A DNA stretch of 43,905 nucleotides from an uncultured Aureispira sp. (GTDB lineage: Bacteria; Bacteroidota; Bacteroidia; Chitinophagales; Saprospiraceae). The notes under the pieces were generated by a model that was given only the letters and a program-made list of their open reading frames with translations, did not search any database and was not told the DNA's origin. The stretch lies in NCBI GenBank assembly GCA_937942475.1, contig CALDEP010000030.1, positions 1 to 43,905 of the forward strand. Direction: 5' to 3'. Both the position numbers and the translations under genes were made by a program. How positions within the stretch are numbered: position 1 is the stretch's first letter; each line of letters opens with the position of its first letter. Below are positions 1-43,905 of this stretch, in pieces.

Positions 1-115
1 CATTGTTGCCTTGATACAAACCACAATCTAACAAGATTTTATGCCCATTTTTAAGCGTCAAAAAATGACAACTTCCCGTTACATCTTGAGCTGCACCACA
101 GAATTTTATGTTCAT
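1..115 (-). CDS. MBL-fold/beta-CASP exonuclease-like protein, N-terminal fragment
   Basis: Only the first 38 codons lie in the window; the gene runs off the left edge. Reading the minus strand from the ATG at 115 gives a start like MNIKFCGAAQDVTGSCH followed by a KILLDCGLYQG stretch. This GAA-x-VTGSCH ... LLDCG-x-QG pattern is the classical opening of the metallo-beta-lactamase plus beta-CASP family (RNA-processing exonucleases of the YSH1/CPSF type). The Zn-binding HxHxDH motif would lie beyond the edge, so activity cannot be judged. It is divergent from the glycosyltransferase at 303, with about 187 bases between the two starts. Confidence 0.75.
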   Translation of the reverse strand, partial: MNIKFCGAAQDVTGSCHFLTLKNGHKILLDCGLYQGNN

Positions 116-186
116 GTTTTGGGGATTTTTTATTTTGATAATAAGAATAACAAAAATTAAATACCTAATGAAGTTTAAAATAATAA

Positions 187-194
187 TATTTTTG
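187..194 (+). promoter_or_regulatory. candidate Bacteroidota -7 box upstream of the glycosyltransferase
   Basis: TATTTTTG matches the TAnnTTTG -7 consensus of Bacteroidota primary sigma promoters and lies 108 bases upstream of the ATG at 303. No convincing -33 TTG at the usual spacing was seen, so this is tentative in AT-rich DNA. Confidence 0.3.
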
Positions 195-302
195 CAATCT
201 TGAGTAGTTCACACAAAAAGATTCTAAAGCTTTGAATATATTCCAATCCATCTCACTTTTTTTATAGCTTTACAGCTCGGTTTCTTCCGATAAACAACAA
301 CT

Positions 303-1382
303 ATGAAAAAAGTATTATTTATGGGGCTGCATCGTCCCGACCGTTCTCCTTCTCAACGATATCGTTTTGAGCAATTTCAGCCCTACTTAGAAGCGCAGGG
401 TTTTGAGTTTGAGTACTTCTATTTGATTCGAGCGCAAGACGACAAAAAGTTTTATGGCGCAGGCAATTATCTGGCTAAGATTCTGATTCTGATTCGCAGT
501 ATCTTTAAGTTATGGTTTAAATCCTTTAGTGCTTCTAAATATGACTTTGTTTTTGTCCAACGAGAGGCATTTATGTTAGGAACGGTCTTTTTTGAAAAGC
601 GTTTTGCTCGAAAAACGAAGATGTTGTTTGACTTTGACGATTCTATTTGGTTACAAAATGTGTCCGAAGGCAACAAAAAACTGAGTTTTCTAAAAGATGC
701 TGCCAAGACACAAAAATTAATCGCTATTTCAGATATGGTTTTTGCTGGAAATTCTTTTTTAGCAGAGTATGCCAAGCAATTTAATTCTAATACTAAATTG
801 GTTCCAACGGTTGTTGATAGTGATAATTACAAACGAAAAACGTCTATTAATAAAGATAAAATTTGCATTGGTTGGAGTGGCAGTTTTTCTACGATTCCTT
901 ACTTTGAATATGCTTTGCCTGCCCTCCAACAAATCAAGGAAAAATATGGCGACCAAGTTTATTTCAAAGTCATTGGAGATGCTAATTATTATCACAAAGA
1001 ACTGAATATAAAGGGAATCGCTTGGTCTAGCGAAACAGAAGTGGCAGAACTCGCTGAAATTGATATAGGAATTATGCCCTTGCCAAACGATGAATGGACA
1101 AAGGGCAAATGTGCCTTAAAAGGGCTCTTGTATATGTCTTTAGAACAAGCAGCCGTCTTGTCAGATGTTGGTGTGAATGGCGACGTTATTCAAGATGGTG
1201 TCAATGGTTTTTTGGTTTCCAGTACAGAAGATTGGGTTGAGAAACTTTCTTTGTTGATTGATAATCCTCAATTGCGCCAAGAAATAGGCATCAAAGGGCG
1301 ACAAACTGTTTTGGAACGCTATTCTGTTCTATCAGAGCAAGCTCATTATGCACAGTACTTTAAAGAATTATTGGCATTGTAA
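303..1382 (+). CDS. GT-B glycosyltransferase (group 1/family 4-like)
   Basis: A 359-residue protein with no signal peptide, so probably cytoplasmic or at the inner membrane face. The N-terminus (KKVLFMGLHRPDRSPSQRYR) looks like the first Rossmann strand and loop of a GT-B enzyme. The C-terminal half has the donor-binding pattern of group 1 transferases: IGWSGS near residue 195, the DIGIMPLPNDEW strand near 255, a KCALKGLLYMSLEQAAVLSDVGVN segment in the EX7E region, then DGVNGFLV and a terminal helix with RQTVLERYS. It probably adds a sugar to a surface polysaccharide or lipid; donor and acceptor cannot be read from sequence. It stands alone, with about 100-140 bases to the next start, and is not in an obvious polysaccharide cluster. 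Confidence 0.8.
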   Translation: MKKVLFMGLHRPDRSPSQRYRFEQFQPYLEAQGFEFEYFYLIRAQDDKKFYGAGNYLAKILILIRSIFKLWFKSFSASKYDFVFVQREAFMLGTVFFEKRFARKTKMLFDFDDSIWLQNVSEGNKKLSFLKDAAKTQKLIAISDMVFAGNSFLAEYAKQFNSNTKLVPTVVDSDNYKRKTSINKDKICIGWSGSFSTIPYFEYALPALQQIKEKYGDQVYFKVIGDANYYHKELNIKGIAWSSETEVAELAEIDIGIMPLPNDEWTKGKCALKGLLYMSLEQAAVLSDVGVNGDVIQDGVNGFLVSSTEDWVEKLSLLIDNPQLRQEIGIKGRQTVLERYSVLSEQAHYAQYFKELLAL

Positions 1383-1520
1383 AATTATTTTATTTTTCTC
1401 GAAAATAGGGAAAACTCTATTGTCTAATATATTGTTTAGAAGGCAAGCATATTTCACAAGCATTAAATATTAACCACTCTTGTGAACGCCTTCTCATTAG
1501 AAAACATCGTTACGAAAAAC

Positions 1521-2609
1521 ATGAATATAACAAACATAAAAAACTGGGGCTTAAACATCCAAGCCTCTAAAGAAAAGCCCTTTTTAATTTCAGGTCCCTG
1601 CTCGGCCGAAACAGAGGAACAGGTGTTACAAACCTGTACTCAAATTGCGGGCTTAGGAGTTGATGTTTTACGGGCAGGAATATGGAAACCCAGAACTAGA
1701 CCTGGCTGTTTTGAAGGCATTGGAAGCAAGGCATTGCCTTGGTTGATAGAGGCTGGCAAACAAACCAATTTGCCTGTTTGCTGCGAAATTGCAACGCCAC
1801 AACATGCAGAAGAAGCGCTCAAACATGGGGTTGATATTTTATGGATTGGTGCAAGAACCACCGTTAATCCTTTTGCTGTACAGGCAATTGCAGATGCCCT
1901 ACAGGGCGTTGATATTCCTGTTATGATAAAAAACCCAGTGAATCCAGATTTAGAACTTTGGATTGGAGCGATTGAACGAATTGCGCAAGCTGGAATCACA
2001 AAAATTGCAGCCATTCATAGAGGATTTTCTGTTTACAATGCGCCTAAATATAGAAATCAGCCACAGTGGGAAATTCCGATTGAATTGCGTCGAAGAGTTT
2101 CTAATTTAGAGATCATTTGTGATCCTAGTCATATTGCAGGAAAGCGTGCTTTGTTGTATGAAATTGCTCAACATGCTTTAGATTTAGATTTTGATGGCTT
2201 AATGTTAGAGAGTCATATTAATCCTCATGTGGCTTGGAGTGATGCCAAACAACAGGTAACTCCTCAAGGTTTAGAAGTCTTAATGAATCAATTAATTACT
2301 AGACAATCCGATACAGACAATTTAGATTATTTGAATAAAATCAACCATTTTAGAACCTTAATTGATAATTTGGATACACAAACCTTGCATTTACTGTCAG
2401 AACGGATGGAAATTGTGCGTCAAATTGGTTTGTACAAAAAAGAAAGTAATATTGCTATTTTACAAATTGACCGCTGGCTAAATGTTCGTGAAGGAGCCTT
2501 AAAAAAAGCCGCATCCTCTAATCTTTCAGAGAATTTTGTAGAGGATATCATCAATACCATTCACACAGAATCTATCCGACAACAAACAACCATTATGCGA
2601 AAAGATTAG
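1521..2609 (+). CDS. bifunctional 3-deoxy-7-phosphoheptulonate synthase / chorismate mutase
   Basis: This enzyme catalyses the first step of the shikimate pathway (PEP + erythrose 4-phosphate to DAHP) and, through its C-terminal part, chorismate to prephenate. The N-terminal barrel (about residues 10-260) shows the type I-beta/KDO8PS-like motifs GPCSAE, KPRTRPGCFEGIG, KNPVNPD, CDPSHIAGKR and HINPHVAWSDAKQQVTPQ. The last ~90 residues form an AroQ chorismate mutase helical domain (IDNLDTQTLHLLSERMEIVRQIG ... KKES ... REGALKKAA), typical of the Bacteroidota fusion, where the mutase domain can serve as a feedback sensor. The ATG at 1521 puts the protein start close to the family start (362 aa); an in-frame GTG at 1482 would add 13 residues and is less likely. 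It lies 6 bases upstream of the sulfurtransferase, so the two are probably co-transcribed. Confidence 0.92.
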   Translation: MNITNIKNWGLNIQASKEKPFLISGPCSAETEEQVLQTCTQIAGLGVDVLRAGIWKPRTRPGCFEGIGSKALPWLIEAGKQTNLPVCCEIATPQHAEEALKHGVDILWIGARTTVNPFAVQAIADALQGVDIPVMIKNPVNPDLELWIGAIERIAQAGITKIAAIHRGFSVYNAPKYRNQPQWEIPIELRRRVSNLEIICDPSHIAGKRALLYEIAQHALDLDFDGLMLESHINPHVAWSDAKQQVTPQGLEVLMNQLITRQSDTDNLDYLNKINHFRTLIDNLDTQTLHLLSERMEIVRQIGLYKKESNIAILQIDRWLNVREGALKKAASSNLSENFVEDIINTIHTESIRQQTTIMRKD

Positions 2610-2615
2610 TAGGAA

Positions 2616-3437
2616 ATGAACAACACAACAACCGTATCGGTAAAGTGGCTATCTCAACACATATATGCTCCAAATTTGATAGTGCTAGATGCCAGTTTAA
2701 AGAAAAACCAAGCAAACCTAAATCCTGCCCATTCTGATATTCAAATAAAAGGAGCTCGTTTTTTTGATTTAAAAAACGTTTTTTCAAATCAAGATTCAGC
2801 GCTGCCTAATATGATGTTGTCGGCTGATTTATTTAGCTTAGAATGCCAGAGATTAGGTATTAATAAGGAGGATAAAATTGTTGTTTATGATAATTTAGGC
2901 ATTTATTCTAGCCCTCGTGTTTGGTGGATGTTCCGATTGATGGGGCATGAAAATATTGTGGTTTTAAATGGCGGTCTGCCTGCTTGGTTGGCAGTTAATG
3001 CTCCAACAGAACCTATTACAAAACCTTTTAGTACATTCAAAAAAGGTAACTTTAAAGCCAATTATCAAGCACATTGGATCGTCAACAAGTCTCAGGTGGC
3101 AACAAATATAGATACCCAAAAAGCATTACTCGTTGATGCTAGGTCAAGGAAACGATTTTTAGGCAAGGTTGCCGAGCCTAGAGAAAATCTACGATCAGGG
3201 CATATTCCCAAAGCTCTCAATATTCCTTTTAAACAAGTTTTGCAGGATGGTTTTCTACAAAAGAAGGAAGCTTTATTGGATCTTGTCATTGCTTTAAAAT
3301 TAGAAAAAAAATCCCTTATCTTTAGTTGTGGTTCTGGAATAACAGCTTGTATTGTCTTATTGGCTTTAGAAACGGTGATAGATCATCCAAAAGCGCTCTA
3401 TGATGGTTCTTGGAGTGAATGGGGTATTTTAGATTAA
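2616..3437 (+). CDS. rhodanese-type sulfurtransferase (thiosulfate / 3-mercaptopyruvate)
   Basis: A 273-residue two-domain rhodanese. The first, inactive domain carries VVYDNLGIYSSPRVWWM, the usual 'YD..g...a.R.WW' signature, and VLNGGLPAW. The second domain has LLVDARSRKRF, RSGHIPKALNIPF and the active-site loop CGSGITAC near residue 240, whose first Cys would carry the persulfide. CGSG resembles the 3-mercaptopyruvate sulfurtransferase loop (CGSGVTA) more than the CRKG loop of thiosulfate transferases, so the mercaptopyruvate reaction is the better guess. There is no signal peptide, so it is cytoplasmic. It starts 6 bases after the DAHP synthase stop and is followed after 33 bases by an SDR gene, as in one operon. 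Confidence 0.88.
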   Translation: MNNTTTVSVKWLSQHIYAPNLIVLDASLKKNQANLNPAHSDIQIKGARFFDLKNVFSNQDSALPNMMLSADLFSLECQRLGINKEDKIVVYDNLGIYSSPRVWWMFRLMGHENIVVLNGGLPAWLAVNAPTEPITKPFSTFKKGNFKANYQAHWIVNKSQVATNIDTQKALLVDARSRKRFLGKVAEPRENLRSGHIPKALNIPFKQVLQDGFLQKKEALLDLVIALKLEKKSLIFSCGSGITACIVLLALETVIDHPKALYDGSWSEWGILD

Positions 3438-3470
3438 TTATAGACATCAGCAAATCGAAAACAAAAAAAT

Positions 3471-4346
3471 ATGCATGATAAAATCGTTCTTGTAACAGGC
3501 GCTAATTCTGGATTAGGAAAAGAAACCGCTAAGGTCTTAGCCAATAAAGGAGCTAAAATCATTATGGTTTGTCGTGATAAAACACGAGGGGAAACCGCTA
3601 GACAAGAAATTATAAAGGCAACTGATAATAATAACATCACCCTAGAAATTTGTGATCTTTCTTCTAAAGATTCCATTCATCATTGTGGGCTATCTATCCG
3701 TCAAAAATATGATCGCATTGATGTACTGGTCAATAATGCTGGTGCTATTTTTGGAACACAAGCCCTTAATTCTGATGGTTTAGAACGAACCTTTGCTCTA
3801 AATGTCATGGGTTATTTTCGCTTTACACATTATATGCTTGACTTATTAAAGAATGGTACAGACAAGAGAATTGTCAATGTAGCTTCTTATGCACACAACT
3901 TTGCAAAAAAGATTCCTTGGGATGATTTACAGTTTAAGACAAGTCCCTATCGTCAATTATACGCTTATGGTCTGAGTAAATTGTATGACATCTACTTCAC
4001 AAAACAGTTGGCTAAAATAATGACCGTCCAAAAAACGGGTATTACCGTTAATGCTGTACATCCTGGAACCGTGCATTCCAACTTTGGTAAATCTGGAACC
4101 AAATTATTCTATCTTGGATTTAAGATTGCAAGCCCTTTTTATGACCATGTAAAGAAAGGAGCTAAAATGGCGATACACATGGCATCTTCTCCTGATGTTA
4201 AGGGTATCAATGGTGCTTATTATGCCCACATGAAGGAAGGGAAACTAACGCCTTTAGCACAAAGTGATGAAGATGCAAAACGTTTATGGAATATTTGCAT
4301 GGAGCTTGCCAATATTAAAACTTATGGTGTCCTTGATGGCATCTAA
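3471..4346 (+). CDS. short-chain dehydrogenase/reductase, retinol dehydrogenase-like
   Basis: A 291-residue classical SDR. The glycine-rich cofactor motif TGANSGLGKETA is at residues 10-21, with a basic residue pair after strand 2 (MVCRDKTRG) favouring NADP(H). NNAGAIFG is at about 88, the catalytic Ser is in NVASYAHNF, and the Tyr-x3-Lys pair is in YGLSKLYD. The overall look (SGLGKETA, CRD, NAVHPGTVHSNF) is that of the RDH11/WW-oxidoreductase-like group, for which bacterial substrates are unknown. It is the last gene of the DAHP synthase-sulfurtransferase-SDR run and ends about 65 bases before a strong terminator. A functional link to the two upstream genes cannot be inferred from sequence. 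Confidence 0.85.
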   Translation: MHDKIVLVTGANSGLGKETAKVLANKGAKIIMVCRDKTRGETARQEIIKATDNNNITLEICDLSSKDSIHHCGLSIRQKYDRIDVLVNNAGAIFGTQALNSDGLERTFALNVMGYFRFTHYMLDLLKNGTDKRIVNVASYAHNFAKKIPWDDLQFKTSPYRQLYAYGLSKLYDIYFTKQLAKIMTVQKTGITVNAVHPGTVHSNFGKSGTKLFYLGFKIASPFYDHVKKGAKMAIHMASSPDVKGINGAYYAHMKEGKLTPLAQSDEDAKRLWNICMELANIKTYGVLDGI

Positions 4347-4405
4347 ATAGGTAATTAAAAATCAGCACATTCTATTTATTATAAAAAAGAAACCGCTAAA
4401 AACAG

Positions 4406-4440
4406 AAAAAGGGCAGCTCATAATGAGCTGCCCTTTTTTT
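4406..4440. terminator. bidirectional rho-independent terminator
   Basis: A perfect 10-bp stem (GGGCAGCTCA, 4411-4420; TGAGCTGCCC, 4424-4433) with a 3-base loop is preceded by a run of A and followed by seven T. It therefore works on both strands and sits between two convergent genes, the SDR (+) and the T9SS surface protein (-). Confidence 0.9.
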
Positions 4441-4464
4441 ATTATATAAGATTATAATTGTCGA

Positions 4465-6612
4465 TTAATCGATAACTACTTTCTTAGTCCAGTTTTGCTC
4501 TGCTGATTTAGCTGTAAGCATGTAAACACCTGCTGCCAATCTAGAAATATCAAGACTTTGAGTATCACTAGTTACATTTGCACTTTGAGTTACATTCAAT
4601 ACACGACCAGAAACATCAGTTAAGATATACATAACATCTGTAGCTGTTTCAGTTTCGAAGCTGAAATTCAATACATCTGTAGCTGGATTAGGGTATACGC
4701 TAAATGTAGCACCTTCAGAATCATATACTGTAGAAACAGAATTGAAAGGATTCATAGCTTTGATATCTAAGTATAAACCAATAGAAGGAACGATATCAGC
4801 ACCAAATCCAACCCAGTTCCAAGTTGAAATATTACTTGCATCTACCAAATTAATAGGAGATGGATTGATAACACTATCGATTTCTGTTTCATTAGCATTC
4901 AAAGCATAGTTAATCTCATCAGCACCAATCCATGGAACATCATCACTATCAAATGTAGCAGCACCACCTGTCAAACCTGGATTAGTCAAAATAGAAACAT
5001 AGTAGAAACCATTATCATTTAATCCTGGCATTGGACCACTACCTGTTGCATTGATAAAGCTAGTAGCTGTAGCCAAAGCATAGTCACCAGCAGGTACAGT
5101 AGTACCCAATCCTGTCAATGAAATTGTACCAATACCAATTTGAGTCAAGAATGTACCATCAGTTAATACTCCATCAGAAGGATCTAGTTCATAAACATTA
5201 CAAAACATGTTTTGAGCTGCAGCACCTGAGAAACCACCAGTCAAACGGTAACGGAAAATAACAGAGTCAATAGTAATTGTGTCCATTGCTCCTCTTGGGA
5301 AGAAATAAACAGAACCATATTCCCATGAAGTATAAGGTCCGCCACCTGGGAAGATTGCTCTAGAAGAGAATGGGCCATTATCAGTACCCAAACGTGCTTT
5401 AGAAACATAGTTTCTTAGTGGAGCACTATCATCTGTAAGTGTATAAGTATGTCTTACTGTATCATTAGCAGTATTACCATCTGGGTTTTTGTGATCTAAC
5501 CAGTAAGTAACAACGTAATCACCAGCACCATGAACAGCAGTAAAGTTGATATCATCAAAATAATCAACTACTGTTTGACCTACAACGTCACCAGCTACGA
5601 TCATTGAATCATAGTACATAACATCAGTATATACAGATGGAGTAGTAGAACCAAAGTTATCTGTAAAATCAACATTTATATGAATTGCTGCAGAATCAGC
5701 TGCAGTCAAGTTTTCATATCCAAGGTTAGTTGCTTTAGATCCCCAAAGGAACTCTCTTAAATCAAGAGCATGAACAACATTCTCTAATGCATTGTATCGG
5801 TTACTACCCATTTTAGCATTATCAATAGCACCACCTACATTGTTAGCACCTGGTTCAGGACCACCCAATGCGATATCATAAGCTGGAGATGTTTCAATTG
5901 TTATATCATCAACGATTGCAAAGTAGTAATCTCCGTCAAAAGTGAAACGAATACGACATTGAGACAATGTTACAGCACCTGCAGTTGCATTAGCCAACAA
6001 AATACGTGCAAAATCTTCTGTTAGATTAGGAACTGCTGCTCTAAAGTCAGCTGTTTCAACCCAAGTTTGTCCATCATCTACAGAAATAGAAACAGATAAT
6101 TCAGTTTGTTGAAAATCTCTGTACCAAGTGAAAAATTGAACTGTTAAAGCAGAATCTGTGTAACCTGTAAGGTCAATTCTAGGAGAGATTAATTCACCTC
6201 TGTGAACAGAAGGAGAAGTACCTGTACCAAATGCACCTGGAGTTCCTGCATTATCCAAGAAATCAGAATCAAAAAGAGCTACACCATTTACTTGTGAAGG
6301 TGAAGATATAGGAGTTGTACCACTCCAGTAAGCTCCATTAGAGTAACCTGTAAGGTTTCTTACCCAATAAGCATTACCAGGAGTTACTGCTCCACCACTT
6401 TCATTTACACTTAGAGCCGTCCATGTTGTTGGATTGTCTCCAGCTACAAATGCAGTAGCGTTTGTGAATGCATTGCTGAACTCAGCATCTGCAACACCTA
6501 CAGCTCCTACGGAACCTACACCCCAAATTTTAGTTTGAGCTTCAGCACTTGTTCCCATAAAGAAAACAGAGAGTGCTAATGCACAAATACGCATAAGATT
6601 AATTTTAACCAT
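4465..6612 (-). CDS. large T9SS-exported surface protein of unknown function
   Basis: A 715-residue secreted protein. Residues 1-25 are a signal peptide (MVKINLMRICALALSVFFMG, cleavage near AEAQ). The middle is low in Lys/Arg and rich in Thr, Ser, Asp, Gly and Asn, with a segment around residues 130-240 (SVHRGELISPRIDLTGY ... VQFFTWYRDF ... VSVDDGQTW ... FAIVDDITIE) resembling the jelly-roll MAM/CBM-like domains of Bacteroidota surface proteins. The last ~80 residues are a type A T9SS sorting domain: VYPNPATDVLNF, VSGRVL, LDISRLAAGVYML, ending in WTKKVVID. It would cross the outer membrane through the T9SS and be anchored or released. Its regular codon use suggests high expression. No catalytic motif was found, so an adhesive or structural role is only a guess. 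Confidence 0.85.
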   Translation of the reverse strand: MVKINLMRICALALSVFFMGTSAEAQTKIWGVGSVGAVGVADAEFSNAFTNATAFVAGDNPTTWTALSVNESGGAVTPGNAYWVRNLTGYSNGAYWSGTTPISSPSQVNGVALFDSDFLDNAGTPGAFGTGTSPSVHRGELISPRIDLTGYTDSALTVQFFTWYRDFQQTELSVSISVDDGQTWVETADFRAAVPNLTEDFARILLANATAGAVTLSQCRIRFTFDGDYYFAIVDDITIETSPAYDIALGGPEPGANNVGGAIDNAKMGSNRYNALENVVHALDLREFLWGSKATNLGYENLTAADSAAIHINVDFTDNFGSTTPSVYTDVMYYDSMIVAGDVVGQTVVDYFDDINFTAVHGAGDYVVTYWLDHKNPDGNTANDTVRHTYTLTDDSAPLRNYVSKARLGTDNGPFSSRAIFPGGGPYTSWEYGSVYFFPRGAMDTITIDSVIFRYRLTGGFSGAAAQNMFCNVYELDPSDGVLTDGTFLTQIGIGTISLTGLGTTVPAGDYALATATSFINATGSGPMPGLNDNGFYYVSILTNPGLTGGAATFDSDDVPWIGADEINYALNANETEIDSVINPSPINLVDASNISTWNWVGFGADIVPSIGLYLDIKAMNPFNSVSTVYDSEGATFSVYPNPATDVLNFSFETETATDVMYILTDVSGRVLNVTQSANVTSDTQSLDISRLAAGVYMLTAKSAEQNWTKKVVID

Positions 6613-6833
6613 AATAGATTTGTACTTTAATATAAATTAAATAATGAATTCGCAAATTTTATGTACTATTCCAATTATCATTTGGCAGAATTACAATTCA
6701 ACCAATCTAATAATAAGTAAAAGTAAATCATTTTTTCTAAACTTGATAAGTTTAGTCTTAATATTTTTATAACATCCTCCCTTTTTTGACGCTTAATTGA
6801 CTAATTTATGCTTAAAAGGATGTTTTAAAGAAA

Positions 6834-7826
6834 TTATTTCCTGTCTTTATATTCTCTTAACAAAGCTTCTTTACTAATTGGGACTACACCAACCTTTTCA
6901 CAAACTTGTCCGCCTGCTATATTAGCCAAGGCAACAGCCTCCTTTACTTTTAGCTTAGCAGCTACTCCTAGAGACAAAATACTAATCACGGTGTCTCCTG
7001 CCCCACAAACATCGGCAACTTGCCGTTCTTCTGTTGGAATAACGCCATCTTCTAAAGGCGTCTGATAATACATTCCTTTCGCTCCTAGTGTAATTAAAGT
7101 GTGTGTATTCTTTAACTGTTTGTTAATAGTTTCCGCGGCTGTTCTTAGTTGTTGTAGTTCTGGGTGGTTCTCAGAAATCGACAAACCCAAGCCTTCGTTA
7201 ATTTCTCGCAAATTGGGTTTGAACCAATCTACCCCTAAGTAGGCTAAAAAATTTGCTTTTTTAGGATCTGCTAATGTCTTGATTCCTCGCTCTTTTGCCA
7301 ATTGGAGTATTTTAGAAATCAAACTGTCTGTCAAAAGACCTTTATTATAATCCTGAAAAACAATCGCATCAATAGGTTCTTCTTCCAATAAATTCTTAAT
7401 TGTTGAAACAATTTTTGCTTCTAAATTTTCATCTATCCAATCCGTTGTTTCTCGATCATATCGAAGTAAGTGCTGGTTTCTAGCAAGGATTCTTGTCTTA
7501 CAACTGGTTGTTTTATTTTTGCTTTTTGTAATAAAGGAAGTGCTTAATGAGTTTTCTTCTAGGAGTTTTATAAGCTTATCTCCGTAAACATCTGTCCCTA
7601 CTAGGGATAACAAATAAGGTGTTGCCCCCATTGCCTTGATGTTTAATGCTACATTTGCTGCCCCACCTAGTCTATATTCTTCTACTTGATGTAACACAAC
7701 AGGCACTGGTGCTTCTGGTGAAATACGATCTACTTTTCCTATTAAATAATGATCTAGAATTACATCTCCAATAACTAGAATCTTCAAATTATCGAAACAA
7801 GTTTCTAAAAGTAATCTTTCACCCAT
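6834..7826 (-). CDS. rfaE1: D-glycero-beta-D-manno-heptose-7-phosphate kinase (RfaE1/HldE kinase domain)
   Basis: A 330-residue PfkB/ribokinase-family kinase, the usual length of the stand-alone kinase half of HldE; no nucleotidyltransferase domain follows. Visible motifs are VIGDVILDHYLIGKVDRISPEAP with GGAANVALN (PfkB signature 1, heptose-kinase variant), RYDRE near residue 127, and the catalytic/anion-hole motif DVCGAGDTV near 270. It phosphorylates D-glycero-D-manno-heptose 7-phosphate at C1 to the 1,7-bisphosphate during ADP-heptose synthesis for LPS inner core. The other ADP-heptose genes are not in the window. It lies between the T9SS protein and the S24 regulator on the same strand but is separated by more than 200 bases on each side, so it is probably transcribed on its own. 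Confidence 0.88.
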   Translation of the reverse strand: MGERLLLETCFDNLKILVIGDVILDHYLIGKVDRISPEAPVPVVLHQVEEYRLGGAANVALNIKAMGATPYLLSLVGTDVYGDKLIKLLEENSLSTSFITKSKNKTTSCKTRILARNQHLLRYDRETTDWIDENLEAKIVSTIKNLLEEEPIDAIVFQDYNKGLLTDSLISKILQLAKERGIKTLADPKKANFLAYLGVDWFKPNLREINEGLGLSISENHPELQQLRTAAETINKQLKNTHTLITLGAKGMYYQTPLEDGVIPTEERQVADVCGAGDTVISILSLGVAAKLKVKEAVALANIAGGQVCEKVGVVPISKEALLREYKDRK

Positions 7827-8080
7827 TAAACATAATTTAGTTTATGTAAAAAACAAAAAAATTAATTAATTAGTGGCATGCCTTGGGTCCTAGTTAAACT
7901 ATAACGAAATGTAAGCTACAATTGTTTACAAACAAACAGAATATTTTACTTAAAAGCAATAGATTTGAGAACCTTCTTTTGAAATTAAAAGCTTTCTAAA
8001 GCACAAGTACAAGGCTGAAAATCAGCCCTTAATCATAAGAGTTCCTGCAATTAGTTCTTCCTATAATAAGTCTCGTTATT

Positions 8081-8923
8081 TTATTTGTTTTTCTTCAAGT
8101 TGGCTAACTCTTCTATCGTTTTGTACAAATTTTCGATAATTGTGGATTGTTGCAACATAGAATCTTTAAGGTCGCCCACTTCTTCTCTTAGAATACTCTT
8201 GACATTTTGAGGAGAAGGCAAAAATGGACTTATCTTAGCTCTTACGTACCAAATTTCTTTGACTTCACTTAATTTTACATCAAAAGGCTCGTAATAGTTA
8301 TTATCAGAAAATAAAGTCAACGACTTATCTACCTTGATTTTGTTGTGTACTCGCTTAACCAAGACATCACCATGAGTGACGATGACATAAACATAGTTTT
8401 TCTTAACAGAAGTTTCCCAAAGGGTTGGTTCCAAATAACTACAAATCACCTTGTCCCCTTCATAAAGGGTTGGTTCCATACTATCGCCCGCAACATCAAA
8501 GGATCGATGTGTGCCTACTTTATATTTATAATCTGGTAAAGAATAAGAAGGTAAATTTTGTACAAAGGTTGGATCTCCTAAATCAGAAGCATATCCAGCT
8601 TGTGCAGGTATTGGAACATGCACAATTCGTTCATCGTTTTGAGGGTCGGTGACAATTGTCAGCACACGAAAGTCTTTATGTGCTTCTTCTTTCATAAACA
8701 TGGGACCTTCTCCTGTAAACAGATAAACAGGATTGACCTTATATTTTTCGATCGTCTTTCTAAGCAACTCAATCGTTACATCTCTGCGGTTTTTAAGAAT
8801 TTCACTCAAACTTTGAGGTAAATATTCCAAGGAAAGTGCAAATTGACGACTAGAGCGTATTCTTTGATCTTTTTTTAATTTATTATGACAATTGATAAAA
8901 CGCTGTGTTACAACACTATTCAT
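8081..8923 (-). CDS. S24/LexA-like transcriptional regulator
   Basis: A 280-residue protein with an N-terminal helical DNA-binding region of XRE/cI type (about residues 5-75; SLSEILKNRRDVTIELLRKTIEKYKVNP is the HTH and following helix) and a C-terminal S24 peptidase-like fold. The catalytic Ser is Ser148 in GDSMEP and the Lys is Lys190 in VLVKRV. An Ala-Gly pair at 109-110 (PAQAGYAS) sits where LexA/cI repressors are self-cleaved. A C-terminal tail of about 45 residues is predicted to be helical (IENLYKTIEELANLKK) and may dimerise. Such proteins are stress- or SOS-responsive repressors; the target here is unknown. Its upstream region carries repeated TTTACGC/TACGCAA half-sites that would suit autoregulation. 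Confidence 0.82.
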   Translation of the reverse strand: MNSVVTQRFINCHNKLKKDQRIRSSRQFALSLEYLPQSLSEILKNRRDVTIELLRKTIEKYKVNPVYLFTGEGPMFMKEEAHKDFRVLTIVTDPQNDERIVHVPIPAQAGYASDLGDPTFVQNLPSYSLPDYKYKVGTHRSFDVAGDSMEPTLYEGDKVICSYLEPTLWETSVKKNYVYVIVTHGDVLVKRVHNKIKVDKSLTLFSDNNYYEPFDVKLSEVKEIWYVRAKISPFLPSPQNVKSILREEVGDLKDSMLQQSTIIENLYKTIEELANLKKNK

Positions 8924-9064
8924 AATTCTAATACTTTGAAGCAGAAAACAATTAGTATTTACGCTAGATTAACAAGTTCACTTTAAATTCAATACCAAAC
9001 AATCATCTAAAACAGCTAATCATACAAGCGCCTAATTGTTGCCAAAATTGAACCTTTAATTATA

Positions 9065-9085
9065 TTGCGTATTGAATCTACGCAA
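9065..9085. promoter_or_regulatory. candidate operator TTGCGTA-n7-TACGCAA
   Basis: Perfect 7-bp arms (9065-9071 and 9079-9085) are separated by 7 bases. The same half-site recurs at 9136-9142 (TACGCAA, within TTTACGCAA) and in part at 8958-8964 (TTTACGC). All lie within about 220 bases upstream of the S24-type regulator start at 8923, suggesting binding sites for that regulator. Inferred from sequence symmetry only. Confidence 0.4.
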
Positions 9086-9510
9086 AAGACTTACAACTGT
9101 AAATGTAGCAGATTATACAGGAATAAGCAATTATTTACGCAAATAAATTAAACAATCTCTAATTTTAGTATAAAAGTGACATTTCTCAATTACTTGAACT
9201 GTACATTAATTAAAAAAGAACTCTAAGTTAAACAAGTATTCCATTTCATTTAGTCCCCTAAATTTGTCTTTTTTACAAAACAGATGCTAGTTCAATTTCC
9301 GAATCGAATGCTTTGTAGAATGAAATAGTCTTAATTTATTCATTTTTTTGAGTGCTTTTTCCAAGAGTAAAATATCTCAAAAAAAAGGCTTCTAAAAGTC
9401 TATTCTCCTTGCTTCGGATTTGAGTTTTACCATCTTTTTTTACTTCCTAATCGTAAACATTATTCTTATAATAGTGTTTTATTCCTTTTGAAGACCCTTT
9501 TTGAGTTCTT

Positions 9511-9529
9511 TTTTATGCTTAGCATAAAA
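9511..9529. promoter_or_regulatory. 19-bp palindrome TTTTATGCTTAGCATAAAA
   Basis: Nine-base arms flank a single central T, 146 bases upstream of the first M36 protease. A related palindrome lies at 9587-9606. Candidate regulator-binding site; unlikely to be a terminator because no GC-rich stem exists. Confidence 0.4.
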
Positions 9530-9586
9530 CGACTTCTTTGGGTGAAATTTCATTTGTCATATTACCATCAAATAGCTTAGATTTCT

Positions 9587-9606
9587 TTTTTATGCTCTCA
9601 TAAAAA
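9587..9606. promoter_or_regulatory. palindrome TTTTTATG-ctct-CATAAAAA
   Basis: Eight-base arms with a 4-base spacer, sharing the TTTTATG/CATAAAA half-site with the palindrome at 9511-9529; the centres are about 77 bases apart. It ends 69 bases before the protease start, close to where a promoter would be expected. Confidence 0.4.
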
Positions 9607-9674
9607 TGTACTTTGAGCAGAGCAACAAATTTATAGTAACGAGCTTTTTTTTAGGTTAAAACTTACATATCAAT

Positions 9675-12600
9675 ATGAAAGTACTGCAAATTGCACTATT
9701 GTGTCTACTAGGAGGCTATATGCCTCTTTTTGCCCAAAGTCCGACGGAAATTATTCAAGCGTTTTTGGATCAAAAACAGCAAGAACTTAATTTAACTGTC
9801 GAAGACACCAAAAACTGGGTTATTACCAGCCACCACACCTCCAAGCAAAGTGGTGCCACACATGTCTATATTCAACAAGTGCATCAAGGTATTCCTGTTT
9901 TTAATGGTATTGCTAACTTTGCACTCAAAGACAAAAAGGTATTTAGTATGGGCAATCGTTTATTGGACCATATTGCTCAAAATAGCAAATACAGTACCCC
10001 CTCTATACTCCCAAAACAAGCGATCATCTTAGCTGCCAAAGCATTAGAACTTTCTACTCCAACGCAACTAAAAACAATTGACGCTTTAAGCAACAAACAT
10101 TTTATTTATAATAAAGGTGGCATTTCAACAGAAAACATTCCTGTTCAGCTAATGTATTTTGAGACGGAAACAAAAGAAATTAGATTGGTTTGGGATTTAT
10201 CTATTTACACCCTAGATGCCGAACATTGGTGGTCGGTGCGCATAGATGCTCAAACAGGTGACCTGCTAGATCAAAACGATTGGATTACTCATTGTCGTTT
10301 TGACGGTTCTCCTTTCACTAAATGCAAACACTTGCATCATAAAGCACTAGCTGCTCCAGCACCTGAAAAAACCTTAGCACCTAATCAATATACCGTTTTT
10401 GCTTTGCCAACAGAAAGCCCTGCTCATGGAGCAAGAACAGCAGTAACAAATCCTTCTGATCCAGTCTCCTCTCCTTTTGGCTGGCATGATACCAACGGAA
10501 GTTTAGGAGCAGAATACACGATTACAAGAGGAAATAACGTTTTTGCCTATGAGGATACTTCTGACAACAATGGTCCTGGCTACAGTCCTGATGGTGGTTC
10601 TATTTTAGAATTTAACTTTCCTTATACCAATGGATTGCAACCGCCTAATTATATAGATGCTGCCGTCACCAACTTATTCTATATGAATAATATGATGCAT
10701 GATATTTGGTATCGTTATGGGTTTGACGAAGCTAGTGGTAATTTCCAACAGAATAACTACGGCAATGGTGGTCAAGCAGGCGATTATGTTCGTGCTGAAA
10801 CTCAAGATGGTAGCGGAACAGCTAATGCAAATTTTGCGACACCTCCAGATGGTTTCCGTCCGAGAATGCAAATGTATGTTTGGCCTTTTAGTAGTAATAC
10901 GGGGCATTTTTTGACCATTAATAGTCCTAGTAATATCGCAGGTACTTATTTGGCTGCTAGTGCTTCTTTTGGACCGCCACTTCCTGCTATTTCAATTACG
11001 GCTGATGCAGTTTTATTAGAAGATGCTGTAGCGCCTATTAATGACGGCTGTGATGCCATTGTTAATCCTGCTTTATTAAATGGAAAAATTGTACTGATAG
11101 ACCAAGGAACTTGTGATTTTACAGACAAAGTTTTGGCGGCACAAAATGCAGGAGCCGTCGCTGTTGTTATTGTTAATACGGTTGGTTTTTTGTTTGTTGT
11201 TGGAGGAGTACCCACTAGCCCGATTACAATTCCAACCATTATGATCTTACCCGCTAGTGCGAATGCTATCAAAACAGCTTTGGCAGCAGGTCCTGTTTCT
11301 GCTTCTGTTGATAATGCAGGAATTAGTGACAAAGATAGTGATTTGGACAATGGAATTATTGCCCATGAATACGGACATGGTATCTCTACTCGCCTAACAG
11401 GTGGCGGAAATAATTCTGGTTGTTTGCGCAATGCAGAACAAATGGGAGAAGGCTGGAGCGATTGGTTTGGCTTAATGTTAACCTTAGAGCCTGGCGATCT
11501 TGGACCAGATGTTCGTGGAATTGGAACTTACGTAAGAGGGCAACCTAATACAGGTCCTGGCATTCGTCCAGCGCCTTATTCTACAGACTTTGCAATCAAT
11601 CCATATACATATGGTAATTCCAATAATACCGCTACTATTTCTGAACCACATGGTGTCGGTTTTATCTTTGCAACAGCACTTTGGGATTTAAACTGGGCTT
11701 TGGTTGATTTTTATGGTGGTACACCTGACCCAGACTTGTACAATGGTAGTGGAGGAAATAACATTGCCATGAATTTAGTTATTGAAGGGCTTAAATTACA
11801 ACCTTGTAGTCCTGGTATGATTGATGGTCGTGATGCTATTTTACAAGCAGATCAATTACTATATAGTGGCGCACATGAATGTCTTATTTGGGAAGTATTT
11901 GCCAATAGAGGATTTGGTTACAGTGCCACGCAAGGAAGTTCTGCTAGTCGTACAGACCAAACAGAAGCCTTCGATGTTTCTCCTGTTTGTCTGGTCGCAG
12001 CAGCACCACCTCTCGCCAACTTTGCTCCTAGTTCCATCAACAGTTGTGTTTCTACGATATCGTTCATAGATTCTAGTTCTTCAACACCACAACAATGGCT
12101 TTGGGACTTTGGAGATGGGGCTACTTCCACACAACAAAATCCATCTCATTCCTATATTTCAGATGGTGTTTATGTGGTTAGTTTAGTTGTTTCTAATAGT
12201 ATGGGCAGTGACACCATGACACAGCAAATTACCATTACGCTTCCTCCTCCTCCTATTGCTGTTGGAGATGAAGTTTGTGCAGGTGATTCAGCCATGTTGG
12301 TTGCAACAGGAACAGGTAGCATTCAATGGAAAAACACTTCTAATACGATTCTAACACAAGGAGATACCTTATGGGTTCCTAATATTGGATCTATACAAAC
12401 TTATTATGCCGAGAACTTAACGGGTACTCCTTCGCAATTTATTGGCGCAGCAGATAGTAGCATTGGCGCTGGAAGCATTAACAATTCTGCCTATGGAGCA
12501 CTAAATTTTAGAGCTGACCAACCCTTAGAAATTGTTTCTACTTGGGTTTATGCACAAGGATCAAGCATTAGAACCTTCTTCTTGGCGGAAGGAGAAAATA

Positions 12601-13382
12601 CAACAGGAACACTTCCTGCTAATACAATAGATGATGTTACGGTATTTTTACAAAGCGGATGGCAAGAAGTACAACTTAACTTAATGGTTCCTGATACAGG
12701 AAACTATAATTTGGGTGGTGAAACTTTGAATCTATACGCCAATTCTACAGGAGCAGCTTATCCTTATAACGTTCCTGGTTTGATTTCTATCAACAGCAGT
12801 GCTGCGGCATCTAGCGATAGTTATTATTACTTTTATAACCTACAGGTTCGTGAACCTCGTTGTGTTTCACCAAAAGACACAGCAACAGCAGTCCCTGTCT
12901 CTAGTTACTTTACTTATACTGATAACAGCAATACATTTACCTTTATGGATGGTTCTTCTGGAGCTACTTCTTGGCTTTGGAACTTTGGAGATGGTAACAC
13001 CTCAACACAACAAAATCCTGTTCATACCTATGCGAATGGCAATGCTTACACGGTAACATTAAGCATCAATGGTGGCTCTTGTATTTCGACACAAGTAATT
13101 AATGGCATCTTAGGAATTGACAAACCTGCTAATGATAGACCTATGGTTAGATTGATGCCAAATCCTGCTAATAGTTGGGTACAATTAAACCTAGATAAAG
13201 CAGCAACGGAAGATTTAACCATACAGATTACTGCTGTGGATGGTAGAACACTTCAAACAGCGACACTAAAACAAGGTATTACAGAGTTTACACTTAATTT
13301 GGAACAATTACCTAGTGCCGTTTACTTTGTATCTATCTATGGCTTAAACTTCTCTGAAGTAAGAAAACTAGTCAAAGAATAA
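9675..13382 (+). CDS. M36 (fungalysin-like) metalloprotease, T9SS-secreted, paralog 1
   Basis: A 1235-residue zinc protease. Order of parts: signal peptide (1-20, ending near LFAQ); FTP/PepSY-like inhibitory propeptide (about 35-200, with THVYIQQVHQGIPVFNG and IDAQTGDLL); M36 catalytic region starting near 255; an inserted PA domain (about 450-540, with CDFTDKVLAAQNAGA); zinc helix HEYGH at 564-568 with Glu565 catalytic, and the third ligand Glu592 in GEGWSDW; PKD domain 1 (about 778-855, WLWDFGDG); a beta-rich linker; PKD domain 2 (about 1080-1142, WLWNFGDG); T9SS type A sorting domain (about 1158-1235, MPNPAN ... SAVYFVSIYG). All active-site residues are present, so it should be an active secreted protease after propeptide removal. 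First of three tandem paralogs. Its 5' region, with palindromes and a long leader, differs from those of the other two. Confidence 0.93.
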   Translation: MKVLQIALLCLLGGYMPLFAQSPTEIIQAFLDQKQQELNLTVEDTKNWVITSHHTSKQSGATHVYIQQVHQGIPVFNGIANFALKDKKVFSMGNRLLDHIAQNSKYSTPSILPKQAIILAAKALELSTPTQLKTIDALSNKHFIYNKGGISTENIPVQLMYFETETKEIRLVWDLSIYTLDAEHWWSVRIDAQTGDLLDQNDWITHCRFDGSPFTKCKHLHHKALAAPAPEKTLAPNQYTVFALPTESPAHGARTAVTNPSDPVSSPFGWHDTNGSLGAEYTITRGNNVFAYEDTSDNNGPGYSPDGGSILEFNFPYTNGLQPPNYIDAAVTNLFYMNNMMHDIWYRYGFDEASGNFQQNNYGNGGQAGDYVRAETQDGSGTANANFATPPDGFRPRMQMYVWPFSSNTGHFLTINSPSNIAGTYLAASASFGPPLPAISITADAVLLEDAVAPINDGCDAIVNPALLNGKIVLIDQGTCDFTDKVLAAQNAGAVAVVIVNTVGFLFVVGGVPTSPITIPTIMILPASANAIKTALAAGPVSASVDNAGISDKDSDLDNGIIAHEYGHGISTRLTGGGNNSGCLRNAEQMGEGWSDWFGLMLTLEPGDLGPDVRGIGTYVRGQPNTGPGIRPAPYSTDFAINPYTYGNSNNTATISEPHGVGFIFATALWDLNWALVDFYGGTPDPDLYNGSGGNNIAMNLVIEGLKLQPCSPGMIDGRDAILQADQLLYSGAHECLIWEVFANRGFGYSATQGSSASRTDQTEAFDVSPVCLVAAAPPLANFAPSSINSCVSTISFIDSSSSTPQQWLWDFGDGATSTQQNPSHSYISDGVYVVSLVVSNSMGSDTMTQQITITLPPPPIAVGDEVCAGDSAMLVATGTGSIQWKNTSNTILTQGDTLWVPNIGSIQTYYAENLTGTPSQFIGAADSSIGAGSINNSAYGALNFRADQPLEIVSTWVYAQGSSIRTFFLAEGENTTGTLPANTIDDVTVFLQSGWQEVQLNLMVPDTGNYNLGGETLNLYANSTGAAYPYNVPGLISINSSAAASSDSYYYFYNLQVREPRCVSPKDTATAVPVSSYFTYTDNSNTFTFMDGSSGATSWLWNFGDGNTSTQQNPVHTYANGNAYTVTLSINGGSCISTQVINGILGIDKPANDRPMVRLMPNPANSWVQLNLDKAATEDLTIQITAVDGRTLQTATLKQGITEFTLNLEQLPSAVYFVSIYGLNFSEVRKLVKE

Positions 13383-13440
13383 CATTTAATATCAATTTGA
13401 AGATTTGAAGGTTAGTATTCTATATGATAAAAAAAGCATA

Positions 13441-13486
13441 CCATCCCTACTCTTGAAATTTCAATAGTAGGGATTTTTCCTTTTTA
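13441..13486 (+). terminator. rho-independent terminator after M36 paralog 1
   Basis: Stem ATCCCTACT (13443-13451) pairs with AGTAGGGAT (13466-13474); the loop contains TTGAAATTTCAA, which can extend the stem. A T-rich run (TTTTTCCTTTTT) follows. It lies about 60 bases after the stop and separates paralog 1 from paralog 2 transcriptionally. Confidence 0.85.
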
Positions 13487-13594
13487 TCAAAACTAAGGAT
13501 TCTAAAATCACATTCTTTATATTTTTAGAAATTTTAGCTCTATTTTTTCCATTCTTACAACTGATAATTTCTACAAAGTAAACTTTTGCCAAAT

Positions 13595-13609
13595 AAAAAT
13601 GTATTTTTG
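13595..13609 (+). promoter_or_regulatory. candidate -7 promoter element of M36 paralog 2
   Basis: AAAAATGTATTTTTG contains TATTTTTG (13602-13609), a match to TAnnTTTG, 61 bases before the ATG at 13671. The identical 15-mer occurs at the matching place upstream of paralog 3 (17580-17594). No TTG at the standard -33 spacing is evident; one TTG sits closer, 13 bases from the -7 box. Confidence 0.5.
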
Positions 13610-13670
13610 CAAAGCCTCTCCCGTAATACAGTATTAAATATTTTTACAGTACAACAAATTCAATCTTATT

Positions 13671-16600
13671 ATGAAACAACTCGCCTTTACTATACTGGGA
13701 CTTCTACTCGGTACAGTAACATTACTCGGTCAAAATCCGTCTACGGTCATTCAGCAGTTTTTGGATAAAAATTATGCTGAACAGAAATTAACACAACAAG
13801 ATATTAACAACTGGAGTATTACTAGTCATCATACCTCCAATACAAGTGGTGTTACCCATGTTTATATCCAACAAAAACACCAAGGTATTTCAGTCTCTAA
13901 TGGCGTTGCCAACTTTGCCATAAAAGAAGGAAAAGTCCTTAGTATGGGAAACCGCTTGGTGACAAGACTAAGCCAAAAAGCAAACTACACCAGCCCTGCT
14001 ATTAATCCAGTACAGGCGATCCAATCTGCTGCAAAACAATTGGATTTAAAAACACCAACAGGATTGAAAGCTTTAGAGCCAATCGACAAACAACATTTCA
14101 TTTATAATACTGGAGGTATTTCAAAAGAAAATATCCCTGTCCGCTTGATGTATCATGCGGTATCTGACATGGAAGTAAAATTAGTTTGGGATTTGTCTAT
14201 CTACACCTTAGATGCCGAACATTGGTGGTCGGTGCGCATTGATGCTCAAACAGGGGATTTACTGGATCAAAACGATTGGGTCGCTCACTGTAACTTCGAG
14301 CACTCTCCTTTTAGCAAATGTAATAACAAGGAACACGCAAGTATTCTAAAAACACCTGCTGATTTTATCGCTCCAGAAACCATGTTGCAACCAGATCAAT
14401 ATACTGTATTTGCACTTCCGTTAGAAAGTCCAAATCATGGTGCCCGTTCTATGGTAACCAATCCTGCGGATACGCTTGCTTCTCCTTATGGATGGCACGA
14501 TACTAATGGGAATAGTGGTGCAGAATACACGATTACAAGAGGAAATAACGTCTTTGCTTATGACGATGTGGCGGATAATAATGCCCCAGGCTTTAGCCCA
14601 GATGGTAATGCTGTTTTGGAATTTAATTTCCCTTACAATGGGACTGCCAATCCTAGTACTTATCAAGCAGCAGCCATTACAAACTTGTTCTATATGAACA
14701 ATATGATGCATGATGTTTGGTATCGCTATGGTTTTGATGAAGCCAGTGGAAACTTCCAATCGAACAACTATGGTCGTGGTGGAACAGACGACGATCACGT
14801 CTTTGCAGAAGCACAAGATGGTGGAGGAACCAACAATGCAAACTTTGCCACACCTCCAGATGGTTTCAATCCAAGAATGCAAATGTATTTGTGGAATAGC
14901 GCTGGTGGTTCTGGTGGTAGTTACTTAGACGTAAATAGCCCCGCAGGAATAGCTGGTAGTTATGGAGCTACCGATGCTGGTTTTGGTCCAGGTCTTCCTG
15001 CGACTCCAATTACAGCTGATTTTGCTTTAGTAGAAGACAATACGGCTCCAATTAATGATGGTTGCGAAACGATTACAAATCCAGCCGCTTTGGTAGGAAA
15101 AATTGCCGTGATTGATCGTGGTGCTTGTTCTTTTGTTATAAAAGTAGAAGCCGCTCAAAATGCAGGTGCTTTGGCTGTTATTATTGTTAATAATGTAGCA
15201 GGTGCCCCCATCCAAATGGGTGGAGCAAGTAATACGATTACAATTCCATCTATTATGATTGATATGACTGATGGAACGAACATAAAAGCCCAAATGGCGG
15301 CAGGAACCGTTAACGGTACCATTAGTAATGGTGGTGTTGCTAGTAATGTCAAAGATGGCGATTTGGACAATGGAATTATTGCCCATGAATATGGACACGG
15401 TATTTCTACCCGTTTAACAGGTGGTGCCAACAATTCTAACTGTTTGAGTAATTCAGAGCAAATGGGAGAAGGTTGGAGCGACTGGTTTGGTTTAATGCTA
15501 ACCATCGAACCAGGTGATCTTGGACCTGATGTTCGTGGAATTGGAACCTATGCTTCTAACCAATTGGTTACAGGACAAGGAATCCGCCCAGCGCCTTATT
15601 CTACTGATTTTGCAGTGAATGGATTTACTTATGGTAATTCTAATAATGCAGGTCAAATATCGGAACCTCATGGTGTTGGTTTTATTTTTGCAACCGTTTT
15701 ATGGGATTTAAACTGGGCATTGGTAGACCAATATGGTGGTGTGCCTGATCCAGATTTGTACAATGGTACTGGTGGAAATAATATCGCTATGAATTTAGTG
15801 ATTGAAGGCTTAAAATTACAACCTTGTAATCCTGGTATGATTGACGGTCGTGATGCAATTATATTAGCCGATCAAATGTTATATGGTGGAATTCATAGAT
15901 GTTTAATTTGGGAAACCTTTGCGAATAGAGGTTTTGGATACAGTGCCAATCAAGGTAGTTCTGCTAGTCGTTCAGACCAAACGGAAGCCTTCGATTTACC
16001 ACCTATCTGTCAAACGCCAACAACTGCTCCTGTGGCTTTATTTAGCCCAAGCAGTGCTAGTTCTTGTATTACAACCATTTCATTTACAGACAATAGTACG
16101 GACATTCCTCAATCTTGGTTGTGGAACTTTGGAGATGGCAACACCTCTACGATTCAAAACCCAACACATACTTATAGTAATAGTGGGGTTTATACGGTTC
16201 AATTAGTGGTAACGAATACTGTTGGAATGGACTCAACAACCCAACAAGTAACCATTGCGTTGCCTCCTTCTCCTATTGCAAATGACATCGAAGTTTGTGC
16301 TGGAGATACGGCTTATGTTCCTGTAACTGCTACAGGTTTTGCACAATGGAAAAATACAGCAAACAATATTATTTATACGGGAGATACTTTAGTGGTTCCT
16401 AATGTAGGGTCGGTTCAAACTTACTATGTTGAAAATGTAGTGGGTACGCCTTCTCAATATGTTGGTCCAACAACTGGATCTATTGGAGCGGGCAACTATC
16501 ATGCTTCTGCTTATCATGGAGCGTTAAACTTTACAGCCAACCAAAGCTTTGAAATTGCATCTGCTTGGGTGGATGCAGATGGCGCAGGTCCTCGTACCTT

Positions 16601-17417
16601 CTATTTGGCAAGTGGTGTTAACAATGATGGAACAGCTCCTACTGGAGCTGGAATTGTAGACCAAGTAACGGTCAATTTAGTTGATGGTGTACAGCGTATC
16701 AATTTGAATTTGATGGTTCCTGCTGCTGGTAATTATAATATTGGTGGTAATAATGTTGACTTATTTAGAAATAGTGGTGGTGCAAACTTCCCTTATACTT
16801 TAGCGGGTTATATGACGATTAATAATTCTTCGGCTACTACTAATCCTACTGGTTATTACTATTACTTATATGACTTAGAAATCCGTGATCCACAATGTAT
16901 TTCTGCTTTAGATACAGTTACCGTAAGTCCAGTCGTTAGCAATTTTTCTTATGTTGACAACAATGGAACGATAACGCTTACAGATGCTTCTAGTGGTGCA
17001 ACAAGTTGGTTCTGGGATTTTGGGGATAACAATACTTCTACACAACAAAACCCTGTACACACTTACGCTACATCAGGTGCTTATACCATTACCTTAACAA
17101 TTAATAATGGTGCTTGTACTAGTACTCAAACCTTCACGATAACAGTGGGTATCCATCAAATTGGTGCGCCAAGATTGAATATTATGTTACTTCCTAATCC
17201 AACTAGTGGATTGGCTAGCATTTTATTAGACAAAGCGGTTGAAGAAGATTTAACGGTTTTAGTGACAGACATCAATGGAAAAACAGTTCAAACAGCGCTT
17301 ATTATTAATGGAGAAAGTCGCCTAGAATTAGACTTAACTCAATTACCTTCAGCTGTTTATTTAGTACAAATTAAAGGAAACAACTTCTCAGAAGTTAGAA
17401 AATTAGTGGTTGAATAA
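13671..17417 (+). CDS. M36 (fungalysin-like) metalloprotease, T9SS-secreted, paralog 2
   Basis: A 1248-residue paralog with the same architecture as its upstream neighbour: signal peptide (1-20, ending near LLGQ), FTP/PepSY propeptide (about 35-205), M36 catalytic domain with an inserted PA domain (about 455-550, CSFVIKVEAAQNAGA), zinc motif HEYGH at 572-576, third ligand Glu600 in GEGWSDW, PKD domain at about 787-860 (WLWNFGDG), second PKD at about 1088-1150 (WFWDFGDN), and T9SS sorting domain from about 1169 (LLPNPTSG ... SAVYLVQIKG). Conservation is strongest in the propeptide end and catalytic helix, and weaker in the PKD and linker parts. Some propeptide stretches (for example 14212-14240) are nucleotide-identical to paralog 1, suggesting recent duplication or gene conversion. 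It has its own promoter-like element and terminator, so it is not read only from the upstream gene. Confidence 0.93.
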   Translation: MKQLAFTILGLLLGTVTLLGQNPSTVIQQFLDKNYAEQKLTQQDINNWSITSHHTSNTSGVTHVYIQQKHQGISVSNGVANFAIKEGKVLSMGNRLVTRLSQKANYTSPAINPVQAIQSAAKQLDLKTPTGLKALEPIDKQHFIYNTGGISKENIPVRLMYHAVSDMEVKLVWDLSIYTLDAEHWWSVRIDAQTGDLLDQNDWVAHCNFEHSPFSKCNNKEHASILKTPADFIAPETMLQPDQYTVFALPLESPNHGARSMVTNPADTLASPYGWHDTNGNSGAEYTITRGNNVFAYDDVADNNAPGFSPDGNAVLEFNFPYNGTANPSTYQAAAITNLFYMNNMMHDVWYRYGFDEASGNFQSNNYGRGGTDDDHVFAEAQDGGGTNNANFATPPDGFNPRMQMYLWNSAGGSGGSYLDVNSPAGIAGSYGATDAGFGPGLPATPITADFALVEDNTAPINDGCETITNPAALVGKIAVIDRGACSFVIKVEAAQNAGALAVIIVNNVAGAPIQMGGASNTITIPSIMIDMTDGTNIKAQMAAGTVNGTISNGGVASNVKDGDLDNGIIAHEYGHGISTRLTGGANNSNCLSNSEQMGEGWSDWFGLMLTIEPGDLGPDVRGIGTYASNQLVTGQGIRPAPYSTDFAVNGFTYGNSNNAGQISEPHGVGFIFATVLWDLNWALVDQYGGVPDPDLYNGTGGNNIAMNLVIEGLKLQPCNPGMIDGRDAIILADQMLYGGIHRCLIWETFANRGFGYSANQGSSASRSDQTEAFDLPPICQTPTTAPVALFSPSSASSCITTISFTDNSTDIPQSWLWNFGDGNTSTIQNPTHTYSNSGVYTVQLVVTNTVGMDSTTQQVTIALPPSPIANDIEVCAGDTAYVPVTATGFAQWKNTANNIIYTGDTLVVPNVGSVQTYYVENVVGTPSQYVGPTTGSIGAGNYHASAYHGALNFTANQSFEIASAWVDADGAGPRTFYLASGVNNDGTAPTGAGIVDQVTVNLVDGVQRINLNLMVPAAGNYNIGGNNVDLFRNSGGANFPYTLAGYMTINNSSATTNPTGYYYYLYDLEIRDPQCISALDTVTVSPVVSNFSYVDNNGTITLTDASSGATSWFWDFGDNNTSTQQNPVHTYATSGAYTITLTINNGACTSTQTFTITVGIHQIGAPRLNIMLLPNPTSGLASILLDKAVEEDLTVLVTDINGKTVQTALIINGESRLELDLTQLPSAVYLVQIKGNNFSEVRKLVVE

Positions 17418-17449
17418 GCTTGCAATTAATTTTGTTATAATATAAATAC

Positions 17450-17486
17450 AAAGCCATCTCTTCATAAAAGGGATGGCTTTTTTTAA
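17450..17486 (+). terminator. rho-independent terminator after M36 paralog 2
   Basis: Stem AAAGCCATC (17450-17458) pairs with GATGGCTTT (17472-17480), extended by two inner pairs and a 9-base loop, and is followed by a T run. It lies 33 bases after the stop. Confidence 0.88.
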
Positions 17487-17579
17487 TAAAGCATCTTCTC
17501 TAAGGCTATTTTGTTCTTTTTAAGTAAAATTTAACTTTTTGTTAAGAGATAATTCCAATCCTTTCGTTTTTTTTGAAAC

Positions 17580-17594
17580 AAAAATGTATTTTTG
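17580..17594 (+). promoter_or_regulatory. candidate -7 promoter element of M36 paralog 3
   Basis: The same AAAAATGTATTTTTG 15-mer as upstream of paralog 2, with TATTTTTG at 17587-17594, 48 bases before the ATG at 17643. The shared element suggests that paralogs 2 and 3 were duplicated together with their promoter. Confidence 0.5.
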
Positions 17595-17642
17595 ATTGTA
17601 CGTTCCCCTTAGACATAATAAATCCTATAGATTTACCTACGT

Positions 17643-20600
17643 ATGAAACTACTTTCCCTTACTATCTTCAGCATCCTATTTAATACCCTCTTAATCGCAC
17701 AAAGTCCTAGAATCATTATTCAGGATTTTTTAGATAAGGTTCAAATTGAACAAAAACTTCATCCTTTAGATATTACGAATTGGAACATAACCAATTCGCA
17801 CACTTCTTCGACTAGTAAGCTAACACATGTTTATATTCAACAAACCTACCAAGGCATTCCTGTGTCCAATGGGCTTGCTAATTTTGCCCTCAGAGGCGAG
17901 GAAATACTTAGCATGGGAAATCGCTTGGTGGCTAATCTTAGTCAAAAAGTAAGCACCAAAAGTCCAGTCCTTACGCCAGTACAAGCCATTCAATTTGCAG
18001 CCGAACAGCTCCAAATAGCTCCTCCTAGCACATTAAGCCTCCTAGAAACGCTCCATTCTTCCCATTTTATTTATAATAAAGGCGGCATCTCTAGAGAACC
18101 CATTCCTGTTCGTCTGATGTACACGTCCACTTCTGAAACAGAAGTTAAACTCGTTTGGGATTTATCCATTTACACCTTAGATTCCAAACATAGATGGTCG
18201 GTCCAAATTGATGCACAAAATGGTCAGTTAATCCAACAAAACGACTGGGTCTTGCATTGCAATTTTAAGCACGATGCGTTTTCAAACTGTTCCCATTCAA
18301 AAGCAAATACCCCCGCAAAAACACCTTATCCAAAAGCACCAGAAACACTTGCACAACCCGATCAATACACCGTTTTTGCCCTTCCAATAGAAAGCCCAAA
18401 TCACGGCAGTCGCTCCATTGTAAGCAATCCAGCAGATGTCCTTTCTTCTCCCTATGGATGGCACGACACCAATGCAGTTGCAGGGGCAGAATATACGATT
18501 ACCAAAGGCAACAATGTCTATGCTTATGAAGATATAGACAGTAATAATCTTTCTGGATTTAGCCCAGATGGAAGCAGCTTGCTTGAATTTAACTTCCCTT
18601 ACAGCTCAACAGGAAATCCTAGCTTATACCAAGCTGCTGCCATCACTAATTTGTTTTACATGAATAATATGATGCATGACATTTGGTATCATTATGGCTT
18701 TGATGAGGCTAGTGGTAATTTTCAAAACAACAACTATGGACGGGGCGGCACCGCTATGGACGGTGACGAAGTTCTTGCCGAAGCGCAAGACAGTGCGAAT
18801 CTGAACAATGCCAATTTCATGGTTCCTCCCGATGGCAACCAACCGAGAATGCAGCTTTTTTTGTGGAACAGCACAGGAAGTAATTTAGGCAACTATTTAA
18901 ACATCAATAGCCCTTCTAATATAGCAGGAAATTATACCGCAGCAGATGCAACCTTTGGTCCAGGTTTGCCACTTAGTGCCCTTACAGGAGATTTAGTTTT
19001 AATAGAAGACAATACGCCACCGACCAATGATGCTTGTGAAACAATTACAAATTCAGCTGCTTTGTCTGGGAAAATTGCACTCATAAATTTAGGTAATTGC
19101 AACTTTGTTTTCAAGGTAGAAGCCGCTCAAAATGCAGGAGCTATTGCTGTTATTATCATCAACAATATCTCTGCTCCTCCAGTTCAAATGCTAGGAACAA
19201 GCACCAGCATTAACATTCCATCTATTATGATTGGTCAAAATGATGGTCTGATTATAAAAAACGAACTTCTTCTAGGAAATATCAACGTAACGATAAGCAA
19301 CAATGGAAGTGTGAACAATATTAGGGATAGCGATTTAGACAATGGAATCATTGCCCACGAATATGGGCATGGTATTTCTGAACGCTTAACGGGCGGCGCC
19401 AATAATGTGGAATGCTTGACCAATCCAGAGCAAATGGGTGAAGGTTGGAGCGATTGGTTTGCCTTAATGTTAACGATTGAACCTGGCGATTTGGGAAGCG
19501 ATTCTAGAGGCTTAGGCACCTATGTTTCCAATCAAGTAATTACGGGACAAGGCTTACGCCCTGCGCCTTATTCTACCGATTTTGCGGTAAATTCATTTAC
19601 TTACGGAGCCTCCAACAATGTTGGGCAAATCTCAGAACCACATGGTATTGGATTTATATTTGCAACCGTTTTATGGGATCTGAATTGGGCTTTAATTGAT
19701 TTCTATGGAGGCGTTCCTGATGCCGATTTATATACAGGTACTGGTGGTAATAACATTGCCATGCAGTTGGTCATTGAAGCACTCAAAATCCAACCTTGCC
19801 AACCCGGTATGATTGATGGTAGAAATGCTATTTTAAGTGCTGACCAAGCTCTATATGGTGGCATCCACCAATGTTTAATCTGGAACGTTTTTGCCACTAG
19901 AGGATTCGGGTTTAGTGCCAGTCAAGGTTCTCCTTTCAACCGCTCTGATCAAACAGAAGCTTTTGATTTGCCAACGAATTGCCAAGTGCCAACCATGCCT
20001 CCTACCGCTCTATTTAGTGGTAATAATTCTTCTTGCAGACCCAATGTTTCCTTTTTTGACAACAGCACAGGTGTTCCCCAATCTTGGTTTTGGGACTTTG
20101 GAGATGGCAATACCTCTATGCTTCAAAATCCTACCTATTCTTACAGTCTTAGTGGTTCTTATACAGCCAAACTAGTCGTTTCCAACTCCTTTGGATCAGA
20201 TTCGACAACGCAACAAATCACAATTTCCAATTTACCGCCAACACCAATTGCCAACAACCTTGAACTTTGTTTAGGAGATACGGCTTATGTTGCGGCTACA
20301 GGAACAGGAATTATTTACTGGAAAGATAGTTCCAATCGCCTCATTCAAGTCGGTGATACCCTCTGCATCCCCAATATAACAACCGAACAAACCTATTATG
20401 CAGAGAATGGCATCAATTCTCCTCTCTGGTTTATTGGTCCTCTTAATAACACGATTGGATTTGGCTCCTACCATGCTAGCAATTATTATGGGGCGCTTAA
20501 TATAAGCAGCCAACGAAGCCTTGAAATTTTATCTGCTTGGGTAAATGCCGATGGTGCAGGTCCTCGTACCTTCTATTTGGCGAATGGTATTAATAACTAT

Positions 20601-21392
20601 GGTATTCCTCCAAATCCAAATGCTATTGTAGACCAAGTTACCGTTAATTTAGTGGATGGTCCTCAACGTGTTGATTTGAATTTACTGGTCCCAGAAGCGG
20701 GTCAATATAATATTGGTGGTGATAATGTCGATCTGTATAGAAATAGTTCGGGCGCTAATTATCCTTACATTCTAAATGGCTACATGAGTATTGATAGTTC
20801 CTCTAGTTTTAATACTGCAACTCAATCTTATTATTATTTTTATAATTTAAGGGTTCGTGGGCCACTATGTATTTCCACCTTAGATACCGTTATTATAAGT
20901 CCTATTATAAGTGCTTTTTCTTTTATTGATAATGGCAATGGCTCCTTTACGTTTAATGATGCTTCAACAGCTGCCAATACTTGGCTTTGGGACTTTGGTG
21001 ATAATACAACTTCAAACCAAACCAACCCAACACATACTTATAGTAACGCTGGAAATTATACGGTTTCTCTGACCATTAATAATGGTGCTTGTACTCGTAC
21101 ACAAACGGTTTCTGTTCCTGTTGGACTTTCGCAGACAGCTAAGACTAAACTTGAAATTAAATTATTGCCCAATCCTACCGATGGCTTCACACAACTTATA
21201 TTGAGTCGTGCTTTTAGTGATAATTTGGAAGTTCAATTGACCGATATCAATGGCAAACAGATTCAAAGCCTACAAATTCCAAGTGGTCAAACTAGCTTAA
21301 ACTTAGATTTGTCGAAACTCTCTGCAGCCGTTTATTTGGTTCACATCAAAGGAAATAACGTTTCAGATGTTCGTAAAGTAATTGTTAGATGA
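17643..21392 (+). CDS. M36 (fungalysin-like) metalloprotease, T9SS-secreted, paralog 3
   Basis: A 1249-residue protein, the third tandem copy. Signal peptide 1-19 (ending near LLIAQ); FTP/PepSY propeptide; M36 catalytic domain with PA insertion (about 455-550); zinc helix HEYGH at 572-576; Glu600 in GEGWSDW; PKD domains near 785-860 (WFWDFGDG) and 1089-1150 (WLWDFGDN); T9SS sorting domain from about 1173 (LLPNPTDG ... AAVYLVHIKG). It is closer to paralog 2 than to paralog 1 (shared GPRTFYLA and DQVTVNLVDG blocks). The catalytic centre is intact. Differences near the active site (GISERLTGG for GISTRLTGG, DWFALMLT for DWFGLMLT) and in the propeptide (DSKHRWSVQ for DAEHWWSVR) may mean a shifted substrate range or looser inhibition. 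No clear terminator follows; an AT-rich inverted repeat lies about 110 bases downstream. Confidence 0.93.
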   Translation: MKLLSLTIFSILFNTLLIAQSPRIIIQDFLDKVQIEQKLHPLDITNWNITNSHTSSTSKLTHVYIQQTYQGIPVSNGLANFALRGEEILSMGNRLVANLSQKVSTKSPVLTPVQAIQFAAEQLQIAPPSTLSLLETLHSSHFIYNKGGISREPIPVRLMYTSTSETEVKLVWDLSIYTLDSKHRWSVQIDAQNGQLIQQNDWVLHCNFKHDAFSNCSHSKANTPAKTPYPKAPETLAQPDQYTVFALPIESPNHGSRSIVSNPADVLSSPYGWHDTNAVAGAEYTITKGNNVYAYEDIDSNNLSGFSPDGSSLLEFNFPYSSTGNPSLYQAAAITNLFYMNNMMHDIWYHYGFDEASGNFQNNNYGRGGTAMDGDEVLAEAQDSANLNNANFMVPPDGNQPRMQLFLWNSTGSNLGNYLNINSPSNIAGNYTAADATFGPGLPLSALTGDLVLIEDNTPPTNDACETITNSAALSGKIALINLGNCNFVFKVEAAQNAGAIAVIIINNISAPPVQMLGTSTSINIPSIMIGQNDGLIIKNELLLGNINVTISNNGSVNNIRDSDLDNGIIAHEYGHGISERLTGGANNVECLTNPEQMGEGWSDWFALMLTIEPGDLGSDSRGLGTYVSNQVITGQGLRPAPYSTDFAVNSFTYGASNNVGQISEPHGIGFIFATVLWDLNWALIDFYGGVPDADLYTGTGGNNIAMQLVIEALKIQPCQPGMIDGRNAILSADQALYGGIHQCLIWNVFATRGFGFSASQGSPFNRSDQTEAFDLPTNCQVPTMPPTALFSGNNSSCRPNVSFFDNSTGVPQSWFWDFGDGNTSMLQNPTYSYSLSGSYTAKLVVSNSFGSDSTTQQITISNLPPTPIANNLELCLGDTAYVAATGTGIIYWKDSSNRLIQVGDTLCIPNITTEQTYYAENGINSPLWFIGPLNNTIGFGSYHASNYYGALNISSQRSLEILSAWVNADGAGPRTFYLANGINNYGIPPNPNAIVDQVTVNLVDGPQRVDLNLLVPEAGQYNIGGDNVDLYRNSSGANYPYILNGYMSIDSSSSFNTATQSYYYFYNLRVRGPLCISTLDTVIISPIISAFSFIDNGNGSFTFNDASTAANTWLWDFGDNTTSNQTNPTHTYSNAGNYTVSLTINNGACTRTQTVSVPVGLSQTAKTKLEIKLLPNPTDGFTQLILSRAFSDNLEVQLTDINGKQIQSLQIPSGQTSLNLDLSKLSAAVYLVHIKGNNVSDVRKVIVR

Positions 21393-21857
21393 TGGTAATA
21401 ATTTGTGGTTTTAGTATCAGATATAACTCATGTTACGTAAAAAAATAATTAAGGAGATAAAAAATTAATGCTCCTGTATAAACTTGTTCTGAATGTTTAA
21501 TGCTTAATTTTTAATGTTGAATCCTTTATAATAGAATTAGCATTCAACATTAAAAATTAAAACAAAGGTTCAAGGAGCAAATTTCGGGTTCTTAATACGA
21601 ATAAAAAAATTATTCGCAAGCTCATGAGAAAGTTCTTCCGTAACATCAGAGATATAATTTAAAAATGTGCCAATTTGAAGGTTTAATAAGGAGTTGTGTT
21701 CATCCAATAATTTGTTCTAAGTAGAAGTTTTCCAATTCTAAATGATACAATGGTATTTTAAGATGCGATGATTCGTTGACAAAACTTGCCTAGCAAGGTA
21801 TTATTATGTACATTTAAGTTGTTTTTTGTTGAAGCAATTGTGTATAAATAACTAAGA
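21393..21857. other. 465-base intergenic region with a long inverted repeat
   Basis: No credible ORF or RNA gene is visible. The main feature is the 19-bp perfect inverted repeat at 21504-21560. The rest is AT-rich sequence that probably carries the promoter of the DUF4011-like gene; no clear TAnnTTTG box was found in it. Confidence 0.5.
21504..21560. repeat. 19-bp perfect inverted repeat, 19-base loop
   Basis: Arms TTAATTTTTAATGTTGAAT (21504-21522) and its exact reverse complement (21542-21560). No T run follows on either strand and the stem is AT-rich, so it is a poor classical terminator. It may be a chromosomal intergenic repeat or an mRNA 3' end stabiliser for the upstream protease. Confidence 0.75.
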
Positions 21858-24800
21858 ATGGAGAATCAGGAGAAAATAGTTCAACCAACGAACTATATCA
21901 GTGCGTTACCTTATTTATCAGTACTTCCCATCACGGAGCAGTGTTTGGACTTTTCTATCATGGACAAGGTTCAGTTAGGCTTGACCGAAAATGTGCTTCA
22001 ACAGCTCTTGAGTACCGAAACAGACATTGCCTGTTCTATCCCTCTAGGCATAGAAAAAAACACGGCTCCTTCCAAGATTAGCCAGCACAAAGCACTACAG
22101 AAAACCTTTGAGAATTTCCAGCAACAAAAAGGAGGACTTTCTATTGGTTATCCAATCCTTTTGATGGAAGACGACAAACTTGGACGTCCTATTGCTGCAC
22201 CACTTTTTTTGTGGAAAGTAACCTTAAATATTCTTGCCGACAGCAATATGGCTTGGAACTTAACGCCTTTGAATGAGAACAAAGGTTATTTGAATCCAAT
22301 TCTTAAAAACTATCTAGAAGCACGTTTTGAACTAGATTGGGAACAAACAATCGGATTAATTGATACCGTAGATTCAAAAGTAGTCGAAGAAACTTGTCTT
22401 GCATTAGTCAAGGAATTAAACTTGGAGCACCATGCCGACATTAGGATTGAAGCCTGCCCTTTGCCCGATCAGATTCCAGAAAATATTATTCTAAATTCAA
22501 TTATCTTGGGTAATTTTGAACCCATTACGTTAAAAGAAGCCAAAAAATTACCAAAAAACCTCAAACCTAGAGAGCGCAAACAATGGAAAACAAAGGTAGC
22601 AGCACTTCCTAGTAATTCAGCACAGGATGAACTTATTGGGACAATTTTCAACGGACATCATGTTGTAGCAGAAGGGATTTCTAGTACAGGAAAGACGCAT
22701 ATTATTGCCTCTATTTTGCCAAGTTTGTTGACAGACAAGGGCGCTGCCTTGATTATATCCCCACAATTTTCTTCTTTCAAAGACATCCAACATCATTTAG
22801 AAAACCTTGGTATCAAAGACATTGGCGTACTTTCTTTGCAAGATGAAGTCTTGGACAAAGAACGCATGATTGAGTATCTAGAAACTATGCCTAAGCGAAC
22901 TCGCACGCTTTCTAGTTTTGATAATGTTACCTATAGCAAACAACTCAACAAGTATATGCAGCTTCGTTCCACGCTAGAACAAGCTTATGACAGTGTACAT
23001 CAGTCTACTATTAATAGTTGGAATTGGACGGAATTGGTGGGTCAATGTTTGTTGCAACATCGCAAAAGTGACAAACAAATTCTAGGGCGTTTTTTAGATA
23101 ATCAACTCTTCACCTTCACTGCTAAGGAACATTATATTATTAGCCGAGAATTGGGTGAACATTATGTTCATTATCATCGCCTAGATGCTTTAAAACATCC
23201 TTTAAATGCCTTACACGGTCGCTTTTTTAGCGATGAAAGTAGTATTGAAGAGACTCGCTCGGAAGCAAAAACAGGCTTAAACCTCTATCGTTACAAAACC
23301 AATAGCCTTTATCAAAGTTTTTTAGTTTTTGTTGGTAATTATGGTGAACATCTAAAATTTCAATACCGTGATTTTGTTGCGAATATGGAGCAGCAAATTG
23401 ATACGATTGAACGCAATTTGCATCTTTATAATGACTTGTATGGAGAGGCATTTGACAAACAAAGTAGTTTCCAAAATGCCAAATTAAAATTACTAAGTGT
23501 CTTCTCTAGAAGACATCAAGAGATTCGTGCCGCAAAAGAACAATTGCTAGAAGATTATCAAACGCTTCAAGAATTTTATAAAAATAATAGCTTCTTCAAA
23601 ACAGAGTTTCCTGATATTAAAGCAGAATCGAAACTCGCAGATGTTGAAGTAAAATTAGAAAAAGTACGAACAGCTTTGCAGGATTGGTCTTTAACGATTC
23701 CTACTTTAGTAAAAAAACAGACGCAAGAATTATCAAAAGAAACGGAATTTCCAGAATCCTTTAGAGAACAATATGAAGAACTAGAAAACTGGTTAAAAAA
23801 GCTCATTCAACAAATCAATGACGCTGAATTATTACGCAAAGAGGTCACAGAACCTAAAGGCAAAATTTCAGCGATTGAATCCGCCTTGTTTACGATCTTA
23901 TTGCAATTCCAAAAACTAGAAAATGAGTGGCGAGACATGGACGCTTATTATCAATGGCGTCGTTCTTGGCTGACCATAGATTCAAAAACTCAAAAAGTAG
24001 TTCAAGCCTTGGTCAATGCAGGCACACAAGATTGGATTTCAGGCTTTAACAGTTGGTTTTACCACCAAATCTTAACACAGCAATACTCCATTCATTTGCC
24101 TTTAGGGACGCAAACTGAAGCACTACCTTTTGATCCTTACATGCACACCTTGCAAGATATTCAAAAACGCATTAGCCAAAAGGCAAATGTAATGACCAAA
24201 GAGCGTCAAGGCGAACAAATTAAACGCATCAAAAAGGAGAAAGATTTAACCTTAACCAATGCTCGTCCTATTTTCAAGAACAAGAAAATAAAGGATCTTT
24301 TGCAATGGATTGGTTTGGAACACATTGGCGATGTTTTCCCCATTGTCTTAGCGACTCCAGAAATGGCACAGCAACTTTTGGGCTTAAAGGTGTCTACCTT
24401 TGATTTGGTCATCGTAGACAATGCCCATGATATTTCTTCAAAAATAGGGGTAGATTTATTAAAATTAGGCAACCAACATATTGTCTTAGGTAGACCTGCT
24501 GAAGTAGAAAAATCAGAGGATAGCAGTTTGCTAAAATGGATGCTGGCGCAAAAAGGACGTCGTTATCAATATTTAGAACACATTCATTCCAAAGACGCTG
24601 CCGAGCGCACACGCATTAACAAAGTAGCGACTCAAGAACCAAATGCATTTCAAATTTCGGTTGCGGAATATCTCAAAGAATACATTGACGAAAATCGTCT
24701 AGAATTCAATAAATCGGTTGAGGGTGTTTTAGTTGAATTGGTCATCGCTCCTAAATATGCTGGACAACATCCCATTGCCGTTATTTGTGATGGCGGAACC

Positions 24801-24983
24801 TTGTCGCAAGCTAAATATGATTTTCAATTGGCGGTAGATAAGGTGCGTATTTTAACCAGCCAAGCTTATCAAATTCAGTATATTTGGTCGGTTGATTGGT
24901 GGAAAAATACAGAGAAGGCGTTGAATCCTTTGTTGGCTTTTGTGATTCAATGGGACAAGCAACATGCTGGTGATCATCAATAA
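21858..24983 (+). CDS. DUF4011-like N-terminus + SF1 helicase RecA1 half + degenerate Vsr/MTES_1575-like C-terminus
   Basis: A 1041-residue cytoplasmic protein. Residues 1-240 resemble the DUF4011 domain that opens large SF1 helicase-nuclease proteins (LSIGYPILLMEDDKLG ... APLFLWKVTL ... LNPILKNYLE). Walker A GISSTGKT is at 273-280. About 550 residues of mostly helical, coiled-coil-prone sequence follow (strongest at 545-690). A Walker B-like strand FDLVIVDNAHD is at 848-858 and a motif III-like IVLGRP at 875-880, where GDpxQ would be expected. No RecA2 domain or motifs IV-VI follow; instead, from about 930, there is a Vsr-like block VELVIAPKYAG / AVICDGG / IQYIWSVDWW. The usual Asp and Glu catalytic positions read Glu (VEL for VDL) and Ile (ICDG for ECDG), so nuclease activity is doubtful. 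NTP binding looks possible; unwinding does not. DUF4011-helicase-Vsr relatives are associated with defence; this role is inferred. Confidence 0.65.
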   Translation: MENQEKIVQPTNYISALPYLSVLPITEQCLDFSIMDKVQLGLTENVLQQLLSTETDIACSIPLGIEKNTAPSKISQHKALQKTFENFQQQKGGLSIGYPILLMEDDKLGRPIAAPLFLWKVTLNILADSNMAWNLTPLNENKGYLNPILKNYLEARFELDWEQTIGLIDTVDSKVVEETCLALVKELNLEHHADIRIEACPLPDQIPENIILNSIILGNFEPITLKEAKKLPKNLKPRERKQWKTKVAALPSNSAQDELIGTIFNGHHVVAEGISSTGKTHIIASILPSLLTDKGAALIISPQFSSFKDIQHHLENLGIKDIGVLSLQDEVLDKERMIEYLETMPKRTRTLSSFDNVTYSKQLNKYMQLRSTLEQAYDSVHQSTINSWNWTELVGQCLLQHRKSDKQILGRFLDNQLFTFTAKEHYIISRELGEHYVHYHRLDALKHPLNALHGRFFSDESSIEETRSEAKTGLNLYRYKTNSLYQSFLVFVGNYGEHLKFQYRDFVANMEQQIDTIERNLHLYNDLYGEAFDKQSSFQNAKLKLLSVFSRRHQEIRAAKEQLLEDYQTLQEFYKNNSFFKTEFPDIKAESKLADVEVKLEKVRTALQDWSLTIPTLVKKQTQELSKETEFPESFREQYEELENWLKKLIQQINDAELLRKEVTEPKGKISAIESALFTILLQFQKLENEWRDMDAYYQWRRSWLTIDSKTQKVVQALVNAGTQDWISGFNSWFYHQILTQQYSIHLPLGTQTEALPFDPYMHTLQDIQKRISQKANVMTKERQGEQIKRIKKEKDLTLTNARPIFKNKKIKDLLQWIGLEHIGDVFPIVLATPEMAQQLLGLKVSTFDLVIVDNAHDISSKIGVDLLKLGNQHIVLGRPAEVEKSEDSSLLKWMLAQKGRRYQYLEHIHSKDAAERTRINKVATQEPNAFQISVAEYLKEYIDENRLEFNKSVEGVLVELVIAPKYAGQHPIAVICDGGTLSQAKYDFQLAVDKVRILTSQAYQIQYIWSVDWWKNTEKALNPLLAFVIQWDKQHAGDHQ

Positions 24984-25016
24984 ATTAAATCTTAATTTTA
25001 ATTCAACTACAATACA

Positions 25017-25565
25017 ATGAGTTTGAGCTACTGCTTAATAGCAGGGCATGATCAATACCTGAATTTAAGTCCTTATTTTCAAAGCATAAAAAAAGACTAT
25101 GTGTTTCTTGAAAAAGCCTTGAATTTTAATTTAGCAGCAATATTCTCCTTACCGACTGAATCAAGTAGTATTAAAGACGACACGATTCATTATTTACCTA
25201 TTCCTGCAATTGAAAATGTGCCTAATTTCATCTTAAACACTCAAGAGCTTATCGCTAAATTAACGAGTCAGAAAAGCTTGTTCAATGCTGTTGATGAAGC
25301 TTTATTTAGTTTTTTTAGTGTGCAATATGAGAACAACAGGAAGTCGCTCAGATTAATTGACCATCCTAGAGAGAGAAATCTTATTAAAGAAGGCTACTGC
25401 AATCATTGCCCTAAATCAGGTGAGCTATGCACGCATTTTAATGCCTGTCAATTTGTATTTTGCTATACCAGCGAAGCCTTTCTGCTAGAATTAAACACTT
25501 GTCTTAACTTGGCTTTGAAAGCACAAAAAACCAATATCAAAACCCTTTATTTGGGTCTATTATAA
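25017..25565 (+). CDS. hypothetical protein with a Cys/His cluster, paired with the DUF4011-like gene
   Basis: A 182-residue protein that I do not recognise. It has no signal peptide or membrane segment. Near residues 125-145 there is a compact Cys/His group: YCNHCP, then C six residues on, TH, and another C (C-x2-C-x6-C-x-H-x3-C), which could bind zinc or a metal cluster; a further Cys lies just after (FCY). The rest is mixed helix and strand with a DHPRERN patch upstream of the cluster. It starts 33 bases after the DUF4011-like gene on the same strand, so the two are likely co-transcribed and may act together. The Cys spacing is not one I can match to a named domain. Confidence 0.6.
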   Translation: MSLSYCLIAGHDQYLNLSPYFQSIKKDYVFLEKALNFNLAAIFSLPTESSSIKDDTIHYLPIPAIENVPNFILNTQELIAKLTSQKSLFNAVDEALFSFFSVQYENNRKSLRLIDHPRERNLIKEGYCNHCPKSGELCTHFNACQFVFCYTSEAFLLELNTCLNLALKAQKTNIKTLYLGLL

Positions 25566-25599
25566 TAATAAATGTACAAGCATTATCACCATAAAAATA

Positions 25600-25722
25600 G
25601 TGTGCATACTATTCCTTACGCTCTGCTGTATTGGATGTGCGTCAAAAGAAAGTAGTCATCTGGAAAATATAGAGGAGAGTGTAATAGGCCATTATATGGC
25701 TCGAGTAATTACCGTTCATTAA
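25600..25722 (+). CDS. possible small lipoprotein (GTG start) or gene remnant
   Basis: The frame ending with TAA at 25720-25722 reads, from the GTG at 25600, a hydrophobic stretch VCILFLTLCCIGC followed by ASKESSH and ending in GHYMARVITVH (40 aa). The LCCIGC segment looks like a lipobox. There is no ATG in frame and the n-region before the hydrophobic stretch would need a non-standard start to gain a Lys, so it may be a decayed lipoprotein gene. Confidence 0.22.
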   Translation: MCILFLTLCCIGCASKESSHLENIEESVIGHYMARVITVH

Positions 25723-25749
25723 TCCATTCAAAGCAAGAAGCTTCATTGA

Positions 25750-26748
25750 CTATTTCAAATTACGGCTACGAATAATGTAATCTACTTTTTGAGGAAGGCA
25801 CTTTACTTGTTTGGCGTAGCTAGGTTTTTCTTTTAATAAAACTCGAATAGAACGCTCTTTGAACAAATCAATGCTTGAAAAATTAGCAATTATTTTAAAA
25901 TCGTCTGCTGTTAAGCCATCATAATCGCTCAAGCCCACCCGACAGGAAACCTCGACCGTCTTAGGCAAAATAATTAAAAGCAAACTATCGGGTACATTTA
26001 AGACCTCAACAGGCACTTTTATTCGTTTTTCTGTCACCTCTTCTACCGCTGCCGAACAACGGATCTCATTGGCAGACAAAATTATATTTCCATTAGGATG
26101 TGTTTCTAAAGATACTTTAACATCAATGTCCTTATTGATTTCTTGAGAAGGAATCAATACATTTGTTTTCCATGCGTGAATATCTCGAATCACAGAAGCA
26201 GGTCCCTTAATTTCAATTTCCTTGGGTTCTATTCGAATAGAATCGACGTATTGATACAAGGGCGCCAAGCGAATTTGCTCCTCCAAAACGACAGGAATCA
26301 CCTTGGTTGCCGCCTCTTCCATTTGCAACTTAATCGTTTCAGGATGAATGTTTAAAATTCTAGCTTTAGGAATTGACTTGAGTACTTTGGCATTTAAAGA
26401 AGAAACGGAAATAACCCGAATTTCGTTGGCGGCAACTGGAATGTCTACAACTCGCTCTTTGTTATAAAAAGCAAGCCCCAATAAGTCCCAACCTCTCCCT
26501 TCTATATCCACTTCCAATTCAGTTGCAGGAGGATTCGTGAAAATTTTATCCTTTGGAGTTATATAATTTAGCTTCACAATAACCGTATCCTTGTAAGAAT
26601 AGGACAGTTTTGTCATCAGCCAAAAAACAAAAGCAATACTAATGCAAATCATTAGTATTGCTCGGTCCGTTTTAAGGAATATTTTTATATTTTCTTTACT
26701 AAACTTTTGCTGGCTCTTTTGAGCTGCTGGCTGAACTGGAGGCTCCAT
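25750..26748 (-). CDS. YbbR/CdaR-like domain protein
   Basis: A 332-residue membrane-anchored protein: a Lys-rich N-terminus, one transmembrane helix at about residues 32-50 (AILMICISIAFVFWLM), then extracytoplasmic repeats of the YbbR type, each a beta-rich unit of about 80 residues with the signature 'v.p..v.v.GP...i' (here PKEIEIKGPASVI and PKTVEVSCRVGLSD). In Firmicutes the family (CdaR) regulates diadenylate cyclase; in Bacteroidota the gene stands beside yajC and its function is not settled. The only usable ATG lies 50 bases inside the end of yajC, so the two genes overlap and are translated from one transcript. The TM would start too late if an internal Met were used, which supports the overlapping start. 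Confidence 0.85.
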   Translation of the reverse strand: MEPPVQPAAQKSQQKFSKENIKIFLKTDRAILMICISIAFVFWLMTKLSYSYKDTVIVKLNYITPKDKIFTNPPATELEVDIEGRGWDLLGLAFYNKERVVDIPVAANEIRVISVSSLNAKVLKSIPKARILNIHPETIKLQMEEAATKVIPVVLEEQIRLAPLYQYVDSIRIEPKEIEIKGPASVIRDIHAWKTNVLIPSQEINKDIDVKVSLETHPNGNIILSANEIRCSAAVEEVTEKRIKVPVEVLNVPDSLLLIILPKTVEVSCRVGLSDYDGLTADDFKIIANFSSIDLFKERSIRVLLKEKPSYAKQVKCLPQKVDYIIRSRNLK

Positions 26749-27070
26749 AAGCAGATTTCGTTTGTTCTAAAGAAATAGCGCTTCTTTGAACAGTGATAAC
26801 AGTTTTAGGCGCAATTAACAAAGTCAATTTTTCTTCTTCTAAAGAAACTATCGTTCCGTGTACTCCACCGATCGTAATTATTTTAGAGCCTTTTTTCAAA
26901 TTACTAGAAAATGTTTTTTGATCTTTTTGCTCCTTAGCAGATGGGCGAATGATAAAGAAGTACATGATGGCGATTCCCACCAACATAAAAGGCCAAAATA
27001 AAGGGCTCATTCCACCTGCTGCTGCTGCATCTCCTGCCTCTTGCCACAAAAACAATATATTATTCATCAT
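26699..27070 (-). CDS. yajC: preprotein translocase subunit YajC
   Basis: A 123-residue Sec accessory membrane protein. One N-terminal transmembrane helix (FWPFMLVGIAIMYFFIIRP, residues about 25-43) is followed by the typical cytoplasmic motif RPSAKEQKDQKTF, then KKGSKIITIGGVHGTIVSLEEEKLTLLIAP, matching the YajC core (GD.V.T.GGi.G.V). The short tail is Ser/Ala-rich. YajC associates with SecDF and SecYEG to assist protein export. It overlaps the YbbR gene by 50 bases. Upstream, where DUF1573 usually adjoins it in Bacteroidota, two ankyrin genes intervene. Confidence 0.93.
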   Translation of the reverse strand: MMNNILFLWQEAGDAAAAGGMSPLFWPFMLVGIAIMYFFIIRPSAKEQKDQKTFSSNLKKGSKIITIGGVHGTIVSLEEEKLTLLIAPKTVITVQRSAISLEQTKSAYGASSSASSSKEPAKV

Positions 27071-27165
27071 TTTGTTATAAAATTTAACGTAGTGTGTTAT
27101 GTTTTTAAATTAAGACCCACAATATACAAACTAAAGCTTAAATCATAGAATATGTTGATACTATT

Positions 27166-28371
27166 CTAAGCCAATTCCATTGCCAAATCCATATCTTTCC
27201 AATGTAAGGCAATTTTAGCGGCGGTGGTTCCTTTTGGAAAATACTCTGTTGCTGCTGTTGATTCAATAGAAGGATCGGCTCCATGTTTCAATAAAAGCGC
27301 TGCCATATCTAAAGGACCGCCAGTATCTGCCAAATAATGCGCTGGAGTCCAACCATTTGCATCTTGAGCATTAATAGTAGTTTTTTTAGCCAGTTTAAAA
27401 AATAGTTTTAAACCATCTATTCGTCCACTTCCTGCTGTTTGGTGCAATAGAGTCACTTGATTCCAAGCTTTTTCTTCAAAGTTTGCGCCTTTTTTGTATA
27501 ATAATTCTAGAACACGCCCCACTCCTGCCGAACAAGCAACTCGCAAAGGAGAAATTCCTCGATGATCTGTTTGTGTAACAGAAACGCCTCCTTTCACCAA
27601 TTCTTTGATGACCTCCAAAGCATTCAAATAGTCCAAATGCTCAAAAGGAGCCCAAGTTTGACGAGCAATATTCCGCTGCTCTTTTAGCGTCATCAATCGT
27701 CCAGGTCTTGGATGGTATTTATCATAGTTATAATAATAAGTCAAATAACCTTTCTCCAAAGTACAGCGAACAGGAACTCCATTGACCTCATCGTTATGCT
27801 CCCAGTTGTCTACCCTAGTACTATGCAAGGTCCATAAGGCTTGTAATAATGCTGTACTCCCATTTTGAGTCACTGAATTAACATCTGCACCCAATTTCAG
27901 CAAGGATTTAACAACGCCTACATTCCCTAAAGCACTAGCAATTAGCAAAGGCGTATTTCCATCCGCATCTTTTAAATCCTTGTCGTAACCACTTTTAACC
28001 AAACTAACCACCAAACTTGCAAAATTAGAGGCAGCAGCGATATGCAAAGCAGTCACACCAGAAGTAGTCTGTTGTGCCTTATTTGCGCCTGCTTTTAATA
28101 ATAAACTACAAATCGCTCGATGTCCTTCCCTAGCTGCTAAATGCAATGGATACAATTGATCCTTGTCTGGTAAATTAGGATTTGCACCATGCTTCAACAA
28201 GATTTTGACGACCTTTTGATGCCCCATCAAGGCGGCAGAATGCAAAGCTCCAGTATGCGTTCCAACAGCATTGGGATTCGCTCCTGCCTTCAACAACCTC
28301 AAGACATCTTTAGTAGCGCCACCTTCTGCTGCTAAAACCATTTCTGTATTTACTGAATTATTCATTTTCAA
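27166..28371 (-). CDS. ankyrin-repeat protein B
   Basis: A 401-residue soluble protein with no signal peptide or TM. About five ankyrin repeats fill residues 8-175 (GALHSAALMGHQKVVKILLKHGANPNLPD; YPLHLAAREGH; TALHIAAASNF; TPLLIASALGN; TALLQALW). A non-repeat insert of about 75 residues follows (180-255, with HLDYLNALEVIKELVKGG at its end), then three or four more repeats to the C-terminus (ISPLRVACSAGV; TLLHQTAGSGR; TPAHYLADTGG). It is a paralog of the adjacent upstream gene, with the same repeat-insert-repeat layout. The first ATG (28371) overlaps the upstream gene by 14 bases; the second ATG (28365) gives an 8-base overlap, typical of translational coupling. It should act by protein binding; the partner is unknown. 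Confidence 0.85.
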   Translation of the reverse strand: MKMNNSVNTEMVLAAEGGATKDVLRLLKAGANPNAVGTHTGALHSAALMGHQKVVKILLKHGANPNLPDKDQLYPLHLAAREGHRAICSLLLKAGANKAQQTTSGVTALHIAAASNFASLVVSLVKSGYDKDLKDADGNTPLLIASALGNVGVVKSLLKLGADVNSVTQNGSTALLQALWTLHSTRVDNWEHNDEVNGVPVRCTLEKGYLTYYYNYDKYHPRPGRLMTLKEQRNIARQTWAPFEHLDYLNALEVIKELVKGGVSVTQTDHRGISPLRVACSAGVGRVLELLYKKGANFEEKAWNQVTLLHQTAGSGRIDGLKLFFKLAKKTTINAQDANGWTPAHYLADTGGPLDMAALLLKHGADPSIESTAATEYFPKGTTAAKIALHWKDMDLAMELA

Positions 28372-29584
28372 TTTTTACTACTTTTAAAGCATCAGCCAAC
28401 ACTTTATCTTTCCAGTGCAAAGCTATATCTGCGGCGATCGACCCAAGCGGCATTTCTGTCCCTCTATTTTCTGTACTTTTTGTACTAGGATCGACCCCTT
28501 TTTCAAGCAACAAAGTTGCCATTGTGATAGGACCACCAATATCTGCCAAATAATGCAAGGCTGTCCATCCAAAATCGTCCACGGCATTCATATCTATCGA
28601 AGCACCCAAGTCCAAAAGCTGTTCTAAGCCATCTGAACGACCACTCCCAGAAGCACGATGCAAAGGTGTCGCATTTTGATACCCTTTAATGTCTAAAACA
28701 GCCCCTTTCTCGTACAATTTTTTAATTAGCACTGCTTCCCCAATATGGCAAGCCATAGCAATGGCTGTTTGTTTACTATCATTAAAAGCATTGATATCTG
28801 CAGAGGCTTCCATCAAAAGTACGGCTGTATATAAAGCCTCTAAATACCTCAAATGTTCTTTTGGTCCCCAAGCTTCTTCTAGATAAGCATGTTGCTCATT
28901 TATAGGTATAATAGCCCCTGAGTTTCTAGCTTTGCCTGCATAATGGTCATCATCCCGTCTAAAGCAACCTTTTAGAATCTCATAACGAACTAGTTTATCT
29001 GCTTCATTTTGCTCGTAAATCCAATCCCCAATTCGAGTACTATATAGTTGCCTCAAAGCCTTAATTAGAGGCGTATCCGCTCCAACATCTCTCGTGTCAA
29101 CATCTGCTCCTAGTTCAATTAATGCCCGAACTACTTCCAAGTTCCCCAAACTCGCTGCTGCTGCCAAAGGAGTCAATCCATTGGCATCTTTCGCTTCTAA
29201 ATTTGCGCCTTCTTTCACCAAAACCGCTACAACAGCTGGATGATTAGATGCCGCTGCTATATGCAAAGGCGTACCATTTTGCGAAGTAAGAACTTCAATA
29301 TCCGCTCCTGCTGCAAGGAGTTGTTCTGTAATGGAAACATGTCCTCTACTAACCGATAAATGTATTGGGTAATAACTTTGTGTATCTTTTATCTCTAGTT
29401 CTGCCCCTTTATCTAACAAAAGTGTCACTACTGCTTCGTGTCCATTAAAAGCAGCACAGTGCAAGGCACCAGAATTAGGTCCCATAGCACTAGGGTTAGC
29501 ACCTGCTTCCAGCGCTTTTACCACTCCTTCTAAATTCCCTGCTTCCGCAGCAACAATAATTTCTTGATCTAATGTTTCACTCAT
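28358..29584 (-). CDS. ankyrin-repeat protein A
   Basis: A 408-residue ankyrin protein, about the same length and layout as its neighbour: five N-terminal repeats (GALHCAAFNGHEAVVTLLLD; YPIHLSVSRGH; TPLHIAAASNH; TPLAAAASLGN; TPLIKALRQLY), an insert at about 180-265 ending in EHLRYLEALYTAVLLMEA, then repeats TAIAMACHIGE, TPLHRASGSGRSDGL and TALHYLADIGG. No signal peptide, so probably cytoplasmic. The two genes clearly come from a tandem duplication and are translationally coupled. They sit between DUF1573 (upstream) and yajC (downstream), a place normally without them. Function unknown; a scaffold or immunity-like role would be guesswork. Confidence 0.85.
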   Translation of the reverse strand: MSETLDQEIIVAAEAGNLEGVVKALEAGANPSAMGPNSGALHCAAFNGHEAVVTLLLDKGAELEIKDTQSYYPIHLSVSRGHVSITEQLLAAGADIEVLTSQNGTPLHIAAASNHPAVVAVLVKEGANLEAKDANGLTPLAAAASLGNLEVVRALIELGADVDTRDVGADTPLIKALRQLYSTRIGDWIYEQNEADKLVRYEILKGCFRRDDDHYAGKARNSGAIIPINEQHAYLEEAWGPKEHLRYLEALYTAVLLMEASADINAFNDSKQTAIAMACHIGEAVLIKKLYEKGAVLDIKGYQNATPLHRASGSGRSDGLEQLLDLGASIDMNAVDDFGWTALHYLADIGGPITMATLLLEKGVDPSTKSTENRGTEMPLGSIAADIALHWKDKVLADALKVVKIENE

Positions 29585-29905
29585 CTTATATGCTTTAAAT
29601 AATTCTGGTTCTTTTGCAAATCGTGTGGAGTTTTAAATTACAGGTAGCTCTTAACTCATTTTTAGATACTAGATTTTAGACTAAACAGTTGTTAATCATT
29701 TTTTTTAGTCTAAAATCTAATATCTAAGAGCATGAACGTAGTGAACGAGCAGGCTTGGTGCTTTGCACCAAAAGGTAAGCACGATCTAATATCTAAAATA
29801 GTTAAACTCAAAGCCTACTTTTTAGTATTACTACACGATTTGTCAAAGAACGATAATTCTTTGATTTCTTAGGGACTGCTTTTTAGAGTAATAGTTAGAG
29901 ATGAC
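29585..29905. other. 321-base intergenic region with nested repeats
   Basis: No ORF of interest. It holds the imperfect 22-bp inverted repeat at 29664-29725, a 13-base direct repeat ATCTAATATCTAA (29715-29727 and 29784-29796), and a small hairpin TTGGTGC-ttt-GCACCAA (29755-29771). The whole block (about 29664-29800) looks like an inserted repeat unit between DUF1573 and the ankyrin pair. Confidence 0.6.
29664..29725. repeat. 22-bp inverted repeat (one mismatch), 18-base loop
   Basis: Arms AGATACTAGATTTTAGACTAAA (29664-29685) and the reverse complement with one change (29704-29725). Stem AT-rich, without a downstream T run on the minus strand that would make it a typical terminator, although it lies between two minus-strand genes and could slow or end transcription of the upstream part. 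Confidence 0.75.
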
Positions 29906-30460
29906 TTACTCTTCGCCCTCTTTTTCCTCACGAGCAGCTTTTTCTTCCAATTCTTTTTTCTCCGTTTCTGGATTAACTTCTACGCCACCAACAATACGAA
30001 TCTTTGTTTTATTTGGAATGGTATTAGCAGAAATTGTAACCGTTTTGTCTTGCTCTCCTTGCTTTCCTTTACTATTAAATTTCACTTTAATTTCTCCTTC
30101 AGCACCAGGTACAACTGGTTCTGATGGCCACTCTGGAACCGTACAGCCACAACTTCCTTGTGCGTGACTAATAATCAATGGGTTTTGACCTACATTCTTA
30201 AATTTAAAGATATGCTCTACGGATTCTCCTTCTACCAAAGATCCAAAATCAAAAACTTCTTCTTCAAACTCAATTTTAGCAGCATTCTCTGGTGAAATCG
30301 CTTCGTCAGCAGTTACAGGATTGTTGATTAATGAAGAATTACTAATTCCTTCCATCTTTTTAATTTCTCCTGTAGCAGCAACTGTTTTATTAAGCTCTTC
30401 TGGAGAGGAGCAAGCTGTAAAAACGTACAAAACACTTAATAATAAGATTAATTTACTCAT
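29906..30460 (-). CDS. DUF1573 lipoprotein
   Basis: A 184-residue lipoprotein: signal MSKLILLLSVLYVFTAC with Cys17 as the lipidation site. The DUF1573 immunoglobulin-like domain spans about 55-155 with the signatures FDFGSLVEGE, FKFKNVGQNPLIIS, the SCGCTVPEWP block and KVKFNSKGKQG. A charged Glu/Lys-rich tail of about 30 residues follows (KKELEEKAAREEKE). Proteins of this type are abundant in Bacteroidota and lie next to nusB/yajC, but their role is not established. It starts 43 bases after the beta-barrel-like gene and belongs to the same minus-strand cluster. Confidence 0.88.
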   Translation of the reverse strand: MSKLILLLSVLYVFTACSSPEELNKTVAATGEIKKMEGISNSSLINNPVTADEAISPENAAKIEFEEEVFDFGSLVEGESVEHIFKFKNVGQNPLIISHAQGSCGCTVPEWPSEPVVPGAEGEIKVKFNSKGKQGEQDKTVTISANTIPNKTKIRIVGGVEVNPETEKKELEEKAAREEKEGEE

Positions 30461-30503
30461 TGTTTTTTTCTTTATTTTTATAATAATAATTCTATTTTTT
30501 ATC

Positions 30504-31139
30504 TCAATCTAGATTGCTTTCTGATTTTTCCTTAGAGGCCAATAGCCAAGAAATGCCAGCAGATATGGCAAAGTTATCTTTTTGTATCACCAAGGATTTT
30601 CGATATTCAAATTGTGCTTGTAGGTACAACAATTCTGTTAGCTTGATGTTCACACCCAATCCCATTGGAATTTGAAAATCAAATTGTCCTTCTCGTTGGG
30701 ACATATAGACCCCACCAATTCCCAATAAAATATAAGGCGCAATCAAAAAATCTTCCTTTAAAATATAGTCGTTATTAAACTTATACACGGCAACAATATC
30801 TCCACCAAAAAACAACTCATTTCGCTTTCGTCGATTACAAGGTTGACACAAACTATCTCCTTCTTCAAAAACAAGATGGTGTGAATCCATGCTACCTATA
30901 CGCAATGGCAAACCTATATTCAATGATTTATTGATGTTTCTAAAGAAACCAATCTCCCCAGCATAATTAAGGTCGTCTGCATGCAAAATGCGCCCTGGAT
31001 TAGAGCCCTGAAAAATAGGATCCAGCGTATTATAATCTGTAAGTACAAATTTGTAGCTCAGACCATTTTTGTGTGTAGAGGTTTGTGCCATCATTTGCAT
31101 TGAAAAAATACAACAGCACCATAGATAGATAAGACGCAT
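30504..31139 (-). CDS. outer-membrane beta-barrel-like protein, hypothetical
   Basis: A 211-residue protein with a Sec signal peptide (MRLIYLWCCCIFSMQMMAQ). The mature part alternates polar and hydrophobic residues in short strands (SYKFVLTDYN, GEIGFFRNI, LNIGLPLRIGSM, ELFFGGDIVAVYKF, YILLGIGGVYM, LGVNIKLTELLYLQAQFEYRKSL) and ends with FAISAGISWLL, an aromatic-containing strand, followed by a short charged tail. This is the pattern of a small 8-strand outer-membrane barrel (OmpA/OmpX-like). A CQPCNRRKR loop near residue 95 is unusual. It lies 43 bases upstream of DUF1573 and downstream of nusB. No specific function can be assigned. Confidence 0.7.
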   Translation of the reverse strand: MRLIYLWCCCIFSMQMMAQTSTHKNGLSYKFVLTDYNTLDPIFQGSNPGRILHADDLNYAGEIGFFRNINKSLNIGLPLRIGSMDSHHLVFEEGDSLCQPCNRRKRNELFFGGDIVAVYKFNNDYILKEDFLIAPYILLGIGGVYMSQREGQFDFQIPMGLGVNIKLTELLYLQAQFEYRKSLVIQKDNFAISAGISWLLASKEKSESNLD

Positions 31140-31323
31140 TTATTTCTAATTGTTTGATGATTTAATCCTTCAAAAAAATCGATCTAATTAATTAATAACA
31201 TTGTATGGAGTTCCTTTTCAAAGCTAGTTTCACTGACAATCAACTAAATGAATCGTGTCTTTTATTTTTACATTCAAAATACAACTACACCAACTGCTAC
31301 TGTCTTAATGCAAGCTCTATTAT

Positions 31324-31369
31324 CAACAAAAACTTATTTGAGATAGTATACTCAAATAAGTTTTTGTTG
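31324..31369 (-). terminator. 19-bp perfect hairpin downstream of nusB
   Basis: Arms CAACAAAAACTTATTTGAG (31324-31342) and exact reverse complement (31351-31369) with an 8-base loop. Read on the minus strand, it lies about 40 bases after the nusB stop. Its U-rich tract is inside the stem (GTTTTTGTTG) rather than after it, so it may attenuate rather than fully stop transcription into the barrel/DUF1573 genes, or protect the 3' end. Confidence 0.55.
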
Positions 31370-31407
31370 CTGCCTATAAACTTACTTAGAAAAAAGTAAG
31401 TACACGA

Positions 31408-32346
31408 TTAATTTTCTTTTAATCCCCTGCCTTCTTTGCTGATTAAGCCTTTCTCGATTAAGTCCTTCATCAAACGATCTAAAATACCATTGATAAATCG
31501 CTTGCTTTTGTCTGTGCTGTAATCTTTCGCCAAGCTAACATATTCATTGATAGTTACTTTGGTAGGAATAGATGGAAAGTATAAAAACTCACAAAGTCCT
31601 AGTTTTAATAGCAACATATCCAAAATAGCTACTCGATCTTCATTCCAATTCTTCAACTTCTCTACCACTAATTCGTGTAGTTCATCGTTGTGGCGAATTG
31701 CTTTGTATAATAACTCTTTACCAAAGTCATGTACAAATTCTTCGTTTGGCAATTGTGCAATAAAGAACTCTTCATCTGCTGGAAGCGCACGAACAGAGCG
31801 TTTAATCGCTCCAAAGATCAAGGATTGATCGTCTGCCGAAGTAGGCGAAACATCTTCCATGTGGTCTAAGAAAAGTTCTTCTTCCAACATAGATTTGTAC
31901 AAGTTCACCAAACAATATTGATGCTCTCTAGCAGGCATTGGAGACATTTCTAAATAGCTATTGTAATAATCTGACTTCGCAAAATTTTGATACAATTTGC
32001 GAACTAAATCATTATCAATGATCGTTGTCAATTTTGCTCTCTTGATTTGAGCATGAAATTCTTCATTACCACGAAGTGCTTCTAGTACAGGGTTTTCATA
32101 AAGCCTAAGAGAAGCTTTTTTGTCTTCCTCTGTAGGAACAAACTTTTTAGACTTAATTTCTAAATCTTTTTTTGAATATTCAGCAACCTTTATCAGGTAA
32201 AGCATATTCAATAGATACAAGCGATAACTTTCCTTGACTGCACTGAGATAACTCCTCTCTGCAAGGGCAGTATTTGTATGTTCGCTTTGTAAATAAGCAT
32301 ATAATGTTTGCAATACCTTGATACGAATATTATGACGACTAAGCAT
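31408..32346 (-). CDS. nusB: transcription antitermination factor NusB
   Basis: A 312-residue protein, the long Bacteroidota form of NusB; enterobacterial NusB is about 140 aa, and the extra N-terminal 150 residues here are helical. The C-terminal NusB fold is plain: AILDMLLLKLGLCEFLYF, PTKVTINEYVSLAKDYSTDKSKRFINGILDRL, near residues 235-300. NusB binds boxA RNA with NusE (S10) to allow antitermination in rRNA operons. The start MLSRHNIRIKVLQTLYAYLQ is the usual 'R...R..a.q.LYa' opening. It is the first gene of the minus-strand cluster, with a promoter-like element upstream at 32479-32512. Confidence 0.93.
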   Translation of the reverse strand: MLSRHNIRIKVLQTLYAYLQSEHTNTALAERSYLSAVKESYRLYLLNMLYLIKVAEYSKKDLEIKSKKFVPTEEDKKASLRLYENPVLEALRGNEEFHAQIKRAKLTTIIDNDLVRKLYQNFAKSDYYNSYLEMSPMPAREHQYCLVNLYKSMLEEELFLDHMEDVSPTSADDQSLIFGAIKRSVRALPADEEFFIAQLPNEEFVHDFGKELLYKAIRHNDELHELVVEKLKNWNEDRVAILDMLLLKLGLCEFLYFPSIPTKVTINEYVSLAKDYSTDKSKRFINGILDRLMKDLIEKGLISKEGRGLKEN

Positions 32347-32478
32347 ACTAAATTATAGATATAAGTATAGTAATGAGATAAGAACTGTTTATATTGGCAT
32401 TATTTTAAATTGTTTTGTATAAAAAACCGTTATTTCATTCCTTATACAATTCTATTTCTAATAATGTTTATTGAAATG

Positions 32479-32512
32479 CAAATGTACAAAAAGTTTATAA
32501 ATGCATCGTCAA
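32479..32512 (-). promoter_or_regulatory. candidate nusB promoter
   Basis: On the minus strand, TTG (32510-32512), 23 bases, then TACATTTG (32479-32486), fitting the Bacteroidota TTG / TAnnTTTG pair at the upper end of allowed spacing. It would give a leader of about 125 bases before the nusB ATG at 32346. Confidence 0.45.
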
Positions 32513-32539
32513 TTTACTTCCTTTTTTGAATAGACTCTT

Positions 32540-32547
32540 TAAATTTG
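32540..32547 (+). promoter_or_regulatory. candidate -7 box of the thioesterase gene
   Basis: TAAATTTG matches TAnnTTTG, 55 bases before the ATG at 32603. That distance is close to those of the M36 paralog 2 and 3 boxes (61 and 48 bases), which supports the call. No TTG was seen at the standard -33 spacing. Confidence 0.45.
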
Positions 32548-32602
32548 CAATAAAAAAATTCAATAACAGTCCAATTCGTCTAAATTAACTCAAATTATAA
32601 TT

Positions 32603-33358
32603 ATGCCTGTTCCAAAAGAATTTATTTACGAAGGTGCATTCACGATTAGAACCAATGAAATTGACCGTGCTAGAAAAGTAACTGCCACTGCTTTTATTGA
32701 TTTAATGCAAGAAGCAGCCATGCAAAATGTGATTGAACTAAAGGTGTCGGTTTGGGATATGGCTCAAAAAAGTATTTCGTGGGTTTTGATGCGTAAAAAC
32801 CTTAAATTATATCGCTTGCCTTCTCTTGGTGAAACCATCAAAATACAAACTTACCCTGCTGGCTTTGATAAATTGTTCACCTATAGGGATTACAAAGTCT
32901 TTGATCAGAATGGGGTATTATTGGCGCAGTCTTCCTCGACTTGGCTGTTGATGAATACCATTAAACGAAGTATTGCTAGGATTCCTGAAGAAATTCGACT
33001 CAGAGGCGATTTTGATACCTCTAAATGCCTACCACATGCAAAAAACAAACTGCCCAAACTAACACGAGTTGATTTCCAAAAAACCTTTATTGTCAATTGG
33101 CATGACATGGATTTTAATGAGCATCTTAATAATGTTCGTTATATGCAATGGATGTTTGAAACCGTTGATTATTACCTAGAACATACTGGAACATTAGAGG
33201 AACTGGATATTATTTACAAAGCGGAATGTTATTGGAAAGATACGGTAGAGGTGAGTACCCAAAAAGTAGATGAGTGTACTTATTTGCATCGCTTGGTTCG
33301 TCTGTCTGATCAGGAGGTAATTGCTTTGGCGCAAACTACTTGGAATAAAAACAGCTAG
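32603..33358 (+). CDS. acyl-ACP thioesterase (FatA/FatB-like)
   Basis: A 251-residue double-hotdog enzyme that releases fatty acids from acyl carrier protein. The first hotdog spans about 1-135 (YEGAFTIRTNEIDRARKVTATAFIDLMQEAAMQN; WVLMRKNLKLYRLPSLGETI). The second starts near 160 with WHDMDFNEHLNNVRYMQWM, which matches the plant FatA catalytic block (D.D.N.H.NN..Y..W) and keeps Asn172 and His174. There is no signal peptide, so it is cytoplasmic. It stands alone, divergent from nusB. The chain-length preference cannot be read from the sequence. Confidence 0.9.
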   Translation: MPVPKEFIYEGAFTIRTNEIDRARKVTATAFIDLMQEAAMQNVIELKVSVWDMAQKSISWVLMRKNLKLYRLPSLGETIKIQTYPAGFDKLFTYRDYKVFDQNGVLLAQSSSTWLLMNTIKRSIARIPEEIRLRGDFDTSKCLPHAKNKLPKLTRVDFQKTFIVNWHDMDFNEHLNNVRYMQWMFETVDYYLEHTGTLEELDIIYKAECYWKDTVEVSTQKVDECTYLHRLVRLSDQEVIALAQTTWNKNS

Positions 33359-33860
33359 TAGATTTCATTACCACTAACCAATTCTACACATAGAAAGTGT
33401 ACCATAGGGACTTTGGTACTTATGTTTTTTGGGTATTGTTTATTTTTTCAACTGATGTTTCTTGTAAAAAAAGAACCAAAAACGTATCGCACCGCACTTG
33501 CTATACATTTTTGGCTTTTTTCCTTTTAACTTTCTTCACAATTCAAAGATGCAACAATTTAGTGCTGTTAAAAAAGATTATTTTAGGCAATTATCTTTTT
33601 TAATAATCTTCTAGAGTTCAAAAAAAGTAACTTAAAGACAAAAAAAAGCAATTATTAAAAATAAAAATCCGATAAATTACAATTAATAAAATGTAACTTA
33701 TTTTCTTTTAAAACAACATTATCTACTAATTAGATCCTAGAATTTAGATCTATTCTACAAAAAATTAACATTTAAAAAATCACTACTTATACTCTAAATC
33801 TTTATATTAGAGCTCCCCTCCCTTTAATTAAAACAACTTATTCATTAAACAAGAAGAATT
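33359..33860. other. 502-base intergenic region, no gene seen
   Basis: Very AT-rich. A 68-codon ORF (33397-33603) has no coding character. An 11-bp perfect inverted repeat TTAAAAAAGAT / ATCTTTTTTAA (33568-33578 and 33593-33603) may act as a weak terminator for the thioesterase. The rest probably holds the aquaporin promoter and leader, but no TAnnTTTG box was found. Confidence 0.45.
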
Positions 33861-34547
33861 ATGAAAAAATTAGTTGCAGAATTTATCGGAACCTCCTGGT
33901 TAGTTTTAGGTGGATGTGGAAGTGCAGTATTAGCTGCTGCATATCCTGAATTAGGTATTGGTTTTGTTGGTGTAGCGATTGCATTTGGTCTAACAGTTGT
34001 TTCTATGGCGTATGCTATAGGGCACATTTCTGGTTGTCATTTAAACCCAGCCGTTTCACTTGGACTTTGGGCTGGAGGACGTTTTGACCAAAAAGAAGTT
34101 TTGCCTTACATCGTTGCACAAGTATTGGGTGGTATTTTTGGAGCTACTATTTTGTATCTTATTGCGAGTGGAAAGCCTGGTTTTGAACTTGGAGGTTTCG
34201 CAGCCAATGGATATGGAGAACATTCCCCTGGTAATTATAGCATGGTTGCAGCACTTGTAACTGAAATCACAATGACCTTTATGTTTTTAATTATCATCTT
34301 AGGAGCGACACATTCTAAGGCGCCCAAAGGTTTTGCTGGTTTAGCAATTGGTCTTGGATTAACTTTAATTCACTTAATCAGTATTCCAGTTACCAATACT
34401 TCTGTAAATCCTGCAAGAAGTACTAGTCAAGCTATCTTTGCTGGCGATTGGGCGATACCTCAATTATGGTTATTCTGGGTTGCTCCAATTATTGGAGCCG
34501 TTCTAGCTGGTTTTGTCTATAAAATGATGTCTCCTGAAGAAGATTAA
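33861..34547 (+). CDS. aqpZ: aquaporin Z family water channel
   Basis: A 228-residue, six-helix membrane protein of the MIP family. Both half-helix signatures are present: HLNPAVS near residue 60 and SVNPARS near 180. The start [23 protein letters not shown] and the [10 protein letters not shown] block are diagnostic of AqpZ-type water channels rather than glycerol facilitators. A His in the sixth-helix/loop region and Arg after the second NPA agree with a narrow water-selective filter. It is followed 16 bases after its stop by the region of a convergent terminator shared with a Crp/Fnr regulator gene. Confidence 0.95.
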
Positions 34548-34563
34548 AAGCCCTTCAAAAAAG

Positions 34564-34632
34564 AAGCTATATGCTATTTATGAGCATTCTACAATGCCTC
34601 TAAAATGGTATATAGCTTTTCTATTTTAAAAC
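34564..34632 (+). terminator. terminator-like hairpin after aqpZ
   Basis: AAGCTATAT (34564-34572) pairs with ATATAGCTT (34610-34618) across a 37-base loop that has its own partial pairing, and is followed by TTTTCTATTTT. It is also positioned to separate the convergent regulator gene that ends at 34636. Confidence 0.55.
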
Positions 34633-34635
34633 CGA

Positions 34636-35211
34636 TTACTTTTTATTCATTCTCGAACGCAAGCGAGATAGGGAAACAGGCGTTATCCCCAAGAAAGAAG
34701 CTAAATGTTTTTGCTGCACTCGTTGCAACAAACTCGGCTCCTCTTCGATCAACCAAAGATAGCGTTCTTCGGGCGTACAGATTAAAAAGGTCTCTAAACG
34801 TCGAAGTACTTTAACCAAAAAGTCTTGAATAAATTGATTCCGCATTTGTTCTACTCTAGGATTGTCTACAGCAAGGCGTTCTATGTCCCGATAATCAAAC
34901 ACTAGCATAGTTGTTGGCTCCAAAAACTCTACAATTTGCCGACTTGGCTGATTATAAAAAATAAGCTCATGTGTAGAAGCAATTTCGCCTTCTTTCGCAA
35001 AAATAACAGAGACTTCCTCTCCTGAACTTTTAATGCTATAACCTCGAATTAGCCCCGTTTCGATGATCCCTATTTTCTTTCGAGTAGCGCCTAATGTAAC
35101 AAACTCCTCTCCTACTTTATAGGTTCTTTTCACCGAAATTCGCTCTATTTGATCAATATCGTCTGCTTTTAAAAATGGAAATCGATTAAAAAAGTCTGCT
35201 AATTTACTCAT
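34636..35211 (-). CDS. Crp/Fnr-family transcriptional regulator
   Basis: A 191-residue regulator. Residues about 25-110 form the cyclic-nucleotide-binding beta-barrel (YKVGEEFVTLGATRKKIGIIETGLIRGY; SVIFAKEGEIA), but the phosphate-binding residues of true CRP (GE..xx..RSA) are not conserved; residues 84-91 read FYNQPSRQ, so it may bind no cAMP. A dimer helix follows, and a C-terminal winged HTH ends in QQKHLASFLGITPVSLSRLRSRM, the recognition helix. This short form without an N-terminal extension is common in Bacteroidota. Ligand and targets are unknown. It converges with the aquaporin gene. Confidence 0.82.
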   Translation of the reverse strand: MSKLADFFNRFPFLKADDIDQIERISVKRTYKVGEEFVTLGATRKKIGIIETGLIRGYSIKSSGEEVSVIFAKEGEIASTHELIFYNQPSRQIVEFLEPTTMLVFDYRDIERLAVDNPRVEQMRNQFIQDFLVKVLRRLETFLICTPEERYLWLIEEEPSLLQRVQQKHLASFLGITPVSLSRLRSRMNKK

Positions 35212-35307
35212 CTGTTAATTACTAATAATAAACTGGCTCAATTGGAAGTTTTGTGAGCGTTTAAGATTTAGAATCCTTTTTAAGGCTATGAATTGGGATA
35301 TAAGTTT

Positions 35308-35357
35308 TAAGTAGAAAGTCGTTTATTATCAAAATAAAACATACGACTTTCTACTTA
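35308..35357. repeat. 15-bp perfect inverted repeat, 20-base loop
   Basis: TAAGTAGAAAGTCGT (35308-35322) and ACGACTTTCTACTTA (35343-35357). It lies between two minus-strand genes, with no T tract beside it. Same general design (15-22 bp stem, 18-20 base loop) as the repeats at 21504 and 29664, though unrelated in sequence. Confidence 0.7.
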
Positions 35358-35435
35358 CGACTCATATCGTCTGATAAAGGTACCTCTTTTTTTATGACCA
35401 CAAAACTTGTTATTGAACCAATAAATTCAATGCCA

Positions 35436-35903
35436 TTAAATAATTTCAGCCCATTCTCCTTGAGCCAAATCATATAAATCACTAGGGGCAACACCAACTA
35501 AGATTCCTCTAGTTCCTGCATTAATATACAATTTTTCTAAGTCTTTTGCTTCTTCTGAAATATAAACTGGATATTGTTTTTTCATTCCAATGGGAGAACA
35601 GCCACCTCGAATATAGCCAGTATGCTTTTGTAAGTCTTTGACCGCAAGCATGGCTACTTTTTTATTATTGCTAATAGAAGCCATTTTTTTGAGGGATAAA
35701 CTTTGGTTTCCTGCCACTAGAGCCACAATTACACCCGTTTTATCGCCTTCCAAAACTAAGGTTTTATAAACTTGCTCTAAGACCAAGTCATTCTCTTCTG
35801 CTATTTTTCCGACATTCAAATTATCACTATCATAGGCATAATGAACGGCATCAAAGCTTATTTTTTTCTGTTGCAACAATCGTATTGCATTGGTCTTTTT
35901 CAT
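35436..35903 (-). CDS. ybaK: Cys-tRNA(Pro)/Cys deacylase YbaK/EbsC family
   Basis: A 155-residue INS-superfamily trans-editing domain that hydrolyses misacylated Cys-tRNA(Pro). The start KKTNAIRLLQQKKISFDAVHY, the VYKTLVLEG segment (invariant Lys) near residue 47, VALVAGNQSLSLKKMA, and the GYIRGGCSPIGMKKQYPVYISEEA block identify YbaK rather than the broader ProX deacylases. The C-terminal AGTRGILVGVAPSDLYDL matches the substrate-pocket GxxxP. It is cytoplasmic, stands alone on the minus strand, and starts about 100 bases from the divergent MORN-repeat gene. Confidence 0.92.
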   Translation of the reverse strand: MKKTNAIRLLQQKKISFDAVHYAYDSDNLNVGKIAEENDLVLEQVYKTLVLEGDKTGVIVALVAGNQSLSLKKMASISNNKKVAMLAVKDLQKHTGYIRGGCSPIGMKKQYPVYISEEAKDLEKLYINAGTRGILVGVAPSDLYDLAQGEWAEII

Positions 35904-36003
35904 TCTTATTTTGTATTTTTATTAATCGCTAACAAGCCAGCGATACAACCATTTCTAAATTTACTGCATCTACACTAGTAGATTACTCTATTAGACCAAA
36001 CTA

Positions 36004-36960
36004 ATGAACATGCCACAAAGGTTCCTTTTCTTCTATCTATTTTTCAATTTTGTTTGTATTAATATACAAGCACAAGACGGCATCTGCGTTTCTGGCAACT
36101 GTGAAGATGGCTATGGTCGATTCGAATGGCTTAGTGGCGAAGAGTATATCGGCAATTTTAGCAAGGGTAAAATGAGTGGCTATGGTGTTTTTTATTGGAA
36201 AAACAAACGCAAATTCATTGGGGGCTGGAAAAATGGAAAGATGGATGGAAAAGGAATGCTCTTTTACGAAAACGGACAGATAAAAAAAGGCATCTGGAAA
36301 GCCAACACCTTTGTTCGTCTATTGCGCAACGACTTTGCCTTATCCAAAGAAAACATCATCAATGCCGAAAAAGAGCTCTTAAAAATGGTTAGGGATCGAC
36401 CTGGCATGACTAAAATTGTCGAAAAGGACGATATTATTTGGCAATGGGTGCTCTACAAAATGGCTGGAGAAGATGTTCGCTCTCCAATCTATTGGCAAGA
36501 AAATTCCACCAAAAACTTTCCCATTCCTAGTGGCGTGAAAGCCGTTCATGCTTATCCAACCAAAAAATCAGATGGACGTGTTTGGGTGGCTGATAATCTT
36601 ACGTCAGAAGAAATGTGGGCAGGCATTATCTATGAATTACACAATATAAAAAATGGTCCTGCCTTTCAAATGGTCGAACGAGATGCCAAATACTTTGCTT
36701 GTAATCGACAAGACTACATCATGCGCTATGCTCGACTAGAATACAAAGCCGCTCAGGAAACCGCTATTTTTTATACGAATATCTGGCTGCCCTATTGCAA
36801 AAGCAAAGGCATTAAAGCGAATCCACAACTTTGGTTCCATTACCTTCCCGATACCTTCGAACAATGGGCGCTTAGTTTCAAAGATAAAAATAGCTACCCT
36901 TGGCATCCTTATTCAGGCTATTACGATCAAATTGTCAAAGACATCGTGAAGAATTATTAG
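36004..36960 (+). CDS. secreted MORN-repeat protein with an unknown C-terminal domain
   Basis: A 318-residue protein with a signal peptide (about 1-24, ending near NIQAQ). Just after it come three MORN repeats of 23 residues each (about 35-105: GYGRFEWLSGEEYIGNF, GYGVFYWKNKRKFIGGW, GKGMLFYENGQIKKGIW). The rest (110-318) is a helical-plus-aromatic domain rich in Trp, Tyr and Lys (EMWAGIIYELHNI, RYARLEYKAAQETAIFY, FHYLPDTFEQWALSF) that I cannot assign. An in-frame ATG at 36010 (M3) would shorten the n-region by two residues and is equally possible. MORN repeats often bind membranes or partners, but the role here is unknown. Confidence 0.8.
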   Translation: MNMPQRFLFFYLFFNFVCINIQAQDGICVSGNCEDGYGRFEWLSGEEYIGNFSKGKMSGYGVFYWKNKRKFIGGWKNGKMDGKGMLFYENGQIKKGIWKANTFVRLLRNDFALSKENIINAEKELLKMVRDRPGMTKIVEKDDIIWQWVLYKMAGEDVRSPIYWQENSTKNFPIPSGVKAVHAYPTKKSDGRVWVADNLTSEEMWAGIIYELHNIKNGPAFQMVERDAKYFACNRQDYIMRYARLEYKAAQETAIFYTNIWLPYCKSKGIKANPQLWFHYLPDTFEQWALSFKDKNSYPWHPYSGYYDQIVKDIVKNY

Positions 36961-36986
36961 TGCTTCTGGCATCTCAATCAATGAGT

Positions 36987-37169
36987 TTAATCCTTCTTTC
37001 TACTAATGTTGATATTGCTACTTCCTGAGTTTTGTATAACAATGTTATTACTTCCTTTTACATTTATTATATTTTCTTCTTCTAGATGCTTGCTTTCTAA
37101 ATCTTGTATAACAACTTTGTTATCCCCCTTGAATTCTATTCTATTTTTCTCTTCTTTATCTTTTTTCAT
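36987..37169 (-). CDS. small hydrophilic repeat protein (60 aa)
   Basis: A 60-residue protein with two similar units: FKGDNKVVIQDLES and VKGSNNIVIQNSGSSNINI, each beginning (F/V)KG-(D/S)N and containing a VIQ strand. N/V/I-rich strands of this kind resemble the short 'gdNNVVIQG' N-terminal elements found before effector domains in bacterial conflict proteins, but here nothing is attached. It starts 41 bases after the stop of the esterase gene on the same strand, so it may be the last gene of that transcript. The coding call rests on the internal repeat and lack of an alternative on this strand; an overlapping plus-strand ORF looks like a shadow. Confidence 0.45.
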   Translation of the reverse strand: MKKDKEEKNRIEFKGDNKVVIQDLESKHLEEENIINVKGSNNIVIQNSGSSNINISRKKD

Positions 37170-37209
37170 TCCTTATATTTTTTTATTAACAACTATTATC
37201 AAGGCAAAA

Positions 37210-38310
37210 TTAATCAGAAACATGCGTTGCCGTTCGATCTCGCAAAGCATTGATCCACGTCCCAAATTGCACTCCATTGACCTCTTTTTGCATCGTTCCT
37301 GGCAACAAATTAAAGGTATGACTAGCATCATCCACATAAAATGTTTTCCAGTTGGTATGTCTTGAAAAAACAGAATCTCTCAGATGGAGCAAAGCATTTT
37401 TATAATCTGCTGCTGGCAAAGGCGCAGGAACAACCGTTGCTTCTGCACAGTCATTGGTTCCATAACCATAAAATTCCCGAATAACAATATCCTCTAAGGC
37501 AGAAATAAGTCCAAATTGAACATTTGGATGTTTGTTGCTAAGGTACTCATAAATAGATTTCAAATCTGTACTATATTGCCCTGTCGTGTAGTCGAAATAA
37601 TCACTCGGCAAATGTACTTGAAAAAGCCCTTGCCACAAATCATCCAAACAATCTGGTTGTACATTTTGATGCATCAAAACAGGACCAGAATCATCCAAAA
37701 CTGTAGCATCAGCTCCAGGAAAGGCTTCAATGACTTGATTTGCATTGATTAAAGTGCCATAACCTCCTGCGCTAGATCCTGTCAAAAACACCTCATCTAA
37801 GCGCGTTCCAAAATGCGTTTTCAACGCATCCAAGGCTAAGGTAATGTTATCGTGTCCAGCCATTTTTTGATCTTGATACACTAGATTCACATAGGTATTA
37901 TAACTCGTGCCGCCATGCACATCTCCTGTACAATAAGGAATATAGACGAAATTCCAATCTTTGAATGGATTGTGTACACTCCCTTTATCAAAAATCCCCA
38001 ATTGCAAACCAACCGTCTTCCAACTATCAAAAGCGATTTGACCATAACTACCAGGATTTGCCACACAAGTAACGGCATTAAAACAACCGCCTCCACCTTC
38101 CAAATAAATGATGACTTTGTTCGAGCTATTTTTCAGACGCACCCCAATACCTGTATTGCTATTGTCCCTGCAAATCATTCCAGGAACAGGGATAAAGTGC
38201 CATTTTTCTGATTCCGCAGCTTCTTCAAATTCTTCTTGAAGTGTTTTTTCTTTCTCACAACTAAGTAGTGTCATGCAAAGTATTGTAATGGTAAGTAGAT
38301 AGCGTAACAT
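37210..38310 (-). CDS. pectinacetylesterase/Notum-family lipoprotein
   Basis: A 366-residue alpha/beta hydrolase with a lipoprotein signal (MLRYLLTITILCMTLLSC, Cys18). Family motifs are VIIYLEGGGGCFNAVTC (oxyanion glycine loop, near residue 70), WNFVYIPYCTGDVHGG (near 120), LTGSSAGGYGTLIN with the nucleophile Ser (near 178), VLDDSGP, and a late His in DDASHTF. These match the plant pectinacetylesterase/Notum family of carboxylesterases. As a periplasm- or surface-anchored protein it probably removes acetyl or acyl groups from polysaccharide or glycoprotein. The substrate is not determined. It is followed by the 60-aa repeat protein on the same strand. Confidence 0.85.
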   Translation of the reverse strand: MLRYLLTITILCMTLLSCEKEKTLQEEFEEAAESEKWHFIPVPGMICRDNSNTGIGVRLKNSSNKVIIYLEGGGGCFNAVTCVANPGSYGQIAFDSWKTVGLQLGIFDKGSVHNPFKDWNFVYIPYCTGDVHGGTSYNTYVNLVYQDQKMAGHDNITLALDALKTHFGTRLDEVFLTGSSAGGYGTLINANQVIEAFPGADATVLDDSGPVLMHQNVQPDCLDDLWQGLFQVHLPSDYFDYTTGQYSTDLKSIYEYLSNKHPNVQFGLISALEDIVIREFYGYGTNDCAEATVVPAPLPAADYKNALLHLRDSVFSRHTNWKTFYVDDASHTFNLLPGTMQKEVNGVQFGTWINALRDRTATHVSD

Positions 38311-38418
38311 TCGTTGTATTTTATTGGCGTTTATTAATTAACAGCAACAAGTCTTTAAACGTAAAAGCTCTATTCTTATTGTTATAACAACATAAAGCTT
38401 AACGCTTTAAATTTGCGC

Positions 38419-39384
38419 TTACAAAGCAATCTTCAAACCTTCCTCGGCAATACGATAACCTTTTTTAAGTACCTCTTTTTTTGCAGCACTATTTTCTTGT
38501 AAAATAGGATTGGTATGATTAAAATGGATAAAGTGTACTTTCACCCGTTCTTCTTTTGATAATACCTCAAATAAATTCATACTCTCTTCCACAAAAGGAT
38601 GTGGAATTTCAGACATATCTCGATTGCCCACTTCTCCATTCTTAAAAAAAGTAGCATCCAAAAGTGCGATATCTACCGCTTGTATTTCTTTGATAATATC
38701 TCGTTCCCATTTATTCCATTTATCAATATCGGGTATGAATAAAATTTTCTTTTTAGAGCTTATAATTCGATACCCCACCGTTTCGGTATACTCGCCACGA
38801 TGTGGCACCAAAAAAGGAATTACTTGAATTTCTTCTGTTAACTCCATTAAAGAATCGGCTTTCAAAGACTGCAAATCAATATTATGAAGAGCAACCAATT
38901 GACTCCAAGGACCACTTGTTTCTAGATAATTTTTCATTCTAGGCATAGCGTAAACGGGTACCTTATCCGCTCCCATTGCTTCTCTTCCCAAGTGCATCAA
39001 ACCAACATAGTGACCAATATGTCCGTGGGTAAGAAAAATGCCCTTCGGCAAGGTAAATTTCGTTGGATTAAGTTGATCTGATAATAATTTGGTTTGATAT
39101 TTAAAGTCTGGAGAAGCTTCAAACAACCAAGTTTGCTTAGATTTCTTATCCACAATTCCCAAAGAAGTAATCATTTTTTGCTGTGCGGCTGGATTCCAAT
39201 GTTCTTTACAACAAGCTTTCATACAACCGATTTGAGGATAACCAGCATCTTGCACATTCCCCAAAACCATTAAATAAGTCTCTGTTTCTTCTGTAGAAAT
39301 AGGCAAGTTCTTTGTTTCTTCTACAGAAACATCACAGGCAACAAGCATTCCAAACAGCAACAGAACAAAGATCCAATAATTCAT
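38419..39384 (-). CDS. PqqB-like MBL-fold lipoprotein
   Basis: A 321-residue protein with a lipoprotein signal (MNYWIFVLLLFGMLVAC, Cys17) and an MBL-fold hydrolase domain of the PqqB-like group: VLGNVQDAGYPQIGC near residue 42, LFEASPDFKYQ, the metal-site loop LTHGHIGHYVGLMHLGREAMGA near 120, FLVPHRGEYTETVGY and LFIPDIDKW. The motif is HxHxGH, with Gly where most MBL enzymes have Asp, so metal binding may be altered. No other PQQ biosynthesis genes are in the window, so a PQQ role is unlikely; a lipid-anchored hydrolase is more likely. A long conserved C-terminus contains VHFIHFNHTNP. Its reading frame is undamaged. Confidence 0.8.
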   Translation of the reverse strand: MNYWIFVLLLFGMLVACDVSVEETKNLPISTEETETYLMVLGNVQDAGYPQIGCMKACCKEHWNPAAQQKMITSLGIVDKKSKQTWLFEASPDFKYQTKLLSDQLNPTKFTLPKGIFLTHGHIGHYVGLMHLGREAMGADKVPVYAMPRMKNYLETSGPWSQLVALHNIDLQSLKADSLMELTEEIQVIPFLVPHRGEYTETVGYRIISSKKKILFIPDIDKWNKWERDIIKEIQAVDIALLDATFFKNGEVGNRDMSEIPHPFVEESMNLFEVLSKEERVKVHFIHFNHTNPILQENSAAKKEVLKKGYRIAEEGLKIAL

Positions 39385-39502
39385 TTTTATTTTTTTGAAT
39401 ATAAATTGATATCATCAACTAAAGCTAGTTATAGCTAACAATTTTAATAATATATTTTCTAGCCTAAAGTCTAATATTCTTAAAAAGGACATCACCACAA
39501 CA

Positions 39503-39564
39503 CCATCCCTAAGGGCATAGCCCTGAAACCATCTATAAGGGCATAGCCCTGACACCACTTATAC
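39503..39564. repeat. 26-bp tandem repeat (two full units plus part)
   Basis: Units at 39503-39528 and 39529-39554 share AAGGGCATAGCCCTGA, with a short palindrome AGGGCATAGCCCT in each; a degenerate third start (CCACTTATACC) follows. It lies in the 298-base gap between two minus-strand genes. Confidence 0.75.
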
Positions 39565-39569
39565 CTTCT

Positions 39570-39607
39570 AAAACAAAAACGGAGTAATCTGATTTCAGAC
39601 TACTCCG
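39570..39607 (-). terminator. rho-independent terminator of the M43 protease gene
   Basis: On the minus strand, CGGAGTA (39601-39607 complement) pairs with TACTCCG (39580-39586 complement), with partial inner pairing, and is followed by TTTTTGTTTT. It lies about 76 bases after the protease stop. Confidence 0.8.
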
Positions 39608-39682
39608 CAAATGCGAAAGCATATCATGCTTAAATATACCTTTAATATTCCTTAAACTTAGGCTCTACTAGAGGCACTTATT

Positions 39683-42022
39683 TTATTGTTGGATCACTAG
39701 TTTGTGACTAATCGTCTTATTATCTGTTTTAATAGCAACAACATACAAACCTGCTGCCAATGCAGAAACATTCAAACCATAAACATTTGCTCCAGTTGCC
39801 ATTTCAACCATTTGAGGAGACAATACTTCTTCTCCTATACTGTTGTAAATTGAAAGACTTGCAGAACCTGTAATAAGTGATTTGATAGAGACAAACACTT
39901 CTCCATTTCCATCATTTGGATTAGGGTGAATGGATGAAAATTCAATTTCTTTTGCAATTTGATCCACGCCTACTGCCCAATCAAATACTTGAAAAACAGC
40001 ATTACTAGAAGCATTAGCCGTTACCTGAGTCGATGTTGGTCCACAGAAAGAACCATTAGCAGCATTCAAATAACTGAAAGAGTTCGCATTCAATGGATAA
40101 ACCTTCCATTGGTAACATTTATCAGGATCTAAGGTTACCCAAACACTTGTTCCTTGAATCAATTGCTCATAAGGAGTATTTAAGACAATTGGAACCCCAC
40201 AACTCACTTCTTGAATAAGCACACGATACATCGTAGCTCCTGCTACTGCATTCCAAGAAAAATTAATCGTAGGCTGTGGTGAAATAGAGCCATTTACTGG
40301 TGAAATAACCGTAACAGCATTCGTAATTGGCGTAAATGGTTCAGGAGTAAACAAGTTGGCATAACCTCTAGATAAATAATCCAATTTCATGGCTTCTTTT
40401 TGCTCCGTAGAAAAACTTTGAACACAACCAATATACGTGTAATAACTCATGTAGTTATCAGAAGAAGTTCCAGAAGTTGTTTGCTGAGGAGCAGTCGTTT
40501 TCATACTAAAAGTAACCCCTGCTATTTGGGTAGCATCTACTCGCAAATCTATTGGAGCAAAAGTATATGATTCACCTGCAAGCAAAGCAACTGGTAAATT
40601 ATAAGTTCTATCATTAGAAGAAACCAAGGTTGCTCCATTGTAAAAACCATCGGTTACCGTTACAACCGTGTTCATAGGAATTGCTAAGGTTCCTGTATTC
40701 GTTACTCTAAGACTATCCATATCCACTCGGTATGGATTCGTCAAAGGTTGATTAAAGCTATATTCACTAGTAGCCGCTTCAAAGTTTGCAGAAAATCCTG
40801 CTGGAACAGAAGGTGTTGCGCTCAAATAATGGTTACCAAAGTTAATAAACTCACTTTTGACATCCAATTGACCTGTTCCTATAATGTTATCGGTTCCGTT
40901 TGTTGGGCAATAAATATCGGTGGTATCTGAGTCCCCAATGGTATCTTGCCACATCATAACTGTATTTCCTCCCAAAGTATATTCGGTTTCTACAACAATC
41001 AATGTTTTAGGATAAATTTTGTCTTTATTAGAGGTATTTTGCAACCACATACCATCAGGAAAGGTTTCGTTTTCCTTCATGGTAAAACGTGGAGCCGTTG
41101 GAGCAATAACACTTGGAAGGAATAAATAACCATAAGGATCGTGTGCGGTTCCCTTATAAACACAAACATCGTTAAGTCTATTCCCTTCACCACCAAAGAA
41201 ATAAGAAGGATCTGTATCACAGAAACCATCTGCGGCAGTTTGACAATTTTCAGTTCCACCACTACGAGCGATATTTTCTACTCCTACAGGTTGACCACTT
41301 GGTCCTGTAATAATTGTTGGCGTACGTCCTGTTGTATTAGCAAGCACCACAGAATAATAAATATCACTGTTCGGGTTGTTATTTTCATCATTCTCCCAAC
41401 CATAAAAAGTATGATTTAAAGAGAAGTAATGTCCAAATTCATGTGTTAAAGCAACATCATCTGGCATATTTCCTCTAGGCATACAAATGTAATCATCGGC
41501 TGGTCCTCCACGATAAAACCCACCAGAGCCAGGCGTATTATTAACAATAAAAACATTAATTGCATCGTCTACTTTATACTGCTGCATAAAGTATCGAGCT
41601 GCTGGAGAAGAACCGTCATCGTACAAAAGGCTACTATTAATCGTACGAATAGGTCCTTTTAGGTAAAACTCCATCGTAAAATCCGCATCTGATGGTACAG
41701 AAAAATTTCTATTCAACTGACACAAAGCAGCATAAACCACTTGCTCTGTTGTTCCTCCTGTTCCTGTATTAGAACGAACAATATGGAATTGAACGGGAGC
41801 ATACAAAGTATCCGTACCGTTTCTACTGTTTGCTAATAAGCTTAGTAAAGCAGCTTTGTCCCTTCTGTTATCAAACATTCTATTCTTGATCTCTACCCCA
41901 TCAAGTGTTGTAACGCCACATTTGCTGTGATCGTGAGATGATGGTGATTGCGCTTCCGCTTCAAAACTAATTACCGTAAGTGTGAGAATCACTCCACAGA
42001 GGTATAATAAATGACGAACCAT
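39683..42022 (-). CDS. M43 (pappalysin-type) metalloprotease, T9SS-secreted
   Basis: A 779-residue secreted metzincin. Signal peptide 1-24 (ending near EAEAQ); a short pro-region contains a Cys (HDHSKCGVT near 35) that could act as a cysteine switch; the catalytic domain starts near 75. The zinc motif HEFGHYFSLNH is at 194-204, with Ser at the usual Gly position; next come CQTAADGFCDTDPS near 263-277, as in M43 proteases, and the Met-turn DNYMSYY near 545, reached only after a long beta-rich insertion. The C-terminal part holds a fibronectin-like region (INFSWNAVAGATMYRVLIQ) and a T9SS type A sorting domain (SIHPNPNDGNGEVFV ... LAAGLYVVAIKT ... KLVIQQ). The long distance between zinc helix and Met-turn is unusual for the family. 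Expected to be active outside the cell. Confidence 0.85.
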   Translation of the reverse strand: MVRHLLYLCGVILTLTVISFEAEAQSPSSHDHSKCGVTTLDGVEIKNRMFDNRRDKAALLSLLANSRNGTDTLYAPVQFHIVRSNTGTGGTTEQVVYAALCQLNRNFSVPSDADFTMEFYLKGPIRTINSSLLYDDGSSPAARYFMQQYKVDDAINVFIVNNTPGSGGFYRGGPADDYICMPRGNMPDDVALTHEFGHYFSLNHTFYGWENDENNNPNSDIYYSVVLANTTGRTPTIITGPSGQPVGVENIARSGGTENCQTAADGFCDTDPSYFFGGEGNRLNDVCVYKGTAHDPYGYLFLPSVIAPTAPRFTMKENETFPDGMWLQNTSNKDKIYPKTLIVVETEYTLGGNTVMMWQDTIGDSDTTDIYCPTNGTDNIIGTGQLDVKSEFINFGNHYLSATPSVPAGFSANFEAATSEYSFNQPLTNPYRVDMDSLRVTNTGTLAIPMNTVVTVTDGFYNGATLVSSNDRTYNLPVALLAGESYTFAPIDLRVDATQIAGVTFSMKTTAPQQTTSGTSSDNYMSYYTYIGCVQSFSTEQKEAMKLDYLSRGYANLFTPEPFTPITNAVTVISPVNGSISPQPTINFSWNAVAGATMYRVLIQEVSCGVPIVLNTPYEQLIQGTSVWVTLDPDKCYQWKVYPLNANSFSYLNAANGSFCGPTSTQVTANASSNAVFQVFDWAVGVDQIAKEIEFSSIHPNPNDGNGEVFVSIKSLITGSASLSIYNSIGEEVLSPQMVEMATGANVYGLNVSALAAGLYVVAIKTDNKTISHKLVIQQ

Positions 42023-42236
42023 AATGTGTAAAATTAAATTTTTGAATTAAAATAGATTATCTACTTCGTGGGGAAGTGTATCCAATACTTATTAAGCCAC
42101 CTATCGTTAAGATATTATTGGCTCATTAGTGAATCTAAATTGTAAATTGATTTAAATGCTATGTATATGGTTATACAGAATTTCGAGAAAATTCTTGTTG
42201 GAGTTTTATAATAAAGCTGTGTTGGGGCACTTAATA

Positions 42237-42391
42237 CAGTGTAACATAAATTTTCAACATTTATTAAGCGAGCCTTTTTGCGAACTTCTTCGTCCTGTCC
42301 TCGTTATGATAGCTAAGGCTATCAAACTGTGGGAGTCCTCGAATTTCATCAAAAATTCTCTGTAATAAAAATCAAAACTTATGTTACACTG
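42237..42391. repeat. MITE-like element, left copy (155 bp)
   Basis: Starts with CAGTGTAACATAAATTTT and ends with the inverse AAAACTTATGTTACACTG, flanked by TA at both ends. No coding sequence is evident. Internal GATAGC-taag-GCTATC forms a small hairpin. About 97% identical (five mismatches) to the right copy in reverse orientation. Possibly mobilised in trans by the adjacent IS630 transposase, whose ends it resembles. Confidence 0.8.
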
Positions 42392-42456
42392 TATTAAGTA
42401 CAGTGTAACAAAAGTTTTAAATAAAAATATTAAATTTGTCATCAAAAAATAGACAA

Positions 42457-42909
42457 ATGAAAAGACATAACATTAAATTAGCAGAAAAAGATAAAAAACA
42501 TCTTCAAGATTTATTATCAAGAGGAAACTTACCAGTTCGAGTTCAAAAACGGGCTCTAGGTTTATTAGAGCTAGATAGAGGAAAAACCTACCACGCAGTT
42601 TGTGATACATTAAGCAAAAGTTATTCAACAGTATACAGTTGGGGTAAAAAGTATAAAGAAGGTGGTTTAAATTTTCTCAATGATAAGCCTCGTTCAGGAA
42701 GACCAATAGAAGTAGATGGGGAATTAAAGGCTAAGGTAACAGCATTAGCCTGTAGTACTCCACCAAAAGGTTATGGAAAATGGTCATTACGCCTTCTAGC
42801 TGATAAAATTGTAGCATTAGATTTCGTGGATGATATTTCTCATACTGAAGTTGGACGCATTTTAAAAAAAATGAACTGCAGCCTCACAGAAAAAGACAAT
42901 GGTGTATAA
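42457..42909 (+). CDS. IS630 transposase, N-terminal helix-turn-helix part (frame A)
   Basis: A 150-residue product, read from the ATG at 42457 (a TTG at 42436 would add 7 residues). It has two HTH-like regions: residues 40-75 (LDRGKTYHAVCDTLSKSYSTVYSW) and the later winged part GYGKWSLRLLADKIV ... SHTEVGRILKK near 110-138, as in IS630 transposases, including the DKPRSGRP linker. After GRILKK at about residue 138 it runs into an unrelated tail (MNCSLTEKDNGV) and stops at 42907. The continuation of the family sequence (NELQPHRKRQWCISKITGRFLAQ) is in the -1 frame right after an eight-A run (42864-42871), so this product is the truncated one. Confidence 0.85.
   Translation: MKRHNIKLAEKDKKHLQDLLSRGNLPVRVQKRALGLLELDRGKTYHAVCDTLSKSYSTVYSWGKKYKEGGLNFLNDKPRSGRPIEVDGELKAKVTALACSTPPKGYGKWSLRLLADKIVALDFVDDISHTEVGRILKKMNCSLTEKDNGV
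42864..42871 (+). other. eight-A slippery site for -1 frameshift
   Basis: TTT-A8-TG: frame A reads TTA AAA AAA ATG; shifting -1 at the second AAA continues AAT GAA CTG, which yields the conserved NELQPHRKRQWCIS segment and joins frame B. The resulting fused transposase would be 372 aa. A run of A like this is a classical -1 slip site, though a one-base deletion in a once-continuous gene would leave the same picture. Confidence 0.65.
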
Positions 42910-42938
42910 GTAAGATAACAGGTAGATTCTTAGCACAA

Positions 42939-43574
42939 ATGGAATTAGTTCTAGATTTATATTTACTTCCTTATGATGAATTTTATCCAGTTGTTTGTTT
43001 TGATGAACGTCCCTGTTTTTTAATTGGTGATACAATAGCTAGTTTTCCTATGAAGCCTGGGCAAGTGGCAAAAGAGAATTATGCTTATACAAAGCATGGT
43101 TCCTGTTGTGTATTAGCAATGATAGAACCCAAAACAGGTAAGCGTTTGGCACATATACGAAAACAAAGGAGAAAAAAAGAGTTCTGTGCTTTTATGAAAA
43201 ATTTAGCTCTGCTCTATCCTAATGCTAAAAAAATTAGAGTAGTTCTAGATAATCTAAATACGCATAATTTTAGTTCTTTTTATGAGCATTTAGAGGCAAA
43301 GGAAGCATCAGAGTTAGTTAGTAGATTTGAGTTCATATATACTCCCAAAAGTGCATCATGGTTAAATATGATTGAAATAGAATTTTCTGCACTATCAAGG
43401 CAATGCTTAAATCGACGAATTTCAACCATGAGAGAAGTTGGTCAAGAAGTTATTGCTTATTTCAAAGAACGTACTGAACAAAGAATTAAAATAGATTGGC
43501 AGTTTAGTAAAGAAGCTGCTCGGAAAAAATTAAAAAACCATTATATCAAGGTTAATCCTATGAATTTAAAATAG
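42939..43574 (+). CDS. IS630 transposase, DDE catalytic part (frame B)
   Basis: Reading from the first Met (42939) gives 211 residues; the frame is open back to the shift site at 42870, so the true product is probably the frameshift fusion. The three acidic residues of the DDE triad are seen: Asp in VVCFDERP (first), Asp in VVLDNLNTHN (second), and Glu in SWLNMIEIEF (third). These match IS630/Tc1-type enzymes, which cut at TA. It ends at 43574, directly beside the right terminal repeat. Intact after the shift, so the element may be active. Confidence 0.85.
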   Translation: MELVLDLYLLPYDEFYPVVCFDERPCFLIGDTIASFPMKPGQVAKENYAYTKHGSCCVLAMIEPKTGKRLAHIRKQRRKKEFCAFMKNLALLYPNAKKIRVVLDNLNTHNFSSFYEHLEAKEASELVSRFEFIYTPKSASWLNMIEIEFSALSRQCLNRRISTMREVGQEVIAYFKERTEQRIKIDWQFSKEAARKKLKNHYIKVNPMNLK

Positions 43575-43603
43575 TTAAAACTTTTGTTACACTGTATTTA
43601 ATA

Positions 43604-43758
43604 CAGTGTAACATAAGTTTTGACTTTTATTACAGAGAATTTTTGATAAAATTCGAGGACTCCCGCAGTTTGATAGCCTTAGCTATCATAACGAGGACAG
43701 GACGAAGAAGTTCGCAAAAAGGCTCGCTTAATAAACGTTGAAAATTTATGTTACAGTG
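43604..43758. repeat. MITE-like element, right copy (155 bp)
   Basis: The inverted counterpart of 42237-42391, with five mismatches. Ends CAGTGTAACATAAGTTTT and (inverse) AAAATTTATGTTACAGTG, flanked by TA. The linker to the IS core (TTTAA, 43597-43601) corresponds to the left linker (TTAAG, 42394-42398) in inverse orientation with one change. Confidence 0.8.
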
Positions 43759-43818
43759 TATTTTAACCTTGATTAAAAAAGTTTTTGCGTAACATCAGTT
43801 AATCAATGGTCTGTCTCC

Positions 43819-43905
43819 TTACTCGCCTAAGAAATTCGTCTGAACTTCATCCACCCTTTCCCCTTTATTGAAAATTCCAATGACAACAGGAATTTGTCGC
43901 CTATT
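43819..43905 (-). CDS. C-terminal end of an unidentified protein (partial)
   Basis: A minus-strand frame enters from the right edge and is open for 28 codons to TAA at 43819-43821. The visible tail reads RRQIPVVIGIFNKGERVDEV and ends FLGE. The strand-turn look (PVVIGIFNKGE) would suit the end of a thioredoxin-like or other alpha/beta domain, but too little is present to name it. The nested IS element ends 60 bases downstream of its stop, so the insertion spared the gene. Confidence 0.5.
   Translation of the reverse strand, partial: NRRQIPVVIGIFNKGERVDEVQTNFLGE

What the first reader, a model, noticed from the sequence alone, without database searches (positions are those of the whole stretch)
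21858..25565. DUF4011-like half-helicase with a degenerate Vsr-like tail, paired with a Cys-rich small protein
The 1041-aa protein keeps a DUF4011-like N-terminus, Walker A (GISSTGKT, 273-280) and a Walker B-like VDNAHD, but has no RecA2 motifs IV-VI. It passes directly to a Vsr/MTES_1575-like block (ICDGG, IWSVDWW) in which the usual catalytic Asp/Glu positions are changed. A 182-aa partner with a C-x2-C-x6-C-x-H-x3-C cluster follows after 33 bases. Full-length DUF4011-helicase-Vsr proteins are linked to defence; a version that has lost translocation and probably nuclease activity, plus a metal-binding partner, could be a sensor-type or repurposed system. The pair is the best candidate for an undescribed system here.
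Basis: partly seen in the sequence, partly recalled or inferred. Interest (0 to 1): 0.68.

Follow-up and report, generated by a model that had tools for sequence, protein, structure and literature searches.

The report
Eroded helicase kept as scaffold
A bacterial protein related to DNA-cutting, virus-fighting motor enzymes has lost its motor and cutting parts yet is strictly preserved, so it has probably become a non-catalytic building block; the small neighbouring gene looks like a chance companion, not a partner.

Summary
The large gene is as described. The 1041-aa protein keeps a P-loop and a Vsr/MTES_1575-like tail but lacks exactly the second RecA domain: the family profile matches 1-914, then 1122-1236. 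Motif II is DN, not DE; the nuclease Glu is Ile. The 182-aa gene is absent beside the orthologue in the 8 other genus genomes, one with a 92% identical large gene; its only plausible relative lies on another contig of G002. The large gene is convergent to ybbR in 8 of 9 genus genomes, with dN/dS 0.05 against G001 and 0.012 in the P-loop segment. It belongs to an eroded clade, found here only in Saprospiraceae, beside intact ProA/Hhe-like proteins. Intact proteins conserve the motor (54-61% identity) over the helical insert (20%); long eroded forms conserve the insert (28%) over RecA1 (19-26%) though not over RecA2 (32%). Best reading: a pseudohelicase kept as an ATP-binding, non-hydrolysing scaffold. 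No usable structure model and no functional data.

The parts
21858..24983 (+). pseudohelicase gene, 1041 aa (short, RecA2-less form)
   Evidence: dN/dS 0.051 against the 92% identical orthologue in G001
21909..22577 (+). N-terminal DUF4011-type region (about residues 18-240)
   Evidence: no PF13195 hit; aligned by profile to intact paralogues that do hit it
22578..22892 (+). first half of RecA1 (residues 241-345) with Gln256 and Walker A 273-280
   Evidence: DEAD PF00270 36.2 bits, cut-off 26; dN/dS 0.012; Q256, G273, G278, K279, T280 invariant in the 10 rows of A1
22995..24152 (+). helical insert (residues 380-765)
   Evidence: 376-386 aa in 42 of 47 eroded rows; 384-388 aa also in 6 of 14 intact rows; profile matches 146 of 248 Saprospiraceae genomes at E<=1e-5, intact paralogues included
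24414..24431 (+). motif II VDNAHD (residues 853-858), Glu replaced by Asn
   Evidence: DE in 0 of 12 short, 9 of 30 long eroded and 14 of 14 intact rows
24573..24647 (+). linker where RecA2 is missing (residues 906-930)
   Evidence: profile positions 915-1121 absent; match splits at 24605/24606
24648..24938 (+). Vsr/MTES_1575-like domain (residues 931-1027), Glu of IECDG lost
   Evidence: PF18741 37.2 bits, cut-off 38.2; dN/dS 0.050 for residues 926-end
25017..25565 (+). 182-aa Cys-rich ORF, lineage-specific, not a conserved partner

Best explanation
The large gene encodes a pseudohelicase: a vertically inherited, non-catalytic relative of ProA/Hhe/DUF4011-type helicase-nucleases, kept for its roughly 380-aa helical insert and its binding surfaces. 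SHOWN by sequence: absence of RecA2, of the motif II Glu and of the nuclease Glu; strong purifying selection; fixed locus in the genus; constraint shifted from RecA1 to the insert in long eroded relatives. INFERRED: it binds ATP (Walker A, Gln256 and the motif II Asp are kept) but hydrolyses it little or not at all, since the catalytic Glu is Asn and no RecA2 supplies arginine fingers. ATP would act as a structural ligand or slow switch, and the insert and the altered Vsr-like domain would hold a partner protein or nucleic acid: a scaffold or regulator. The 182-aa gene is not part of it.
For: Absence of the RecA2 block. Motif II DE in 0 of 12 short rows and an acid at the nuclease Glu in 0 of 42 eroded rows. 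The 42 eroded rows split from the 14 intact ones with SH-aLRT 100 on a quick tree; RecA2 presence needs 2 changes, Walker A and DE 8 each.

dN/dS against G001 is 0.051 (ybbR 0.084, yajC 0.165); the P-loop segment 0.012 and the nuclease-like end 0.050.

Insert-to-RecA1 identity ratio: 0.35 in 10 intact rows (0 of 45 pairs above 1) and 1.27 in 30 long eroded rows (368 of 435 pairs above 1). Fixed synteny in 8 of 9 genus genomes.
Against: No structure: AlphaFold2 with 3 rows gave pLDDT 30. No biochemistry. In the short clade the insert-to-RecA1 ratio is 0.95 (7 of 21 pairs above 1) and the P-loop segment is the most constrained, so nucleotide still matters there. In long eroded rows RecA2 is the best conserved block (32%), and 22 of 30 keep GK[ST], 9 DE and 28 motif IV QR[ND]: some may hydrolyse ATP. 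Loss of the nuclease acid also occurs in 5 of 14 proteins with an intact motor. The insert length is not special to eroded forms: 384-388 aa in 6 of 14 intact rows. No partner was identified.
Confidence: 0.55

Rival explanations
1. It is a defence sensor: a stripped DUF4011-type protein that binds phage DNA or proteins through its insert and Vsr-like tail, with ATP binding as the switch, and signals to an effector elsewhere.
For: Kinship: intact paralogues match ProA, PDC-S37 and Hhe. Presence across genera is patchy: matches in 49 f1 genomes, of about 90 searched.
Against: Fixed chromosomal place in the genus and recurrent ordinary neighbours elsewhere; no PADLOC hit in the 10 neighbours scanned; no conserved effector or partner gene seen.
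Confidence: 0.17
2. It still works as an NTPase in trans: the half-helicase pairs with an intact paralogue (the C311 tandem pair) that supplies the missing RecA2 half.
For: PF13195 hits in 8 of 9 genus genomes. P-loop segment dN/dS 0.012.
Against: Motif II Glu is gone in 12 of 12 short rows. G007 has the short form and no PF13195 hit. I count 11 of the 49 f1 genomes with a family match that have a separate PF13195 hit; PF13195 is insensitive and missed at least one GPPGTGKS protein (L104 of G029).
Confidence: 0.12
3. It is the first reader's two-gene system: half-helicase plus Cys-rich metal-binding protein.
For: Same strand, 33 bases apart; the Cys cluster is real.
Against: Absent beside the orthologue in the 8 other genus genomes; the slot holds other genes or none; the one remote relative is on another contig of G002; weak codon signal.
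Confidence: 0.03
4. It is a decaying pseudogene.
For: Loss of motifs and of a whole domain.
Against: Open frame in 9 of 9 genus genomes and dN/dS of 0.012-0.066 against G001 in every segment, the nuclease-like end included.
Confidence: 0.01

Closest known systems
ProA (NCBIfam NF058533), Hhe (NF042953) and PADLOC PDC-S37 anti-phage helicase-nucleases
   Same: SF1 P-loop domain and MTES_1575/Vsr-like tail in the same order; DUF4011-type N-terminus by way of intact paralogues
   Different: RecA2 missing, motif II Glu and nuclease Glu lost, 1041 aa against models of 1550-1911 positions; 53 and 38 bits against cut-offs 1500 and 2000
Intact tandem paralogues in the same genome (G000:C311, 1342 and 1761 aa)
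   Same: Profile match over most of the shared length; insert of 384 aa in the shorter one
   Different: They keep GPPGTGKS, DEASQ, QGDERD and TRA
Core DUF4011 gene flanking cDHS1 in Pseudomonas aeruginosa (PMC10250203; two passages seen)
   Same: A DUF4011 protein found in every isolate, not mobile
   Different: There it borders a defence hotspot; here no defence gene was found among the 10 neighbours scanned
Yeast Utp25 pseudohelicase (PMC9539457; abstract, one figure legend and outline seen)
   Same: Helicase-like protein whose motifs are dispensable
   Different: DEAD-box-like protein of eukaryotic ribosome assembly with both domains; another lineage

Membership tests
SF1 helicase (UPF1/DNA2-like) | Walker A lysine | tested here: met
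   GISSTGKT; K279 invariant in the 10 rows of A1
SF1 helicase (UPF1/DNA2-like) | Motif II Asp-Glu | tested here: not met
   DNAHD; DE in 0 of 12 short rows
SF1 helicase (UPF1/DNA2-like) | Second RecA domain with motifs IV-VI | tested here: not met
   Profile 915-1121 absent; motifs IV-VI empty
MTES_1575 / Vsr-type nuclease (PF18741) | Score over Pfam cut-off | tested here: not met
   37.2 bits against 38.2, E 3.2e-9: related, just below
MTES_1575 / Vsr-type nuclease (PF18741) | Catalytic acids (first D, E of IECDG) | tested here: not met
   First D is E, E of IECDG is I; D of CDG kept. That these are the catalytic acids is recalled
DUF4011 (PF13195) | Score over Pfam cut-off | tested here: not met
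   No hit at E<=10; only by alignment to hitting paralogues
ProA / Hhe anti-phage proteins | Score over NCBIfam cut-off | tested here: not met
   53.2 against 1500 and 37.6 against 2000 bits
Mobile anti-phage defence system | Lies among defence genes at variable places | tested here: not met
   Beside ybbR in 8 of 9 genus genomes; no PADLOC hit in 10 neighbours
Mobile anti-phage defence system | Protects against phage | not testable with these tools
   needs a phage challenge
Pseudoenzyme under selection | Lost catalytic residues with purifying selection | tested here: met
Pseudoenzyme under selection | No catalytic activity | not testable with these tools
   needs purified protein

The most novel reading that the evidence does not exclude
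Saprospiraceae domesticated an anti-phage DUF4011 helicase-nuclease into a housekeeping structural protein. Its working part is the roughly 380-aa helical insert, while motor and nuclease eroded repeatedly (RecA2 at least twice, Walker A several times, down to forms of about 700-800 aa without a P-loop). It would be a pseudohelicase of a whole bacterial family with a role unrelated to defence.
Probability: 0.4. Interest if true: 0.66.

Novelty: new variant of a known kind. Interest (0 to 1): 0.5.

Why it matters
Defence enzymes are usually described as gained and lost wholesale. Here one bacterial family holds a graded series from intact proteins to a motor-less, nuclease-altered protein under strong selection. 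That makes it testable whether the helical insert of DUF4011-type enzymes has a function of its own, separable from the motor. It also warns that DUF4011- or MTES_1575-like hits alone should not be annotated as defence.

Tried and rejected
Two-gene system: rejected. Defence island: not supported for this locus. Pseudogene: rejected by dN/dS. Obligate coupling to intact paralogues: not supported. Structure prediction failed for both proteins: pLDDT 30.4 for the large one with 3 rows, 37.8 for the small one alone; I therefore made no fold search. Profile searches of solved structures recovered mainly P-loop parts of UPF1-like, DEAD-box, MTR4/DOB1-like and PriA helicases. Literature: searches on DUF4011, Hhe, ProA, MTES_1575, pseudo-helicase, Saprospiraceae with helicase and pseudoenzyme terms, and Aureispira with defense systems listed no paper whose title or shown abstract treats such an eroded family; only open-licence PMC papers were searched.

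Rows dropped: two fragments (L078, L099) before the motif table. Five rows of 701-794 aa before the tree. From the intact group four rows (three with enlarged inserts, one near-copy) before the constraint comparison, leaving 10; of the 12 short rows only 7 were used there (three near-copies, L055 and L059 left out). 'Intact' was defined by GPPGTGKS, so its Walker A count is circular; DEASQ, motif V and motif VI are independent. dS against G003 and G004 is saturated (2.6-4.1 for the large gene), so only the G001 ratio is used. The tree is of the quick kind, with long branches flagged and direction of change not inferred. Pairs are not independent.

Full report
What is there. The window is contig C30 of a 5.97-Mb draft genome, G000. 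The closest named records are Aureispira (orthologues 92% and 89% identical in L034 and L035), a genus of Saprospiraceae; below, 'genus' is g1 and 'family' f1 of the search tool. Pfam gives DEAD over residues 254-325 (36.2 bits, cut-off 26) and MTES_1575 over 931-1027 (37.2 bits, cut-off 38.2), and no DUF4011 at E<=10. NCBIfam gives weak ProA (53 bits) and Hhe (38 bits) matches, PADLOC weak PDC-S37 and Hhe.

The small gene is not a partner. Of 148 relatives, 17 have any hit to the 182-aa protein at E<=0.1, the own genome included; outside the own genome no hit lies on the contig of a large-gene match. G001, whose large gene is 92% identical, has no hit. The slot between the large gene and ybbR holds three genes in G001, one acyltransferase-like gene in G004 and G008 (related to one of the three; name by eye), and no ORF in G003, G005, G006 and G007, where the gap is 36-52 bases. 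Of 395 phylum-sample genomes 6, own included, have a hit at E<=0.01, none convincing. Plasmids, phages, PHROGs and viral contigs gave none. The one plausible relative is a 202-aa protein of G002 (27% over 122 aa) on contig C15, behind a carboxylase-like gene (name by eye), while the large gene of G002 is on C42. That protein finds only itself, the window gene and one broken frame in 100 genomes. The ORF is probably real: 1 of 20,000 shuffles has 182 open codons. Its codon signal is weak, 0.049, against 0.17-0.45 in 24 of 28 window ORFs of 150 aa or more; 9 spurious ORFs score -0.30 to 0.17, two of them above 0.049. It may be a young or acquired gene.

The large gene is fixed and constrained. 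The 8 other genus genomes (G001-G008) have orthologues of 28-92% identity with open frames. In 8 of 9 the gene is convergent to ybbR-yajC, with DUF1573 beyond (8 loci) and nusB (7 loci, the eighth contig ends earlier); G002 is the exception. dN/dS against G001 is 0.051 (dS 0.99), against ybbR 0.084, yajC 0.165, DUF1573 0.115 and the ankyrin genes 0.091 and 0.146. By segment it is 0.066 for the N-terminus, 0.012 for the P-loop half, 0.061 for the helical part, 0.040 for the Walker B part and 0.050 for the nuclease-like end. The protein is not decaying.

Its family. Of 148 relatives 56 have a match at E<=1e-3: 49 are f1 and 7 are of other families. About 90 of the 148 are f1 (handles G000-G089, inferred). 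I took 60 stretches and a profile found 63 family proteins in them and the window: 14 with GPPGTGKS and 49 without. The motif table holds 61 of these. The 14 intact proteins have DEASQ, QG(D/E)E, [TS]RA and QR[ND] in 14 of 14 each. Of 30 long eroded proteins (1193-1359 aa) 22 keep GK[ST], 9 DE, 0 QG(D/E)E, 4 [TS]RA and 28 QR[ND]. The 12 short forms (1004-1169 aa) keep GK[ST] in 11, DE in 0 and have no RecA2 (spacer 74-99 aa). Five rows of 701-794 aa have no P-loop. The Glu position of the nuclease is acidic in 9 of 14 intact rows and 0 of 42 long and short eroded rows. The family profile shows the RecA2 gap: window 1-914 then 1122-1236; G004 and G008 1-916 then 1127-1236; G083 5-904 then 1115-1233; G011 11-912 then 1124-1237.

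Tree and constraint. On a quick tree of 56 rows, with Walker A and the stretch from motif II to the nuclease left out, the 42 eroded rows split from the 14 intact ones (SH-aLRT 100). RecA2 presence needs 2 changes: the genus with G083 and G064, and separately G011. Walker A and DE need 8 each. Mean pairwise identity in 10 intact rows is 35% for the N-terminus, 54% for the P-loop half, 20% for the insert, 61% around motif II, 55% for RecA2 and 28% for the nuclease-like block. In 30 long eroded rows it is 20, 26, 28, 19, 32 and 25%. In 7 short rows it is 34, 41, 36, 37%, absent and 36%. The ratio of insert to RecA1 identity is 0.35, 1.27 and 0.95. So constraint has moved from RecA1 to the insert in long forms and levelled out in the short ones. 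In long forms RecA2 stays the best conserved block, against a simple picture of motor decay. The insert is 376-386 aa in 42 of 47 eroded rows (range 341-391); in intact rows it ranges from 268 to 816 aa, with 384-388 in 6 of 14, so its length may be inherited rather than new. With the insert profile 146 of 248 f1 genomes match at E<=1e-5, intact paralogues included.

Outside the family. In the phylum sample 49 of 296 genomes match the family profile at E<=1e-20, 46 of them outside f1. Of these I looked at 8 (L114-L121): all 8 carry a [TS]RA string and 7 a DEAS motif II, so they look intact; the [TS]RA string is a weak sign, since the eroded L087 shows one too. Of 7 matching genomes of other families I read 4 (L100-L103), all intact. 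The eroded clade thus appears restricted to Saprospiraceae in what I read.

Neighbourhood in other genera. Around the 49 proteins without GPPGTGKS, recurrent neighbours are a MORN-repeat lipoprotein upstream (14 loci), a divergent PAS-AraC-type regulator 166-494 bases away (11), a GH3/beta-lactamase-type protein downstream (8), an ABC ATPase (8, a common type), an N-acetylmuramoyl-alanine amidase (7) and a CcmB-like protein (5) (names by eye, from one member each). This looks like an ordinary chromosomal neighbourhood, different from the ybbR site of the genus. I ran no defence scan on these loci.

Mechanism. From recalled knowledge of SF1 enzymes, hydrolysis needs the motif II Glu and an arginine finger of RecA2, and translocation needs both RecA domains. 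The window protein lacks these but keeps what contacts ATP in RecA1. I infer ATP binding without turnover, as a structural ligand or slow switch, and a scaffold or regulator role carried by the insert and the altered Vsr-like domain. Partner and process are unknown; ATP binding itself is not tested. Turnover in trans and a defence-sensor role remain possible.

Known kind. It is related to ProA/Hhe/PDC-S37 but fails their scores and the SF1 and nuclease defining residues. The MTES_1575 REase as a Vsr-type domain in an SF1 helicase protein comes from PMC3710099 (passages seen). A core DUF4011 gene in P. aeruginosa (PMC10250203, two passages seen) is a precedent for non-mobile members, Utp25 (PMC9539457, abstract and outline seen) for a pseudohelicase.

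Noticed in passing
G000:C311, L056:3822-13229: Tandem intact DUF4011 helicase-nucleases of 1342 and 1761 aa, also adjacent in G004 (L064) and G003 (L106); the insert region of the larger one is about 815 aa instead of 384 and matches the insert profile in several overlapping pieces, as if duplicated.
   Followed up: partly
window 9675-21392: Three tandem proteins of 1235-1249 aa; the third is an M36 fungalysin with PA, PKD and Por-secretion domains, and the other two are its homologues (62-65% between different copies).
   Followed up: no
window 27166-29584: Two tandem ankyrin-repeat genes between DUF1573 and yajC, less conserved than their neighbours (85% and 76% identity to G001 against 86-87% for ybbR, yajC and DUF1573); one copy in G005 and G007, none seen in G006.
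   Followed up: partly
window 25566-25749: Intergenic stretch that seems to encode a short lipoprotein-like leader (read by eye), possibly a remnant gene.
   Followed up: no
L071, L074, L077, L078, L080, L084, L089, L090, L091, L093, L098: A PAS-AraC-type regulator (name by eye) is divergent from the eroded helicase gene in these 11 loci, a candidate regulator of it.
   Followed up: no
L073, L085, L086, L088, L092: Forms of 701-794 aa that lack the P-loop but keep the helical insert.
   Followed up: partly
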